Assembly: GCF_022352215.1 (NCBI RefSeq)
Contig: NZ_JAKRWF010000004.1
Span: 186,001 to 250,000 of the forward strand
Direction: 5' to 3'
DNA from: Flavihumibacter cheonanensis
GTDB lineage: Bacteria; Bacteroidota; Bacteroidia; Chitinophagales; Chitinophagaceae
DNA: 64,000 nucleotides
A model generated the notes under the pieces. The model was not told where the DNA came from. It worked only from the letters and a program-made list of their open reading frames with translations, and made no database searches. How positions within the stretch are numbered: the stretch's first letter is position 1; every line of letters begins with the position of its first letter. Shown here in pieces: positions 1 through 64,000 of the stretch. A program made the position numbers and the translations under genes.

Positions 1-267
1 AGTGCCAAAGAAATGGAGAAAGGTAAAATTGCAGTAACCATCAGTGCCCCGGCAGGTGGACCGATCTCTTTTTTCAACCGGTTGTCGCTGGTTGATCCTG
101 TTACGAAAAAACGCATACTCCCGGTCTTTTATGATGATAATTATGTGTCAGTGTTACCGGGGGAAAGCAGAACAGTGTTATTGGAATATAGTCCCGCGAC
201 TGGTCAGAAGCCGATGCTTTCGCTGGAGGCATGGAATATGCCTGAACAGTTTATTTCTATAAAATAA
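1..267 (+). CDS. Glycoside hydrolase family 2-type protein, C-terminal end only
   Basis: Only the last 88 codons are present; the frame is open to the left edge of the window. The visible part resembles the C-terminal Ig-like beta-sandwich of exo-beta-glucosaminidase or mannosidase-type GH2 enzymes, with the stretch LSLVDPVTKKRILPVFYDDN followed by a run ending in LPGES, a typical feature of that domain. These enzymes remove terminal sugars from oligosaccharides, usually in the periplasm of Bacteroidota. The stop codon lies six bases before the sulfatase ATG, so the two are probably co-transcribed. The catalytic domain is outside the window, so the sugar specificity cannot be judged. The GH2 assignment rests on the C-terminal pattern alone. 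Confidence 0.7.
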   Translation, partial: SAKEMEKGKIAVTISAPAGGPISFFNRLSLVDPVTKKRILPVFYDDNYVSVLPGESRTVLLEYSPATGQKPMLSLEAWNMPEQFISIK

Positions 268-273
268 AAAAAG

Positions 274-1629
274 ATGAGCATAAAGGTTGTAAAGCGGATA
301 CTGTTGACAGTTTTTCTTTTTGTAAAAATTGGAGAACTGGCAGCGCAATCGACAAAACCCAATGTTATTGTTATCTATTCCGATGACCAGGGGTATTCTG
401 ATCTGAACTGCTATGGAGCAAAAGATTTATATACACCGCATATAGATAAACTAGCCAGCGGAGGGGTGCGCTTTACTGAGTTTTATGCAGCGGCTCCTGT
501 ATGTTCTCCTTCGCGGGCAGCATTGTTAACGGGACTTGTTCCCCAACGTGCGGGATTGCCGGGTAATGCATCTTCTACGAAAGGAGTAGCCGGGATGCCA
601 ACAGAACAATATACAATGGCTGAGCTATTTAAAGCTGGTGGTTATAAAACCGCTCATATTGGGAAATGGCATATTGGGTATACTCCGGAAACAATGCCGA
701 ATGGTCAGGGCTTTGATCACTCCTTTGGATTTATGGGAGGATGCATTGATAATTATTCTCATTTTTTTTATTGGGATGGTCCCAATCGTCATGATTTATG
801 GAGAAACGGAGTAGAAATTCATGAACCAGGAAAATATTTTCAGGATTTAATGGTAGATGAAGCTGCCAACTTCATGCAGAACAACCGGAAGGATCCATTC
901 TTCCTTTATTTTGCGTTGAATACACCACATTATCCATTACAGGGAGATACCAAATGGCTGGAGTATTATAAAAAGCTCCCGTCTCCCCGAAGAGAATATG
1001 CAGCTTTTGTTTCTGCTATGGATGAACGGGTTGGAGCCTTACTGGCAAAATTGAATGAATTGGGATTGACTGAAAATACCATCGTGATATTTCAGTCTGA
1101 TCATGGTTATTCTGAAGAAGTCAGAACCTTTGGAGGAGGTGGAACTGCCATTGGGAAGCGGGGATCCAAGTTCAGTTTGTTTGAAGGAGGCATCAGAGTG
1201 CCGGCGATCATCAGCTGGCCAGGACGCTTACCCATGGGTGTTACAAGAAACCAGTTTGCAGTCAATATCGACTGGTACCCAACACTAGCCGGGTATTGCG
1301 GGCTGGCACTACCTGATAAAAAATTAGATGGAAGGGATTTGCGCAAATTGATCGCATCGGAAACTGCAAAATCGCCCCATGAGCTTTTTGTTTGGCAAAG
1401 TGGAGGCACAAAAGAAGCGCCTCAGTGGGCAGTAAGAAAAGGCGATTGGAAATTATTGCATGCTCCTATGCAATCGAATCCTGCGGAACTGGATGCAAAT
1501 GGACTTATGCTGGTAAATCTTCAATCGGATCCGGGGGAAAAGATCAATCTGGCCGCAAAATTTCCAAATAAGATAAAAGAGCTAAAGGCGGCGTATCAGG
1601 AATGGAGTATAAAAGTTGCTGAACAGTAA
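274..1629 (+). CDS. Secreted sulfatase, Cys-type (S1 family)
   Basis: This 451-residue protein would remove sulfate esters from a carbohydrate. An N-terminal signal peptide (residues 1 to about 25, ending ELAAQ) sends it to the periplasm or beyond. The metal-binding start of the sulfatase fold is seen as YSDDQGYSD near residues 35-43. The modification motif C77-S-P-S-R81 is followed by AALLTG, so the nucleophile is a formylglycine made from Cys77. A GKWH segment near residue 131 supplies other active-site groups. A second metal-site stretch (FQSDHGY) lies further on. It follows the GH2 gene closely and precedes the GH95 fucosidase gene, which fits desulfation before or during removal of terminal sugars. 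The sulfated substrate is not known. Confidence 0.93.
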   Translation: MSIKVVKRILLTVFLFVKIGELAAQSTKPNVIVIYSDDQGYSDLNCYGAKDLYTPHIDKLASGGVRFTEFYAAAPVCSPSRAALLTGLVPQRAGLPGNASSTKGVAGMPTEQYTMAELFKAGGYKTAHIGKWHIGYTPETMPNGQGFDHSFGFMGGCIDNYSHFFYWDGPNRHDLWRNGVEIHEPGKYFQDLMVDEAANFMQNNRKDPFFLYFALNTPHYPLQGDTKWLEYYKKLPSPRREYAAFVSAMDERVGALLAKLNELGLTENTIVIFQSDHGYSEEVRTFGGGGTAIGKRGSKFSLFEGGIRVPAIISWPGRLPMGVTRNQFAVNIDWYPTLAGYCGLALPDKKLDGRDLRKLIASETAKSPHELFVWQSGGTKEAPQWAVRKGDWKLLHAPMQSNPAELDANGLMLVNLQSDPGEKINLAAKFPNKIKELKAAYQEWSIKVAEQ

Positions 1630-1631
1630 TT

Positions 1632-1690
1632 TGCTGGTATATAAGAGTTGCAATCGGTTGAAATTTTCTGCCTACATTTAACTACCAGCA
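1632..1690 (+). promoter_or_regulatory. Intergenic leader with bracketing inverted repeat and a LacI-like half-palindrome
   Basis: The gap between the sulfatase and GH95 genes is bracketed by the 8-base arms TGCTGGTA (1632-1639) and TACCAGCA (1683-1690). The second arm ends directly before a GGGAGG ribosome-binding sequence (1691-1696). Between the arms lies TTGCAATCGGTTGAAA (1648-1663), which matches 14 of 16 positions of the perfect palindrome ahead of susC at 8723-8738. The arms could pair in RNA and hold the ribosome-binding site near a stem base. The internal site could be a repressor operator. Both roles are inference. Confidence 0.4.
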
Positions 1691-1703
1691 GGGAGGGCGC
1701 CAT

Positions 1704-4160
1704 ATGAATCGACTATTTTTGATGGTTTTTTCTTTTCTTTTTTTTAGTGCAGCAGCCCAAAAAAAAGAACCTTTAAAATTATGGTACAGGCAACCAGCCG
1801 GACAAATATGGGAAAATGCGCTTCCTGTTGGAAATGGTTTTTTGGGTGCTATGATTTACGGGAATGTTGAGGAGGAACTGATAGCACTGAATGAACATAC
1901 CGTTTGGAGCGGAAGTCCGAACCGGAATGATAATCCGGCTGCTATAAATGCATTGACCAGCATTCGGAAATTGATATTTGAGGGAAAACAAAAAGAAGCT
2001 GAACAATTAGCCAATGATCAGATAATTACAAAAAAATCGCACGGCCAATTTTTTGCACCGGTGGGAACGCTGCATCTTGAAATGAAGGGCCAGCAGCAAT
2101 ACAGTAACTATTACAGAGAACTTGATATAGATAACGCAATAGCAAGTAGTAGATATGAATCAAATGGTGTTACCTTTAAAAGAGAAGTATTTGCCTCTTT
2201 GACGGATCGTGTACTCGTTATTCGGCTTACAGCGGATAGAGCAAAAATGCTCAGTTTTACAGCACGGTATTCTACACCTCAACCCCGGGCTGCAGTATTA
2301 GTTGAAAATGGCTTGCTGATATTAAAAGGCACTACCCCAGATCATGAAACCGTACCTGGAAAAGTCAAATTTTATACGGTTGCTCAGATTAAGACCACGG
2401 GTGGTAATATCTTAACTACTGACTCCAGCATTCAGGTGCAGCAGGCTGATGCGGCTGAAATCTATCTATCCATCGCAACCAATTTTAATTCGTATAAGGA
2501 TCTGGGTGGTGATGAAATGGCGAGAAGTTTGTCCTGGCTTAAAAAAGCAGTCAATAAATCGTACAGCGTTTTAAAAAAGGAACATGTTCATCAATACCAG
2601 CAGTATTTTAACCGGGTGCAGTTTGCCCTCGGGACTAGTGCTGCAAACAATGAACCAACGGATGAACGATTACGCAAATTCAGAAACAGGAACGATCCTC
2701 AACTGGTTAGTTTGTATTACCAGTACGGAAGGTATTTATTGATTTCTTCTTCTCAACCTGGTGGTGAGCCGGCCAATTTGCAGGGAATCTGGAATCACCG
2801 GATGTATCCTCCTTGGGACAGTAAGTATACCATCAATATCAATGCAGAAATGAACTACTGGCCGGCAGAGAAAACAAATCTTTCGGAATTGCATGAACCC
2901 TTTCTGCGAATGGTAAAGGAACTTTCTGAAACAGGCAGGGAAACTGCTAAAACCATGTATGGCGCAAGGGGATGGGTAGCCCACCACAATACGGATATAT
3001 GGAGGATTACAGGGCCTATTGATGGTGCTTTCTGGGGTATGTGGGTGGCTGGTGGCGCCTGGGCCAGCCAGCATTTGTGGGAGCATTTTTTGTACACTGG
3101 TGATCTCAAATTTCTGGCTACGGCTTATCCTGTTTTAAAGGAAGCAAGCCGTTTTTATATGGATTTTCTTATTCCACATCCGAAAGAAAAATACCTGGTA
3201 ATCAATCCTGGCAGTTCTCCGGAAAATGCACCGGCTGCTCATGGTGGTTCCTCTCTGGATGCAGGTACCACGATGGATAATCAGCTTGCGTTTGACCTCT
3301 TCAGCAGTACCATCAGAGCAGCAGAATGGTTAAAAACGGATCAGGCATTTAGGGATTCCTTAAAGCAGTTAAGAGACCAGTTATCACCAATGCGTATCGG
3401 TCGGTTCGGACAGTTACAGGAATGGATGGAAGATATTGATGATCCGAATGATCATCACCGGCATGTTTCTCATTTATACGGATTGTATCCTTCCAACCAA
3501 ATTTCACCCTATCGCAATCCCGACTTGTTTCAGGCGGCAAGGATTAGTCTGGAGCACAGGGGTGATGTTTCAACCGGATGGAGCATGGGATGGAAGATCA
3601 ACTGGTGGGCAAGATTACAGGACGGTGATCGCGCCTTGCAACTACTCAGAAATCAACTATCACCGGTGGGCACTAACGGGGAAGGAGGGGGGAGTTATGA
3701 CAATCTTTTTGATGCACACCCGCCTTTCCAGATTGATGGAAATTTTGGTTGTACCTCAGGTATCACGGAGATGCTTATACAGTCTGCTGATGGAGCAGTC
3801 CATATTTTACCTGCTTTGCCAAAAGAATGGGCGAATGGATATATAAACGGAATTAAAGCAAGGGGTGGATTTGAAATCAGGGAACTGAGTTGGAAAGACG
3901 GGAAAATTCAACATCTGGTAATACAGTCGCATTTGGGAGGAAATCTGCGTTTGCGGGTACATCAGCCCCTTCAGTTTTATTCAGGAAAAAAAGTTGAGAT
4001 AAGTTCCGGGCTTAATACAAATCCATTTTTTGTTATAGAATCAATTCCGGCACCCCTGGTAGCGAAGAATTTACCAGAGGTAAAGACTGTCCTTAAAGTA
4101 GCCATGGAATACGATATCATGACAGAAAAGAACAAAACTTATACATTCACCAGCCAGTAG
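1704..4160 (+). CDS. GH95 alpha-L-fucosidase, secreted
   Basis: The 818-residue product has a signal peptide (cleavage after about SAAAQ) and the full length of GH95, a family of inverting alpha-1,2-fucosidases (some members act on L-galactose). The start of the family domain is clear in the segment LPVGNGFLGAMIYGN. The catalytic stretches known from the bifidobacterial enzyme are present: Asn378 and Asn380 in TININAEMNYWP, the proposed acid Glu507 in NPGSSPENAP, and Asp678 in FQIDGNFG. A GGGAGG ribosome-binding sequence lies 8 bases before the ATG. It is tandem with the sulfatase and convergent with the HTCS gene, leaving only 5 bases between stop codons. It would release terminal fucose from the target glycan. 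No truncation or frameshift is seen. Confidence 0.95.
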   Translation: MNRLFLMVFSFLFFSAAAQKKEPLKLWYRQPAGQIWENALPVGNGFLGAMIYGNVEEELIALNEHTVWSGSPNRNDNPAAINALTSIRKLIFEGKQKEAEQLANDQIITKKSHGQFFAPVGTLHLEMKGQQQYSNYYRELDIDNAIASSRYESNGVTFKREVFASLTDRVLVIRLTADRAKMLSFTARYSTPQPRAAVLVENGLLILKGTTPDHETVPGKVKFYTVAQIKTTGGNILTTDSSIQVQQADAAEIYLSIATNFNSYKDLGGDEMARSLSWLKKAVNKSYSVLKKEHVHQYQQYFNRVQFALGTSAANNEPTDERLRKFRNRNDPQLVSLYYQYGRYLLISSSQPGGEPANLQGIWNHRMYPPWDSKYTININAEMNYWPAEKTNLSELHEPFLRMVKELSETGRETAKTMYGARGWVAHHNTDIWRITGPIDGAFWGMWVAGGAWASQHLWEHFLYTGDLKFLATAYPVLKEASRFYMDFLIPHPKEKYLVINPGSSPENAPAAHGGSSLDAGTTMDNQLAFDLFSSTIRAAEWLKTDQAFRDSLKQLRDQLSPMRIGRFGQLQEWMEDIDDPNDHHRHVSHLYGLYPSNQISPYRNPDLFQAARISLEHRGDVSTGWSMGWKINWWARLQDGDRALQLLRNQLSPVGTNGEGGGSYDNLFDAHPPFQIDGNFGCTSGITEMLIQSADGAVHILPALPKEWANGYINGIKARGGFEIRELSWKDGKIQHLVIQSHLGGNLRLRVHQPLQFYSGKKVEISSGLNTNPFFVIESIPAPLVAKNLPEVKTVLKVAMEYDIMTEKNKTYTFTSQ

Positions 4161-4165
4161 ATTGA

Positions 4166-7100
4166 TTAATTCAAAGTTTCTTTTCTCATTTTTACCATGT
4201 ATTCGGATGGAAGTAAACTGTATTTTGCTTTGAAGGATTTAGCAAAATAATTAGGGGTTGAAAACCCGACTGAATAAGCGATTTCAGCAACATTCATATC
4301 CGATTTTTCCAGCAATACGGCGGCTTTTTCAAGTTTGATCGAACGAATGAATTCGACAGGCGTTTGCCCTGTTAGTTCTAACAATTTATTGTAAAGTGAA
4401 CTTCTGCTCATGCCAACATGCCTGCTCAACTCTTCTACCGAAAGTTGGGAATTATTCAAATTTTCATCCAGGTACTTTAAAATCGTATGCAATAATTTTT
4501 CATCGGCCGACTGAATTTCAATTTCGGGGGTCAGGGCCTTAATTTGTTTTGAATAAGTTGTTTTTAATGTATCATTGAGTAGTAACAGGTTTTTAATTTT
4601 TGCATTTAACAGTTCAAAATTGAAAGGCTTGGTGATATAATCGCTGGCCCCTGTTTTTAATCCGGTAAGCTGGTCAGCTTCACCAGATAATGCAGTCAGC
4701 AGGATGATGGGAATATGCATGGTTCTTTTGTCTGCTTTGATTTTCTGACAGAATTGAATTCCATCCATTTCCGGCATACTAATATCACTTACTATAAGTT
4801 GGGGATGATGTGTAAGGGTTTTTTGCCATGCTTCCTTGCCATTGGTTGCTTCGAAAACCTTATAGTGTAAACGAAGATTGTCCTTGAGATAAAAACGAAA
4901 ATCATCATTGTCTTCTACCAAAAGAAGGGAGGGTACAGGGCCGGTTGCAGCCTTGATTTCCGGTTTAACAATATCCTGCATTAACGTACCTGATGCTGAA
5001 TTGTTATCTTCTACCAGTCTGGGTTCCTGCTCAGGCTCTTCCAGCAGGGTAAGCGGTAATAGAATCCTGAAAGTAGTTCCTTTGTCTGGAGTACTTTCCA
5101 GTTCAATGTCGCCACCATGCATTTTTACAAATTCCCGTGTTATGGATAATCCGATTCCCGTTCCCTGGTTTAAGATAGAGGCAGGTGACTGATGTTGAAA
5201 AAACAAGTCATAAATGCGGGATTGTTGTTCAGGCGGAATTCCAATTCCGGTATCTGCGATTGTAATTTCAACCCAGGTTTGTTCTGTGGTTGTGCGTTTT
5301 GCCCAGTTCAAAGACATGTGTACTGAGCCCCCTTTGTTAGTAAACTTAAACGCGTTTGAAAGAATATTAAATAATATTCGCTCTAATTTATCATGATCAA
5401 AACTGGTGTGTAGTTTCTCTATTAAACTGGTATAGCTGAAACCAATTTTTTTTCTTTCTGCCAAGTCCACAAAAGCCTGACTGATTTCCTGCATGAATGG
5501 AACCAGATCTCCTTCCGTTGAAAAGAGTTTTAATTCATGTTCTTCCATTTTCCGGAAATCGAGTAGTTGATTTACAAGATTCAGTAAGCGTTTTGCATTA
5601 TGTTTTACCAATAGTAATTGTTTGGAGTCATGCCCATTTACTTCCCGCTGAAGTAAACTCTCAACCGGACCAAGAATCAATGATATGGGAGTTCTGAATT
5701 CATGACTAAGATTGGTGAGGAATTTTATTTTCAACCGGTCCAGTTCACGAATTCGTTCCACTTCCCGGCGTTCCTGTTCAATTTTTAACTGTTCCTGCTC
5801 ACGGGCAAATTTCTTTTTCCATTTTTGGAGTGACAGGTATCGAATGTATAATAAAACGCCAAGGACAAGTAATACATAAAAGATATAGGCATAGGTGCTT
5901 CTCCAGAATGGCGGATGAACAATTATGCGGATGGATGTCCCTGCTTCATTCCACAACCCATCATTGTTGCTTGCCTTTATTCGAAACACATAATTCCCGG
6001 GATCCAGGTTGGTGTACGAGGCACTTGTTTTGTTGCCAACATCGTTCCAGTCCTTGTCAAAGCCCTCCAGTTTGTATGCGTATTTATTCTGTAATGGAGC
6101 AGTATAAGTCAACCCAATATATTCCAGTATGAAATTTTGTTTGAAATCCAGGTTGATTTCTTTTGCAACCGAAATATGATCACTAAGTGGACCGTCCCTG
6201 GAAGCCTGAACACTTTGATTTCCGATTTTCAAATCTGTGAGGGTAACTATCGGAATATTATTGTTTTTTATCAGTTTCGTGGGATTAAAATAATTAAAAC
6301 CTGCTTTCCCTCCGAAGTACAATTCTCCATTTCTAAGCTTAATTCCGGCACCCCGAACAAAGTTATTTTCCTGTAGTCCATTGTGGGAACCATAATTATT
6401 TATTTTGCTCGTTTTCGGATCTATGCTGCTTATACCATTATTCGTGCTTACCCAGATCAATCCGGTTTCGTCTTCCAGTAAGGCATAAGCCATACTATTG
6501 GCAAGGCCGTTATTTTCAGCAAATGTTTGAAATGAATTTTTTTCTTTGGAGAACCTGGCAACTCCTGAACCAAATGTTCCCATCCATAAATCCCCCTTTT
6601 TGTCTCTGAGTATGCATTGTATTTTATCGTTTGGCAACTTGCTATTGCTGCTTTTGTAGACCTTGAATTCATTGTTCCTCTCGTTATAACAAGCTACTCC
6701 TCCGCCGTGTGTAGCGATCCAGATAGTTCCGTCGCTATCTTCCACAATGTCTCTGATATATCCATTGATTGGAAGCAAATTATCATTAGGCTGTTGCGGA
6801 TGGGGTGTATAGCGACGAATCACTTTGAAATCCGAATTGAGTACATTGATTCCCTGACCATTCATGCCCAGCCAGATTTCTCCATTTTTCATTGGGCTCA
6901 CTACAAAAACCTCATTGGCATTTAGCATGGTGGACTTATTTCCAGCCTTGATACGTCTAATGCCTTTTCCGGCTGGATCCATCACCAGAAGCCCATCCCC
7001 ATACGTACCAATCAAAATGGTTCCATTCGAAAGTTTTTTAAGCGTTAATACATCAATTTCAGTGTTGGAGGTCCCACGTTCTGAAGGGATTAAAACCTGT

Positions 7101-8272
7101 TGGAACAATTTCTTTTTGGGATCAAACAAACTTAACCCTCCACCCTCTGTTCCAACATATATTTTTTCATCAGGGCCTTCAGCAAAGGCTTTTACAATTG
7201 GGTCATTCAGTCCATATTTATCAAATGGATTACTCCGGACATAATTAAAGAGATTCAGATTGCTGTCAAATTTATTGATACCACCTCCAACCGTACCAAT
7301 CCAGTAAATGCCCTGATTATCAATAAACAGACTTCTTACCTGTTTGGCAGAAAGGCTGTGCAGATTTCGCTGATTTTGTCTGAAACGGCTGGTTTTTCCT
7401 GTTTTCAAATCCATGATTTCAAGCCCTTCAGATGTACCTATCCATAGGTTTTGACCATCGTCGGCGAGTGCATTGACAGAATAGGAAGCAATTTTTGAAA
7501 AGGATTGATTTGCAGGGTTGTACCGAAATAATCCTTGATTTGATCCAACCCAAAGGGTACCTGATTTGTCTTCTTTAATGGCATTAATTGTTTCGTCTGA
7601 ATGGGTAGCAAAAGGATCCGCCAATCTTGTGAAATAGCTTACTGTTTTGGTAGCAGGATCATAGCGATGTAATCCTTTACCTGTTCCGATCCATATAATG
7701 TGCCGGCTATCTTCAAAGAGACAGGTTGGTGGGGTTTTGATAGAGGAGATGGCAGATGAGGAGCTAATTTCAAGGTCCCGGGTTGAACCAGTTGTCGGAT
7801 CTAATAATGTTATACCATCGAAATGAGCAACCCAGATTATACCTTTTGAATCACTGATGACACTTCTGATTACATTGTTCTGGATTTCGTCTTTTTTTCT
7901 AATTGCCGGATAATGCTGAAAGGTATCAGTCCTGCGGTCGTACCTGCTTAATGAACCGCCACTGGTACCAATCCATAAATTGCCTTTCGAATCTTCGTGC
8001 AGACTCAATATTTCATTTGACTTTAAAGTGCCTTTTCTCGTTTCATTTCGCCGGTAAATGGTAAAGTTGGTGCCGTCGAAGCGGGCCAATCCATCTTCCG
8101 TTCCTGCCCACAACCAACCCGAGCGATCCTTCAGTAATACATTCACGGAATTGGATGACAGGCCATCTTTAGTAGTAATGGTTATAAGGTTAATCTGATT
8201 GGGTTGAGCCTGCCCCTTGAAGAAAAAGACCGGCACCAATAACAAGATGAGTAGTCCCAAAATTCTATTCAT
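4166..8272 (-). CDS. Hybrid two-component system (HTCS) sensor/regulator
   Basis: This 1368-residue one-protein signalling system is the usual activator of polysaccharide loci in Bacteroidota. After a signal peptide (to about residue 23) come many two-component-regulator propeller repeats of the type 'D..G.LWIGT' (about 25-690), then a Y_Y_Y domain (about 715-785) that together sense oligosaccharide in the periplasm. A membrane segment lies near 789-812. The cytoplasmic part has a HisKA domain with His857 in LSHEFRTP, an ATPase domain with TGIGIPP and GTGIGLSI boxes, a receiver with Asp1163 in SDISMPEMDG, and a C-terminal AraC-type HTH (about 1260-1365). It is divergent from susC, the likely target. 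All key phosphotransfer residues are present, so it should be functional. Confidence 0.97.
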   Translation of the reverse strand: MNRILGLLILLLVPVFFFKGQAQPNQINLITITTKDGLSSNSVNVLLKDRSGWLWAGTEDGLARFDGTNFTIYRRNETRKGTLKSNEILSLHEDSKGNLWIGTSGGSLSRYDRRTDTFQHYPAIRKKDEIQNNVIRSVISDSKGIIWVAHFDGITLLDPTTGSTRDLEISSSSAISSIKTPPTCLFEDSRHIIWIGTGKGLHRYDPATKTVSYFTRLADPFATHSDETINAIKEDKSGTLWVGSNQGLFRYNPANQSFSKIASYSVNALADDGQNLWIGTSEGLEIMDLKTGKTSRFRQNQRNLHSLSAKQVRSLFIDNQGIYWIGTVGGGINKFDSNLNLFNYVRSNPFDKYGLNDPIVKAFAEGPDEKIYVGTEGGGLSLFDPKKKLFQQVLIPSERGTSNTEIDVLTLKKLSNGTILIGTYGDGLLVMDPAGKGIRRIKAGNKSTMLNANEVFVVSPMKNGEIWLGMNGQGINVLNSDFKVIRRYTPHPQQPNDNLLPINGYIRDIVEDSDGTIWIATHGGGVACYNERNNEFKVYKSSNSKLPNDKIQCILRDKKGDLWMGTFGSGVARFSKEKNSFQTFAENNGLANSMAYALLEDETGLIWVSTNNGISSIDPKTSKINNYGSHNGLQENNFVRGAGIKLRNGELYFGGKAGFNYFNPTKLIKNNNIPIVTLTDLKIGNQSVQASRDGPLSDHISVAKEINLDFKQNFILEYIGLTYTAPLQNKYAYKLEGFDKDWNDVGNKTSASYTNLDPGNYVFRIKASNNDGLWNEAGTSIRIIVHPPFWRSTYAYIFYVLLVLGVLLYIRYLSLQKWKKKFAREQEQLKIEQERREVERIRELDRLKIKFLTNLSHEFRTPISLILGPVESLLQREVNGHDSKQLLLVKHNAKRLLNLVNQLLDFRKMEEHELKLFSTEGDLVPFMQEISQAFVDLAERKKIGFSYTSLIEKLHTSFDHDKLERILFNILSNAFKFTNKGGSVHMSLNWAKRTTTEQTWVEITIADTGIGIPPEQQSRIYDLFFQHQSPASILNQGTGIGLSITREFVKMHGGDIELESTPDKGTTFRILLPLTLLEEPEQEPRLVEDNNSASGTLMQDIVKPEIKAATGPVPSLLLVEDNDDFRFYLKDNLRLHYKVFEATNGKEAWQKTLTHHPQLIVSDISMPEMDGIQFCQKIKADKRTMHIPIILLTALSGEADQLTGLKTGASDYITKPFNFELLNAKIKNLLLLNDTLKTTYSKQIKALTPEIEIQSADEKLLHTILKYLDENLNNSQLSVEELSRHVGMSRSSLYNKLLELTGQTPVEFIRSIKLEKAAVLLEKSDMNVAEIAYSVGFSTPNYFAKSFKAKYSLLPSEYMVKMRKETLN

Positions 8273-8695
8273 ACAGCAGCTAGCATTCGTTCAAAATCAG
8301 CTTCTTAGATCAGACCGAAGAAATTTAAACATTTGTTCCATGAGTTTCAACAAATGTGCTATTGATCATTTTTCCTGGCAAATAACTTCACGATAAGTAA
8401 TAGCCTTACGAAACAGTCATGGCTGAATTCCTAACAAATAAAAAACAATAAAATGTAAAAACGACATTTAAATTAAAACCTGATATAATTATTGAAACTA
8501 ATATTAACTGCCAACAACCAAATACGATTCACATGCTGCCATTTCCAACAGTGCTCTCCTTTCAAATGAAAATCCGGGTTCCCCGGGGTTATTCCTCCCA
8601 TTAGTAAAGTCCAACGCTCCAGAAAGGACTCCTGACTCATCCAAAAGCTGTTCAACAGATATGGACCGCTGAAAAAAAAGATTTCATAAATCATT
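8273..8695. promoter_or_regulatory. Divergent control region between HTCS and susC
   Basis: This 423-base AT-rich gap holds no convincing gene. On the HTCS side a near-consensus -7 box, TGATTTTG read on the minus strand (8292-8299), sits about 20 bases before the HTCS start codon. Upstream of it is a perfect inverted repeat, ACATTTGTT (8329-8337) and AACAAATGT (8349-8357), with an 11-base spacer, so the arm centres are about 20 bases or two helical turns apart. That is the geometry of a dimer-binding operator. No clear -7 box was found on the susC side, which fits a promoter that needs an activator such as the HTCS. Confidence 0.45.
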
Positions 8696-11600
8696 ATGAA
8701 AAAACAAACAAAAAGACGATTATTGCAATCGATTGCAAAAACCAAAATTCTAACGATTATGAAAGTACTAACGATTCTGCTTGTGGCGCTGAGCCTAATA
8801 GCAGTGCCAGTTTTTGCCCAAAGTCCGGTCACCGGGCGCATCACAGACGGGCAGGGAAGACCCATTCCCCAGGCTTCTGTGGTTATTAAGGGCACAGGTA
8901 ACGGGGTTAGCAGCAATGACAATGGTGAATTTTCCATTGTTGCACCCGCTAATGGAACCCTGGTTATCTCTTCTGTCGGTTACCCTACTAAAGAGTTGGC
9001 TATCAATGGAAAAACTCAGTTTTCAATTACCCTGGAAGCAGGTGCAGACGATCTAAATCAGGTAATTGTAGTGGGTTATGGAACACAGCGGAAAAGAGAT
9101 GTTACAGGTTCAACAGTTTCCGTAAAAGGAGAAACCTTGAATGAAATAAAAGCGCCAAATATTTTCAATCAGTTGCAAGGCCGTGCAGCCGGGGTGGATA
9201 TTGTCAATAACAGCACCCAAATTGGAGCAGCCGGACAGATACGTATCCGTGGTAACCGTTCCATTACAGGAAATAATAATCCATTGATTGTGGTGGATGG
9301 AATGGTTTACGGTGGTAGTGTCAATGATATCAATCCTGATAATATTGCCAATGTGGACATCTTAAAAGATGCGTCCGCAACTGCCATTTACGGATCCCGC
9401 GGATCAAACGGTGTTATTATTATTACCACCAAAAGAGGTACCTCGGGTAAAGCAACCACTACCTACAATGGGTATGCGGGAATGTCGAAAGCTATTGATA
9501 CCTGGCGTGTATTCAATGCACAGGAATACGCCCAATTTAAGGAGGATGCCCGCCAGGGACAACCAGCTTTCCAAACCAACCCAAATGTGATCAGCCCCTA
9601 TGCACTTACACCAATTGAAGTTTCCAACCTCGAGGAAGGTGTAAATACAGACTGGCAGGATCTGCTGCTGACTACCGGCTTAAGAACCGGGCACGACATC
9701 AGCATTCGGGGAGGTACTGATAAAACCCAGTATTTCTTTGGATTGGGTTATTACCGTGAAACTGGAATCGTGCATGATCAGTCGCTCGATCGGCCTTCTT
9801 TCAGTGTCAACATTGATCACAAAATGAGCAACAAGCTGAAAATAGGGTTCACCAGCTTTAATACCATGTTTTATTCCAACCGGGTTGGTACTAATGCATT
9901 TGGAACTGCGACCCGGATCGGTCCGATTTACAAGCCTTATAATGAGGATGGGACACTTAATCTTCAGCCAACGGTTCAACAAGGGGTTGATAATAACACA
10001 TTCAATCCGCTTACAGCCATTGGCAATAATGACCTTATTAAAGCAAGAAGCCGCCGTTACCAATTCCAGCACAATGTATATGGTGAGTGGCAAATTCTGA
10101 AAGAACTGAAATTCAGAACCACTTTTGGATTTAGCTGGTCCCAGACCTTCAACAGTAATTACAATGGTCCGGGTACCATCTTTAATACCAATACCAATAC
10201 TGCAGGATCCAACCTGAGTCAGTCAAACGCCGAAGGTTGGCAGTATACGATCAATAACTCGCTTGAATACAATAAACTGTTTGCCGACAAACACAAAGTT
10301 CAGGCGCTCGTATTGCAGGAAGTGCAGAAGAACAGTTTTCAGTCGCAGGGCTGGACTGGTCAGGGAGTTCCTGCCAACTATATCGAAGACTATAATTTCC
10401 AGCTGGTTAATTCCATCAATCCACAGGCGGGTCAATACAGTGAATCCGGCATCATTGGATACATGGCCCGGATTAACTATGCATTTGACGACAAATACCT
10501 GCTGACTGCAACCTTCCGGGCAGATGGTGCTTCGGTATTGGCAAAAGGTAATCAATGGGTAACCTATCCAGCGCTTTCACTGGGTTGGAATATTGACCGC
10601 GAAGGGTTCATGCAAAACCAGGATATATTCAGTAACCTGAAACTGCGTGCCGGCTGGGGTATCAGTTCCAATGCGGGTATTAATCCCTATACTACCCTGG
10701 GAAGTTTGAGTACCGGTTTCTATAATTATGGACAGGGTACTACACCGCTTGTGAATTTTGTAAACGGTTACACTATCAATACAATTCCCAATCCTAATTT
10801 AACCTGGGAAAAAACAAGAGGTATCAACTTCGGACTTGATTTCGGATTGTTGAACAATCGGCTGACCGGTACCATAGAATATTATAATACCAGCACAACA
10901 GATATCCTGCTGAGTAAGAGTTTGCCCCGTAGCCAGGGTGCTAACTCCATTCTTACCAATGTGGGTGAAACAGCCACCAATGGTATGGAATTCAGTTTAA
11001 GCAGTTATAATATTCAGGCTAAAAAACCAGGTGGTTTTACCTGGCGGACAGATGTAAATGCATTTTTCAATCGTGAAAAAATTGTTGCCCTTCAACAGGG
11101 ATTACAACAGGATATCGCGAATGGCTGGTTTGTTGGTCAGCCAATGACGGTGATTTATGATGTTCGGAAAATCGGTATCTGGCAATTAGGAGAAGAAGCA
11201 GAAGCTGCACAATACGGGCAGGCTCCTGGTGATATAAAGCTGGAAGACGTTAATAAAAACAATGCAATTGGTCCGGAAGACCGCCAGATTATTGGTGATT
11301 TTCAGCCGAACCTGGTAGCAGGTTTGACCAATAGTTTCAGTTTTAAAGGATTTGATCTGAACGTAGTAATGTTTGGAAGATTTGGTCAAACTGTAGCAGC
11401 TACTTATTTGTCTGCAGATGGTGGTGCTGCAGGTTATCCCTTCTTCCTGAACAGTCGTGTTAATCAGCACAAAATCAACTATTGGACACCAACCAATCCT
11501 ACCAATGATTTTCCTCAGCCTGATGCAAGCCGTGACGCTCAATTGTATACTTCTACATTAACCTACAGAGATGGTTCATTCATTAAAATAAGAACCATTG

Positions 11601-11866
11601 ATCTTGGGTATACATTTAAGAAAGCCTTGCTGGAAAAACTGAAAATGCAATCCTTACGGGTATATGTATCTGCTCAGAATCCGTTCATTTTATGGGCGCC
11701 GCTGGTTCGCGATGGATTGGGAATTGATCCGGAAGGAAACGGGACTGGTAATGCTGTCAACTCCAATGCTGGTGGTGGATCTCCTGTTCAAACCAGAGCC
11801 ATTACTGTGGGTATGGGTGTTCCGCCAAGTCGGTTATTCATTTTTGGCGTAAACCTGAATTTCTAA
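8696..11866 (+). CDS. SusC/RagA-type TonB-linked outer-membrane transporter
   Basis: The 1056-residue protein imports oligosaccharides through the outer membrane using TonB energy, capped by its SusD partner. Seen in order: signal peptide, a carboxypeptidase-regulatory-like domain beginning VTGRITDGQGRPIPQA, a TonB-box region with VIVVGYGTQRKRDVTGS near residue 121, a plug domain with the family pattern DASATAIYGSRGSNGVIIIT, then a long beta-barrel ending NLNF. The start is uncertain. The ATG used here gives a 21-residue basic extension. An in-frame ATG at 8759 (Met22) opens a cleaner signal peptide, MKVLTILLVALSLIAVPVFA. If the second start is used, the palindrome at 8723-8738 lies in the leader. 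The susD gene follows after 17 bases. Confidence 0.95.
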   Translation: MKKQTKRRLLQSIAKTKILTIMKVLTILLVALSLIAVPVFAQSPVTGRITDGQGRPIPQASVVIKGTGNGVSSNDNGEFSIVAPANGTLVISSVGYPTKELAINGKTQFSITLEAGADDLNQVIVVGYGTQRKRDVTGSTVSVKGETLNEIKAPNIFNQLQGRAAGVDIVNNSTQIGAAGQIRIRGNRSITGNNNPLIVVDGMVYGGSVNDINPDNIANVDILKDASATAIYGSRGSNGVIIITTKRGTSGKATTTYNGYAGMSKAIDTWRVFNAQEYAQFKEDARQGQPAFQTNPNVISPYALTPIEVSNLEEGVNTDWQDLLLTTGLRTGHDISIRGGTDKTQYFFGLGYYRETGIVHDQSLDRPSFSVNIDHKMSNKLKIGFTSFNTMFYSNRVGTNAFGTATRIGPIYKPYNEDGTLNLQPTVQQGVDNNTFNPLTAIGNNDLIKARSRRYQFQHNVYGEWQILKELKFRTTFGFSWSQTFNSNYNGPGTIFNTNTNTAGSNLSQSNAEGWQYTINNSLEYNKLFADKHKVQALVLQEVQKNSFQSQGWTGQGVPANYIEDYNFQLVNSINPQAGQYSESGIIGYMARINYAFDDKYLLTATFRADGASVLAKGNQWVTYPALSLGWNIDREGFMQNQDIFSNLKLRAGWGISSNAGINPYTTLGSLSTGFYNYGQGTTPLVNFVNGYTINTIPNPNLTWEKTRGINFGLDFGLLNNRLTGTIEYYNTSTTDILLSKSLPRSQGANSILTNVGETATNGMEFSLSSYNIQAKKPGGFTWRTDVNAFFNREKIVALQQGLQQDIANGWFVGQPMTVIYDVRKIGIWQLGEEAEAAQYGQAPGDIKLEDVNKNNAIGPEDRQIIGDFQPNLVAGLTNSFSFKGFDLNVVMFGRFGQTVAATYLSADGGAAGYPFFLNSRVNQHKINYWTPTNPTNDFPQPDASRDAQLYTSTLTYRDGSFIKIRTIDLGYTFKKALLEKLKMQSLRVYVSAQNPFILWAPLVRDGLGIDPEGNGTGNAVNSNAGGGSPVQTRAITVGMGVPPSRLFIFGVNLNF
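8723..8738. promoter_or_regulatory. Perfect 16-bp palindrome, LacI-like operator candidate
   Basis: TTGCAATCGATTGCAA is its own reverse complement. The central ATCGAT flanked by GCA/TGC resembles operators of LacI-family repressors, which have a central CG and A/T-rich flanks. It lies 20 bases before the in-frame ATG at 8759 and 27 bases after the ATG at 8696, so it is either in the leader or in the first codons of susC. A 14/16 match occurs upstream of the GH95 gene. No LacI-family gene is in the window. Confidence 0.45.
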
Positions 11867-11883
11867 CCGAAAAAAATCAAACG

Positions 11884-13668
11884 ATGCGTATAAAAATAAT
11901 TAACTACAGTTTAGTTCTTGCCCTGATTTCAGTTATTGCGGCAGGATGTAGCAAGGTGTTGGATGAACAGCCCAGAGCGGGAATTGATCCATCCTATTTC
12001 CGCACCCCGGAAGGTATCCAGGGTGGTATTGCAGGTATTTATTCTTCCTTTCGCGGTCATTGGGGTACACAAATTTTCACACAGCTTTTTAATGCGGGTA
12101 GTGATGAATTTCAGAAAGGAGCGGCAGCGGACGTGCAGCATTGGTACACTTTCAATAATGCTCAGATCAGGACAGAAGCAAACAACTATGCCGGTTTCTG
12201 GAATTCCATGTTCATTAATATTAATACAGCGAATGGTGTGCTCGAATATGGGGCTGCAGCAAATATGCCTGAAGCAACCAAAACCCAGGTATTGGCACAG
12301 GCTAAATTTTTGCGTGCGTTCTGCTATTTCTACCTCGTAACTACTTTTGGAGATGTTCCATTGCACGTTGACTTTAATACAGAAGAATCCACCGCAGATT
12401 CACGTGCTCCGGAAGGAGAAGTATATGCACAGATCATCAAGGATTTAACGGAAGCTGCACAGGATCTTCCTAACCTCCCTGCGCCTGGAACAGGTAAACC
12501 AGCTACCAAGGCAACTGCTTTGTTTCTGCTTTCCAAAACCTATTTGTGGAGAGGCTGGTCAACTGCTGCACAGTCTGGTGATTTCAACAGTGCCTACACT
12601 ATTGCAAAAGACCTGATTGATAACAAGGCTCAGTACGGTTTAGACCTGTTACCTTATTTCCCGTCTGTGTTTAAGGAAGGAAATGAGTACAGTCCGGAAG
12701 TGCTGATGGTAATTGATCGTACCAAGGATCTTAAATTTGGCCAGAATTCAAATCCGGGAACTTTTGCCTCCAATCCTCAGGAGAACAAATCGAATTTCTT
12801 CTTTCGCCCCAACTATCCTGCGATTAATGCCAACTATCCGGCAGGTGGTGGAGCCAATCTTACAGTGCGTGATGTAAACAATGGAAGACCTTTCCAGCGG
12901 ATTCGTCCCAATACCCGGTATGTCATTGATGTGGCTTTCGCTAATCGGGAAACAGATTCCCGTTATGATGGCACCTTCCAAACAGTATGGTTATCGAATA
13001 GTTCTCCTATGTCTGCTGTGGGTTCACCTGGTGCTACTACTCCGCGTGGTCAATTGATCAATGGTGTCGATACATCCATCTGGATGGCTGACAGGGTGGT
13101 AACCAGCCAGGAAAGAGCTAACTTCAAAGGAGTAATTTTTGAACCGGAGCATCTGCCAGGCGCCACTGTTCGATACACTGCCAGTTATTATCCAAATCTT
13201 CGCAAATGGGATGATTCTACCAGGGCCGATATGAATGATTACTCGGATCGCCCATTCATACTCTTCCGTTTTGCAGAAGTATATCTGATAGCAGCTGAAG
13301 CAGCTATTCAGGGAGGTGCAACTCCACAGGATGCTGCGGCCTTAATAAATGTATTGAGGACAAGAGCCGCACTTAAACTGAATCAAACCCCGGCTGAATA
13401 CAATGCGGCAGTTGCAGCTCAACAGGTTAGCGCAGCTGACATGACGATTGATTTTCTCCTCGATGAACGCAGCCGGGAACTCTTTGGTGAATATACCAGG
13501 TGGTGGGATCTGGCACGTACGAGAAGACTTGTACAACGTGTAAAAGCCTACAACCCTGAAGGTGCAGATGGGGTACAGGAACATCATCGGTTGAGGCCAA
13601 TTCCCCAGGAGCAAATAGACCTGGTAACAGAAGGCCCGGCATTCCCGCAAAATCCTGGTTATGAATAA
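11884..13668 (+). CDS. SusD/RagB-family glycan-binding lipoprotein
   Basis: This 594-residue surface lipoprotein would bind the glycan and cap the SusC barrel encoded just upstream. The signal peptide ends in a lipobox (VIAAGC, Cys22). The N-terminal TPR-like part begins with YFRTPEGIQGGIAGIYSSF. The C-terminal RagB part contains FRFAEVYLIAAEAAI and the closing RPIPQEQIDL that mark the family. Spacing to susC is 17 bases, so they form one transcription unit. A strong hairpin follows the stop codon. The substrate is not evident from the sequence; surrounding enzymes suggest sulfated or fucosylated glycans. Confidence 0.95.
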   Translation: MRIKIINYSLVLALISVIAAGCSKVLDEQPRAGIDPSYFRTPEGIQGGIAGIYSSFRGHWGTQIFTQLFNAGSDEFQKGAAADVQHWYTFNNAQIRTEANNYAGFWNSMFININTANGVLEYGAAANMPEATKTQVLAQAKFLRAFCYFYLVTTFGDVPLHVDFNTEESTADSRAPEGEVYAQIIKDLTEAAQDLPNLPAPGTGKPATKATALFLLSKTYLWRGWSTAAQSGDFNSAYTIAKDLIDNKAQYGLDLLPYFPSVFKEGNEYSPEVLMVIDRTKDLKFGQNSNPGTFASNPQENKSNFFFRPNYPAINANYPAGGGANLTVRDVNNGRPFQRIRPNTRYVIDVAFANRETDSRYDGTFQTVWLSNSSPMSAVGSPGATTPRGQLINGVDTSIWMADRVVTSQERANFKGVIFEPEHLPGATVRYTASYYPNLRKWDDSTRADMNDYSDRPFILFRFAEVYLIAAEAAIQGGATPQDAAALINVLRTRAALKLNQTPAEYNAAVAAQQVSAADMTIDFLLDERSRELFGEYTRWWDLARTRRLVQRVKAYNPEGADGVQEHHRLRPIPQEQIDLVTEGPAFPQNPGYE

Positions 13669-13712
13669 TAAGTAAGAGGCTGAAAAGCATATGGCTTGGT
13701 TATCCATATTCT

Positions 13713-13751
13713 GGAACAGGAAGAATTTTTCTTCCTGTTCCTTTCCATTTT
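13713..13751 (+). terminator. Strong hairpin after susD
   Basis: GGAACAGGAAGAA (13713-13725) pairs perfectly with TTCTTCCTGTTCC (13729-13741) around a TTT loop, giving a 13-base-pair stem. The bases that follow are only moderately T-rich (CTTTCCATTTT before A), so termination may be partial. It could set a lower level for the haloperoxidase, FG-GAP and DUF255 genes than for susCD. Confidence 0.6.
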
Positions 13752-13763
13752 AAGCAGTTTAGT

Positions 13764-15215
13764 ATGGTTAGGCATTTCTTCTTAATAGCGTTGCTTTTAT
13801 TTTGCATACCCGGGTCTTCCCAACATTCGAGCCATAAAGAACCAACGGGAAAAGCCAATCGTGCGCATCAGTGGGGTGAAGTGATTATGACCTGCACCGC
13901 TAATGATACGGATCGTTTTCGGCCACGCCCCACCGTTACCTCCCGTTTTCTGGGACTTATCTGGACAGCTGCCTACGATGCTTGGTCGAGGTACGATGAT
14001 AAAGCTGTTCCGGTTTATTTGTCTGATGTGAACCGTCGTCCGGCTGTTGAACGGACACTGAAAAACAAAGAGCTTGCGATTAGTTATGCAGTGTATCGGA
14101 CTGCACTTATTTATTTTTATGCTGATTCGCTGCTGCTCAAAGAGACAATGATAAAAATGGGTTTGGATCCCTCTGATTTTTCACTTGACCCTGGTACTCC
14201 AATCGGTATTGGGAACCTTGCCGCGAAACAGGTAACCAACAAAAGGGCCCGTGATGGCTCTAATCAATTGGGTGATGCTCCAGATTCAGATGGAAAGGCT
14301 TACGCTGATTATACCGCGTATCAACCTGTAAACACTGCAGACAAATTAGTTGAGCTGGCGAGATGGCAGCCGAAATATTTTTCGGATGGAAAAGGAGGAA
14401 GATTTGCGCCAGCCTGCCTTACTCCTCATTGGGGGAGGGTAAAACCCCTATTGATTGATTCCGGTAGTCAGTTCAGACCGGGGCCGCCACCTGCAATTGG
14501 TTCTGAACAACTCAAAAATGAAATCCGCCAGGTGGTGGAACTTCAGAGTAAACTTACAGATGAACAAAAAGCCCTGGTAGAATTTATGCGCGACGGTCCA
14601 AAATCTGTACAACAGGCAGGCCATTGGTTTATGTTTGGGCAGCAGGTTTCTATCAGAGATCAACACACCCTGGATCAGGATGTTCAAATGTTCTTTCTGA
14701 TTGAAGCTGCGGCGATGGATGCCTTTATCGCATGCTGGGATGCCAAAATGCACTATGATTTTGCAAGACCTTATTCACTGGTTCATGATCTTTATGCAGA
14801 TTCCATCATTCAGTTGTGGGCAGGTCCGGAAAAAGGTATGATACTGGCACCTGGCCGGGACTGGCGACCTTATTCTCCTGAAACCTTTTTATGTCCGCCT
14901 TTTCCCTCTTATGTATCTGGTCACAGTACCGTTAGTGCAGCCTGTGCAGAGATCCTTCGCTTATTCAAAGAAAATGATCATTTCGGACATCGTGTTACAC
15001 TGCTACCTGGTGCATTAACAGAGCCGGATCGTACGGGAAAGCCTGTGGAATTGTTTTTTTCCAGTTTTACTGAAACAGCAGAAATGGCTGGAATTTCACG
15101 TGTAATGGGCGGCTATCATATTCAATCTGAAAATACAGAAGGATTGAAATTGGGCCGAAGCATTGCAGGAGCCATCTGGCATAAATACCGCAAACTAGCC
15201 GGAAAAAATGAATAG
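13764..15215 (+). CDS. Exported vanadium-dependent haloperoxidase / PAP2-fold phosphatase-like protein
   Basis: The 483-residue protein has a signal peptide (ends PGSSQ) and the helical vanadium-chloroperoxidase fold. All vanadate/phosphate-binding residues can be matched by spacing to fungal chloroperoxidase: Lys328 and Arg335 in KMHYDFARP, Ser385-Gly386-His387 in PSYVSGHS, and Arg446 and His452 in RVMGGYH. Enzymes with this site either oxidise halide with peroxide when loaded with vanadate or act as acid phosphatases, so the sequence alone does not decide. It sits between susD and a large FG-GAP lipoprotein gene, only 20 bases from the latter, which suggests shared expression. The role in a polysaccharide locus is unknown. 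An oxidative or phosphate-removing step on the substrate is possible but unproven. Confidence 0.85.
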   Translation: MVRHFFLIALLLFCIPGSSQHSSHKEPTGKANRAHQWGEVIMTCTANDTDRFRPRPTVTSRFLGLIWTAAYDAWSRYDDKAVPVYLSDVNRRPAVERTLKNKELAISYAVYRTALIYFYADSLLLKETMIKMGLDPSDFSLDPGTPIGIGNLAAKQVTNKRARDGSNQLGDAPDSDGKAYADYTAYQPVNTADKLVELARWQPKYFSDGKGGRFAPACLTPHWGRVKPLLIDSGSQFRPGPPPAIGSEQLKNEIRQVVELQSKLTDEQKALVEFMRDGPKSVQQAGHWFMFGQQVSIRDQHTLDQDVQMFFLIEAAAMDAFIACWDAKMHYDFARPYSLVHDLYADSIIQLWAGPEKGMILAPGRDWRPYSPETFLCPPFPSYVSGHSTVSAACAEILRLFKENDHFGHRVTLLPGALTEPDRTGKPVELFFSSFTETAEMAGISRVMGGYHIQSENTEGLKLGRSIAGAIWHKYRKLAGKNE

Positions 15216-15235
15216 CTTGAAAAATACTGAACATC

Positions 15236-18200
15236 ATGCCTGTAAATAAAATAGTTCGTGACCTGGGTTTGCTTTTTGCACTGATTAGCCTGTTAATTGC
15301 CTGTAATCAAAATGAGACTGGCAAGACTTCCGAAGCAAAAATATTCCGCAAAGTGCCATCCTCTGAAAGTGGTATCAGCTTTATGAACCTGGTGGATGAA
15401 AATTATCACAAAAACTATTTTGACAGTTTTGCTTATGTGTATAACGGTGCCGGAGTAGCAGTTGGCGATATTAACAATGATAGTCTGCCTGATATCTATT
15501 TTACTGGCAATGAAGTCCCCAATAAACTCTATCTGAATCTTGGGAATTTAAAATTCAAAGACATTACAACGGAAGCCGGTGTGGATGGAGCTGAAGGCTG
15601 GGACAATGGAGTTACGATGGTAGACATAAACAACGATGGTTTGATGGATATCTATGTGTGTAAAGGGGGATACAGGGATACAGATGCATCCAGAAAAAAC
15701 CTCTTATATGTAAACCAGGGTAATCTGAAATTTAAAGAGATGGCCGCTTCCTATGGCATCGCCGACAGTGGTTATTCACAGCAGGCATTGTTTTTTGATA
15801 TGGACAATGACAATGATCTGGATCTTTATATTGCTGCACGTCCGGACTCCTTTTATCTTGGATTGTCCCAGATGGTGAAAGGAAAAAGAAATCCTCCCGA
15901 TCATAGCCGAAACAAACTTTACCGCAATGACCAGGACAGGTATACAGAAATCGGTAAACAGGCCGGAATCGGAAACACCTATGGATATGCGCTTTCTGTT
16001 ACCAATGCAGATTTGAATAATGATGGATATGAGGACATTTTCATCTCCAATGATTATGCGGATAACGACTACATGTTCATTAATCAGGGGGATGGTACAT
16101 TTAAAGACCAGATAAAAACAGCAACCAATCACAACTCCCTTTTTTCGATGGGCGCGGATATAGCCGACATCAATAATGACGGAAGGGAAGATATTATGGT
16201 AATGGAAATGTTGCCGGAGAATTATAAAAGATCCAAAGTATCGATGCCCCGCATGGATGTGGAAGGATTCTGGGCAATTGTTGACAGTGGATTCCAGCGT
16301 CAGTACATGCACAATGTTTTACACCTGAATCAGGGAAATCTTTTCTTCAGTGATATAGCTCAGCTTGCCGGAGTTTCTAAAACAGAATGGAGCTGGTCAA
16401 CTTTACTGGCAGATTTTGATAACGACGGACAGCGTGACATATTTGTAGCAAATGGATACAGACGTGATTTGTTTGACGGAGATATTCTTGAAAAACAAAA
16501 CGCATATGTAAAAGCAAATGTGCATAAATACACATCGGCTGATGATATGTTTGAGCGCGGCTTTAAAGAGTATATTGAAATCTATGATCCGATAAAAGTT
16601 CGTAATTATCTGTTCAAAAATACAGGTGATCTGCATTTTGAGAATGTATCGGAAAGCTGGGGATTTGAAGACAGTACTTTTTCAAATGGTGCAGCGATCG
16701 CTGATTTTGATAATGACGGTGATATTGACCTTGTGATCAACAACCTGGAAATGGAAGCTCACTTGTATGAAAACACATCCAATGGAAAACAACGTTTTCT
16801 GCAATTGAAACTGGATGGTCCAAAGGGGAATCCGGATGGGATTGGAGCAAAAATATCCTTGTATTATGACGGAAAAATGCAGCAGTATTTTGAGCAGAAA
16901 ACAGTTAGAGGGTATTTGTCATCCAATGATCCTGGGATTCATTTTGGCCTGGGTCAAATTAAAAAGGTTGATAGCATAGTAGTCAGATGGCTGGATGGAA
17001 AGGAAAATAGAATACTTGGAACTGAAACAAATCAAAAACTAAATATTTCGTATGCTAATGCAGTAATTCCGGTCACCAGCCCTGCTCTTGCTCAGCCTTT
17101 ATTTGTAGCAGAAAATGGTTTGCTTTCTGCTCCCTTCGTTCACAGCGAAAACGAATACGATGAATATAAAGATCAGATCCTTTTACCACATATGTTTTCA
17201 AGATCCGGACCATTCATTGCCCTGGGAGATGTAACTGGTGATGGAAAGGAAGATGTATTTGTTGGTGGGGCAGCCGGACAGGCAGGACGTTTATACATTC
17301 AGCAGGGCGATAAGTTACTGGCACAACAACTGGCCGTGTTTACCGAAGATGCTGCCTATGAAGACGAAGGTGTACTTTTTGCTGATATGGATGCTGATGG
17401 AGACCTTGATTTGTATGTGGTAAGCGGAGGGTCAGCCTTTCCGGAAGGCGCTGAACAATATCAGGACAGGCTCTATATCAATAATGGAAAGGGACAGTTT
17501 ACCAAAAAGCAACTATTGCCTACAGCCAGTAGTGGATCCTGTGTTTCAGCCTCTGATTTTGATGGTGATGGAGATCTGGATATATTCAGAGGGGGCAGGG
17601 TAGTTCCTCACCGTTATCCATATGCGCCGAGGAGTTATCTCCTGGTAAATGAAAATGGAAAGTTGGTGGACCGGACAAAAGAACTGGCACCAACACTAGT
17701 TGAACCTGGAATGGTACATACTGCCTCCTGGGCTGATTTAGACGGAGATAAAAAAGCAGAACTGATTGTTTCCGGCGAATGGATGCCGATTCGGATTTTC
17801 TCTTATATGGGTGGCAAAATGGAAGAGCGTACAAGTCAATTCCAGTTAACCGGTACGGAAGGATGGTGGAATAAAATCATTGCAGCGGATATTGATCAGG
17901 ATGGAGATCTGGATCTTATCGCAGGTAATCTCGGTGAGAATTATAAATTCAAAGCGAGTGAAAAGAAACCGTTCGAAGTCTATGCAAAAGATTTTGATAA
18001 TAACGGAACAAATGACATTTTTCTGGCCAAATATAACGGAACTACGCAGGTGCCTATTCGTGGAAGAGAATGTACCTCGCAACAATGTCCGTTTATTGCA
18101 GAGAAATTTCCAACTTTCTTATCTTTTGCTGAATCCGATTTGAAAACAATTCTGGGTGATCAGATTGAATCGGCACTTCATTATAAAGCGCATCAGTTTT

Positions 18201-18562
18201 CGAGTATGCTATTTATTAATGAAGGGGGGAAGTTTACGCAACAACGATTACCTGTTGAAGCACAATTTTCAACCGTTAATGGAATTATAGTACATGATTT
18301 TGATGCAGATGGGTATACTGATATTCTATTATCCGGAAATAAGTTTGATGTAGAGGTGGAAACTACTCCGGCTGATGCATCACCGGGTTTGTTCCTGAAA
18401 GGAACCGGTAAACTTCAGTTTCAACCTTTAGGGATTGAGGAATCTGGCTTTTTTGTACCCTACAATGTGAAAGATATGCAATTGCTAAAGCGTGGCTCCG
18501 GGTATACGGTTATGGTTAGTTCGAATAACGATTCTCTACGCTCATTCAAACTTGTCAGATAG
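15236..18562 (+). CDS. FG-GAP/VCBS-repeat lipoprotein with ASPIC/UnbV domain (CRTAC1-like)
   Basis: This 1108-residue predicted lipoprotein (lipobox ending Cys23, LLIAC) is built from beta-propeller repeats. About fourteen calcium-loop motifs of the DxDxDG or DxNxDG kind can be counted, for example [32 protein letters not shown] and [10 protein letters not shown], arranged in two groups. Between the groups (about residues 520-605) is an ASPIC/UnbV domain with the pattern [13 protein letters not shown] and HFGLGQ. Such proteins are thought to bind calcium and act in adhesion or ligand binding outside the cell, but no biochemical role is settled. It is tightly linked to the haloperoxidase gene upstream and to the DUF255 gene, whose ATG follows this stop codon after two bases. 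It is complete. Confidence 0.9.
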
Positions 18563-18564
18563 AA

Positions 18565-20622
18565 ATGCGCTGGTTGCTGTTATACCTGTTTTTTTTAGGT
18601 GCCTGTAGAAATACCGACCTGAACCGACTGGCTTCAGCAAGCAGTCCGTATTTGAAGCAGCAAGCCGATAATCCGGTGGATTGGTATGAGTGGGGAGAGG
18701 TTCCATTGACAAAGGCAATGCAGGAGAATAAGCCATTACTAATTAGCATTGGTTACGCTTCCTGTCATTGGTGTCATGTGATGGAAGAAGAATCCTTTAT
18801 GGATACTGCAGTAGCTAGAATAATGAATGAGCAATTCATCTGTATAAAAGTTGATCGGGAAGAACGTCCGGATATTGACCGGATTTATATGAATGCCTGT
18901 GAACTTATAAGTGGTAATGCAGGATGGCCGCTCAATGCTTTTGCGTTGCCCGATGGTAGTCCGTTTTACGCAGGTACCTATTACGAAAAAGAGAGCTGGA
19001 AATCATTACTGTTGCAGATTAGTAAAACCTATCGGCAACAGCCTGGCAAGGTAAAATTGCAGGCCCAATCACTTTCTCATGGCATATCACAATTGGAATT
19101 TTCAGTGATAGATACCTCGGTTATTAGCAACTCATTCACATCAACTGATTATTTGAAGATTTATTCCGCTGTTCAACACAGACTGGATTCGACTTTCGGT
19201 GGATTAAAAGGAGCCCCCAAATTTCCAAACGCACCTTTGCTCGAATATCAATTACAGCATGCTGCCATCACACAGGATACTGTCGCTTTACAACAGTTGC
19301 GTACTACCCTGTATAAAATGGCTTTGGGCGGAATCTATGATCAGTTGGAAGGTGGGTTTGCAAGGTATACAGAAGACAGTACCTGGGCAACGCCGCATTT
19401 TGAAAAAATGTTGTATGACAATGCACAGTTGATCAGTATCTATTCCCAAGCGTTTAAATTAACCCGCGATCCGCTGTTTGAAAAGGTTGCGAGGCAAACA
19501 ATTGACTTCGTTTTTAACACATTAAAAACAGAAAAAGGTGCCTATTTCAGTTCCACCAACGCCGTTTCAGAAGAAGGTGAGGGTCATTACTATACCTGGA
19601 CCTACAAAGAATTGGAAACACAGATCCCTGATTTTGTATCCCAGTTCAGTGCATATTACCAGGTTACTAAATCCGGAAACTGGAAAAACGGAAGATCGGT
19701 GTTAAGAGCTGGTTTTACAGAGAAGCAATTTGCTTTATTGAATAATTTGAATCCTGAAACATTTTCAGCTCAATTAGCAGCAGCCAATCAAAAACTGCTT
19801 GCTTACCGGGGTAAAAGAATAAAACCATCGGTGGATACAAAAATTATAATTTCCTGGAATACGCTGATGCTAATGGCATATACAGATGCTTATGCTGCAT
19901 TTAATGACATTACTTACCTGAATAGAGCAACTCAGTTAGGGGAGTTGCTGGCAGCAGAAATGAATAAGGGTATTCGCCATATAATAGAAGCAGGGAAAGA
20001 GGAAGTATTCCTGGAAGATTATGTACTGTTAGGCAAGGCATTTCTGGCGTTGTACCAGCAGGATTTTAATAAGGATTGGCTATTCAGATCCGCCACTCTT
20101 TGTGAACAGTTCATTGAAAAATTCTATGATAAAGAGGCCGGTTTATTTTATTTTACCAGTTTGGAGAAAGGTTATCCGGTAATCCGGAAGATTGGTTTGG
20201 CTGATACGGAACTTCCTGCTCCAAATGCAAGTGCAGCAATTCTTTTGTATCAGATAGGCTGTTTATTTGATAAAAATGAATATCTGCAGCTTTCAGCCCA
20301 CCTTTTTAATAAAATCAAATATGAATTAGTTGGGGATAAAGCTCCGTATTACGGTACATGGGCCAAATTGGCAGCCTGGTATGGGCATGGGACAAAGGAA
20401 GTGGCGATTGCAGGCTCCGATGCACTCCTATTAAATAAGGAGCTCCAGCAAAGCTATTTGCCGCTGGCTATTTTTCTTGGAACTGAAAAGGAGGAGTTCA
20501 TTCCCCTCCTCAAAAACAAAGTTTCAATCAACAAAACAATGATTTATGTATGTGAAAAGGGTGTCTGTAAACGTCCTGTTGAAAATCCTCAACAAGCTTT
20601 AAAGCAAATCAATCAGAAGTAA
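18565..20622 (+). CDS. DUF255 thioredoxin-domain protein (YyaL/SSP411 family), lipoprotein form
   Basis: The 685-residue product matches the DUF255 family from the segment [17 protein letters not shown] onward. A thioredoxin-like domain (about residues 22-170) carries C67-H-W-C70-HVM and [11 protein letters not shown]. The rest is an alpha-toroid like those of N-acylglucosamine epimerases and glycoside hydrolases of the six-hairpin type, with [14 protein letters not shown] and [15 protein letters not shown]. The biochemical role is unknown. Unusual here is the short leader [14 protein letters not shown], a lipobox with Cys14, so this copy should be anchored outside the cytoplasm, whereas many family members lack a signal. 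The ATG is two bases after the stop codon of the FG-GAP gene, implying translational linkage. Confidence 0.88.
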
Positions 20623-20689
20623 AACATTTCTTCCATTTAAATCGACAAAATTACTATCAGCTAGAATAGTTCACTACTAATTTTAAGTT

Positions 20690-22360
20690 ATGAAAAGAGT
20701 TCTATGTTGGATGCTTATGTTGCTACTCATACAACAAGTAAGTGCCCAGGAAACCAAAACCTACACAAATCCGATTTTGACTGGATTTTATCCTGATCCC
20801 AGTATTTGTCGTGCAGGCGATGATTATTACATTGTGAATTCATCATTTGCATATTATCCGGGATTGCCTATTTTTCATAGTCGTGATCTGGTAAGCTGGA
20901 AACAGATCGGTCATGCTTTGGATCGGCCGGAACAATTACCATTAATTGGTGCAGGAGTTTCGAGAGGACTGTTTGCGCCATCCATCAGTTATTATAAAGG
21001 GATATTTTATATCGTTTGTACGCTGATTGATAAAGGAGGTAATTTTGTCATTACGGCAACCAATCCAGCCGGACCCTGGAGTAATCCGGTATACATAAAA
21101 GAAGTAAATGGAATAGATCCTTCTTTGTTTTTTGATGAAACAACGGATAAATCTTACATCATTTACAACAGTGATCCTCCCAATCGGAAGACGCTATGGA
21201 ATGGCCATCGGACCATCCGGATGTATGAATTTGATTACAGGGCTAAAAAGGTGGTAGGTGAAGAGATGTTAATGGTGAATGGTGGTGTAGATACTTCCAA
21301 ACATCCGGTATGGATTGAAGCCCCGCATATTTACAAAATAAATGATTGGTATTATCTAATGTGTGCAGAAGGAGGTACCGGTTACAATCATTCTGAAGTT
21401 ATATTCAGAAGTAAGTCGGTAACAGGTCCTTTTCAACCCTGGGATCAAAATCCAATCCTAACACAACGACATTTGGACCGATCCAGGAAAAATCCTATTA
21501 CAACTGCAGGACATGCAGACCTGGTAGAAACTCCGCAGGGTGAATGGTATGCGGTTTTTTTAGGATGTCGTCCCTATGAAGGGGATCATTACAATATTGG
21601 ACGCGAAACCTACTTAACACCGGTAACCTGGACAGCGGATGGCTGGCCGGTGATAACCAAAGGAGAGGAAGAAGTACAGTATCGATATCCGTTACCAAAA
21701 GGTGTTAAGGGGCAACCGGATAATGCATTTAGCGGCAATTTTACCTTTAAGGATGATTTTAAAGAGAACGCATTGAATGTACGTTATACGTTTCTCCGAA
21801 CAGTAACTGAGAACTGGTATTCAACAACCAGCCAGCCTGGTTGGCTGGAGATTTCGCTTCGTCCGCATACAGTAAGCGGACGAGATAATCCATCATTTAT
21901 TGGATTTCGGCAGCATCATCATGAAGCAAGCGCCAGTGTCAAAATGAAATTTTCTGCCACAACTGAAAAGGAGAAAGCAGGGTTGGTCATTTTTCAGAAT
22001 GAAACACATTTTTATTATTTGTGTAAATCTGTTGAATCAGGCAAACCGGTTGTGCAATTGTATAAATCCGACAAGGATAGTATGCAATTACTGGTATCAA
22101 AACCGGTTACCAATAATAAAGAAGCTGTTTATCTTAGGATTGAACCTAATAAAGCAGTGTACACATTTTCCTGGTCGCAAGATGGAAAGCGTTGGGAAAC
22201 TTTGAAAGAGCTGGATGGTCGCTTTTTGAGTACGGCTACTGCGGGTGGGTTTGTAGGCGCTGTTTTCGGATTGTATGGAACTTCAATGGGTCAGCAGACC
22301 ACCAATAAAGCTTCGTTTGACTGGTTTGAATACACTGGTAAGGATGCTGTATTTAGGTGA
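20690..22360 (+). CDS. GH43 glycosidase with C-terminal beta-sandwich domain
   Basis: The 556-residue protein has a signal peptide (ends VSAQ) and the five-bladed GH43 propeller, which hydrolyses arabinofuranosides, xylosides or galactosides with inversion. The catalytic set is visible: general base Asp36 in FYPDPS, the pKa-tuning Asp143 in GIDPSLFFD, and general acid Glu210 in IEAPHIYK. From about residue 350 a concanavalin-like accessory domain typical of beta-xylosidase-type GH43 proteins follows (FKDDFKEN, GFRQHHHEA). A 67-base gap follows the DUF255 gene. It is convergent with the MFS gene, with one base between stop codons. The exact sugar cannot be named from the sequence. Confidence 0.93.
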   Translation: MKRVLCWMLMLLLIQQVSAQETKTYTNPILTGFYPDPSICRAGDDYYIVNSSFAYYPGLPIFHSRDLVSWKQIGHALDRPEQLPLIGAGVSRGLFAPSISYYKGIFYIVCTLIDKGGNFVITATNPAGPWSNPVYIKEVNGIDPSLFFDETTDKSYIIYNSDPPNRKTLWNGHRTIRMYEFDYRAKKVVGEEMLMVNGGVDTSKHPVWIEAPHIYKINDWYYLMCAEGGTGYNHSEVIFRSKSVTGPFQPWDQNPILTQRHLDRSRKNPITTAGHADLVETPQGEWYAVFLGCRPYEGDHYNIGRETYLTPVTWTADGWPVITKGEEEVQYRYPLPKGVKGQPDNAFSGNFTFKDDFKENALNVRYTFLRTVTENWYSTTSQPGWLEISLRPHTVSGRDNPSFIGFRQHHHEASASVKMKFSATTEKEKAGLVIFQNETHFYYLCKSVESGKPVVQLYKSDKDSMQLLVSKPVTNNKEAVYLRIEPNKAVYTFSWSQDGKRWETLKELDGRFLSTATAGGFVGAVFGLYGTSMGQQTTNKASFDWFEYTGKDAVFR

Positions 22361-22361
22361 T

Positions 22362-23564
22362 TTATTGTATCGTCATGCGAAAGCGTATAATCATGGCTGA
22401 TAGAAAGGTGAGCAGCGCTACTGCATATATGGCAATATCCAGGTCAAAAATATCAGCCAATAATCCAGTTAACAAGGCTCCAACAGCATAACCCAGATCG
22501 CGCCAGAGCCGGAAAATTCCAATGCTGGCGGCGCGGTCTTTGGGGTGTGTGCAATCTGCAATGGTGGCTAAAAAGGTTGGGTACACCATCGCGGTACCTA
22601 ATCCCAATAGAACCGATAAGGAAATATAATGCGTTATTGTTACTGCAACCGGGAAAAGTACAAGTGCAAGTGCTTGTAATAACATGCCCATAAACAAGAG
22701 TTTTTTCTTGCTGTACAGGTCTGCCAGATGCCCGGTGAACAGTTGCGCAAATCCCCATACCGCAGGATAGATGGCAGTAATGAGCCCGATTTGTCCGATG
22801 CTGAATCCTTTGAAGGCAAGCAGTAGGGGAAAGAGTCCCCATGCCATACCATCATTCAGGTTATTGATCAGTCCGGCTTGTGTAACAGCACCCAGGTTAG
22901 GATCAGACCAGGTTGTTTCGCGGAAAAGTTGTTTTCGAATGGGTATCGTACTATCGGCTGCTTCTTTTGCTACATGGTGAACTGTGTCTTTGACCAGGAA
23001 AATACTGGTCATCAATCCTGCCATTGCTAATACAATACCGGTATAAAAAGGAATGGGTCGGATACCATACTGGCCTGCGAGCCATCCGGTTAGAAAGGCT
23101 ACGGCTGCAACAGCCAGATAACCTGCGAATTCATTAAGGCCCATTGCGAAGCCTCTTTTTTTCTCACCCACAAGGTCAATTTTCATTACCACCGTACTGC
23201 TCCAGGTAAGTCCCTGGTTGATACCCAGCAATATATTGGCGGCGATGATCCAATTCCAGGAAGAGGCGTAGATCAGTAGAAAAGGAACCGGCAAACCAAT
23301 GATCCAACCGGCAATGAGTAAGCGCTTTCTGCCGAATCTGTTGGCCAATGTTCCGGTAAAATAATTGGTCAGTGCTTTCACTACACCAAACACGACAATA
23401 AAAGAGAGAATGGCGGTTTTTGCTGCCATCTGGAAAGCCTGTTCGGCAAGTAAAGGCAGGATAGATCGTTCGAGTCCGACCATTCCACCCACAAAGGCAT
23501 TCACGATCACCAGCAGGGTGAACTGTTTCCAGTTTTCTATTAATCCAAGTTGAATGGAATGCAT
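22362..23564 (-). CDS. MFS transporter
   Basis: This inner-membrane protein has about twelve hydrophobic segments and the major facilitator loop motif in the form GTLANRFGRKRLLIAG, repeated in weaker form as GHLADLYSKKKLLF in the second half. It would move a small solute, either taking up a sugar or exporting a compound. The reading frame is open further upstream to 23696, but that part overlaps the Crp/Fnr gene and has no membrane character. The start at MHSIQLGLIENW gives about 400 residues, a normal size. Another ATG six codons earlier (23582) is possible. It is the last gene of a minus-strand run with a sulfatase and a Crp/Fnr regulator. The substrate is unknown. Confidence 0.85.
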   Translation of the reverse strand: MHSIQLGLIENWKQFTLLVIVNAFVGGMVGLERSILPLLAEQAFQMAAKTAILSFIVVFGVVKALTNYFTGTLANRFGRKRLLIAGWIIGLPVPFLLIYASSWNWIIAANILLGINQGLTWSSTVVMKIDLVGEKKRGFAMGLNEFAGYLAVAAVAFLTGWLAGQYGIRPIPFYTGIVLAMAGLMTSIFLVKDTVHHVAKEAADSTIPIRKQLFRETTWSDPNLGAVTQAGLINNLNDGMAWGLFPLLLAFKGFSIGQIGLITAIYPAVWGFAQLFTGHLADLYSKKKLLFMGMLLQALALVLFPVAVTITHYISLSVLLGLGTAMVYPTFLATIADCTHPKDRAASIGIFRLWRDLGYAVGALLTGLLADIFDLDIAIYAVALLTFLSAMIIRFRMTIQ

Positions 23565-23619
23565 GTATATGCAAAGTTCCATTCGATTGCAGCCTGCAGA
23601 TTTATCAAATGATAAAAAA

Positions 23620-24186
23620 TCAACGGACTGCACGGATCCTGCTAAGGCTAACCTGGGTAATGCCCAGGTAGGAAGCGATGTATTTAAGGGGAACACGGTT
23701 GATTAAATCGGGACTGCTTTCAAGCAGGCTCTTGTAACGCTCTTCAGCACTGTTGAACTGGAGTGATTCAATCCGATTGATGGTGTCGATGTAGGCAGCT
23801 TCTATAATTTTTCGGAAAAGGCGTTCGATTTCGGGATAGGCATCAAAGAGGGCAAAAAACTTTTGCGAATCAATGGCAATCAGATCCGCAGTCTCCAACA
23901 CCTGGATACCTTTTCGGCTAGGCCTACCCGTGAATAAACTTTCGGCGCGGGCGATGATGCTGTTCTCAAAATAAAAACCTTCGGTTATATCAATTTCATC
24001 TTTGAGGTAATAAATGCGTGCTATGCCGTTTTGCAGGAAGTATATAGTCTGGCAGGTTTGACCAATATGCTGAAGATTTTTGTTCTTCTGAATGGTGATG
24101 GGTTTACAAATGGTAGTGATTGCCTGTTCCGCTGTTTCGGAAAGTGATTGAAATTGATTGAAGTATTGTTGAAGTGCCCGATTCAT
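23620..24186 (-). CDS. Crp/Fnr-family transcriptional regulator
   Basis: The 188-residue protein has a cyclic-nucleotide-binding-type beta-roll in the N-terminal part (QNGIARIYYLKDEIDI, ENSIIARAESLFTGRPS) and a short C-terminal winged helix with YIASYLGITQVSLSRIRA. The ligand pocket does not show the classical cAMP-binding pattern, as in many Bacteroidota members that answer other signals. It lies 16 bases after the sulfatase gene and 55 bases before the MFS gene on the same strand, so it may control that unit or a wider regulon. No iron-sulfur cysteine set typical of true Fnr is seen at the N-terminus. Confidence 0.88.
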   Translation of the reverse strand: MNRALQQYFNQFQSLSETAEQAITTICKPITIQKNKNLQHIGQTCQTIYFLQNGIARIYYLKDEIDITEGFYFENSIIARAESLFTGRPSRKGIQVLETADLIAIDSQKFFALFDAYPEIERLFRKIIEAAYIDTINRIESLQFNSAEERYKSLLESSPDLINRVPLKYIASYLGITQVSLSRIRAVR

Positions 24187-24202
24187 GTCAGTACAATGTT
24201 AC

Positions 24203-25678
24203 CTAAAAATTCCACGAAGCCAAGGGACTATCCTGCCGTTCACGGACAACAATCGTATCAAAGAGTTGCAACAGTTCAGGGTGTTGAGAAGCGAGGTCTG
24301 TTGTTTCTGCCGGGTCTTTGGACAAATCAAACAATTGCCAGGGAGCTGCCGGATTATTTTTCAGACCGGTTTTCACTCCTTTCCAGTTCCCATATCGAAT
24401 AGCGCGTTGCCCGCCTTTTTCCGGGTACTCAAAATAGAGAAATTCATGTTGTTGTTGCTCCTTATTGTTGCCCAGCAGGGTAGGCAGAATGGAAATGCCA
24501 TCATTGGGCGGGGCTGTGGCTCCTGTAAGATCTGCGAGGGTAGCCATGAGGTCGTATTGAACCGATACCAGATCTGAAACGGCTCCAGCTTCAATTTTTC
24601 CCGGCCAGCGCGCAATGAATGGCATACGGATACCGCCTTCGTACAAATCCATCTTTAATCCCCTGAAGCCTGCTGCACTGTTGAAAAAGCGGGCATCAAC
24701 ACCTCCATTAAATGTAGCACCGTTATCACTACTGAAACAAATCAGAGTGTTTTCTTCAAGTCCTAGTTCTTTAATCAGTGACATTATTTTTCCTACCTGT
24801 TCATCCAGGTAAGAAATCATTCCGGCATAGGTGGAAAGTGGATATTTACTAGGAGTGTATCCTTGCTGTCCATAGTATGGTTGTTCTTCAAATTGTCCTT
24901 TATAAACATTTACCCATTTTTCCGGAACCTGCAGGGAGGCGTGAGGAATGGTGTAGGGGAGGTAGAGAAAAAATGGTCCGGATTTTTTTTCCCGAATGAA
25001 TTGTTCCGCTTTTTCAGTCATTTTATCGGGTGCATAATCTTTACCAATAAAGGTAGCAAATGCATCATCCGTTGCACTGTCAGGTGAAAGTTTACGATGT
25101 ACATAAAAATAGGGTTGATCCAGTGTGTCCCATTTCCCGTTTTCCCATAAGTGCGAGGGGTAATAATTGTGCGCCTGCTTCTGATCAAGGTATCCATAAC
25201 TGTAATCAAATCCGTGCAGGAGGGGATTTCCTTCTGTGTTGGCCATTCCTAGTCCCCATTTGCCGATAATAGCCGTACTGTATCCTTTTGTTTTTAAAAC
25301 ATCTGCAATTGTAACAGCTACTTTCGGAAGCGGAAATTGGCCGCGTTCAGCAGTATCCGCAAACCCACCTAGTTCATGATTGCCGCGAATGAAGGAATGT
25401 CCTCCATGTAAACCGGTCAATAACATGGCACGGGCTGGTGCACAAACCGGAGTAGACGTATAATGTTGGGTAAAGCGCATCCCTTCAGCAGCCATGCGGT
25501 CGAGATGCGGTGTTTTGATTTTTGTCTGCCCATAACTACCTAATTCTCCGTAACCCAGGTCATCTGCATAAATGTAAATGATGTTGGGGATAGCAGGTGT
25601 TTTGTTCGTAGGAACTTTGCAGGCTATAAATGCTGCTGTTAGGCAAAACAGAAAGAGTAGTTTGGCAGGCGATCTCAT
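24203..25678 (-). CDS. Sulfatase lipoprotein, Cys-type
   Basis: This 491-residue S1-type sulfatase carries a lipobox (AAFIAC, Cys20), so it should be membrane-anchored. The metal-binding start is YADDLGYGELGSYGQ (about residues 37-51). The modification motif is C79-A-P-A-R83, followed by AMLLTG, and a FSSDNGA stretch completes the metal site. It resembles the sulfatase encoded at 34286-35716 more than the other two, sharing the GQTKIKTP segment, so these are likely paralogues with related substrates. It heads a minus-strand unit with the Crp/Fnr and MFS genes and is divergent from the ECF sigma gene. Confidence 0.94.
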   Translation of the reverse strand: MRSPAKLLFLFCLTAAFIACKVPTNKTPAIPNIIYIYADDLGYGELGSYGQTKIKTPHLDRMAAEGMRFTQHYTSTPVCAPARAMLLTGLHGGHSFIRGNHELGGFADTAERGQFPLPKVAVTIADVLKTKGYSTAIIGKWGLGMANTEGNPLLHGFDYSYGYLDQKQAHNYYPSHLWENGKWDTLDQPYFYVHRKLSPDSATDDAFATFIGKDYAPDKMTEKAEQFIREKKSGPFFLYLPYTIPHASLQVPEKWVNVYKGQFEEQPYYGQQGYTPSKYPLSTYAGMISYLDEQVGKIMSLIKELGLEENTLICFSSDNGATFNGGVDARFFNSAAGFRGLKMDLYEGGIRMPFIARWPGKIEAGAVSDLVSVQYDLMATLADLTGATAPPNDGISILPTLLGNNKEQQQHEFLYFEYPEKGGQRAIRYGNWKGVKTGLKNNPAAPWQLFDLSKDPAETTDLASQHPELLQLFDTIVVRERQDSPLASWNF

Positions 25679-25822
25679 ACTGATCTTTTTGAAGATTATA
25701 AATATCCTTTTTTATCTCCATCGATTTTTGAACAAACGTTTGCATTTGTAAGTGTTGTCAAGACTTGATATATTCAACATACGGTTACTGCTAATAACCG
25801 GGTTAACCAAACTCTGATTGCC
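25679..25822. promoter_or_regulatory. Divergent control region, sulfatase / ECF sigma
   Basis: The 144-base gap between divergent genes has a 10-base palindrome CAAACGTTTG (25733-25742). Nearer the sigma gene are arms CGGTTA (25782-25787) and TAACCG (25795-25800), followed at once by the palindrome GGTTAACC (25801-25808). The last is 14 bases before the sigma-factor ATG. These could be operator sites, but short palindromes are common in such AT-rich DNA and no matching regulator is identified. Confidence 0.3.
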
Positions 25823-26410
25823 ATGTATCAGGATCAACGGCCACCATACGACTGCGAGCGGTTGTACCGGTATTTTGAGGAGGTGTATGAACAGCTTCTA
25901 CAAATCGGAAGAACCCGCCAACTGGATGAATGGGTTCAAAAAGACCTGATTCATGAACTGTTTCTGTCCTTTTACGAGAAACAGGTTGATTTCGATACAA
26001 TCAGTTATCCGAATTCCTATATCATTACTTCTTATAAACGAAAGATCATTGATCTTTTTCGGGAATTGCAAAAGTATTCCCAGGATGATAACTGGGTGAA
26101 CCACCCTCTCACCCTCATCCCATCCCCGGAAACAACCCTCATGGAAAAGGAATCCATGCAGGAATTGACGCGGTTGGTCAGGAAAGCATACGACCAATTG
26201 CCGGAGCGTTGTAAGCGGGCCATCTTTCTGAAATACTATAAAGGGTTATCTGTTTCAGCTATTCAGGCAGAAACTGGCTGGTCGGCTCAAAGCATCTACA
26301 ATTACTTATCCATTGGATTAAAGCAGTTGAAAGCTGAACTGGTGGTGCATCCAAATCTGGCAACTGGCGGGACGTCCATGCTGCTTTTATTCCTTTTCGC
26401 AACGAGTTAA
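25823..26410 (+). CDS. ECF RNA polymerase sigma factor (FecI-like)
   Basis: The 195-residue protein has sigma-70 region 2 (about residues 10-80, with DLIHELFLSFYEK and SYIITSYKRKIIDLFRE) and region 4 (about 115-175, with QLPERCKRAIFLKYYKGLS and a helix-turn-helix). It should direct RNA polymerase to the SusC/SusD pair downstream when its FecR-type partner is signalled by the STN domain of the transporter. The anti-sigma gene begins 67 bases later. The C-terminal hydrophobic run TSMLLLFLFATS is found in many Bacteroidota ECF factors of this class and is not strong enough to call a membrane protein. Confidence 0.92.
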   Translation: MYQDQRPPYDCERLYRYFEEVYEQLLQIGRTRQLDEWVQKDLIHELFLSFYEKQVDFDTISYPNSYIITSYKRKIIDLFRELQKYSQDDNWVNHPLTLIPSPETTLMEKESMQELTRLVRKAYDQLPERCKRAIFLKYYKGLSVSAIQAETGWSAQSIYNYLSIGLKQLKAELVVHPNLATGGTSMLLLFLFATS

Positions 26411-26477
26411 AAAAACTTCATAAAAAGCAGGTAGATTCCTGTTTGCTTTCCGTCTTATCCTCATAACGCTACTTGTG

Positions 26478-27590
26478 ATGGATAAAAAAACAAGGGATCA
26501 GTTATTGGAAGACGAATCATTTATTCGTTTTTGTACACGACCAACGGAATCAGACAAATCTCATTGGGCTGCTTACCTGGCTAACTATCCGGAAGAGTGG
26601 GCGACGGTGGAAGATGCCAGGCAGCTGCTAGTATCGCTGTATGGTGTACTTAAAGAAGAGGACAGAAAACAACAACTCGACCGGCTAAAGCAGTCTATTG
26701 CTGAACAAATTCCGGAAATCAAGTCAGCTGTTCCGGTTAAACGCTGGTTGGCTTATGCAGCGGCAATTTTGTTGCCGGCACTGATCTTGTACCAATGGTT
26801 TGGAAACTCGACCCAGCCACCCGCTACCCAGCCCCCAAAAATACTGGTAAAAAAAGCTTCGGATACCAAAAGGCTTACTGCCAGTCAACAATACCAGACA
26901 ACAGCTGGAGGAAAACAATCACTGGTGTTACCTGATGGGTCAACAGTGGTATTAAATACCAATTCCACTCTAACCTTATCTACTTCATTTGGCAGTACGA
27001 ACCGAACTGTTCAACTGATTGGTGAAGCTTTTTTTGATATAAAACATGATCCAGCTACTCCTTTTTTTGTAACCACCCCAAAGTTCACCGTAAAAGTTCA
27101 TGGTACCGCATTTAATGTGAGGGCATTTAAGGGGGCCCGGCAGGTGGAAGCAGCATTAATCAGAGGATCGGTTGAAGTGATTTTACCTGCACAAAAGAAT
27201 CGGTCCATATTTCTGGAACCCAACCAAAAGTTGGTATTGGAAGATAAGGATCTTACTCCGGCTTCAGTATCCGGTTCAGCCAGGGATATACTTCAGCCAA
27301 TTGCTACAGTGCTACCCATCACCATTGGCAAAGATGGTAATTCCATAATTGAAACTATATGGACACGCAACTCCCTTGAAATCAACGATGAACGCTTTGA
27401 TCAACTCAAAGAAAAATTTGAAAGATGGTTTCAGGTCCAGCTTGTTTTTGAAGACGAAGCCATTAAACAATACCGATTTACTGCCTTTTTTGAGAATATA
27501 CCTCTGGATCAGGCCCTCGAGGCAATGCAGTTATCCAATTCCTTTAGTTACGAATTGAACGATAAAACACTAAAAATCAGATCAAAATGA
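26478..27590 (+). CDS. FecR-family anti-sigma factor
   Basis: About 370 residues, one membrane segment near 90-109 (WLAYAAAILLPALILYQWFG). The cytoplasmic N-terminus would hold the ECF sigma factor. The periplasmic FecR domain (about 130-245) shows LPDGSTVVLNTNSTL, GEAFFDIKHD and VHGTAFNVRAF, and a DUF4974 domain closes the protein (LDQALEAMQLSN). An upstream GTG one codon earlier (26475) is possible; the ATG is preferred. It relays the signal from the STN domain of the following SusC protein to the sigma factor. A hairpin after the stop codon separates it from susC. Confidence 0.93.
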   Translation: MDKKTRDQLLEDESFIRFCTRPTESDKSHWAAYLANYPEEWATVEDARQLLVSLYGVLKEEDRKQQLDRLKQSIAEQIPEIKSAVPVKRWLAYAAAILLPALILYQWFGNSTQPPATQPPKILVKKASDTKRLTASQQYQTTAGGKQSLVLPDGSTVVLNTNSTLTLSTSFGSTNRTVQLIGEAFFDIKHDPATPFFVTTPKFTVKVHGTAFNVRAFKGARQVEAALIRGSVEVILPAQKNRSIFLEPNQKLVLEDKDLTPASVSGSARDILQPIATVLPITIGKDGNSIIETIWTRNSLEINDERFDQLKEKFERWFQVQLVFEDEAIKQYRFTAFFENIPLDQALEAMQLSNSFSYELNDKTLKIRSK

Positions 27591-27599
27591 CAGATAAAT

Positions 27600-27626
27600 G
27601 AAAAGGGAGTTGCGCTCTCCCTTTTC
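27600..27626 (+). terminator. Hairpin between fecR and second susC
   Basis: GAAAAGGGAG (27600-27609) pairs with CTCCCTTTTC (27617-27626) around the loop TTGCGCT. The T-run is inside the stem's 3' arm (CCCTTTT), as in many intrinsic terminators. It implies that the transporter gene has its own promoter in the next 70 bases, probably read by the ECF sigma factor, while sigma and anti-sigma are made separately at a lower level. Confidence 0.65.
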
Positions 27627-27698
27627 CATTAGTTTAACCCACAGAAGCAGTGTTCAATTGGAGTTGGCAACTGCTCTGTATAAAACCAGAACAAAAGT

Positions 27699-30600
27699 AT
27701 GAAAAAAACAAAGGACCGCACGTGCCCTTTCCTGCCAAGGCAAGTGCTAAAAACACTGCTGCTTATGAAGTTAACGATCGCATTTATGCTGGTTACCTGT
27801 TTACAGGTGTCTGCAAATTCCTATTCGCAGGACCGAATTTCTGTGAATTTTTCTCAAACTCGCCTCAAAAAAGCACTGAAAGAGATTGAACAGCAATCTT
27901 CTTACCGTTTTGTTTATAGCAGCGATAAGATCCCCGGTAATGTAACCGTTGATTTTAAAGGGGAGAATGTTCGTGTAGTCGAAATTTTAGGATCGATCCT
28001 TGCTGCCAATGAATTAAAATTTAAGGAGCTGCCGAACCGAATTATAGTAATTACTGCTTCCGGTTCAGAGGATCAGAATAAAACGATCACAGGTAAAGTA
28101 ACTGGCCCCAAAGGTGAACCCTTATCTGGAGCTACGGTTCAGGTAAAGGGAAGTTCTTTAGTTACCACTACGGATGATGCCGGTCAGTTTTCAATAGCAG
28201 TTCCTGACAATGATGCAATTCTAATGGTTTCTTATGTTGATATGCAAACTGCAGAAATCAGGGTTGGAGTAAATACAAGTCTTATTGTCCAGTTAAAAGC
28301 AGTGGATCAGTCGATGAATGAAGTGGTTGTTGTTGGATACGGTACTCAGAAAAAAGTAAGCATGACCAGTGCTGTTACCCAGGTTAAGGGTGAGGATCTG
28401 GTAAGAAGACCGGTTTCCAATTTGCAGCAGGCATTACAAGGGCAGGCTCCTGGACTAACGGTATTAGACCGGGGAGGAGAGCCGGGCCGATCTGCAGCCA
28501 CATTGCGCGTTAGAGGTATTACCACTTTCTCCGGAAATAGTTCCGGAAATAGTTCCCCGCTCATTATTGTAGATGGTGTGGAGCAACAGATGTTTAACCT
28601 GAATCCGGAAGATGTGGAAAGTATATCTGTATTGAAAGATGCATCCTCGACAGCCATTTATGGTTCACGTGCCGCAAATGGAGTGGTTTTGATTACAACC
28701 AAAAGAGCTAAAACCGGAAAAGTTCAGATCGCTTATAATGGATATTATGCCATTCAGAAATCTGTCAATCAGCCGGAAAATATGGAGCTGGAAAAATACA
28801 TGCGCTACCAGCAGCTTGCATATACCAACCAGGGACTTACAATTCCCGCTCGTTATACTGACGAAAGTATCGATACATGGGTAAATTCTTCAGACCGTTA
28901 TAAATATCCGGATGTAAATACCTGGTTCCAAACAGTGTTGAAAGCTGCACCACAGCATAGTCATAATGTTTCCTTCAGCGGGGGAAATGAATTTTCCCGT
29001 ACTCGCGTGAGTATGCGCTATATGGACCAGGGAGGAATTGCTCCGAATTATAGCGCATCCATTCGGGAGATCCGGATTAATAATGATATGCAACTCCACA
29101 AACGGCTGAAAATGAGTGCAGACTTTAACTATCGGTATAATATGTCCAGAAGTCCTTTTGCATCTGATGTGTTCAACCGTTTTTTTCATGGAACATTGTT
29201 TGCAGCTCCAAAGTATCCGGATGGCACATACGGGCTTAGTCAACAGGGATTTAATCCGCTCCTGCTTGCGGAAAAATCAGGTAATAATAATATAGCCAGT
29301 AACTATTTTTACGCTTCTGGTAAAATGGAATACCAGTTGTTGAAAGGACTAACACTAAGTGCCCAGGTTTCTGCAGTTATGGATTTTACAGAGCAGAAAG
29401 CTTACCGGAATGCTGTAAATAATTTTGATTCGCTTACCGGAAGGCGATATCAGGTAGCAAATAACGCACTGACTGAAACACGTAATCGATATAGGGAAAT
29501 TACAACCAACTATCTGGCGAATTATGCTACTAGTTTTGGTCGGCATGAATTGAAAGCGCTTGTTGGATTTTCAGAATTGTATAATAATGGCTATAACTTG
29601 TCGGCTTATCGGGAACGGTTTTACAATAATGACATCCAATCAATAGGACAGGGGGCCAATGATCCAACCAAGGATAATTCCGGAAATGAATATAAATTCG
29701 GATTGCGCTCTTATTTTGCCCGACTTAATTATTCTTTTGACCAGAAATATTTACTTGAAGTTAACGGCAGGTATGATGGTTCATCCAGGTTTACCGGCAA
29801 CAAACAGTATAGTTTTTTCCCATCATTTTCTGCAGCCTGGAGAATCACAGAAGAGGATTTTTTTGATAATCTGAATTCACCATTTAATGAACTGAAGATT
29901 CGGGGGTCATGGGGGCAAACGGGTAATCAAACCGTTCCTCTCTACAGCTATTTTGCGTCATTGACACAGGGATCTTACACTTTTGGAGGCGTGGCTGCTC
30001 CAACTTTCTCCCAAACTGTTCTTGCTGATCCAAGTATATCCTGGGAAACCAATACACAAACTGATATTGGAATGGAAGGAAGCTTACTGGGCTATAAACT
30101 TTCTTTTTCAGTTGATTATTATAGAAAGAGAACCAGTGGAATCTTGCTGGCATTACCATTACCTGTAGTAACCGGTTTTACCTCTTCCAATCAGAATGCA
30201 GGTGTAATTGATAATAAAGGTTGGGAGATTTCACTGGGATATCGTAACAATGAACATAAACTTACCTATTCCATCGGTGCTAATGTTGCCATCAACCGAA
30301 ACGAAGTAATTGATTTGAAAGGTGGTGGTCCGTTTATCAACAGTTCCTATGATTTAGATCCCCGCTATATTGTAAAAGAAGGATTACCCTACAATTCGCA
30401 TTGGGGTTATAAAACGAATGGCTATTTTCAAAGCCAGCAGGAAATTGACAATTATCCAACGATTGCCCCCAATACAAAACCAGGTGATGTTAAGTATGTT
30501 GACCTGAATAAGGATGGAAGAATCAATGCTAACGACTGGACAGTAATTGGAAACCCGTTTCCCAAATATACATTTGGTGCAACTGCTGAACTGGGGTATC

Positions 30601-31037
30601 GGAATTTCTCATTGAACGTGCTTTTTCAGGGGGCTGCAGATGTTGATACAAGATTATCAGGAGCTTTGTCGGAGTATGGAATATTTGAAGGGTTTACACA
30701 TAAAATTGTAACGGATAATTACTGGACACCGGAACGTCCAAATGCGCGCTTCCCCTTACCCCGAAAAAGTGATCAACGAAATGTAAATACATCAGACAGA
30801 TTAATAATTGACGGTTCCTATCTGCGACTCAAAAACCTGCAGTTAAACTATGCTGTACCTGCTTCGTTTGTAAAAAGAGCAGGAATCAATTCGGCAAGAT
30901 TTTATTTGTCTGGTACAAATTTGCTAACATTTTCAAAGTTGAACGAATGGAACCTTGATCCCGAAGCGGAATCAGGAAGAGGAATCTATTATCCCCAAAC
31001 CAGTTTGTACACCTTAGGCCTAAACCTGAATTTTTAA
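27699..31037 (+). CDS. SusC/RagA-type TonB-linked transporter with STN signalling domain
   Basis: The 1112-residue protein starts with a leader common in Chitinophagaceae (KTLLLMKLTIAFML), then an STN (secretin/TonB N-terminal) domain (about residues 48-110) that contacts FecR. A carboxypeptidase-like domain (TGKVTGPKGEPLSGATV), TonB-box region (NEVVVVGYGTQKKVSM), plug (DASSTAIYGSRAANGVVLIT) and barrel ending NLNF follow. Together with the sigma/anti-sigma pair this makes a substrate-induced import system. A 12-base tandem duplication in the plug yields the run GNSSGNSS before PLIIVDG. The susD gene follows after 19 bases. Confidence 0.95.
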   Translation: MKKTKDRTCPFLPRQVLKTLLLMKLTIAFMLVTCLQVSANSYSQDRISVNFSQTRLKKALKEIEQQSSYRFVYSSDKIPGNVTVDFKGENVRVVEILGSILAANELKFKELPNRIIVITASGSEDQNKTITGKVTGPKGEPLSGATVQVKGSSLVTTTDDAGQFSIAVPDNDAILMVSYVDMQTAEIRVGVNTSLIVQLKAVDQSMNEVVVVGYGTQKKVSMTSAVTQVKGEDLVRRPVSNLQQALQGQAPGLTVLDRGGEPGRSAATLRVRGITTFSGNSSGNSSPLIIVDGVEQQMFNLNPEDVESISVLKDASSTAIYGSRAANGVVLITTKRAKTGKVQIAYNGYYAIQKSVNQPENMELEKYMRYQQLAYTNQGLTIPARYTDESIDTWVNSSDRYKYPDVNTWFQTVLKAAPQHSHNVSFSGGNEFSRTRVSMRYMDQGGIAPNYSASIREIRINNDMQLHKRLKMSADFNYRYNMSRSPFASDVFNRFFHGTLFAAPKYPDGTYGLSQQGFNPLLLAEKSGNNNIASNYFYASGKMEYQLLKGLTLSAQVSAVMDFTEQKAYRNAVNNFDSLTGRRYQVANNALTETRNRYREITTNYLANYATSFGRHELKALVGFSELYNNGYNLSAYRERFYNNDIQSIGQGANDPTKDNSGNEYKFGLRSYFARLNYSFDQKYLLEVNGRYDGSSRFTGNKQYSFFPSFSAAWRITEEDFFDNLNSPFNELKIRGSWGQTGNQTVPLYSYFASLTQGSYTFGGVAAPTFSQTVLADPSISWETNTQTDIGMEGSLLGYKLSFSVDYYRKRTSGILLALPLPVVTGFTSSNQNAGVIDNKGWEISLGYRNNEHKLTYSIGANVAINRNEVIDLKGGGPFINSSYDLDPRYIVKEGLPYNSHWGYKTNGYFQSQQEIDNYPTIAPNTKPGDVKYVDLNKDGRINANDWTVIGNPFPKYTFGATAELGYRNFSLNVLFQGAADVDTRLSGALSEYGIFEGFTHKIVTDNYWTPERPNARFPLPRKSDQRNVNTSDRLIIDGSYLRLKNLQLNYAVPASFVKRAGINSARFYLSGTNLLTFSKLNEWNLDPEAESGRGIYYPQTSLYTLGLNLNF
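28530..28553 (+). repeat. In-frame 12-bp tandem duplication in susC plug region
   Basis: The unit TCCGGAAATAGT occurs twice in a row and encodes SGNS twice, lengthening the loop before PLIIVDG by four residues. Being exact at the nucleotide level, it looks recent. It keeps the frame. Confidence 0.8.
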
Positions 31038-31056
31038 TTCGTCAACTTGACTATTT

Positions 31057-32643
31057 ATGAGACAAGCTAAAAATTTTATACTGCTATCCCTTTTTCTATT
31101 TTCAGGAATAATAAGTTCTTGCAAGAAGGATATTCTTGAAACAATTCCAAACGATCGGGTGTCTTCAACCATTTACTGGCGAACCGAATCAGATGCTATT
31201 TACGGCGTAAATTCAGTGTATTCTGCCCTTGATGCTGTGAATCTTTTTGTACTTGATGGTGTATCTGATATTGGACATACCAATACAACATTTACAGTTG
31301 AGTTCAATATTGAGAACGGCACCTATGACGCCTCCCACTCCCGCATTCAGACAGAGTGGCAAAATGGTTACAGAGGTATATTTCTGGCGAACGATGTATT
31401 GGCAAATATTGATAAAGTAACAACTGCTAATATTGCATTGCTTGACCGGCTAAAAGCGGAAACTAGGGTGTTGCGTGCCTACTACTACCTCAAACTTACG
31501 GGTTTATACGGCGATGTTCCTTTGATTACTACTCCAATAACAGCAACTGAAGGTTTGTCAATTACACGTACTTCACAGGTCGAGATATACGAATTTATAT
31601 CTGCAGAATTAACAGCTGCAACGGCTTCACTGCCATCCACCTATCCAACAGCAGATAAAGGACGTATTACTAAGGGTGCAGCGCTTGCTTTAAAAGCAAG
31701 AGCTGATTTATGGTCGGGTAATTACAGCCAGGCGGCCGAAGCTGCCAAAGCTGTGATGGATTTGAATGTATATGGTCTGATAGATGAGTATGGCAAATTG
31801 TTTACGTATGCTATGGAGAATAGTAAGGAGGTTGTTCTGGATAAACAATTCCTGGCAGGCACACTGACTCATAATTCATTTGCCTACATGGGCCCCTACA
31901 GCCAGCGTAACAGTTCCAGCAATTTTGTGCCAACAAAAGCACTTGCTGATTTATACACCATGAAAAATGGTAAGGATATCAACGATCCAACTTCCGGCTT
32001 TGATCCGATGCAACCTTTCCTAAACCGTGATCCCAGAATGCGTTACACTATGTACCTCGATGGTGATCCTTTGCCTAGTGGAATTTTATTCAAACCGGTT
32101 CCCGGACAGGGTGGAGCAGATGAAGTAGGTAAGACACAATACAATACAAGTACTGGATATTCATTGAAAAAATATGTAGTTGCAGAAGATCTTCAAACGC
32201 CTGGTGCAAGCGGACTTAATTTTATCCTGCTTCGATATGCGGAAGTGCTATTGACATATGCAGAAGCAAAAATTGAATTGAACCAACTGGATGCCTCTGT
32301 TTATGATGCAATTAATGCTATCAGAACAAGACCAGATGTTGGACTTCCCGCATTAGAACCTGGTTTAACGCAGGAGGAATTAAGGCAGGTCGTTCGTCGG
32401 GAACGTACTATTGAACTTGCTTTTGAAGGTTGGAGATTATTCGATATAAGGCGCTGGAAAATTGGTGAGCAGGTAATGCGGGGCCCGGTATATGGAATTA
32501 CCTATTTCGAAAATGGGAGCCCGGTTACTATTGAAGTTCCAAGTGTAATCCGGGTATTTGATCCGGCCAAACATTATGTATGGCCAATACCCCAAAAAGA
32601 AACCGAACTCAATCCTGCATTGGGGCAAAATCCTGGCTGGTAA
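31057..32643 (+). CDS. SusD/RagB-family lipoprotein
   Basis: This 528-residue lipoprotein has a lipobox ending at Cys22 (IISSC) followed by KKDILE. SusD family marks include the N-terminal STIYWRTESDAIYGVNSVY, RVLRAYYYLKLTGLYGDVPL, and the C-terminal ILLRYAEVLLTYAEAKIEL, RTIELAFEGWRLFDIRRW and WPIPQKE. It would bind glycan at the cell surface and cap the STN-type SusC protein encoded 19 bases upstream. A strong terminator follows. Confidence 0.95.
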   Translation: MRQAKNFILLSLFLFSGIISSCKKDILETIPNDRVSSTIYWRTESDAIYGVNSVYSALDAVNLFVLDGVSDIGHTNTTFTVEFNIENGTYDASHSRIQTEWQNGYRGIFLANDVLANIDKVTTANIALLDRLKAETRVLRAYYYLKLTGLYGDVPLITTPITATEGLSITRTSQVEIYEFISAELTAATASLPSTYPTADKGRITKGAALALKARADLWSGNYSQAAEAAKAVMDLNVYGLIDEYGKLFTYAMENSKEVVLDKQFLAGTLTHNSFAYMGPYSQRNSSSNFVPTKALADLYTMKNGKDINDPTSGFDPMQPFLNRDPRMRYTMYLDGDPLPSGILFKPVPGQGGADEVGKTQYNTSTGYSLKKYVVAEDLQTPGASGLNFILLRYAEVLLTYAEAKIELNQLDASVYDAINAIRTRPDVGLPALEPGLTQEELRQVVRRERTIELAFEGWRLFDIRRWKIGEQVMRGPVYGITYFENGSPVTIEVPSVIRVFDPAKHYVWPIPQKETELNPALGQNPGW

Positions 32644-32661
32644 AGCAATCAGTTATAAAAA

Positions 32662-32704
32662 AAGCTGGTACCCAATCGGGTACCAGCTTCATTTTATTTT
32701 TTTG
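32662..32704. terminator. Bidirectional intrinsic terminator
   Basis: AAGCTGGTACCC (32662-32673) pairs perfectly with GGGTACCAGCTT (32678-32689) around the loop AATC. A T-rich tract follows on the plus strand (CATTTTATTTTTTT), and an A-run on the other side gives a T-run on the minus strand. It lies between convergent susD and sulfatase genes and should stop both. Confidence 0.9.
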
Positions 32705-32716
32705 ATCGTATTAAGG

Positions 32717-34186
32717 CTATTTCATCACTCCGGCAGGACGCACTTCAGTACCGGTTGATTGGGTTAAGCCATCACCCAATGTTCGGCGATAGTAGTCAGC
32801 TCTTTGATTTAAAGTAGTAACCATTTCGGGATACATATCCTGCACATCACGGTCTTCTCCCGGATCAGTCCACAAATCATAGAGCGCAAGTTTTACGGTG
32901 TCTGTTCCATGCTTGCCTGGGAATCCATCTTTGTTCATTTTGGCAGGCGGACCATAGGTTTGAGATGTTGCCGGGAATACCAATTTAAAACGCTCATTGC
33001 GGATGGCTTTCAGGTTGTTTTTATCATAGTAATATACAAACTCTTTTCGGCCGCTTTCCTTCGAATTGCCCATCAGCATATCCGTAAGATTGATGCCATC
33101 AATTTTTTGTGCAGGAGAAGGAGCGTTGCAAAGCTGAACAAGCGTTGGCAGTATATCCATGGTGGTAGAAAGCTGGTTGTTAACCAGACCCTCCTGTAAA
33201 CGACCTTTCCAACTCATGATACAGGGAACTTTTACACCACCTTCCCAGGCGGTACCTTTTCCCTCCCGTAATCCGGTGGTATTACCAGCGTGATTGCCGA
33301 AAGTAAGCCAGGGGCCATTGTCGCTCGTGAAGATGACCAGCGTATTGTTCAGCAACTTATTTTCCTCGAGTGTTTTTATGATAGCACCTACCGACCAGTC
33401 CACTTCTTCCATTACATCACCAAATAGGCCAGCTTTACTTTTTCCCCTAAATGCCTCACTAGCTGCCAGCGGAACATGGACCATTGGATGAGCGAGGTAG
33501 AGAAAAAATGGCGACTTCCGGTTTGCCTGAATAAATTGTGTTGCTCTTTCGGTAAACTTCCGGGTCAACATTGCCTGGTCTTCAAGAGTTCGGATATAAG
33601 AACTGGGTTTATTTCCTTCCAGCAAGGGTAAGATAGGATAGGTAAAACGATAACTGGTGGTGTCTGTCCACGGTGTACCATCGTAATAGACAGGCCACAT
33701 ATCATTGGAGTAGGGAATACCAAAGTATTCATCAAATCCATGCTGAAGGGGCAGGTAGGGTTCCTTGTGACCAAGATGCCATTTTCCTACCATGCCTGTT
33801 TTGTAACCCGATTTTTTCAACAGTTCCGGAATGGTTTCTTCACTGGTGTTTAACCCGAATTTTGCATTGTGATCAATTGCACCGGATATGCCGATACGGG
33901 TAGGATAACATCCCGTAAGCAATGCACTGCGGGAAGCAGTGCAAACTGCCTGCGCTGCATAAAAATTTGTGAAGCGAATGCCGTTGTGGGCCAACTTGTC
34001 GATATTCGGCGTTTGGTATGGACCACCTCCATAACAAACAGGGTCTCCATAACCCATGTCATCCATGAAGATAAGTACAATGTTTGGTTTTACCGGATCT
34101 GGAGGAGCGTCAGAAAGCTCTTTTTTCGGGTTAAATGATACCAATATGGCGCAACCGAAAAGTAATGAAAAATTTAATTTTCGCAT
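32717..34186 (-). CDS. Secreted sulfatase, Cys-type
   Basis: This 489-residue S1-type sulfatase has a hydrophobic leader (residues 1 to about 20) without a clear lipobox. The metal-binding start is FMDDMGYGDPVCYGG (about residues 40-54). The modification motif is C82-T-A-S-R86 with SALLTG, GKWHLGH lies near 133-139, and FTSDNGPW gives the later metal ligands. The proline-to-alanine form CTASR is within the accepted pattern C-x-[PA]-x-R. It is divergent from the next sulfatase with a 99-base AT-rich gap, and convergent with susD. It resembles arylsulfatase A-like members acting on glycans; the sulfate position is not known. Confidence 0.93.
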   Translation of the reverse strand: MRKLNFSLLFGCAILVSFNPKKELSDAPPDPVKPNIVLIFMDDMGYGDPVCYGGGPYQTPNIDKLAHNGIRFTNFYAAQAVCTASRSALLTGCYPTRIGISGAIDHNAKFGLNTSEETIPELLKKSGYKTGMVGKWHLGHKEPYLPLQHGFDEYFGIPYSNDMWPVYYDGTPWTDTTSYRFTYPILPLLEGNKPSSYIRTLEDQAMLTRKFTERATQFIQANRKSPFFLYLAHPMVHVPLAASEAFRGKSKAGLFGDVMEEVDWSVGAIIKTLEENKLLNNTLVIFTSDNGPWLTFGNHAGNTTGLREGKGTAWEGGVKVPCIMSWKGRLQEGLVNNQLSTTMDILPTLVQLCNAPSPAQKIDGINLTDMLMGNSKESGRKEFVYYYDKNNLKAIRNERFKLVFPATSQTYGPPAKMNKDGFPGKHGTDTVKLALYDLWTDPGEDRDVQDMYPEMVTTLNQRADYYRRTLGDGLTQSTGTEVRPAGVMK

Positions 34187-34285
34187 ATTGTTTAATTTAA
34201 TTGAAGATACTTAAAAATCAGTCTGGATAAGCATTACAAGCTAAAAATGAAAATAAAAAAATCAATAAAATAGAAATAGTTCGGT
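34187..34285. promoter_or_regulatory. Divergent sulfatase promoter region
   Basis: This very A/T-rich 99-base gap separates two divergent sulfatase genes and must hold both promoters. No TAnnTTTG box or clear palindrome was found in it. Confidence 0.3.
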
Positions 34286-35716
34286 ATGAAAAAAATATCA
34301 CGTAGATGCACATTCGAAAAATATTTATGGATGATACTTTATTTGATTTCTTCTGCAGCAATTGCCCAGCAAAAAAATCGGCCGCCCAATATCATTTATA
34401 TCCTGGCCGATGATCTTGGATATGGCGACCTGGGTTGCTATGGACAAACAAAAATCAAAACGCCTAATATCGACCAATTGGCGGCGAGAGGAAGAAAATT
34501 CACAAGTTTCTATGCAGGCAGTACTGTTTGTGCTCCATCCAGAGCAGCACTTATGACAGGTTTGCATACCGGTCATGTTTCGGTTAGGGGTAATGGTGAG
34601 TTCCCGCTTCCGAAAGAAGAAAAAATACTTCCGGAGTATCTGAAAGAAAAAGGATACGTCAATGCAATGATGGGCAAATGGGGATTAGGACTTTCTGCTA
34701 CCAGTGGCTCCCCTGAAATACGCGGATGGGATTATTTTTCCGGCCATGTACATCATGTGGAAGGTCACTACCAGCACCCGGATTCTGCCTGGCAAATCCA
34801 GGGAAATCAATTGCATAAAATTCGTATTCCCGGCGGCCAATATGCCAATGAATGGTTCACGAATGAAGCATTGAATTTTATCCGGAATGAAAAGGATCGA
34901 CCTTTTTTTCTGTATCTCTCCTTTACCCTTCCACATGCTGAACTGGTGGTGCCGGATCAATTCATACAACCCTATCTGAATGCTAACGGGGAGAGTCTTT
35001 TTGCACCTGAGACAGCACACGCACCCGGACAACATTATGGTCCGCAGCGATTTCCAAAAGCCGCTTATGCAGCCATGATTACTCAAATGGATACCTATGT
35101 TGGAAATGTAATGAATGAAATCAGAAAACTTGCACTAGAGGAGAATACCATCATCATATTTACTAGCGATAATGGCACCCACCAGGAAGGTGGAAGAAAA
35201 CGAGCTGATGCCATGGACTATTTTAAAAGTAGTGGTCCATTTAAGGGCATAAAAAGAGATTTGTATGAAGGAGGTATCAGGGTGCCCTTTATTGTTCAAT
35301 GGCCGGGTAAAATTGAAGCAGGTTCCAGTTCCGATCTGCCGGCTGCTAATTGGGATATCGTTTCCACTTTCTGTTCATTGACTGGAATGCGCGCGCCGGA
35401 AACAGATGGAATTTCTATTGCTCCGGTTTTGTTGAACAGAACTAAAAAATCACTCCTGAAAAAAATGCAAAACAGGCCCTTTTATTGGGAGTTCTATGAA
35501 CAGGGGTATAAGCAGGCTGTACGAAAGGGAAACTGGAAAGCTATCCGGTATTATCAGGGAGTACATCCGGTTCGGACTGAACTATACAATCTGGAAACAG
35601 ACCCGGGTGAAAACCATGATGTATCATCTACCCATCAGGATTTGGTAAAAGAAATGGAAACTCAATTGGAAAAGCTTCGGAAACCTTCTGATAATCCTGC
35701 TTTTCAGATAAAATAA
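34286..35716 (+). CDS. Secreted sulfatase, Cys-type
   Basis: The 476-residue protein has a basic start and a hydrophobic segment ending AIAQ (about residues 16-28). The metal-binding start is LADDLGYGDLGCYGQ (about 40-54). The modification motif is C82-A-P-S-R86 followed by AALMTG. GKWGLG replaces the more usual GKWHLG, as in the sulfatase encoded at 24203-25678, which is its closest relative in the window. FTSDNGTHQEGG gives the later metal ligands. It is the last gene of the carbohydrate region before a change in gene content. Confidence 0.93.
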   Translation: MKKISRRCTFEKYLWMILYLISSAAIAQQKNRPPNIIYILADDLGYGDLGCYGQTKIKTPNIDQLAARGRKFTSFYAGSTVCAPSRAALMTGLHTGHVSVRGNGEFPLPKEEKILPEYLKEKGYVNAMMGKWGLGLSATSGSPEIRGWDYFSGHVHHVEGHYQHPDSAWQIQGNQLHKIRIPGGQYANEWFTNEALNFIRNEKDRPFFLYLSFTLPHAELVVPDQFIQPYLNANGESLFAPETAHAPGQHYGPQRFPKAAYAAMITQMDTYVGNVMNEIRKLALEENTIIIFTSDNGTHQEGGRKRADAMDYFKSSGPFKGIKRDLYEGGIRVPFIVQWPGKIEAGSSSDLPAANWDIVSTFCSLTGMRAPETDGISIAPVLLNRTKKSLLKKMQNRPFYWEFYEQGYKQAVRKGNWKAIRYYQGVHPVRTELYNLETDPGENHDVSSTHQDLVKEMETQLEKLRKPSDNPAFQIK

Positions 35717-35719
35717 AAA

Positions 35720-35751
35720 AAACCATAACCGGCATTAGCTGGTTATGGTTT
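35720..35751 (-). terminator. Hairpin terminator, mainly for the SWIB gene
   Basis: AAACCATAACCGGC (35720-35733) pairs with GCTGGTTATGGTTT (35738-35751), with one G-U pair and the loop ATTA. On the minus strand the stem is followed by a T-rich tract (from AAATAAAAAA on the plus strand), so it ends the SWIB gene. On the plus strand only TTT follows, so it may only partly stop the sulfatase transcript. Confidence 0.75.
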
Positions 35752-35769
35752 AACAAGTGTTAGTGAAAA

Positions 35770-36219
35770 TTATTTCACGTTAGCACTCACGATTTTTGCC
35801 AGATCAAACATAGAGATCTGATTTTTGCCGCCGAATAGCGTTTTCAGTTTAGCATCCGCATTAATCATGCGTTTGTTGGTGCTGTCCTGAAGTTTGTTCT
35901 TTTTGATGTAATCCCAAATCTTCTTGGTGATGTCCGGGCGGGAAGCTGGCTTGGCGCCAATTACATCAGCCAGTGCTGCACTCGGAGTTAAAGGTGCCAT
36001 AAAGGCTGCATTCGGAGTACGCTTTTTAGCGGCTTTTTTGGGAGCAGCTTTTTTAGCAGCTTTCTTTGGAGCAGCTTTTTTAGCAGGAGCAGCTTTCTTT
36101 GCAGCTTTCTTTGCAGGAGCAGCTTTCTTCGCAGCAGCTTTTTTAGGAGCAGCTTTTTTAGCGGCAGCTTTCTTTGGTGCGGCCTTTTTTGCGGCGGCTT
36201 TTTTGGTTGCTTTGGCCAT
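35770..36219 (-). CDS. SWIB domain protein with histone-H1-like Lys/Ala/Pro tail
   Basis: The 149-residue protein has two parts. Residues 1 to about 68 are nearly all Lys, Ala and Pro in repeats such as KKAAPKKAAAKKAAP, which should be disordered, strongly basic and able to bind DNA. Residues about 70-149 match the SWIB/MDM2 fold (PDITKKIWDYIKKNKLQD and MINADAKLKTLFGG). In bacteria SWIB domains are known from chlamydial proteins, including one fused to topoisomerase, and similar tailed proteins occur in Bacteroidota. A nucleoid role is likely but not shown here. The coding DNA of the tail is itself repetitive (GCAGCTTTTTTAGC-like units), so tail length could vary between strains. A terminator lies just downstream. 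Confidence 0.9.
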   Translation of the reverse strand: MAKATKKAAAKKAAPKKAAAKKAAPKKAAAKKAAPAKKAAKKAAPAKKAAPKKAAKKAAPKKAAKKRTPNAAFMAPLTPSAALADVIGAKPASRPDITKKIWDYIKKNKLQDSTNKRMINADAKLKTLFGGKNQISMFDLAKIVSANVK

Positions 36220-36640
36220 GACGGTCTATTTTATAAGATTTTTGTTTACCGGAACAATTTAGGCATTAATAGCAGATTGTTACCAGTTCTCCTTCGGGTG
36301 TTAATAAGTTACCCTCTATTTTGGGGAAAACGCCCCTTTTTTGAGCCTTTTCCCCGGGGAAAACACCGAAAACTGGTCATTTTCCCTAGGGAAGGGACCA
36401 TTTTATTGACAATTTGCCGCTCCCTTTCCCTGGGATAGAACCCTGTTTTGGGCCCCTGTGCAGGTGTTTTACCGGGGTTTAGTCTCTTTTCGGGGATATT
36501 AGTACGATTTCTCAGCCACGCAAAAAATGAGGTGTTTTACAAATGAAATACTAACCGGAAGAGCGTTTATACATCACTGTTATTAAACTTTACCCTGTTT
36601 ATTTTTGTATTCTTGTATACCCATAACAGGTAGTGATTTC
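36220..36640. promoter_or_regulatory. Dyad-rich intergenic stretch upstream of reductase
   Basis: This 421-base gap holds no gene. Between about 36320 and 36440 the half-sites TTTTCCC and GGGAAAA recur. They form GGGG-AAAACG-CCCC followed by six T, the perfect palindrome TTTTCCCCGGGGAAAA (36348-36363), the palindrome TTCCCTAGGGAA (36382-36393) enclosed by TGGTC/GACCA, and TCCCTGGGA (36427-36435). They could be RNA hairpins, terminator-like elements or binding sites. The 3' end of the gap holds a -7 box, listed separately. Confidence 0.5.
36600..36607 (+). promoter_or_regulatory. -7 promoter box TATTTTTG
   Basis: TATTTTTG matches the Bacteroidota -7 consensus TAnnTTTG at every fixed position and lies 33 bases before the reductase ATG. 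A start of transcription near 36612 would give a leader of about 28 bases. No clear -33 element was assigned. Confidence 0.5.
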
Positions 36641-37663
36641 ATGGAACTCATCATACAGAAAAGAATTCAGGAAACAAGGGATGCAGTGAGTCTTTCGATT
36701 GCAACTGCGGATGGAACTCCCATAGTTTACGAACCCGGACAATTTATCACGCTTATTTTTTCAACGCCATTTGGCGAAAAGAGAAGAAGTTATTCATTTT
36801 CTTCTTCACCAGCAGCCGGTGATCCACCAACCGTTACGATCAAAAAAATCACCAATGGAGAATTTTCTAGAAAGCTGGTAGAACTGTCGCGGTCAGGAGA
36901 TCTGTTGCAGGCTAGTGCAGTAAGCGGCTTGTTCACACTACCAAAACATATCAATCCGGGACAACAATTTTTTTTCATTGCTGCAGGCAGCGGGATTACG
37001 CCCTGCTATTCTCTCATCAAAACCTTGTTGTATACTTCCTCCTGTCGAATCGTACTGATCTATAGTAATCGCGATCAGGATTCTACTATTTTTTATAATG
37101 AACTGCTTGAATTGAGAGAACGATTCAAATTCCGGTTCGATATTCGTTTCCTTTTTAGTAATCTCTTTGATGTTTACAATAGTCGCCTTGGTAAATGGTT
37201 GCTTCCCCAACTGCTTGAGCAATACCGTAAATCTGAGAAATCCCTGCTTCAATTTTATGTTTGTGGTCCATGGGACTATATGCAGATGGTTCAACTTACC
37301 CTGTTAAGTGAAGACATAAAAATCCAGCAGATTCATAAGGAGCAATTCAGTACACTGCCACGTATGCAAAAACCGGTTCCTCCTGATACCGATTCACATA
37401 TGGTACGTTTTAATTACAAGGATCACCAGCAGAACTTAAAAGTTCAATATCCTGTTACCATACTGATGGCAGCCAAAGCTGCCGGTATTCCTCTGCCTTA
37501 CAGCTGCGAATCCGGAAGATGCGGTAGTTGTGTTGCTACCTGCACCAAAGGGAAGGTGTGGATGGCCTACAATGAAGTGTTGATGGAAGAAGAAGTGCAA
37601 GCAGGTCGTTTCTTATGCTGCCAGGCATATCCGGTTGGTGGTGATGTAGAGATTCAGATGTAA
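36641..37663 (+). CDS. Ferredoxin--NADP reductase-like flavoprotein with C-terminal 2Fe-2S domain
   Basis: The 340-residue protein joins three domains: an FAD-binding barrel (about 1-105, with RSYSFSSSP), an NAD(P)-binding domain (about 106-235, with FFIAAGSGITPCYSLIKTLL and FYVCGPWDYM), and a plant-type 2Fe-2S ferredoxin domain (about 250-340). The cluster ligands are seen in YSCESGRCGSC and later FLCCQ. The layout is that of PaaE/HCR-type reductases that pass electrons from NAD(P)H to an oxygenase or desaturase. No oxygenase partner is next to it, so the electron acceptor is unknown. An upstream TTG at 36605 lies inside the -7 box, so the ATG is the better start. Confidence 0.9.
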   Translation: MELIIQKRIQETRDAVSLSIATADGTPIVYEPGQFITLIFSTPFGEKRRSYSFSSSPAAGDPPTVTIKKITNGEFSRKLVELSRSGDLLQASAVSGLFTLPKHINPGQQFFFIAAGSGITPCYSLIKTLLYTSSCRIVLIYSNRDQDSTIFYNELLELRERFKFRFDIRFLFSNLFDVYNSRLGKWLLPQLLEQYRKSEKSLLQFYVCGPWDYMQMVQLTLLSEDIKIQQIHKEQFSTLPRMQKPVPPDTDSHMVRFNYKDHQQNLKVQYPVTILMAAKAAGIPLPYSCESGRCGSCVATCTKGKVWMAYNEVLMEEEVQAGRFLCCQAYPVGGDVEIQM

Positions 37664-37731
37664 CGCACTGCCACCAATATTAATTTATTGTTTCCAATTC
37701 CGATTACTGGATTTTTTTCATGAATGCCGGT

Positions 37732-37739
37732 GAGTTTTG
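37732..37739 (+). promoter_or_regulatory. Near-consensus -7 box ahead of TPR regulator
   Basis: GAGTTTTG differs from TAnnTTTG at one fixed position and is followed by CAGG. It lies 22 bases before the ATG of the TPR gene, a spacing similar to the other boxes in the window. Confidence 0.35.
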
Positions 37740-37761
37740 CAGGTAGGCTGACTGAATAACC

Positions 37762-39357
37762 ATGAATCGAAATTTTATTTTCCTCTTCAATTTAACCTTG
37801 TTTTTCCTTTCATGGAGTACCATTATTTATGGCCAGCCTGTAGTAGATACCAGTTTTACTAAAATAAGGACCAAACTGGAACAATTCAGAAGATTGGAAG
37901 ACGCTTTAGGTGAAGCCAATTGCTTGCAGGAAATGGGACAATTATACTATCACCTGGGTAATTATTCGGGCGCACTACAATATTTACTAAATGCTGACAA
38001 AATTTACAGGGAACTCTCCAGTACTGATCCACTGGCATCCAATCTCAATAGACTAGGTACGCTTTACTATTACAATCAACAACCTGATCTTGCCTGGAAA
38101 CAATTCAAGGAAGCGCTGGAACTCTATACTAAATCAGGAAATACAGCCGGACTCGCAGAAACCTACGGCCAGGTGGGTCACCTTTATGAAAAAGAGCTGA
38201 AGTATGATTCTGCCTATTATTTTCAACGGCTTGCATTAAAAGAAGCACAGCGATCTGGTGATACGGCTATTCTTGCAAAAATTTATGAACACCTCGGATC
38301 AATTTTCGAAGACAAACAACAGTTTGATTCTGCCTACCTGTATTTTAACCGTTCCCTGGAAGCATACCGATCAAGTGGAAAAATTCTGGAACAGATTGAA
38401 GTAATTAATAACCTGGGTGATGTTTTTAGCAAAAACGGCAATCCTTCCCGTGGTATGCTCTTTGCCCGCCAGGCTGCTGAACTGGCGTTGCAAACCGAAG
38501 AAAAATATCAGCTGCAAAGTGCCTATCGCGATATTGCCCAGAATTTCGCAGCACTGAACCAATATGATAGCGCCTATGCCTACCTGGAAAAAAGCCGGCA
38601 ACTGATCCAAACCATTTACACCCGTGAAAATGCAAACCAACTTGGTTTATTGCAAACGATTCATGAAACAGATAAGAAAAATGCCCAGATTGAACGCCTG
38701 CAGGCGGATCGACGGCTCAATCTGCTTTTACTCACTGCTTCCCTGGCTGTAGTGGTGTTGATTGCTGTAGTGGCTTTCCTGGCATATAACCGCCAGAAAA
38801 TGAAGATTCGAAACGAACAACTGCTAAATGAACGGAATCAGCAGCTCTTTCAGACAGAAAAAGGATTAATGGAATCCGAATTAAAAAGGCAGCAATTGGA
38901 AGAAACTTCGCTTAAGCAACAATTGGATATCAAAAGCCAGGAGCTGTCCTCCCATATTCTTCACCTGATGCAAAAAAATGAAGTACTGGAAGAGGTGCGG
39001 TCGGGTTTGCAGGAGCTGCTCAAAGATGATAAAAGAGATCAGAAAAAAGCATTACGACAGCTTCTTCAAAAAATTACCATTAGTTTTTCCCAGGACAACT
39101 ACTGGGAAGATTTTCGCCTGATTTTTGACAAAGTACACCCCACCCTGCTATCCGGCTTACAACAGCAATTCCCTAGTCTTACGCAAAATGAAATGCGATT
39201 GCTTGCCCTGGTGAAGATGAATATCTCATCCGCAGATACCGCCAAATTGCTGGGCATTACTACCGATAGCCTCCGGGTTGTTCGGTATAGAGTCAAAAAG
39301 AAATTGCAACTAACCCCCGAAGAATCACTTAGTGCCTTTATCCAAAGCCTTCCCTGA
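37762..39357 (+). CDS. TPR-containing membrane regulator with C-terminal HTH
   Basis: The 531-residue protein begins with a signal peptide (ends IIYGQ), followed by about six tetratricopeptide repeats (residues about 30-310; for example LGNYSGALQYLLNADKIYRE). A membrane segment lies near 320-342 (LLLLTASLAVVVLIAVVAFL), then a long coiled coil rich in Gln/Glu/Leu (about 345-420). The C-terminus has a LuxR-like helix-turn-helix (about 470-531) with LTQNEMRLLALVKMNISSADTAKLLGITTDSLRVVRYRVKKKL in overall pattern. Such proteins are common in Bacteroidota and are taken to be membrane-bound transcription regulators, though targets are seldom known. It lies upstream of the TonB receptor/phytase run, which could be its target. 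Confidence 0.88.
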   Translation: MNRNFIFLFNLTLFFLSWSTIIYGQPVVDTSFTKIRTKLEQFRRLEDALGEANCLQEMGQLYYHLGNYSGALQYLLNADKIYRELSSTDPLASNLNRLGTLYYYNQQPDLAWKQFKEALELYTKSGNTAGLAETYGQVGHLYEKELKYDSAYYFQRLALKEAQRSGDTAILAKIYEHLGSIFEDKQQFDSAYLYFNRSLEAYRSSGKILEQIEVINNLGDVFSKNGNPSRGMLFARQAAELALQTEEKYQLQSAYRDIAQNFAALNQYDSAYAYLEKSRQLIQTIYTRENANQLGLLQTIHETDKKNAQIERLQADRRLNLLLLTASLAVVVLIAVVAFLAYNRQKMKIRNEQLLNERNQQLFQTEKGLMESELKRQQLEETSLKQQLDIKSQELSSHILHLMQKNEVLEEVRSGLQELLKDDKRDQKKALRQLLQKITISFSQDNYWEDFRLIFDKVHPTLLSGLQQQFPSLTQNEMRLLALVKMNISSADTAKLLGITTDSLRVVRYRVKKKLQLTPEESLSAFIQSLP

Positions 39358-39571
39358 TTACAGTTGATGTTACGGTAATATTCTGGTAATGATTCCTTAA
39401 TGCCGGTTTTTCAATTTTGAAATGCTTTGATTTTCAATCTTATATCATCAGCATTAATGGCTTTGTTGCTATCCTGATAACGCCTGTTAACGGTCGGTTG
39501 CTGAATTGTTCACGCGCTAAAAATTGGAACACCAACCGCATGTGCAAGATTTGGGCCTGAAATAAACGCGT
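39358..39571. promoter_or_regulatory. Leader/promoter region of the TonB receptor-phytase run
   Basis: This 214-base gap must carry the promoter of the three-gene run. No full TAnnTTTG box, hairpin or convincing palindrome was found. Confidence 0.25.
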
Positions 39572-42301
39572 ATGAAAAAAGCGGGAATACTTAGTTTTTT
39601 ACTCTTTCTGACCAGTCTGATCTGGGCACAGCCTTCCAATGAATATGTACTCCTGAAAGGGGTAGTGGACGACGCGCAGAACAAATCAAAACTCGGTGGA
39701 GCTTCGATCCAGATCCGGGGAGCAAACAATGGAACGATTGCAGACCTGAATGGTGCGTTCACGCTGTATTCCTTACCCGGACAAATCCAGCTCGAAATTT
39801 CATATCTCGGGTACCGCGACACATTGCTGCAATTGAACCTGGAACCCGGCAGTATTCGCACTCTGCAGATTCACCTTACCAGCAGCACTCCCGAACTGAA
39901 CAGTGTAGTGATCTCCGGTTATCTGCAGGGACAGGCGAAAGCCTTGAATCAGCAGAAAAACGCCGATAATATAAAGAATATAATTTCTTCCGATCAGATC
40001 GGGCGTTTCCCGGATCCCAATGCCGCAGAAGCTTTGCAACGGGTACCCGGTGTCAATATTGAAAGAGACCAAGGGGAAGGCAGATATGTCCTGGTACGTG
40101 GCCTCGCCCCACAGTTTACCAACATTAATATCAATGGCGAACAGATTCCGAGTCCGGAAGCCGATGTGCGATTTGTTGCCCTTGATGCGATACCAAGTGA
40201 TCAGCTTGCCTCTATTGAAGTGAGCAAAACCCTGAGTCCGGATATGGACGGTGATGCGGTAGGAGGTTCTGTTAACCTGATCACCCGTATGGCACAATCC
40301 AAAACACCCCATATCAGTGGTTCATTGGCTGGTGGATACAATACACTAATGCAAAAACCCAACTGGCAGGGACAGTTGCAGTTTGATCAGCGTTTCGGAA
40401 AAAAAGAAAAACTGGGACTTTTAATAAATAGTAATTATTACCTTAATCAGCTAGGATCAGACAACTGGGAACAGGCACCCAACGATAATGAACTCGAACT
40501 CCGGGATTATGAATTGACCCGTACAAGGGCAGGATTAAGTGGTACTGTTGATTACCGGTTCAACAACCGGCACGAAGTATATGTGCGGGGAATTTACAGC
40601 CGGTTTACTGATCGCGAATGGCGTCGGCGCTATGTATTTATTCCTGAAGATGATGAGATCGAAAAACTGACCAAGGATCGTTTCGAATCTCAGAGTATTA
40701 CGGCAATCAATATTGGTGGTAAGCATAAGTTTACCGGATTTTATCTCAATTATGAAGGACAGTATTCACGTGGAATTCAAAATACACCCTACGATCATGA
40801 AGCAGCTTTTATTGCTGGATTACCCTCTTCCTTTTCAGCAGCAAATGGAAAATTCCCGATACTGTCAGCCGATGGCTTTACCAACAGTAGCAATTATGAA
40901 TTTGACGAAGTTTCATATGGAGGCAGTTATGCAAAAGACCAGAATATAACAGGGAAATTTGAAATTGGGATTCCTTACAAAACAGGTAGCTCCAATGGTA
41001 TTTTAAAATTTGGAGCCAAAGCCAGGTTCAAGCAAAAATCCTATACCATTACCAGCGATATCTATGGAACTGATGCTGAACTTCCAACTGCAGACGCCTT
41101 TGATGAGGATCCTATTAAATCCGAGTTTCTGAAAGGTCGGTTTGATATGGGTCGCCCGATTCAAATGGGTTTATTCAATCGTTTTTTTAATGCCAATCCA
41201 GGCTTGTTTGAATTGGATGTAGAATCCAAATCCATAGACGAAGCACTCGAGTCCTTTGATGCTACTGAAAATGTGTATGCAGGATTTATTATGAGCAGAC
41301 ACCAGTTCAGCAAGTTAACCTTTACCGTAGGGCTGCGTTTTGAACATACCGATGTACAATATGATTCCAAAGATGTGATCATTGATGCACAAGGTGATCT
41401 GGAAGCCATTCGTCCGGTTTCAGGTACCAGTTCCTACAGTTTTCTTTTGCCACAGATTCAGGCAAAATATGAGCTATCCAGGTATACGAACTTGCGTGCA
41501 TCCATCGCCAGTTCCTATGCCCGGCCTAATTTTGGAGAAATCATTCCGGCCCAGGAAATTAATCGGGAAGACCGGGTTGCCAACCTCGGAAATCCTGCTT
41601 TAAAACCAACCAGCGCGCTGAACCTGGACCTGATGCTCGAACATTATTTCGGAAATGTGGGCATTGCCTCAGCAGGTATATTTTATAAAAAGCTGGATGA
41701 TTTTATCTATCGCCGGGTTATTTTCAACGGAACCTACCCATTAACCGGAACACCCATTGTCCCAAGAATTGATATCATCCAGGCACAGAATGGAAATACC
41801 GCTAACCTGGTAGGACTTGAATTTGCTTTCCAGCGGAAACTGGATTTCTTACCCGGATTCTTCAGTAAACTCAATCTCTACACCAATTACACCTATACCC
41901 ATTCAAGAGCTACCATTCAAAGCCGCGAAGCGGATGAAACCAAACCGGATGCAACTGAGAAGTTTCGGCTACCCGGGCAGGCAACTCATGTTGGTAACCT
42001 GGCACTGGCCTATGAAAATAAAAAACTGGTGGTGCGCCTGGCAGCCAATTTCAATGGCGAATACCTGACAGAAGTAGGTGGTAATGCAAGCGAAGACCTG
42101 TATATCAAAAGCCGTATGCAATTGGATTTCAATGCCAGTTATGCGATCAACAATCGATTCAGGTTCTTTGCCGAGGCTCTTAATCTAACCAATCAGCCCT
42201 TTGAATCATATTATGGATCAAAAGCGGTTATGGCTCAGCGTGAGTTCTATCGCTGGTGGATGCGATTCGGCGTAAAATTTGACCTGGGACTATCTAAATA
42301 A
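39572..42301 (+). CDS. TonB-dependent outer-membrane receptor
   Basis: The 909-residue protein has a signal peptide (ends LIWAQ), a carboxypeptidase-regulatory-like domain (about 25-105), and a plug domain with the marks QIGRFPDPNAAEALQRVPG and YVLVRGLAPQFTNININGEQ. This is the pattern of the TonB-receptor group whose plug begins with 'D.IGr.PD.n.aeal.riPGV'. The barrel ends with FYRWWMRFGVKFDLGLSK. It lacks a SusD partner. Instead an acidic lipoprotein gene follows after 15 bases, then a phytase gene after nine more. It probably imports a phytate-derived or metal-bound compound; this is inferred from neighbours. Confidence 0.93.
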   Translation: MKKAGILSFLLFLTSLIWAQPSNEYVLLKGVVDDAQNKSKLGGASIQIRGANNGTIADLNGAFTLYSLPGQIQLEISYLGYRDTLLQLNLEPGSIRTLQIHLTSSTPELNSVVISGYLQGQAKALNQQKNADNIKNIISSDQIGRFPDPNAAEALQRVPGVNIERDQGEGRYVLVRGLAPQFTNININGEQIPSPEADVRFVALDAIPSDQLASIEVSKTLSPDMDGDAVGGSVNLITRMAQSKTPHISGSLAGGYNTLMQKPNWQGQLQFDQRFGKKEKLGLLINSNYYLNQLGSDNWEQAPNDNELELRDYELTRTRAGLSGTVDYRFNNRHEVYVRGIYSRFTDREWRRRYVFIPEDDEIEKLTKDRFESQSITAINIGGKHKFTGFYLNYEGQYSRGIQNTPYDHEAAFIAGLPSSFSAANGKFPILSADGFTNSSNYEFDEVSYGGSYAKDQNITGKFEIGIPYKTGSSNGILKFGAKARFKQKSYTITSDIYGTDAELPTADAFDEDPIKSEFLKGRFDMGRPIQMGLFNRFFNANPGLFELDVESKSIDEALESFDATENVYAGFIMSRHQFSKLTFTVGLRFEHTDVQYDSKDVIIDAQGDLEAIRPVSGTSSYSFLLPQIQAKYELSRYTNLRASIASSYARPNFGEIIPAQEINREDRVANLGNPALKPTSALNLDLMLEHYFGNVGIASAGIFYKKLDDFIYRRVIFNGTYPLTGTPIVPRIDIIQAQNGNTANLVGLEFAFQRKLDFLPGFFSKLNLYTNYTYTHSRATIQSREADETKPDATEKFRLPGQATHVGNLALAYENKKLVVRLAANFNGEYLTEVGGNASEDLYIKSRMQLDFNASYAINNRFRFFAEALNLTNQPFESYYGSKAVMAQREFYRWWMRFGVKFDLGLSK

Positions 42302-42316
42302 TCAAAAAATTTTGGA

Positions 42317-43345
42317 ATGAAAAATAGTATGCTACTTCTTGGCAGCCTCCTGCTGTTATTCATAGCAGGGTGTGATAAAAAAAATACCGACCTGGTGATG
42401 CCATTGAAACCTGGCGACTTTCCGCAAGTGATCAAATTTTCTGATGAAGTGGGAGGCGAATTGGAAAACACAGATGAATTCAGTATTGCCTTAACACTAA
42501 TTGACAGAGTAGACCCTTCCGGCGAGGAACCAGGGGGAACTATTGTTCCTCTTACAGAAGATGTTCGGGTCAACTTCACCATCAGTGATGTAAATGGTAT
42601 TGCAGCTGTCGATTCTTACATAAAAGGAGGCAAAGCTTTATATGAAATTGATGATTGCACCAGTTCAGAGGATGAAGGTATTGACCTGGATTTTCAATTT
42701 GATCCCGTTACTGGAATTGGATCTGTTGTATTTCCAGAAGAGGTAGAAGAAATTGAATTGGTATTTGAGGTGGACGAAACCTACCTGGATGATGCGGAAC
42801 TAAATGAAGAAGAGCGCTCCATTGAATTCAACCTGCTGTCAGTTGATGCTGCATCGGAAAATGTAGTCGTAAATACCGGAATGGTATTTACCTATGAAGT
42901 GCTGGACGATGAGGGAGTTGATGGTGCCTGGGACCTCGATCCTGAGAATCCTGAACAGTTTGCTGCTTTTAAAAATTTATTCGGCCTGGTCAATGAAGAT
43001 ATCGCCAACCTTGATGCAGCCGATATAGAGAAAATAGAAATTGAATTTGAACTCGAAGAAATAAAAGTAGTGGTTGAATTAAAAGAAACTGAACTGATTG
43101 ATGAATGTGGCGAGCAGGAAGAAGTTAATATAGAAATCGAACTGGAACTGGAAATTGAAGAGTTGACTCGTCTTCTGGCAGAAGGCGAAATAGAAGCTAT
43201 CGGGGAACTGGAGCAGGAAGACGGATCTTTACTGGAATATACAGTAAAAGGCAATTTTTGGATTGAAGGAAACCAGCTTCAATTGGAACTGGAAAATGAA
43301 CTGGAGGATGAAACGGTTTCAGCCATTCTTCGATTAACCCGTTAA
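42317..43345 (+). CDS. Unknown highly acidic lipoprotein
   Basis: I do not recognise a family. The 342-residue product has a lipobox (FIAGC, Cys19) followed by DKKNTD. By hand count about 91 of 342 residues are Asp or Glu, against few Lys/Arg, with alternating stretches such as EIEFELEE, IEIELELEIEE and ELENELEDE. These look like beta strands with acidic faces more than like a disordered tail. It lies between a TonB receptor gene and a phytase gene with gaps of 15 and 9 bases, so it is surely part of that operon. It could bind calcium or metal ions needed by the phytase, or take the place of a SusD-type lid. Both ideas are inference. The codon use is ordinary for the window. Confidence 0.85.
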   Translation: MKNSMLLLGSLLLLFIAGCDKKNTDLVMPLKPGDFPQVIKFSDEVGGELENTDEFSIALTLIDRVDPSGEEPGGTIVPLTEDVRVNFTISDVNGIAAVDSYIKGGKALYEIDDCTSSEDEGIDLDFQFDPVTGIGSVVFPEEVEEIELVFEVDETYLDDAELNEEERSIEFNLLSVDAASENVVVNTGMVFTYEVLDDEGVDGAWDLDPENPEQFAAFKNLFGLVNEDIANLDAADIEKIEIEFELEEIKVVVELKETELIDECGEQEEVNIEIELELEIEELTRLLAEGEIEAIGELEQEDGSLLEYTVKGNFWIEGNQLQLELENELEDETVSAILRLTR

Positions 43346-43354
43346 ACTAATTTA

Positions 43355-44434
43355 ATGAAAGCTCAAATAAGTTATATAGTAATCCTTGCCTGTTTTTTTG
43401 CTGGTTGTATCAATAACAGTTCATCTACTCCGGTAGCTGTTACTAAAATGGAACTGAGTCCCAGTTTTATTACCGATACACTTGAACATGATACAGATGA
43501 TCCAGCTATCTGGATTCATCCGCAGGATCCCTCCAAATCACTGGTTATTGGTACCGATAAGGATTTAAATGGTGGTCTTTTTGTTTTTGACCTAAAGGGT
43601 AAATTAGACAGCAGCCGATCCGTAAAAGGATTAAAGCGACCTAATAATGTAGATATTGAATATGGCCTGGCAATTGGTGATACGCTGGTTGACATTGCTG
43701 TTGCTACAGAACGTCTGACACATAAATTGCGCATTTTCCGATTACCGGATATGAAACCAATGGATAATGGTGGTATTGAAGTTTTTTTGGGAGAAACTGG
43801 TACGGAATACCGCGACCTTATGGGAATTGCCCTGTATAAAAATAAAGCGGGTGCTATATATGCTATAGTTGGGAGAAAAAATGGTCCGACTGATAGCACC
43901 TATCTCTGGCAATATGAATTGAAGGGAACAAGAGACAGCCTGGTGCAGGTTAACTTAGTTAGAAAATTTGGTGCTTACAGCGGCCTTCATGAAATTGAGT
44001 CCATTGCTGTTGACGATCAGTTAGGATATATCTATTACTCTGATGAAGGTGTGGGTATTCGGAAATATTATGCTGATCCTGAAAATGGAAACCAGGAACT
44101 CGCTCTATTTGGTACTGGTAGCTTTAAAGAAGATAATGAAGGTATATCCATCTATACCCTTACTGACAGTACAGGATTTATCCTGGTATCCGATCAGCAG
44201 GATCATAGTTTTCATATTTATCCCAGAGAGGGGACAACCGAAAACCCTCATACTCATCCATTGCTAAGAAAACAATATGTGGCAGCCCGCGAAAGTGATG
44301 GCAGTGAAATTATCTCCATTCCGCTGCTTCCGGATTTTCCATTTGGGCTCTTTGTTGCTATGAGTGATGATAAAACTTTTCACTTTTACCGTGCAGACCA
44401 GGTAATTGGTGACAGCTTGCTGAAAAAAAATTAA
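43355..44434 (+). CDS. Beta-propeller phytase (3-phytase), lipoprotein
   Basis: The 359-residue protein would release phosphate from myo-inositol hexakisphosphate in a calcium-dependent way. It has a lipobox ending Cys18 (FFAGC). Two family motifs are plain: DTDDPAIW (about residues 47-54) and NNVDIEYG (about 98-105). A third stretch, YYSDEGVGI, matches the conserved calcium-site blade, and DNEGISIY and SDQQDHSFHIY follow in later blades. Length is normal for the family. It is the third gene of a run with a TonB receptor and an acidic lipoprotein. Its stop codon shares the bases TTAA with the stop codon of the convergent AraC gene. Confidence 0.94.
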   Translation: MKAQISYIVILACFFAGCINNSSSTPVAVTKMELSPSFITDTLEHDTDDPAIWIHPQDPSKSLVIGTDKDLNGGLFVFDLKGKLDSSRSVKGLKRPNNVDIEYGLAIGDTLVDIAVATERLTHKLRIFRLPDMKPMDNGGIEVFLGETGTEYRDLMGIALYKNKAGAIYAIVGRKNGPTDSTYLWQYELKGTRDSLVQVNLVRKFGAYSGLHEIESIAVDDQLGYIYYSDEGVGIRKYYADPENGNQELALFGTGSFKEDNEGISIYTLTDSTGFILVSDQQDHSFHIYPREGTTENPHTHPLLRKQYVAARESDGSEIISIPLLPDFPFGLFVAMSDDKTFHFYRADQVIGDSLLKKN

Positions 44435-45303
44435 TACAACTGCTCCAGTAAAGAGTTTTTCACACGTATTGCCCCTGGTGATTCTCCTGTATATTTTTTG
44501 AATACAGTACAGAAATATTGTGGGGAGGAAAAGTTCAGTTCATAAGCGAGCTCGGTTAAATTCAATCCCGGATCCGCAGTTATTTTTCGTTGTGCTAACT
44601 CAATCTTTTTTCGCTGCATATAATCCGCCGGTGTAAAACCGGTTAGCTCCTTAAATAAATTTTTAAATCTTGACTCAGATAAGTTCATTTCACGGGCCAG
44701 TTCAGATACAGAAGGATTTTCGGTGAGTTTGGAATCAATAAACTGGAGAACCTTATTCAATCGCTCATTCTCAGCCTCTTTCGCCTGGCAATCGATCCTA
44801 TCCAGGAGACAGAGCAATAATTGCTGTATCTCCAGATGAATCCGGATTCTTTTGATATCTGCCTCTTCCGGATTGGCAGCAATCGTATAAATATCTTCCA
44901 ATACCCGTTTGATGTCTTTACTGCCACGGAAATGGCGCCGCTTCCGATCAATGATCAGGTTGCATAATTTCACCAGGTTATTGGGAATGGATTTATCCAG
45001 TTTGATCAGGATCCAGTACAGGCATCCCTTTTCTTCCGGATGACCACCTGAACCATGTACTTCACCCGGATAATGAATAAACACATCCCCGCCTTTTACC
45101 AGGAACTGTTTCCCGTTAACTTCAAAATACTGGCTGCCCTTGTCGTAATAACAGATTTCTATCATGCCATTGTGCACATGATTGGGAAGTTTTTCTTCCG
45201 CTTTATTGTAATTATACTTTCCCAGGATCTGTAAATCTTCAAACCCCAATTGTTTGAAATTGAGAATTTTTTTGCAGGATCCGGTTTCACGATCGAATAA
45301 CAT
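44431..45303 (-). CDS. AraC-family transcriptional regulator
   Basis: The 290-residue protein has an N-terminal cupin-type sensing domain (HVHNGMIEICYYDKGSQYF, GGDVFIHYPGEVHG) and a C-terminal double helix-turn-helix (about 190-290), with LAREMNLSESRFKNLFKELTGFTPADYM and LAYELNFSSPQYFCTVFKKYTG. Cupin AraC proteins usually sense a small sugar or similar ligand. It overlaps the phytase gene tail-to-tail by four bases. It could control the phytase run or the flavin oxidoreductase unit behind it. A near-consensus -7 box (TAACTTTT on the minus strand, 45335-45342) lies 32 bases before the start codon. Confidence 0.92.
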   Translation of the reverse strand: MLFDRETGSCKKILNFKQLGFEDLQILGKYNYNKAEEKLPNHVHNGMIEICYYDKGSQYFEVNGKQFLVKGGDVFIHYPGEVHGSGGHPEEKGCLYWILIKLDKSIPNNLVKLCNLIIDRKRRHFRGSKDIKRVLEDIYTIAANPEEADIKRIRIHLEIQQLLLCLLDRIDCQAKEAENERLNKVLQFIDSKLTENPSVSELAREMNLSESRFKNLFKELTGFTPADYMQRKKIELAQRKITADPGLNLTELAYELNFSSPQYFCTVFKKYTGESPGAIRVKNSLLEQLY

Positions 45304-45375
45304 GACAAGCAGTTTTGGTTGGCAATCCGTTCTGAAAAGTTAGGAAATACCATCCAATTACGCAAGCCGATGATT

Positions 45376-46425
45376 TTATTGCGGATTTGGTACCGATTGC
45401 AGTGCTTTTTTTACTATTGGCGCCACTTTGGTACCCAGCAGTTCAATGGATTTCATAGCCAGCTTATGTGGGAGCGCTCCAATAGACAGCTGCGCCAGGT
45501 ACCGGGTATGCCCAAATAATTCGTGCTCATACAGTATCTTATCAATTACCTGCTGCGGACTCCCTATCAGTAAGGCACCCTGTTTTCCTGCAGATGCATC
45601 ATACTGGGCCCTGGACAAACCGGGCCAGCCTCTTTCTTTTCCGATACGCGTCATCACATCTGCATAGGGTGGAAAGAATTCGTCCAGCGCCTGTTGTGAA
45701 TTTTCGGCTATATATGTATGTGAGTTTACCGCCAGTTGCAGTTTGGCCGGATCATGTCCTGCCTGTACATACCGGTCGCGGTATAATTGTGCATAGGGTT
45801 TGAACTGTGCCGGCTGTCCGCCAATGATAGCCAATGTCATCGGTAATCCATACTCTGCTGCCCGAACCACTGATTCCGGTGTGCCGCCAACTGCTACCCA
45901 TATGGGTAAGCGCTCCTGTGCAGCCCTCGGGTATACGCCCCTGTTAGGTATGGTCTGGGTTAGTTTGCCTTCCCACCGTATTTTCTCTTCTTCATTGATA
46001 CGCACCAGCATTTCCAGTTTCTCTGCATAAAGTGCATCGTAATCTTTCAGGTTGTAGCCAAACAAGGGAAAGGATTCAATGAATGATCCGCGTCCCGCCA
46101 GGATCTCAGCCCGTCCATCTGATAACAGATCAACAGTAGCAAATTGCTGATATACCCGCACAGGATCCTCAGAGCTTAATACCGTAACTCCGGATGACAA
46201 TTTGATTCGTTTGGTCTTTACCGCCGCAGCTGCCAGTATAGTGGTAGGAGTGGAGACTGCATAATCCGGGCGATGATGTTCTCCTACCGCAAATACATCC
46301 AGCCCTAACTGATCAGCCAGTTCAATTTCTTCCAGTAAATTCTTCAATCGCTGCTGTGCTGAAACCGACTCCCCGGTTATTGGATGCGTTCCGAGATCCG
46401 CAAATGAACAGATTCCTATTTCCAT
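45376..46425 (-). CDS. LLM-class flavin-dependent oxidoreductase
   Basis: The 349-residue protein is a luciferase-like monooxygenase-fold enzyme that uses reduced FMN or F420; Bacteroidota usually use FMN. Family marks are AVGEHHRPDYAVSTP, KLSSGVTVLSSEDPVRVYQQFATVDLLS and AEILAGRGSF, followed by LPIWVAVGG. It is complete and begins three bases after the HxlR gene stop codon, so the two form one unit. The link to an HxlR regulator and a divergent dehydrogenase suggests a reaction with reactive aldehydes, quinones or other xenobiotics, but the substrate is not known. Confidence 0.92.
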   Translation of the reverse strand: MEIGICSFADLGTHPITGESVSAQQRLKNLLEEIELADQLGLDVFAVGEHHRPDYAVSTPTTILAAAAVKTKRIKLSSGVTVLSSEDPVRVYQQFATVDLLSDGRAEILAGRGSFIESFPLFGYNLKDYDALYAEKLEMLVRINEEEKIRWEGKLTQTIPNRGVYPRAAQERLPIWVAVGGTPESVVRAAEYGLPMTLAIIGGQPAQFKPYAQLYRDRYVQAGHDPAKLQLAVNSHTYIAENSQQALDEFFPPYADVMTRIGKERGWPGLSRAQYDASAGKQGALLIGSPQQVIDKILYEHELFGHTRYLAQLSIGALPHKLAMKSIELLGTKVAPIVKKALQSVPNPQ

Positions 46426-46428
46426 ACC

Positions 46429-46809
46429 TCAATTTTTTGTTTTTTGTTGCTCCTTACGGGCAAATTGTTTACGGGCTTTCTGGATTTCTTCCAGGTGCGC
46501 ATGTGCCCATTCTGATAACAGAACCAATTGTTCGAGCAAACTTTCTCCCAGGGGAGTCAATGCATATTCTACGCGAGGCGGTCGTTCTGCATAAACAGTT
46601 CGTTTTACCAACCCATCTTCCTGCAAAGTCCTCAATGTGACCGTCAACATGCGCTGCGAAATACCTTCGATGGAAGATTTAAGCTCTGAGAATCGCAAAG
46701 TGCCATGCTTGCCAAGCAACAGAATACTGTGCATGGTCCATTTGTCGCCATAACGGGCCATGATGTCCTTAACCGGACAAACTGCTTCTATTTTTTTTCG
46801 ATTTAACAA
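46429..46809 (-). CDS. HxlR-family transcriptional repressor
   Basis: The 126-residue winged-helix protein shows the HxlR pattern CPVKDIMARYGDKW, LRFSELKSSIEGISQRML and RTVYAERPPRVEYALTPLG. Cys11 sits where redox-sensing relatives such as YodB and HypR carry their sensor cysteine. The start appears to be TTG, preceded by AGGA at a fitting distance. No in-frame ATG exists before the domain, and an in-frame stop codon lies 16 bases before the TTG. It probably represses its own unit (with the LLM oxidoreductase) and the divergent SDR gene through the palindrome in the gap. Confidence 0.92.
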   Translation of the reverse strand: MLNRKKIEAVCPVKDIMARYGDKWTMHSILLLGKHGTLRFSELKSSIEGISQRMLTVTLRTLQEDGLVKRTVYAERPPRVEYALTPLGESLLEQLVLLSEWAHAHLEEIQKARKQFARKEQQKTKN

Positions 46810-46819
46810 TTGCTTCCTG

Positions 46820-46852
46820 CAAAGTTAAGTAGCTTTGGTTACTTAAAGTAAC
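46820..46852. promoter_or_regulatory. Back-to-back -7 boxes with palindromic operator (HxlR/SDR)
   Basis: Two perfect TAnnTTTG boxes stand two bases apart on opposite strands: TAACTTTG on the minus strand (46820-46827) for the HxlR-LLM unit and TAGCTTTG on the plus strand (46830-46837) for the SDR gene. Directly after the plus box is GTTACTTAAAGTAAC (46838-46852), an inverted repeat with 7-base arms around one A, which would cover the SDR transcription start. It resembles the TACT...AGTA operators of HxlR-family repressors. Confidence 0.65.
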
Positions 46853-46856
46853 TATT

Positions 46857-47576
46857 ATGCAGTCATTAACAAATAAGACCGCCCTGGTTACAGGGGCTGG
46901 TAAAGGAATTGGTAAGGCCATCGCATTGGCGCTGGCAGCAGAAGGTGTTCACCTGGGTTTGCTGGCCAGGACGGAAAAAGATGTGAAAGAACTTGCACAT
47001 GCTATTGAGGCAAGAGGTGGTAAGGCCGCATATGCTACAGCAGATGTCAGCAACCGACTTGCAGTTGAAAATGCAGTGGCTAATCTGAAAAGCAAGCTGG
47101 GAAAATTTGATATTCTCATCAACAATGCAGGTACCGGTACATTTGGTGGTTTCCTGGATCTGGATCCCGAAACCTGGGAGCAGCAGGTGAAAGTAAATCT
47201 CTTCGGGGTGTATTATGTTACCCGCGCGGTATTACCGGATATGATTGAAGCAAAAGCAGGTGATATCATCAATATTTCCTCCACCGCAGGCAAGGCCGGC
47301 AGTCCGGTTACCAGCGCTTACAGTGCTTCCAAATTTGGTGTTTTCGGTTTATCCGAAAGCCTGATGCAGGAAGTCAGAAAACTCAATATCAGGGTAACTG
47401 CTCTGGCACCTAGCACCATTGTAACAGACCTTGCGCAAAGTGCCAACCTGATCAAAGGAGATCCGGAAAGAGTGATGCATCCGGAAGATTTTGCAGAACT
47501 CGTGATTGCACAGTTGAAACTTCATCCAAGATTATTGCTGAAAGAAGCCAGTATTTTTTCTACCAATCCAGGATAA
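46857..47576 (+). CDS. Short-chain dehydrogenase/reductase (SDR)
   Basis: The 239-residue classical SDR has the NAD(P)-binding motif TGAGKGIG near residues 13-20, the NNAG motif near 91, and the catalytic pair Tyr155 and Lys159 in YSASK, with the preceding Ser in [12 protein letters not shown]. It resembles 3-oxoacyl-[ACP] reductase-like SDRs, but these names do not define the substrate. It is divergent from HxlR and shares a short control region with it. The ATG follows the -7 box closely, giving a leader of about 15 bases. Confidence 0.93.
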
Positions 47577-47581
47577 AGAAA

Positions 47582-47599
47582 GGCGACTTACCAGTCGCC
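47582..47599 (-). terminator. Hairpin at the 3' end of the DUF983 gene
   Basis: GGCGACT (47582-47588) pairs with AGTCGCC (47593-47599) around the loop TACC, overlapping the last codons of the DUF983 gene. On the minus strand it is followed by TTTCTTTATCC. The SDR gene ends just before it on the plus strand, where no T-run follows. Confidence 0.55.
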
Positions 47600-48055
47600 C
47601 ATATGTTCCGGAACAATTCTTTCCAGCGTAGTTTGATCTATTTCTTTTTCTTTCCAGTTTGGATCGTATTTCACAAACCAACTCAACCACATAGAGCGGG
47701 AGAGGCGCATGAATACAGGTTGTAAAGCAATTAACAATACCGCATTGGTAATTCCCCAATACAAAACTCTGTAGTCCCCGTCTTCAAGTGAAAATCCTAT
47801 CAATACCCACCAGGCAATAAAGGTTGCAACAGAAAACGCAACGGTAAGCGCATAACTTACATAAGCTGTTCCGTAATAGAATCCTACTTCAATTTCTGTG
47901 GGCTGCTGACATACCGGGCATTTGTCATTCATCTTCAGAATCTTTCCAAACGCATAAGGGTTGGAGGATTCAAATATCTTTCCCTCCCTACATCTGGGAC
48001 AACGGTTCGATAATACAGTTGACAAATAGCCAGGGTGATTTGATTCTTTCGCCAT
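47588..48055 (-). CDS. DUF983 family membrane protein
   Basis: The 155-residue protein matches DUF983: an N-terminal zinc-ribbon-like part with CPRC (RCPRCREGKIF) and CPVC (DKCPVCQQPTE), then GFYYGTAYVSYALT and two membrane segments (about 60-82 and 95-115). Function is unknown. It lies 69 bases after murF on the same strand but has its own -7 box (TACCTTTG on the minus strand), so it may be expressed separately. Confidence 0.9.
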   Translation of the reverse strand: MAKESNHPGYLSTVLSNRCPRCREGKIFESSNPYAFGKILKMNDKCPVCQQPTEIEVGFYYGTAYVSYALTVAFSVATFIAWWVLIGFSLEDGDYRVLYWGITNAVLLIALQPVFMRLSRSMWLSWFVKYDPNWKEKEIDQTTLERIVPEHMGDW

Positions 48056-48072
48056 ATCCTTCCTGTTTTTTG

Positions 48073-48080
48073 CAAAGGTA
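48073..48080 (-). promoter_or_regulatory. -7 promoter box TACCTTTG for the DUF983 gene
   Basis: Read on the minus strand, TACCTTTG matches TAnnTTTG fully and is followed by GC. It lies 17 bases before the DUF983 start codon, so the leader would be short. Confidence 0.55.
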
Positions 48081-48098
48081 CCGGATGCAGCCGCAAGA

Positions 48099-48118
48099 AA
48101 AAGTGATTCTTATCACCC
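48099..48118 (-). terminator. Weak terminator after murF
   Basis: On the minus strand GGGTGAT pairs with ATCACTT (two G-U pairs) around AAGA, followed by TTTTTCTT. The core stem is only five perfect pairs (GTGAT/ATCAC), but the T-run is good. Confidence 0.45.
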
Positions 48119-48124
48119 TGTTGG

Positions 48125-49411
48125 CTACAATACTTTTTCCATCTGCATACTGCGGGAGCCTTTGATCAACAGGTAAGCCTCTTTGAGTTCCTGCTGTTTC
48201 AGCCATTCATGCGCTTCACTACTGTTCTGAAGCTGGATATAGGGATGTGTAATCTTTCCAAAATCTCCTCCTACCAGCACCACTGCCTTCCAGTTGCCGG
48301 TACCAATCAGATCAATTATCCCCTGGTGTTCCGCAATACTTTCCTCACCTAATTCTGCCATAGCACCGAGAAAAAGGTATTTATTATCAACCTTTAATTG
48401 TTTAAAGTTTTCAATCGCAGCCCGCATACTGGTAGGGTTGGCATTATAAGCATCCAGGATGATATGCAGGCCATCACGCTTGATTAACTGGCTGCGGCTG
48501 TTCTCCGGCTGGTATGATTCGATGGCTTTTTTGATGGCCTCATCCGGAATACCGAAACATTTTCCTACTGCCACTGCTGCCAATACATTGGGTGTATTGT
48601 AATCTCCTACCAATTGCGTGGATATAAGACCGATAGCAGAACCTCTGCTCACCTGTACCTGCAAAAACTCCCGCTGCCCTTCCGGATCCGGAACAGCAGA
48701 ACCTACTACATCTCCCTCTTTCGTACCATACCGGATAACGGTTTCAATGCCCTGGGACATCCGGCGCAGGTGTTCATCATCCCACATCACAAAGGCTGTT
48801 GCTTCATGGGCACGCAAGTAATCAAATAACTCACCCTTTCCTTTACGTACTCCCTCCACACCTCCAAATCCTTCCAGGTGGGCTTTACCCAGGTTGGTTA
48901 TTAGTCCGTGTGTTGGCTCTGTATAGGTACAATAACCTGCAATTTCTTTCTGATGATTGGCACCCATTTCCACTACTGCCATTTCTGCATCGGGTTTAAT
49001 TCGAAGCAGGGTTAACGGAATGCCTATATGGTTATTCAAATTGCCAACGGTTGTATAGGTCCGGTAGGTGGTGGCCAATACCTCGTGAATCAGTTCCTTG
49101 GTGGTTGTTTTCCCGTTGCTGCCGGTGATGGCCAGCACGGGAATCCTGAATTGCCTCCGGTGATGCAGGGCCAATTGCTGAAGGCAGCTCAACACATTGT
49201 CCACCACAATCATATGATCATTTTCCTTGTAAGCCGGTTCATCAATAATAGCATAGGTAGCACCTGCTTCCAGGGCTTTTTTTGCGAACGCATTTCCATT
49301 AAAGTTTTCGCCTTTCAGTGCAAAGAAGATATCTCCTTCCTTTAATTTCCGGGTATCGGTTTGAATGGAAGGGTATTGTAAAAAGAGTTGATAGATTTCT
49401 GGAATGGTCAT
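48125..49411 (-). CDS. murF: UDP-N-acetylmuramoyl-tripeptide--D-alanyl-D-alanine ligase
   Basis: MurF adds D-Ala-D-Ala to the UDP-MurNAc-tripeptide in the cytoplasm, the last soluble step of peptidoglycan precursor synthesis. The 428-residue protein has the N-terminal substrate domain (QTDTRKLKEGDIFFALKGENFNGN), the ATP-binding loop ITGSNGKTTTKELI (GSNGKTT at 97-103), EMGANHQKEIAGYC and the DAYNANPTSM segment. The frame is open to 49504, but that part runs into gldJ and the terminator; the ATG at MTIPEIYQLF gives the usual family start. It follows gldJ, an arrangement common in Bacteroidota. Confidence 0.95.
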   Translation of the reverse strand: MTIPEIYQLFLQYPSIQTDTRKLKEGDIFFALKGENFNGNAFAKKALEAGATYAIIDEPAYKENDHMIVVDNVLSCLQQLALHHRRQFRIPVLAITGSNGKTTTKELIHEVLATTYRTYTTVGNLNNHIGIPLTLLRIKPDAEMAVVEMGANHQKEIAGYCTYTEPTHGLITNLGKAHLEGFGGVEGVRKGKGELFDYLRAHEATAFVMWDDEHLRRMSQGIETVIRYGTKEGDVVGSAVPDPEGQREFLQVQVSRGSAIGLISTQLVGDYNTPNVLAAVAVGKCFGIPDEAIKKAIESYQPENSRSQLIKRDGLHIILDAYNANPTSMRAAIENFKQLKVDNKYLFLGAMAELGEESIAEHQGIIDLIGTGNWKAVVLVGGDFGKITHPYIQLQNSSEAHEWLKQQELKEAYLLIKGSRSMQMEKVL

Positions 49412-49424
49412 ATACGAAAATAAA

Positions 49425-49450
49425 AAAGAGCCGCCATACAGCGACTCTTT
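49425..49450 (-). terminator. Hairpin between gldJ and murF
   Basis: On the minus strand AAAGAGTCGC pairs with GCGGCTCTTT (one mismatch) around a six-base loop, followed by TTTTATTTTCG. It ends only 13 bases before the murF ATG, so it may act as a gldJ terminator or as an attenuator in the murF leader. Confidence 0.7.
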
Positions 49451-49469
49451 ATAACGAAGGTTTGAAAAA

Positions 49470-51044
49470 TTATCTCTTACGGGAATTCTGTTTTCTTTTA
49501 CCATAGTTGATACCGGTTTTGCGACCGTTACCTTCAGGGCTACCTACGCGGTCCATTGCACAACGGAATCCTACAGTAGAACTAGCCTGATCTTCTTCCA
49601 GGAAACGACGTGTACCGGGGCTCAGCCAATAAGCACGATCATTCCAACTGCCACCTTTGATTACGCGGCTCTTGTCGCCAATCAGGGTAGTGATACCATA
49701 TCCATAGTTTACACCCTGGATCAGAGAATCACCATCAAGGTAGTTGATCACATCAGCACGCTGGTAGTTACGACGATCTTTGCTTTCCTCATCTGTCATC
49801 ATACGATATTTGATACGACCCAGGCTATCGCGGGTTGGTTTGTTCTCGCTTGCATCGATATCAACAGTTGAGAATTTGTTACCACGATAAGGAGCAACAT
49901 CATCAAAGTCGGTCAGTGAAAGCGGACGATACACATCAGCAGTCCACTCGTTCACGTTACCACTCATGTTATAGACACCAAATCCATTTGGATAGAAAGA
50001 CTCAACCGGAGCAGTGTATACAGCACGGTCATTCAATCCGCCTGCAACACCCATGTTATCACCTGATCCACGCTTGAAGTTGGCCATGAATGTACCCTGC
50101 CAGCTTCCTTTACGGGTATCACGCAAACCATTTACGTTGTTGTTCCAGGAATAAACCTGCTTATTGGCAACCAGTTCTTCACCACGCTTACCTTCTTTTT
50201 TGGAGGGTTGTGGATTCTGGTTTACATAACCCAGTGCTGCATATTCCCACTCCGCTTCTGTTGGGAGGCGGTAATTTGGCAAAAGGATACCATCTTCGAA
50301 AGTAACCTGTGTACGGGGTGTACCATTCGGGTTTTTAAGTGTATTCTTTTTAGACTTGGCAGCTTTACCAGGAGTAGCCTGGAATTCACCAGTCAGGTAT
50401 GATTTGGTATTGAAGTTTTCTTCAGCAATACCGGAAATGTTCTTCAGTGATTTGTCGTTGATAAAACCTCTTTTAATCAACTCCAGCTCGTTCACGCGGT
50501 CAGTTCTCCAGAGACAGAAATCATTAGCCTGCTTCCAGGTTACACCAACCACAGGATAATAATTGTAAGAAGGATGGCGGAAATAATATTCAACCATCGG
50601 CTCATTGTAAGCCAGCTCACTGCGCCAAACCAGCGTATCAGGAAGTGCACCATTGCGGATTGGAGCATGTTCATCTCCATCGAATACAGTATTGATCCAG
50701 TATAAGTATTCGCGATAGTGAACGTTGGCAACCTCAGTGCGATCAATATAGAAGGAATTCACCGTTACACGGCGGGGGGCATTGTTCCAGTCGCCCATTA
50801 CATCTTCTTCAGTTGCACCCATGGTAAAGGTACCACCCTGAACAAAGATGAGACCGGGACCGGTTCTCTGCTCTTTCTCTTTGGAGACCTGGTAGCCTCC
50901 CTGGTTTTTGTCATTATAATTCCAACCGGTTACGTCCGATTTTTCGGGTTTTTTGCCGAATAACTTCCCGTTTTTACAGGAAGCCACCATTGCGGCGCAG
51001 GATACAAGGATTGTGAGGTTTTTCCAGTTCATATTGATAGCCAT
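49470..51044 (-). CDS. gldJ: Gliding motility / type IX secretion lipoprotein GldJ
   Basis: The 524-residue lipoprotein (lipobox VASC, Cys23) belongs to the outer-membrane-associated ring of the type IX secretion and gliding machinery, where it stabilises GldK-type partners. The body has the FGE-sulfatase fold: FVQGGTFTMGA, FYIDRTEVANVHYREYL, PVVGVTWKQANDFCLWR, YRLPTEAEWEYAA, NMSGNVNEWTADVYR and VIKGGSWNDRAYW. The cysteines that bind copper in true formylglycine-generating enzymes are absent from the GGSW region, so it should not be a sulfatase maturase. A start four codons downstream (MNWKN) is possible. It is divergent from porU and followed by murF. Confidence 0.93.
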   Translation of the reverse strand: MAINMNWKNLTILVSCAAMVASCKNGKLFGKKPEKSDVTGWNYNDKNQGGYQVSKEKEQRTGPGLIFVQGGTFTMGATEEDVMGDWNNAPRRVTVNSFYIDRTEVANVHYREYLYWINTVFDGDEHAPIRNGALPDTLVWRSELAYNEPMVEYYFRHPSYNYYPVVGVTWKQANDFCLWRTDRVNELELIKRGFINDKSLKNISGIAEENFNTKSYLTGEFQATPGKAAKSKKNTLKNPNGTPRTQVTFEDGILLPNYRLPTEAEWEYAALGYVNQNPQPSKKEGKRGEELVANKQVYSWNNNVNGLRDTRKGSWQGTFMANFKRGSGDNMGVAGGLNDRAVYTAPVESFYPNGFGVYNMSGNVNEWTADVYRPLSLTDFDDVAPYRGNKFSTVDIDASENKPTRDSLGRIKYRMMTDEESKDRRNYQRADVINYLDGDSLIQGVNYGYGITTLIGDKSRVIKGGSWNDRAYWLSPGTRRFLEEDQASSTVGFRCAMDRVGSPEGNGRKTGINYGKRKQNSRKR

Positions 51045-51192
51045 TTAAGCTGGTTTTAGACAGTTATAACGGAACAGTTTATCTATTATTGTGTTATTTT
51101 CTTCGACCAAATGCGAATATAATCAGATAAAGCAATCAATACTCTTGCCAAAATCTTAAATCCGCAAGGCTTTATATTATTTTTGATCAACC
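51045..51192. promoter_or_regulatory. Divergent gldJ/porU control region with -7 box for porU
   Basis: The 148-base gap serves two type IX secretion genes. TATTTTTG (51178-51185) matches TAnnTTTG and ends only seven bases before the porU ATG, so the transcript would be almost leaderless. On the gldJ side only a poor box (CGCATTTG) was found. Confidence 0.45.
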
Positions 51193-54100
51193 ATGCTGTT
51201 TTACCTCCGCGTGCTTATCCTTATTCACCTGTTTAGTTTGCCTTTGTTGATGCATGCACAGCGAAGCTACTCTCCGCACTCTGTGCTGGCGTCCGGACAA
51301 TGGTTCCAGATAGCCACCACACAGGCTGGTGTTCATAAGATCAGCGGTACGGATTTACAGGCAATGGGTTTCTCTTTACCTATGCCCTCAAGCCAGTTGC
51401 GACTCTATGGCAGACCCAGTTTTCCCCTCTCAGAAGCCCCCGGTGGACCCTATTCTGATGACCTTACTGAACTGGCCATTCAGGTCGAAGACGGAGGTGA
51501 TGGACAGCTACAAACCAACGATTTTCTCCTTTTTTATAGTGCCGGCCCACACTATTGGTTAACAGATACCCTTCACCAGGTGTTCACGCACCAGGTAAAT
51601 ATCTATTCTGATACTGCATATTATTATTTGACAAGAGGAGGCGCCGGTAAAAGGGTTGAGCTTGCTTCACCAGTCCCAACCCCAGCAACACATACAATTT
51701 CCGCGTTTCAATACCGCTACTGGTATGAAAAAGACCTGTTCAACCTGCTTTCCAGTGGCCAGGAATGGTACGGGGAACGTTTCCTGGCAGAGTCTAACCA
51801 GCCCCTGCAATTGCCGGTTGCGCTGCCTCAGCCTCTTGCCGGTAGCACCTTAAAGTTTTCTTCCACAGTGGCTGCGCGGTCAGTTGGTTCCGTGGTTGGC
51901 TTTGAATGGCTGGCCAATGGTACTATTTTCAGTACCCATACCATTGCCCCGGTGAGCGCTTCCAGTTTTGATCTGTTTGCGCGAGAAAGCAGGCTGGAGG
52001 CGGAATTCACGTCGTCGGCAACTATTAATCTGACACTGCGCTTTACATCTTCCAACGCATCCGCTATTGGCTGGCTGAATCGTTTCCAGTTGCTGGCGGA
52101 TTGCAGGCTCGACTGGGCAGGACAACCACTTCCTTTCAGAACCTGGGAGGGAAGAGGGCCAGGTAGAGTGGCCCGCTATGAAATAAACAATGCGAATACG
52201 GCTTTAAGGGTCTGGAAACTTTCGAATAGCCTGGAACCGGTACAAATGAACCCTCAACTTTCAGGCAACAGGCTGAGCTTCACCGACCTGCATGAATATC
52301 CGGAAGAATACCTGGTGTTTGATCCGGCTGCCACCTTGCCAACTGTGAGCCGGGTGGGTCCTGTCAACAACCAGGATCTGCATGGTTCTGGTTCTGCGGA
52401 TATGCTTATCATCACCGCCAGGGGCCTGGAACAACCGGCAGAACGACTGGCCGACTGGCACCGGCAACACGATGGGCTGAATTGCCTGGTAGTTCAGGTG
52501 GAATCCATTTATCATGAGTTTTCCGCAGGGGTGCCGGATCCAACTGCCATCCGGGATTTTGTAAAAATGCACTACGACCGTTCGGGTGGCAGCTCAGGAA
52601 ATGGCCCAAGGTTTTTACTGCTTTTCGGAGATGCATCCTTTGACCCTAAAAACAGGGTGGCACCAGTTTCGGGCGGGATTCCCTCCTTTCAGAGCAGCTT
52701 CTCGCTGGACCCGCTGAGTACCTATGTGTCGGATGATTATTTCGGTTTCCTGGATGATGGAGAAAACATCAATGGCGGCTTGCAGACAAATCAGCTGGAT
52801 ATCGCCATTGGAAGAATTCCGGTCTCAACAGTTTCGGTTGCCAATCAATACATTGATAAACTTATTGCCTATCATGATCCCTCCGCCAGAGGTGCCTGGC
52901 GCAATGAACTGACTTTTATTGCAGATGACGAAGATGGAAACCTGCATCTCCAGGATATGGAAACGATTACGCAGGCAGCTGCCAGAGTGAATGACCGCTT
53001 TCAGCAACAAAAGATTTACCTGGATGCCTATCCCCAGGAAAGTGATGCAGCAGGAAGCCGTTATCCCCAGGTCAACCAGGCCATAAGCGACCAGATGCAA
53101 AAAGGTACCCTGATCTGGAATTATACCGGTCACGGTGGCTTCCGCCGCCTGGCGGATGAAGTAATCCTGGAGCAGCCCATTGTAGATGGATGGCAGCAAA
53201 ATGGTAGACTACCCCTCTTTGTGACTGCAACCTGTGATTTTGCCCCTTTTGACAACCCTACTATTAACTCCCTTGGTGAGTACCTGCTAACCAAACCCAA
53301 TGCCGGCGCGATTGCCCTCATGACCACCACCCGCCTTGTTTTTGCCTACAGCAACCGGATTCTTAATACCAATTATATGGAGGCCGCACTCCAGAGATTA
53401 CCGGATGGTAGGTATCGTACCCTGGGAGAAGCGGCCCGGGATGCCAAAAACAAAACCTTCGCCAACTCCGGTGATCTGTTTAATAACCTCAAGTTTACCT
53501 TGTTGGGAGATCCTGCCCTCACATTGGCATTCCCCCGATACCAGGTGCTAACTACCCATATTAACGGACAGCCTGCCAACCATGTAGCTGATTCCGTGAA
53601 AGCCCTGCAGGAAGTTCGGGTGAGTGGATTGATTGCTGACTCCCTTGGCCAGCCTCTCAACAACTTTAATGGCTGGGTCTTTCCGATAGTGTTGGATCAG
53701 CCCTATGAAAAATCCACCCTGGGAAATGATCCGGGTAGCCAGCCGGCCAGGTTCAGGGTGCAGGACAGGGCGCTTTACCGGGGCCAGGTTTCCGTAACAG
53801 CAGGAAGGTTTGAATTTGCGTTTCTCATCCCGCGTGATATTGATTACAGTGAAGGGAATATGAGGATATTGTATTACGCCTCGGATAGTCTATCAGATGC
53901 CCAGGGCGGCTACAGCAACCTGGTGTTGGCTGGTTCTGATCCTGCTCCGGCAGACCGGGAAGGTCCGGTTATTACAGCTTTTCTGAATGACAGCTTGTTT
54001 CGTTCGGGGGATCTGACCGGCGACCGGCCAATTTTGGTGGTTCGCTTGTCTGATCCTTCCGGTATCAATGTACTGGGACGAGGATTCGGGCATGATATCA

Positions 54101-54609
54101 GTGTGGTGCTGGATGATGCCGAAGACCAGCCTTTTATTCTGAATGCATTTTTTGAAGCAGATGCGAATACCTATCAGTCGGGCAGCCTGCGGTTTCAATT
54201 ACCTGCATTGAATGATGGCTGGCACCGGCTTCGTATAAAAGCCTGGGACCTGTTGAACAACAGTTCCGAAATGGAACTCAGTTTTCGGGTAAGAGCAGCA
54301 GAAGTTTTGGAAGTGGAGACATTGGAAGCCTGGCCAAACCCTTTCCGGGACCGGGTTCGGTTTGTTTTTACACATAACCAGAATCAATTGCCAATACAGG
54401 CTCAGATTGAGCTTTTTTCACTCCAGGGACAACTCATCAAAAAAATAAACGGTACAATAATTGCCAGTGGAAACCGTTCCTACATGGACTGGGATGGCCG
54501 GAACCAGCAAGGGTTTCCGGTTCCTAATGGGATCTATGTATACAGACTGGTATTGCGTTCAGCAAATGGCCAGACTGCCATCAGAGCCCGTCAGTTAATC
54601 AGATTTTAA
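51193..54609 (+). CDS. porU: Type IX secretion sortase PorU
   Basis: The 1138-residue cell-surface protein cuts the C-terminal signal domains off cargo leaving the type IX secretion channel and attaches cargo to the surface. After a signal peptide (ends LMHAQ) come long beta-rich N-terminal domains, then a C25 (gingipain-like) peptidase domain (about 415-780). The catalytic His647 lies in NYTGHGG and Cys681 in TATCDFAPFDNP. The C-terminus (about 1040-1138) is a sorting-domain-like Ig fold with AWPNPFRDRVRFVF and PNGIYVYRLVL. It precedes porV, its known partner, with a 161-base gap. Confidence 0.93.
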   Translation: MLFYLRVLILIHLFSLPLLMHAQRSYSPHSVLASGQWFQIATTQAGVHKISGTDLQAMGFSLPMPSSQLRLYGRPSFPLSEAPGGPYSDDLTELAIQVEDGGDGQLQTNDFLLFYSAGPHYWLTDTLHQVFTHQVNIYSDTAYYYLTRGGAGKRVELASPVPTPATHTISAFQYRYWYEKDLFNLLSSGQEWYGERFLAESNQPLQLPVALPQPLAGSTLKFSSTVAARSVGSVVGFEWLANGTIFSTHTIAPVSASSFDLFARESRLEAEFTSSATINLTLRFTSSNASAIGWLNRFQLLADCRLDWAGQPLPFRTWEGRGPGRVARYEINNANTALRVWKLSNSLEPVQMNPQLSGNRLSFTDLHEYPEEYLVFDPAATLPTVSRVGPVNNQDLHGSGSADMLIITARGLEQPAERLADWHRQHDGLNCLVVQVESIYHEFSAGVPDPTAIRDFVKMHYDRSGGSSGNGPRFLLLFGDASFDPKNRVAPVSGGIPSFQSSFSLDPLSTYVSDDYFGFLDDGENINGGLQTNQLDIAIGRIPVSTVSVANQYIDKLIAYHDPSARGAWRNELTFIADDEDGNLHLQDMETITQAAARVNDRFQQQKIYLDAYPQESDAAGSRYPQVNQAISDQMQKGTLIWNYTGHGGFRRLADEVILEQPIVDGWQQNGRLPLFVTATCDFAPFDNPTINSLGEYLLTKPNAGAIALMTTTRLVFAYSNRILNTNYMEAALQRLPDGRYRTLGEAARDAKNKTFANSGDLFNNLKFTLLGDPALTLAFPRYQVLTTHINGQPANHVADSVKALQEVRVSGLIADSLGQPLNNFNGWVFPIVLDQPYEKSTLGNDPGSQPARFRVQDRALYRGQVSVTAGRFEFAFLIPRDIDYSEGNMRILYYASDSLSDAQGGYSNLVLAGSDPAPADREGPVITAFLNDSLFRSGDLTGDRPILVVRLSDPSGINVLGRGFGHDISVVLDDAEDQPFILNAFFEADANTYQSGSLRFQLPALNDGWHRLRIKAWDLLNNSSEMELSFRVRAAEVLEVETLEAWPNPFRDRVRFVFTHNQNQLPIQAQIELFSLQGQLIKKINGTIIASGNRSYMDWDGRNQQGFPVPNGIYVYRLVLRSANGQTAIRARQLIRF

Positions 54610-54770
54610 ACGAATTATTTATTAATCACTATTTTCGCCGCGTATAGAAAAAATTTACCCGAACTAATTATTGAAACGTCCAGGCTTTCTGTGCCTCCAC
54701 AGGGTAAGTTTTTTATTCTATGGGCCCGTATCCGGCCGTTTCCCGAATTAAACTTGAAAGATTCAATACA

Positions 54771-55928
54771 ATGAAACAAAAGTCCCTTAAACTGGCCTTA
54801 TCGTTTGTGATTGGCTGTATGGCGATGAGTGAACTGAATGCGCAGGATGTACAACCAATCAACGTAGTAACTACTGCTGTCCCCTTTTTAAGAATTTCTC
54901 CGGATGCCAGAGCAGGTGGCATGGGTGAAGTAGGAATTGCTACCTCTCCGGATGTCAATGCACCTTTCTGGAATCTGGCGAAAACTCCCTTTAATACCAG
55001 TAAATTCCAGGTAGGGTTAACCTATACGCCCTGGTTAAAACGCCTGGGATTGAATGATGTATTCCTGGGATCCATGAGTGGATATTACAAACTCGACGAT
55101 GACCAGGCGCTGTCTGCAACCCTGCGTTATTTCAACCTCGGAAGTATTCAGTTCACCGATAACCTGGGTAATGTTTTCAGTGAAGGCCGTCCGAGAGAGT
55201 GGGGTTTTGATGTGGGCTATTCCCGTAAACTATCTGAAAAAGTAGGTCTGGGTATTGCGTTACGATATATCCATTCCAACCTGGCAGCCGGACAAACCAT
55301 TGATGGTAATACCTATAAAGCAGGTAGTGCTGTTGCCGGTGACCTGAGTTTCTATTACAATGGGCAGAATGAAGCCGGAAATGGTTTCAGTGCAGGTGCA
55401 ACCCTGACCAACCTTGGAAGTAAGATTGGCTATACATCTGATGCTACACAAAAAGACTTCATTCCAGCCAACCTCGGCTTAGGAGTAGCTTATACCAAAG
55501 TGTTTGATGAGGACAATAAGATTACAGTGGGAATGGATGTGAACAAGCTGCTGGTGCCTACTCCGCCGAATGTGGGTGATTCAGCCGGACTGGTAAACTA
55601 CCGTAACAAATCAGTTGTAAGCAGCTGGTTTAGTTCTTTTGGTGATGCTCCCGGCGGATTTGGTGAAGAAATGCGTGAGTTCACTGTTTCAACTGGTGCT
55701 GAATACTGGTACCAGGATCAGTTTGCACTCAGAGCCGGATATTTCTATGAAGATAAAACCAAGGGTAACCGTAAATATTTCACCCTGGGTGCCGGTATTC
55801 GTTACAATGTATTCGGACTGAATTTCAGTTATATCGTTCCTTCCGGATCTGGAGTAAACCAGAACCCACTTTCCAATACCCTGCGCTTCAGCCTGGTATT
55901 TGACCTCGATCAGGTAAGTGGAGAGTAA
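54771..55928 (+). CDS. porV: Type IX secretion outer-membrane protein PorV
   Basis: The 385-residue outer-membrane beta-barrel of the FadL type shuttles cargo from the type IX translocon to the PorU sortase. A signal peptide (MKQKSLKLALSFVIGCMAMS, ending LNAQ) is followed by the family marks FLRISPDARAGGMGEVGIAT and APFWNLAKTPF, then barrel strands ending FSLVFDLDQVSGE. The frame is open 17 codons upstream, but this ATG gives a proper signal peptide. A clear terminator follows. Confidence 0.95.
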   Translation: MKQKSLKLALSFVIGCMAMSELNAQDVQPINVVTTAVPFLRISPDARAGGMGEVGIATSPDVNAPFWNLAKTPFNTSKFQVGLTYTPWLKRLGLNDVFLGSMSGYYKLDDDQALSATLRYFNLGSIQFTDNLGNVFSEGRPREWGFDVGYSRKLSEKVGLGIALRYIHSNLAAGQTIDGNTYKAGSAVAGDLSFYYNGQNEAGNGFSAGATLTNLGSKIGYTSDATQKDFIPANLGLGVAYTKVFDEDNKITVGMDVNKLLVPTPPNVGDSAGLVNYRNKSVVSSWFSSFGDAPGGFGEEMREFTVSTGAEYWYQDQFALRAGYFYEDKTKGNRKYFTLGAGIRYNVFGLNFSYIVPSGSGVNQNPLSNTLRFSLVFDLDQVSGE

Positions 55929-55957
55929 GCCCCTTAAATTTTAAGTAAGATTATAAG

Positions 55958-55987
55958 AAACGTCCTGCATCTTTGCGGGACGTTTTT
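55958..55987 (+). terminator. Intrinsic terminator after porV
   Basis: AAACGTCCTGCA (55958-55969) pairs with TGCGGGACGTTT (55974-55985), one T-G pair, around the loop TCTT, ending in five T. It separates porV from the ispF-dut gene. Confidence 0.85.
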
Positions 55988-56092
55988 GTATGGAGGAAAG
56001 GAAGAATGGAAGAGGGAGGAAAGGAAGAGGGAGAATGGAAGTTGCCATTTTCACCTTTCACTTTTCACCTTTCACCTTGCTGGGTGTACTGG
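55988..56092 (+). repeat. Purine-rich then pyrimidine-rich repeat tract
   Basis: The plus strand has GGAGGAAAGGAAGA twice (from 55992 and 56014) within an almost pure G/A tract. It is followed by a C/T/A tract with repeated TTTCACC and TTTTCACC units. The junction GAGAATGG-AAGTTG-CCATTTTC can form a hairpin. The tract lies just upstream of the ispF-dut gene and looks like a simple-sequence or dispersed intergenic repeat. Confidence 0.6.
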
Positions 56093-56113
56093 AGTACTTG
56101 TAATATTTTTCTC

Positions 56114-57043
56114 ATGAGTAGTAGTCATAAAATCGGTTTCGGCATTGATTTCCACCAACTGGTGGAAGGACGGGAATTAGTAATTGGCGGGGTAACCATC
56201 CCGCATACCAAAGGAGCGCTGGGCCATAGTGATGCGGATGTATTGCTTCATGCGATCTGTGATGGCATGCTTGGAGCCCTGGCACTCGGTGATATCGGGG
56301 TTCATTTTCCCAATACCGATCCGGCATATAAAGATATCGACAGCAAGAAACTGCTGGCCCATTGCCAGGAACTGATCCGTTCCAAAGGCTACCAGGTGAT
56401 CAATGTGGATGCGGCCCTCACCCTGGAGAAGCCAAAAATCAAACCCCATGTCAGCGCTATGCAGGAAACCATCGCGAAGATTCTGGATATCTCTACTGAA
56501 AATGTTTCCATCAAAGCCACCACTACCGAAACCATGGGATTTGTGGGAAGGGAAGAAGGATTGGTAGCCTATGCAGCTGTATTGCTGGAAGAAATCAAGC
56601 CGTCGAAACTGGCAGTTAAGATTAAAAATGAATCTTCTTTTGAGTTGCCTGCCTATGCTACCAGCGGGTCGGCAGGTATGGATATCCGGGCCAATATTTC
56701 AGCACCTTTGAGTCTGCTACCGTTGGAAAGAACCCTGGTGCCAACCGGCCTGTATATGGAATTACCAGAGGGATATGAGGCGCAAATCAGGCCCCGCAGC
56801 GGATTGGCTATCAAGCAGGGCATAACCTGCCTCAATACTCCAGGCACGATTGATGCAGATTACCGGGGAGAGATTAAAGTAATCCTGGTTAATCTTTCCA
56901 ATGAAACACAGGTCATAGCACCCGGAGACCGCATTGCGCAAATGGTGGTGCAGCATGTTCAACAGGTGAACTGGGTCTCTGTAGAAACTTTAACTTCAAC
57001 AGAACGGAATGCCGGAGGATTCGGGCATACCGGAAAAGCATAA
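56114..57043 (+). CDS. Fusion of IspF (MECDP synthase) and dUTPase
   Basis: One 309-residue frame holds two complete enzymes. Residues 1 to about 158 are 2-C-methyl-D-erythritol 2,4-cyclodiphosphate synthase of the MEP isoprenoid path, with metal ligands Asp12, His14 and His46 (GIDFH, DVLLHA) at the E. coli spacing and the late [16 protein letters not shown] motif. Residues about 165-309 are a trimeric dUTP diphosphatase with all five motifs: [31 protein letters not shown] (Asp247), GDRIAQMVV and [12 protein letters not shown]. Both enzymes form trimers, so a shared trimer is possible. The frame is open to 55973, but that part is low-complexity DNA. The next gene starts three bases after the stop codon. 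Confidence 0.95.
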
Positions 57044-57046
57044 AGA

Positions 57047-57865
57047 ATGAAGCAATTTGCATACCTGGCAATACTTATTGTAAGCATCGCATCCATTGGT
57101 TGCCGGGCTACCAAAAAGATCAATACCGTAATTGCCAAAAAAGATTCAGCCGTAACTACCATTATTGCAGATGCGCATGCCGATTCGCTGCGCTATATCA
57201 GGGAAGTATATGGGAAACTGGCAGAGAATACAATTGACTACAAAACCTTCAGTGCAAAGATGAAAGTGGAGTACTGGGACAAAGATGGCAAGGGTCCCGA
57301 CCTCACGGTTTTTGTGCGTATGCAAAAGGATAGTATAATCTGGTTATCTGTGAATGCAACCGTATTCAGTTATGAAGCCTTCCGGATTTTAATTACGCCT
57401 GATAGTGTAAAGCTGCTCAACAAGCAGGATAAAATCGTACAGTTGCGCTCTGTAAAATACCTGGAAGAAGTGGCACAGATCCCTTTTGATTTTCATACCG
57501 TGCAGGAACTGATTATTGGAAATCCGCTCTTCCTGGATTCCAATATTGTATCGTATAGAAAAGGACCGGAAACTATCAGTCTGCTTAGCATGGGTGAATT
57601 GTTTAAAAACCTGATCACCATTGGAGTGGATAATTATCTGCTGCAGCATATCAAACTGGATGATCAGAATGCACGCCGGAATCGTACGGCAGATCTGAGT
57701 TTCAGCAATTATAACGGGCAGGGTGGTGTAGCTTTTTCAACGTATCGCAAGATGAGCTTCACCGAAAAATCAAAGATTGATGTGCAGATGGAGTTCAAAC
57801 AGTATGCCTTTAACGAAAGTTTAAGCTATCCTTTCAGTATTCCGAAAAATTATAGCATTCAGTAA
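57047..57865 (+). CDS. DUF4292 lipoprotein
   Basis: The 272-residue lipoprotein (lipobox SIGC, Cys19) matches DUF4292, a Bacteroidota family related in fold to LolA/LolB-type lipoprotein carriers, so an outer-membrane biogenesis role is possible but unproven. Visible stretches include YKTFSAKMKVEYWD, DSIIWLSVNATVFSYEAFRILITPDSVKL in part, and SYPFSIPKNY at the end. It is three bases after the ispF-dut gene and upstream of an EnvC-like gene, an order often seen in this phylum. Confidence 0.85.
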   Translation: MKQFAYLAILIVSIASIGCRATKKINTVIAKKDSAVTTIIADAHADSLRYIREVYGKLAENTIDYKTFSAKMKVEYWDKDGKGPDLTVFVRMQKDSIIWLSVNATVFSYEAFRILITPDSVKLLNKQDKIVQLRSVKYLEEVAQIPFDFHTVQELIIGNPLFLDSNIVSYRKGPETISLLSMGELFKNLITIGVDNYLLQHIKLDDQNARRNRTADLSFSNYNGQGGVAFSTYRKMSFTEKSKIDVQMEFKQYAFNESLSYPFSIPKNYSIQ

Positions 57866-57878
57866 ACGTTGTAGTTTT

Positions 57879-57886
57879 TATATTTG
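57879..57886 (+). promoter_or_regulatory. -7 promoter box TATATTTG for the envC-like gene
   Basis: TATATTTG matches TAnnTTTG and lies 27 bases before the ATG at 57914. A TTG start at 57884 would fall inside the box, which supports the ATG. Confidence 0.5.
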
Positions 57887-57913
57887 AAGCATTCCATCTT
57901 CCAATTGAACAGC

Positions 57914-59266
57914 ATGATAAAAAAAATCTGGATACTCCTGTTAATGGTGGCCAGCAGCCTGGGCACATTTGCACAAAATGCCAGTAGCAGTGCCGACCTG
58001 AAAAAACAGCAGGCCGCCATTCAAAAGGAAATTGATGAGCTGAAACAACAGCTTGCTGAAACCAACAAATACAAGCGCAAAAGCCTGGCGGAACTTAACC
58101 TGGTGCAGAAAAAACTGCGTCTCCGGGAATCCCAGATCAAAGTAATCAATGATCAGATCAACCTGATTCAAAGTGATATCAACCAAAGCTGGCGCGATAT
58201 TGTGAAGCTGCGCGCGGAGCTGGATACACTCAAGATCCAGTACCAGAAAAGTGTGGTGTATGCCTACAAAAACAGAAGTAACTACGATTTCGTGAATTTT
58301 ATTTTCAGCGCCGGCAGTTTCAATGATGCCTTAAAGCGGATGGCGTATCTGAAATCGTATAGGGCTTACCGTGAGCAGCAGGCAATCAATATTGCGAATA
58401 CTCAATCTCAACTGGAACAGAAGATCAGTAATCTTAACCTGAGTAAGAAGGAAAAGAGTTCAGCACTGGAAGAGCAGAACAAACAATTTAAGGTACTGGC
58501 AGAAGAAAGAGCTGAAAAGAATGCGGTGGTGAGTAAGATCAAGAGTCAGGAGCGGGAACTGACGAAAGAGATGACTGCTAAACGCAAGCAGGATAATAAA
58601 TTGAAATCGGCTATTTCTGCTGCTATTAAAAGAGAAATTGCGGCTGAGAAAAAAAGATTGGCAGAATTGGAAAAAGAAAGGAAAGCTAAGGAAGAGGCCG
58701 CGCGTAAAGCAGCAGCTGCAGCAGCTGCTGCCGCAAAAAAGGAAGAAAGTAGTACCGCAGCTACGAAAACACCAGCAAAACCTGTTGAGGAAAAACCAGT
58801 TGCAAAACCTACCAGAGATGCCGATGTGCTGGAGATAAGAGAGGAAATAAAACTCGCTTCTGATATATTCGAAAAAAATCAGGGTGGATTACCCTGGCCT
58901 GTGAATTCACGCCGGATCACCATGAAATTCGGCAGGAATAAATATGAAGGCCTTAATGTTGATTATGAAAACGAAGGAATCACCATTGAAGCGGAAGCTA
59001 ACAGCTCCATTAAAGCAGTGTTTGATGGCGAAGTTTCTGCAATTTTCACCATTGGCTCTGTACAGGCAGTAATTCTCAAACACGGAAAATATTTTACTAC
59101 CTATAGCAATCTTTCACGCGTGCTGGTGAGCAAAGGTGAGAAAGTAAAAACAGGACAATTAATTGGCCGCCTGGAGGAAAAGGAAGGAGGCCGTGGCGAA
59201 CTTGAATTCTTAATCACCAACGACAACCAGATTAACCTGAACCCCGAGCTCTGGCTAGGTAAATAA
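57914..59266 (+). CDS. EnvC-like murein hydrolase activator (degenerate LytM/M23)
   Basis: The 450-residue protein has a signal peptide (ends GTFAQ), two long coiled coils (about 20-110 and 150-260) and a Lys/Ala/Pro-rich linker. The C-terminal LytM domain begins LPWPVNSRRITMKFG. The zinc ligands of active M23 peptidases are all missing: the first His site reads GLNVDY, YSNLS stands where active enzymes have Y-x-HL, and ELEFLI stands for HLHFE. That is the state of EnvC/NlpD, which activate amidases at the division site and do not cut peptidoglycan. It follows the DUF4292 gene by 48 bases and has its own promoter box. Confidence 0.9.
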   Translation: MIKKIWILLLMVASSLGTFAQNASSSADLKKQQAAIQKEIDELKQQLAETNKYKRKSLAELNLVQKKLRLRESQIKVINDQINLIQSDINQSWRDIVKLRAELDTLKIQYQKSVVYAYKNRSNYDFVNFIFSAGSFNDALKRMAYLKSYRAYREQQAINIANTQSQLEQKISNLNLSKKEKSSALEEQNKQFKVLAEERAEKNAVVSKIKSQERELTKEMTAKRKQDNKLKSAISAAIKREIAAEKKRLAELEKERKAKEEAARKAAAAAAAAAKKEESSTAATKTPAKPVEEKPVAKPTRDADVLEIREEIKLASDIFEKNQGGLPWPVNSRRITMKFGRNKYEGLNVDYENEGITIEAEANSSIKAVFDGEVSAIFTIGSVQAVILKHGKYFTTYSNLSRVLVSKGEKVKTGQLIGRLEEKEGGRGELEFLITNDNQINLNPELWLGK

Positions 59267-59270
59267 TTCC

Positions 59271-59292
59271 ACCCGTCGGTTACCCGACGGGT
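59271..59292. terminator. Hairpin between convergent envC-like and bshA genes
   Basis: ACCCGTCGG (59271-59279) pairs with CCGACGGGT (59284-59292) around the loop TTAC. It overlaps the last codons of bshA. No good T-run follows on either strand, so termination is uncertain. Confidence 0.4.
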
Positions 59293-60416
59293 ATATGATC
59301 CAGGCATTTTTCATACAATGCCTCATATTGCGGCACGATGAAGTGAATATCAAACCGATCACTCTGAACTTTTGCGTTCTCTTTAAACTGATCCAGCTGT
59401 GCCTGGTTGCTGAGTAAGTCTATTGCATAACGACTCATATTCTCCACATCTCCAATTCCACTCATGTAACCGGTCTCGCCATGAATATTAATTTCCGGCA
59501 ATCCCCCCGCATTAGTTGAAATAACTGGTACACCTGCTGCCATCGCCTCCAGTGCCACCAGTCCAAAACTTTCGTATTCAGATGTCAGTAAAAACAAATC
59601 CGCAATGGCCATGATCTCCTCCATCTGCTCCTGCTTTCCTACAAACCGGATATGATCACAAATGCCCAGTTCACGTGCCAGGCTTTCTGCTGCCGGGCGC
59701 TCCGGACCATCACCCACAAACAACAATTTGCTGGGCACTTTTTTCACCACATTACCAAAGATCCGCACCACATCTTCAATGCGTTTGATCTTACGGAAAT
59801 TGGAAGCATGCATCAGGATGCGTTCTCCCTGTGGTGCAATCACCCGGCGAAAAGCATCAATCCCTTTTCTGCGGAAACGAGCTACATCCACGAAGTTGTG
59901 GATCACTTCAATCTCTTTCTCAATCTTGAACCATTTGTAGGTTTCTTCCCGAAGGTTATCTGATACCGCGGTAATCGCATCACTTTCATTAATTGAAAAA
60001 GTAACAACTGGTGCATAGGTTTTATCTCTGCCTACCAGGGTAATATCGGTACCATGCAAGGTGGTTACCACTGGAATGGAGATACCCTGCTTCAATAAAA
60101 TCTGTTTAGCCATATAGGCAGCCGAAGCATGCGGGATGGCATAATGCACATGCAGCAAATCCAGCTTGTTGTTGATGATCACATCCACCATGGTACTGGC
60201 CAGGGCTGTTTCATAGGGTGGATAATCAAAGAGAGGATAGGTTGGCACCCTCACTTCATGATAAAATATGTTGGCGTTGAATTCATTCAGTCGAACAGGC
60301 TGCTGATAAGTAATGAAATGCACCTGGTGGCCTTTATCTGCCAATGCTTTTCCCAGTTCTGTTGCCAATACACCACTTCCGCCAAAGGTTGGGTAACATA
60401 CGATTCCGATACGCAT
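59280..60416 (-). CDS. bshA: N-acetyl-alpha-D-glucosaminyl L-malate synthase BshA
   Basis: BshA, a GT4 glycosyltransferase, joins UDP-GlcNAc and L-malate in the first step of bacillithiol synthesis. The 378-residue protein begins with the family start MRIGIVCYPTFGGSGVLATELG and contains DLLHVHYAIPHASAAYMAK, LHGTDITLVG, HNFVDVARFRRK, HASNFRKIKR, FVGDGPERPAAE and the nucleotide-sugar motif SEYESFGLVALEAMAAG. It is convergent with the EnvC-like gene and divergent from the M28 peptidase gene. Bacillithiol is a known low-molecular-weight thiol of many Bacteroidota. Confidence 0.96.
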   Translation of the reverse strand: MRIGIVCYPTFGGSGVLATELGKALADKGHQVHFITYQQPVRLNEFNANIFYHEVRVPTYPLFDYPPYETALASTMVDVIINNKLDLLHVHYAIPHASAAYMAKQILLKQGISIPVVTTLHGTDITLVGRDKTYAPVVTFSINESDAITAVSDNLREETYKWFKIEKEIEVIHNFVDVARFRRKGIDAFRRVIAPQGERILMHASNFRKIKRIEDVVRIFGNVVKKVPSKLLFVGDGPERPAAESLARELGICDHIRFVGKQEQMEEIMAIADLFLLTSEYESFGLVALEAMAAGVPVISTNAGGLPEINIHGETGYMSGIGDVENMSRYAIDLLSNQAQLDQFKENAKVQSDRFDIHFIVPQYEALYEKCLDHIPVG

Positions 60417-60483
60417 AACTTTATTTAGTTCCTTGTGAAGGTACTGGATTAAAATGTTTAGGTAATTTTAAAAAAACGTTTAC

Positions 60484-61890
60484 ATGATTAGAATTGTTTG
60501 GTTGCTCGCTCTGTTGGTGCAGGTGCTTAGTTTCAGACCAACCCGTGCTCAATCTTTTGATTTTCAGCAGGATTCTATTTTTTTCCGCAAACTCGCAGAT
60601 GATGTTTTGACTTCCCCGGCAGCTTATGAAAGTCTCCGGGTGCTCTGTAAAACCGTTGGTCCTCGCCTCGCCGGCTCCCCCGGTATGTATAAGTCTGAAG
60701 CCTGGGCTGAAAAGGCGCTGCAGGCTGCCGGTGCCGACAAAGTCTGGAAACAGGCGGTACAGGTTCCTCACTGGGATCGGGGTGGTAAGGATGAAGCCTG
60801 GTACCAGTATACTGATGCCTCCGGAAAAAAAGTGAAAGTGGTGCTGGATGTACTGGCCCTCGGAAACTCTATGGGTACCGGCAAAAATGGCCTCCTGAAA
60901 AAAGCAGTTCTCATTCATGATTTTGAAGAACTCGAAAAACGCAAAGAGGAGCTGAAGGATGTTATCGTCATTTTCAATAATGTATTTAATCCACGTAACC
61001 TCTCCGTAGGACAATCCTATGGCGAATCAGGTGCCTATCGCAGATCTGGTCCAAGCCGGGCTGCCAAATATGGAGCTGCTGCTGTATTGATTCGTTCGGT
61101 TACTGCCAGCGCAAATGACAACCATCCACATACAGGGGCATTGGCTTACGATACCGCCTACCCGAAAATTCCAGCAGCTGCTATGGGGTTAAAAGATGCA
61201 GATCAGCTCATCGCTCAACTGAAAGCTGGCAAACTGGTGCAGGTCTATTATAAAAGCATGGCACATTTCAAGCCGGATGCAACCGGTCACAATATCATTG
61301 GTGAGTTTACCGGTTCTGAATTCCCCGAAAAGTTTATCACTGTGGGCGGGCATCTCGATAGCTGGGATCCTGCCGAAGGCGCCCATGATGATGGTACCGG
61401 TTGTGTGCAATCCATTGAGGTGATTCGTGCATTTAAAGCCATGGGTTACAAACCCCGCCATACTATTCGGGTGGTTTTATTCGCCAATGAGGAAAATGGT
61501 TTACGCGGTGGCAATCAATATGCAAAAGAGGCCAAAGCCAAAAACGAACAACATGTATTCGCGCTGGAAAGTGATGCCGGCGGATTCACTCCCCGCAGTT
61601 TTGGCTTCACGCTGGATGCAGCCAAACTGGAGCGCATCCGGCAATGGGTACCGCTGTTTGTACCTTATGGAGTGTACCAGTTTGCCAATGGAGGTGGTGG
61701 AGCTGATATCGGTCCGCTTAACAGAAGCCTGGGAACACCGGTGGCTGGTTTAAGTCCGGATGGCTCCCGATACTTCGATCTGCACCATGCCCGCAACGAT
61801 GTTTTTGAAGCAGTCAACAAAAGAGAGCTGGATCTGGGTGCCCTGAATATGGCTTTGTTGATTTATATGATCGACAAATATGGATTATGA
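60484..61890 (+). CDS. M28-family zinc aminopeptidase/carboxypeptidase Q-like
   Basis: The 468-residue protein has a signal peptide (ends RAQ) and is a secreted metallopeptidase. A PA-type insert (about 120-260) precedes the zinc domain. Metal ligands and the catalytic Glu can be followed in VGGHLDSWD, GAHDDGTGC, ANEENGLRGG, LESDAGGF and DLHHARNDVFE. That order and insert resemble mammalian carboxypeptidase Q and related bacterial peptidases that act on short peptides. An AAACGTTT site lies a few bases upstream of the ATG, but its meaning is unclear. Confidence 0.93.
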   Translation: MIRIVWLLALLVQVLSFRPTRAQSFDFQQDSIFFRKLADDVLTSPAAYESLRVLCKTVGPRLAGSPGMYKSEAWAEKALQAAGADKVWKQAVQVPHWDRGGKDEAWYQYTDASGKKVKVVLDVLALGNSMGTGKNGLLKKAVLIHDFEELEKRKEELKDVIVIFNNVFNPRNLSVGQSYGESGAYRRSGPSRAAKYGAAAVLIRSVTASANDNHPHTGALAYDTAYPKIPAAAMGLKDADQLIAQLKAGKLVQVYYKSMAHFKPDATGHNIIGEFTGSEFPEKFITVGGHLDSWDPAEGAHDDGTGCVQSIEVIRAFKAMGYKPRHTIRVVLFANEENGLRGGNQYAKEAKAKNEQHVFALESDAGGFTPRSFGFTLDAAKLERIRQWVPLFVPYGVYQFANGGGGADIGPLNRSLGTPVAGLSPDGSRYFDLHHARNDVFEAVNKRELDLGALNMALLIYMIDKYGL

Positions 61891-61919
61891 TTATTTTCAT
61901 ATATCATTAAATCAACACT

Positions 61920-62333
61920 ATGGGAAGGTTTTTCACAATTGTTATTGTTGCCCTGATTGCAATCGGCGCGGGATTGTTCTACTGGCGTTTCTATTGGGTC
62001 TTCGGCGAAGGGGTAAAATCCGGGGAGCTGAACTTCGTGGTTAAAAAAGGATATGTCTTCAAAACCTATGAAGGAAAGCTGATCCAGAGTGGTTTTCGTG
62101 GAGGCATGGCCGGTAGTATCCAATCCTACGAGTTTGAGTTTTCAGTAGAAAATGAACAGATTGCTACCACGCTGATGGAAAACAGTGGCAAACAATTTGA
62201 TCTGCACTACAAGGAATATTTAGGTGCTATTCCCTGGAGAGGAAATACCAACTACATCGTTGACAGTATTCTTTCCATGAGTGGACAACCGACGGAAAAA
62301 GTAATTAAACCCAAGGCACATACCACTGAATAA
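61920..62333 (+). CDS. Small unknown membrane-anchored protein
   Basis: The 137-residue protein has one N-terminal membrane segment (about residues 4-24, FFTIVIVALIAIGAGLFYW) and a soluble rest with GELNFVVKKGYVFKTYEGKL, SYEFEFSVENEQIA and LHYKEYLGAIPWRG. Similar short proteins occur in other Bacteroidota, but no function is known to me. It follows the M28 gene by 29 bases and may share its transcript. Its stop codon is one base from that of the convergent methyltransferase gene. Confidence 0.8.
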   Translation: MGRFFTIVIVALIAIGAGLFYWRFYWVFGEGVKSGELNFVVKKGYVFKTYEGKLIQSGFRGGMAGSIQSYEFEFSVENEQIATTLMENSGKQFDLHYKEYLGAIPWRGNTNYIVDSILSMSGQPTEKVIKPKAHTTE

Positions 62334-62334
62334 A

Positions 62335-63045
62335 TCAGGAACCTATCAGGAATACAGCCGGACGCTTATGCAGCTCCGGCTTATTTTTTTGCCAGTCGCG
62401 CAGCGTGCGGGTCTGAATCACTTCATTCGTCCCGGTAATATCTACCGCTAGGCATAACCGTGAATCGGGCCGGCATTGTTGTAAAATCGCTTCCAGCAAG
62501 GCATTGTTGCGGTACGGTGTTTCAATGAAAATCTGGGTACATCCGGTCCGGATGCTTTCCTGCTCCAGCTCTTTCAATAATTTATTGCGGGCACCGGCAT
62601 CAATAGGAAGGTAACCATGAAATTGAAAATGCTGCCCATTTAAGCCGCTTGCCATCAAGGCTAATAATATAGAACTGGGTCCTACCAGTGGTTTCACTGG
62701 CGCCCCCATTTGCTGTGCGGTGGCTACCAGGATTTGTCCCGGATCTGCAATGCCCGGGCAACCGGCTTCACTGATGATTCCGATGTTTTTTCCTCTTTGC
62801 AACTGTTGGCGAAACTGGTCCTTCACCTCCATTTCAGCTTTGTGAATGGCATACCAGTCATAGTTGTCAATCACCATTTCCTTCCAGATTCGTTTCAGGA
62901 AACGCCGGGCGGTTCTTTCATTTTCTACAAAAAACACCTGGCATTGCTGAACCGCTTCCAGCACATAGGGAGGAATCACTTCCAGGTGTTCCTCATCCAG
63001 GTAACAGGGAATCAGGTAAACAGCACCGAGCGCAGCACTTGCCAT
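62335..63045 (-). CDS. RsmI-like SAM-dependent methyltransferase
   Basis: The 236-residue protein belongs to the tetrapyrrole-methylase fold group that includes RsmI (16S rRNA ribose methylation at C1402). It has GAVYLIPCYLDEE, the binding loop SEAGCPGIADPG, LVGPSSILLALMASGLNGQHF and IFIETPYRNN. In RsmI the third loop is typically SDAGTPGISDPG, so this is a diverged Bacteroidota form. It is about 40-50 residues shorter than RsmI at the C-terminus. It forms a unit with the EI24 gene, which ends two bases before it. Confidence 0.88.
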   Translation of the reverse strand: MASAALGAVYLIPCYLDEEHLEVIPPYVLEAVQQCQVFFVENERTARRFLKRIWKEMVIDNYDWYAIHKAEMEVKDQFRQQLQRGKNIGIISEAGCPGIADPGQILVATAQQMGAPVKPLVGPSSILLALMASGLNGQHFQFHGYLPIDAGARNKLLKELEQESIRTGCTQIFIETPYRNNALLEAILQQCRPDSRLCLAVDITGTNEVIQTRTLRDWQKNKPELHKRPAVFLIGS

Positions 63046-63047
63046 AC

Positions 63048-63806
63048 TTATTTCTTTTCCATTTCACGAAAACTCAGGGTAGCAGCAATAACAGCATAGG
63101 AAGGAGCCAATACCCATCCTACAAAGGGGATGGCATGCATCAGGTAAAAAAGCAACCCATTTCCAATTGCCAATCCCTTGTGCTCACTGATAAACCGGAT
63201 ACTTTCTGCCGGCGATAATTTTCTTCTCTCACAACTGTAATCAACCATCGAGAAACCATAGTAATAACATTCAACAAAAAGAGAGATCAGCGGACTGATC
63301 CATCCTACCAATGGAACAAAGGAGAGCAGCAATATAGAAACTGTATACACTGTTTGCCAAAGGAGATTGCGCAATGCCAGTTTGATACCCCGAATGATAT
63401 CTTTCAGCAATTGTTTAAAACTGAAGGGGAAGTCGCGGCCTTCTATAATGGATTCTGTCTTCTCACTCAGGTACGCAAATACCGGTGAGCCTACAATCAG
63501 AAAGAAAAACTTGAAAAAGGAGAAATAGAAAAATACCAGCAATACCTGCACCATGATCCCTCCCATCATAAATAAAAAACTGAGAATCCCACTTTTCTGT
63601 TCCTGTAACCACCTATCAATACCAATCAGGTTGGTCAGGTAATTCACGGCATCATTGGCAGAGCTGATAAAAAAATACATGCCCGTAACAAAGAGCAGCA
63701 TGTAAATAATTCCGGGTATCAGAATCCATCTCCAGAGTTTATGCTGTACTATAAAATGATGCGCCTTATAGAAGGATTCAAATGCTATAATGAGTTCTTT
63801 CAGCAA
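63048..63806 (-). CDS. EI24/CysZ-like membrane protein
   Basis: The 252-residue protein has four to five membrane segments (for example ILIPGIIYMLLFVTGMYFF and GILSFLFMMGGIMVQVLLVF) and the EI24 domain pattern with GSPVFAYLSEKTE, LLLSFVPLVGWISPL and FVECYYYGFSMVDYSCER. Bacterial relatives include the sulfate-uptake protein CysZ, but the name does not prove that role. No ATG lies before the domain; TTG is the likely start, giving LLKELIIAFESFYKAHHF after the initiator. It is followed after two bases by the RsmI-like gene. Confidence 0.85.
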   Translation of the reverse strand: MLKELIIAFESFYKAHHFIVQHKLWRWILIPGIIYMLLFVTGMYFFISSANDAVNYLTNLIGIDRWLQEQKSGILSFLFMMGGIMVQVLLVFFYFSFFKFFFLIVGSPVFAYLSEKTESIIEGRDFPFSFKQLLKDIIRGIKLALRNLLWQTVYTVSILLLSFVPLVGWISPLISLFVECYYYGFSMVDYSCERRKLSPAESIRFISEHKGLAIGNGLLFYLMHAIPFVGWVLAPSYAVIAATLSFREMEKK

Positions 63807-63864
63807 TAGTCGGTTATTTAAGCGCCTAAATTTATTACTTTGAACCTAGACCATTCGCAAAAAG

Positions 63865-64000
63865 ATGACAAAACTCCCGCTTTCCTGGTTTGAGAGCACC
63901 GATGTGGTAGAAATAGCCCGCGCTTTACTGGGTAAGATCATTCTTACTGAATTCGATGGAATCCGCACCAGTGGCCGGATCAGCGAAACCGAAGCCTATG
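63865..64000 (+). CDS. 3-methyladenine DNA glycosylase (AAG/Mpg type), N-terminal part
   Basis: Forty-five codons are present before the window ends. The frame shows VVEIARALLGKIIL, followed by TSGRISETEAY, the conserved start of the AAG family that removes alkylated purines from DNA. A near-consensus -7 box (TTACTTTG, 63835-63842) lies 22 bases before the ATG. The catalytic part lies beyond the window. Confidence 0.88.
   Translation, partial: MTKLPLSWFESTDVVEIARALLGKIILTEFDGIRTSGRISETEAY

Follow-up and report, generated by a model that had tools for sequence, protein, structure and literature searches.

Background

In plants and soils, phytate is a major store of organic phosphorus, and in plants it is the main phosphorus store; the beta-propeller phytases are calcium enzymes. 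We know of no settled account of how phytate passes the outer membrane of Gram-negative bacteria. The SusD and PusD lipoproteins are encoded beside TonB receptors, and a capture or lid role is supposed for them. In the part of the source available, the lipoprotein BtuG caps the receptor BtuB (PMC10404256), and we suppose the same role for the acidic lipoprotein described here. An available part of a study of Flavobacterium johnsoniae likewise describes a receptor-phytase pair that is induced under phosphate depletion, as well as lipoproteins, FI and FII, that lie in receptor clusters and are said to resemble polygalacturonases (PMC8115612). A TonB receptor with a partner lipoprotein is already a known arrangement; the domain combination of the present lipoprotein was found described nowhere in the literature searched.

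A receptor-lipoprotein-phytase operon in Flavihumibacter cheonanensis

The window, meaning the whole stretch of DNA analysed, comprises 64,000 nt of Flavihumibacter cheonanensis (GCF_022352215.1, NZ_JAKRWF010000004.1, positions 186,001-250,000, forward strand). On its plus strand three genes follow one another in the same direction, in the order receptor, lipoprotein, phytase, with intergenic gaps of 15 and 9 bases; the ORF coordinates agree with the gene positions and gaps given in an earlier note on this DNA. The features are:

39454-39514, plus strand: putative regulatory stretch with a TTAATGGC element and five units, its end 57 bases short of the receptor start
39572-42301, plus strand: TonB-dependent receptor, 909 aa, with CarbopepD_reg_2 domain, plug and barrel; TIGR01782 type, not SusC
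42317-43345, plus strand: acidic lipoprotein, 342 aa, with predicted lipidated Cys19 in the lipobox IAGC
42419-42916, plus strand: N-terminal domain of the lipoprotein, residues 35-200, with a predicted Calx-beta fold and candidate Ca2+ ligands Glu50, Asp197, Asp198 and Glu199
42914-43342, plus strand: C-terminal domain of the lipoprotein, residues 200-342, a predicted lipocalin-like beta-barrel
43355-44434, plus strand: beta-propeller phytase lipoprotein, 359 aa, PF02333

The receptor scores 510 bits against TIGR01782 (cut-off 310) and 74 bits against the SusC profile TIGR04056, far below the cut-off of 368. No susD-like ORF adjoins it, and the earlier description of a TonB receptor without susD therefore holds, as does the phytase call (137 bits against PF02333, cut-off 21, E 8.7e-40). 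For the lipoprotein itself, profile searches of Pfam and NCBIfam gave nothing above cut-off. Reading of the ORFs by eye indicates two susC/susD-like pairs elsewhere in the window (8696-13668 and 27699-32643) and sulfatase-like genes at 274-1629, 24203-25678, 32717-34186 and 34286-35716, which together suggest the use of sulfated glycans; a histone-H1-like protein with N-terminal Ala-Lys-Pro repeats was also seen by eye (35770-36219).

Asp and Glu make up 26.6% of the full-length lipoprotein, as the earlier figure of about 27 percent had anticipated. For comparison, 40 window ORFs without mutual overlap and no shorter than 100 aa, a set that contains the lipoprotein, average 11.1% (sd 3.3), the second-highest value being 14.6%. 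The predicted mature chain reaches 28.1% with a net charge of -74, and the mature chains of 26 aligned members (one incomplete) range from 22 to 34% with a median net charge of -59. Moreover, 35 alignment columns are acidic in at least 90% of these 26 members.

The lipoprotein family and its gene neighborhood

An alignment of three lipoprotein sequences, with no neighboring gene included, recovered 25 loci from a genome collection of 84,980 species. A receptor lies upstream in all of them and a phytase downstream in 24, the 25th contig stopping inside the lipoprotein; the order receptor-lipoprotein-phytase hence recurs in every one of the 24 contigs long enough to show the phytase side. The earlier note had considered that homologues might occur mostly away from phytase genes, and the opposite was found. 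From the receptor side, a search at E <= 1e-150 found the receptor in at least 10 of 394 family genomes, a lower bound, scoring having covered two first-look candidates per genome among the matches listed; all 10 carry lipoprotein and phytase alongside, and they overlap with the 25 loci. A chance neighbor of the phytase was rejected on the 24/24 and 10/10 retention of the triad. The 25 other rows of the lipoprotein alignment (A2, 26 rows; L079 omitted, its lipoprotein being identical to that of L078; L074 representing a contig also numbered L003/L050) have the same gene order and are 33-56% identical to the window protein, and on these grounds a low-complexity or spurious ORF was likewise rejected.

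The loci come from Chitinophagaceae, Sphingobacteriaceae, Hymenobacteraceae, one Rhodocytophagaceae and Flavobacteriales, with genera including Mucilaginibacter, Pedobacter, Rufibacter and Terrimonas, plus one contig binned as Thalassovita (Pseudomonadota; L072). The proteins of the latter group among Bacteroidota in trees, and the label is likely to reflect mis-binning, transfer being possible. The lipoprotein is rare, being present in 3 of 147 genomes of the family and, in a phylum-wide profile search that scored up to five candidates per genome and may miss some, in 1 of 395, its own genome only. The phytase is commoner (26/147 and 51/395). A metallophosphatase gene (PF00149, 1.9e-19; 7029-8102) lies between lipoprotein and phytase in one acidic-type operon (L063), and another (365-1387) lies beside the phytase in a receptor-only operon (L102); such insertions perhaps serve stepwise dephosphorylation. 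The lipoprotein appears to be undescribed, as the earlier note had it, as far as open-access searches reach: a text search found no publication joining Calx-beta and phytase, and none on this lipoprotein was seen among the papers listed on beta-propeller phytases and TonB receptors, judged mostly by titles and abstract openings.

Set-ups preceding the phytase gene

Among 26 phytase-bearing family genomes (25 fetched regions and the window), 3 have receptor, acidic lipoprotein and phytase, 7 have receptor, beta-helix lipoprotein and phytase, 14 have receptor and phytase with no gene between, and in 2 the fetched stretch is without a receptor. Given those 14, the lipoprotein is dispensable for phytate use in general. 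In 28 further loci, the best matches among the 51 phytase-bearing phylum genomes, examined with flanks of 1.5 kb, the phytase is directly preceded by a receptor in 21 and by a beta-helix lipoprotein in 5; of the remaining two, one has a receptor and then a metallophosphatase, and the other neither. For the Bacteroidota this predicts at least three receptor set-ups before related phytases: with an acidic Calx-beta-like lipoprotein, with a beta-helix lipoprotein, and with none.

The beta-helix-type lipoproteins (417-533 aa; L033, L034, L035, L036, L037, L041 and L045, also L093-L095, L103 and L109) occupy the place of the acidic lipoprotein and, where the receptor is visible, go with a different receptor group. 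They look like right-handed beta-helices from a reading of their sequences and a weak, below-cut-off match of one of them to PF13229 (E 0.011). They may correspond to the phosphate-starvation lipoproteins FI and FII, to which we liken them by the description in the available part of that study. At one locus (L032) the stretch fetched around the phytase shows no TonB receptor, and an 859-aa dipeptidyl-peptidase-like protein, recognized by eye, lies upstream. At two others (L055 and L056, in G106 and G086) the phytase is apparently split over two overlapping frames, perhaps through gene decay or errors of sequencing.

The presence of the lipoprotein follows the receptor more closely than it follows the phytase. 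When 43 receptors are placed in a tree, the set-ups fall into three starred groups and need 2 changes, the minimum, with both non-acidic set-ups drawn from the window's family only, such that partner type and sampling are partly confounded. On the phytase tree of the same 43 loci the set-ups need 5 changes, from which it follows that closely related phytases occur without the lipoprotein. A constraint that unites the 24 acidic-type phytases is 64 log-likelihood units worse on this tree (p-AU 0.0006) and 44 units worse (p-AU 0.0494) on a 66-phytase tree, where four labels need 9 changes; a second AU test with 22 rows, L078 and L072 being dropped after the tree was seen, gave 53 units (p 0.00877). 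All are quickly built trees with SH-aLRT support values, and L078 sits on a long branch in them. L055, L064, L074, L077 and L079 are omitted from the trees, L051, L056, L083, L086, L089, L098, L099 and L106 from the phytase set, and loci of the phylum-wide search, in which the flanks truncate the receptor, from the receptor tree; L102, with its metallophosphatase between receptor and phytase, is labelled receptor-phytase. A mirror-tree comparison of 24 triads gave rho 0.837 (partial 0.494) for lipoprotein and receptor against 0.808 (partial 0.355) for lipoprotein and phytase, a small and weakly discriminating gap; the distance matrices correlate for every protein pair.

Predicted domains of the lipoprotein

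The N-terminal domain is predicted to adopt the Calx-beta sandwich fold, its structural matches being CBD1 and CBD2 of Na+/Ca2+ exchangers (PDB 2dpk, 3gin, 3us9 and 3e9t). PF03160 matched neither the lipoprotein in hmmscan nor anything else in its genome, and hhalign of the domain against a Calx-beta sequence set gave a probability near 0. In view of this lack of a profile match we do not file the lipoprotein in PF03160, and term the domain Calx-beta-like rather than a member of the family. PDB-sequence profile searches with the whole lipoprotein and with either domain returned chance-level matches only.

The fold alignment pairs residues 199, 200 and 201 with 500, 501 and 502 of NCX1 CBD1, and the counterparts of the calcium ligands D498-D500 are acidic and almost invariant (Asp197 26/26, Asp198 26/26, Glu199 25/26). 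Residue 35 pairs with 370, and Glu50 (26/26) would fall at the ligand E385 if the alignment is ungapped between them. For D421, D446/D447, E451 and E454, compared by eye, there are Asp91 (16/26), Asp153 (18/26) and a mostly non-acidic position 164, with an invariant Arg167 (26/26) at the probable place of E454. An extra loop bears a conserved E-I-D-D-C motif (the N-domain alignment, A4, has 21 rows). On this predicted fold the lipoprotein may bind Ca2+. A Calx-beta fold does not in itself imply calcium binding, since CALX CBD2, one of the fold matches, is without it in the part of the source available (PMC4746289). The earlier note had held that a match to a known unrelated fold would speak against its proposal; a match did emerge, but to a calcium-linked fold of which not all members are binders.

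The C-terminal domain is predicted to form a lipocalin-type barrel, as given by VIA-align, in which a first strand and a helix are followed by a strand meander; many alternating carboxylates lie on the barrel strands. Lipocalin_4 is touched weakly by 12 of the 25 C-domains (alignment A3, 25 rows; best E 0.025). The window protein has no Lipocalin_4 row, no member lies above the Pfam cut-off in the tables examined, and Foldseek with the C-domain gave no match at E <= 0.001.

Membrane location and upstream region

The surface-export signal of Bacteroidetes lipoproteins includes acidic residues shortly after the lipid-bearing Cys, two of them behind a Lys or polar residue, according to the part of PMC5080379 available. 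In a survey of lipobox regions, positions +2 to +7 past this Cys hold on average 2.85 acidic residues in 26 lipoproteins and 0.375 in the 24 acidic-type partner phytases. Each of the 26 lipoproteins has 1-4 of them, the exact order C-X-K-(D/E)2 not being kept, and the window protein, with C-D-K-K-N-T-D, is a loose match to this optimum. Judging from these N-termini, the lipoprotein would lie outside the outer membrane and the phytase probably on its inner, periplasmic side; the difference in acidic content thus points to opposite membrane faces.

Ahead of the receptor, the TTAATGGC element (39454-39461) is followed by five units that resemble one another, at 39463, 39474, 39484, 39495 and 39506, with steps of 11, 10, 11 and 11 as read by eye; together they span 39463-39514. 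PHO boxes typically show periods near 11, and the stretch is perhaps a PHO-box-type array. The word TTGTTN[AC]C, picked after viewing these sequences, is present upstream of 20 of 43 phytase operons (14/24, 2/12 and 4/7 in the three set-ups) and in 6 of 93 control upstream regions. Repeat spacings of 21, 22 and 32 are enriched. The array reading is weakened because the spacing of 11 is not above control, those of 7 and 14 are also high, and the word is uneven over the set-ups. Two genomes were scanned for the element, allowing up to 2 mismatches: a relative gave its own operon and one further site only, and the window's own genome gave none, while the backward control matched there once; as no wider regulon emerges, a phosphate regulon is not supported by this two-genome scan. 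Phosphate control of the operon would be a guess by analogy.

Proposed role and alternatives

From the computed operon, the tie to the receptor, the predicted folds and the invariant acidic positions, we infer a dedicated accessory lipoprotein of a phytate-importing TonB-dependent receptor, which would bind Ca2+ and capture Ca2+-phytate or cap the receptor; we place the probability of this reading at about 0.5. The receptor would import phytate (inositol hexaphosphate), probably as a calcium complex, with the lipoprotein anchored at the cell surface through its N-terminal lipid. The Calx-beta-like domain would bind Ca2+ at the joint between the two domains, and the lipocalin-like barrel, with its glutamate-rich surface, would be positioned over or beside the receptor mouth. 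There the lipoprotein would capture or position Ca2+-phytate and act as a cap, in the way that other cargoes are served by SusD or BtuG; the phytate drawn in would then be cut by the adjacent-encoded phytase, most likely in the periplasm. A lid this strongly acidic would be surprising over a cargo that is itself strongly anionic, unless calcium links the two. The suggestion, already made in the earlier note, of a SusD-like lid or partner gains indirect support from the receptor tie and the acidic N-terminus, although the fold is not that of SusD.

By analogy with CBD1, which rigidifies the exchanger tandem when Ca2+ is bound, it is conceivable, if unlikely, that Ca2+ locks the joint between the Calx-beta-like and lipocalin-like domains, calcium-phytate itself supplying the closing ion and coupling recognition to TonB-driven import. 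If true, such receptor partners would form a new class that converges with SusD and BtuG, and the beta-helix lipoprotein would fill the place of the lid in the sister operons.

Calx-beta domains are also found in adhesive proteins, and the Calx-beta-type domain, the alternating carboxylates of the barrel and the putative surface exposure would equally befit a surface adhesin or solubiliser that fastens on insoluble calcium- or metal-phytate, or on organic particles, and draws cells towards the substrate with no capping. Its strict tie to one receptor group and its single compact copy, unlike a repetitive adhesin, leave this a doubtful reading, though one deserving some weight. The main idea of the earlier note was that the acidic protein keeps Ca2+ near the phytase for folding and catalysis. 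Its calcium part agrees with the Calx-beta fold, the high negative charge and the invariance of some ligand positions, and the lipoprotein does lie beside the phytase in every locus long enough to tell. The claim that this serves the phytase has fared worse, and we regard it as rather improbable because sister phytases occur in operons without the lipoprotein, as the 5 changes against 2 indicate, and because the N-termini hint at opposite membrane faces.

The net charges and the 35 acidic columns would also suit a carboxylate-rich protein that takes Ca2+, Fe3+ or Zn2+ off phytate at the surface, such that the bare ligand enters the receptor; the stripping of metal from phytate was a further idea of the earlier note. 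This is very unlikely, as phytate outcompetes simple carboxylates for many metals and no mechanism of turnover or release was seen. We give as little credence to an assembly helper that folds or places the receptor or the phytase with no handling of substrate: the gene does sit between the two and is co-inherited with the receptor, but one would not expect a placeholder to have a calcium-type fold and invariant acidic loops, and other receptor-phytase pairs are without such a protein. As for the preferred accessory role, a receptor-tied lipoprotein family with the fold of a Ca2+ sensor predicts that calcium takes part in cargo recognition.

Comparison with known systems

The N-domain shares its predicted sandwich fold with CBD1 and CBD2 of the Na+/Ca2+ exchangers, from which it differs in having no profile or Pfam match, in its additional E-I-D-D-C loop, and in the replacement of E454 by an invariant Arg, reminiscent of K585 in CBD2 (alignment by eye); here, furthermore, it is part of a secreted lipoprotein with a second domain of another, non-Calx-beta type. 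The C-domain is predicted to have the small barrel and the strand-helix-meander order of Bacteroidota lipocalin-like proteins (Lipocalin_4; PDB 4gzv, 3hty and 4qrl), but its strands are carboxylate-rich and none of its members exceeds the Pfam cut-off in the tables examined.

Fjoh_1368/Fjoh_1367 of F. johnsoniae are a TonB receptor and a PF02333 phytase, as here; in the part of the source available their locus tags are consecutive, from which we take it that no gene intervenes, unlike here (PMC8115612). A SusD homologue was rejected, the lipoprotein having no SusD profile match. SusD is mostly helical, whereas beta structure prevails in the acidic lipoprotein, and the receptor beside it is of a type other than SusC. 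BtuG, the lid of the vitamin B12 receptor BtuB, is like the present protein a lipoprotein encoded with a TonB receptor. In the available description BtuG is a seven-bladed propeller, whereas in the present operon the propeller is the enzyme and the candidate lid combines a Calx-beta-like with a lipocalin-like domain.
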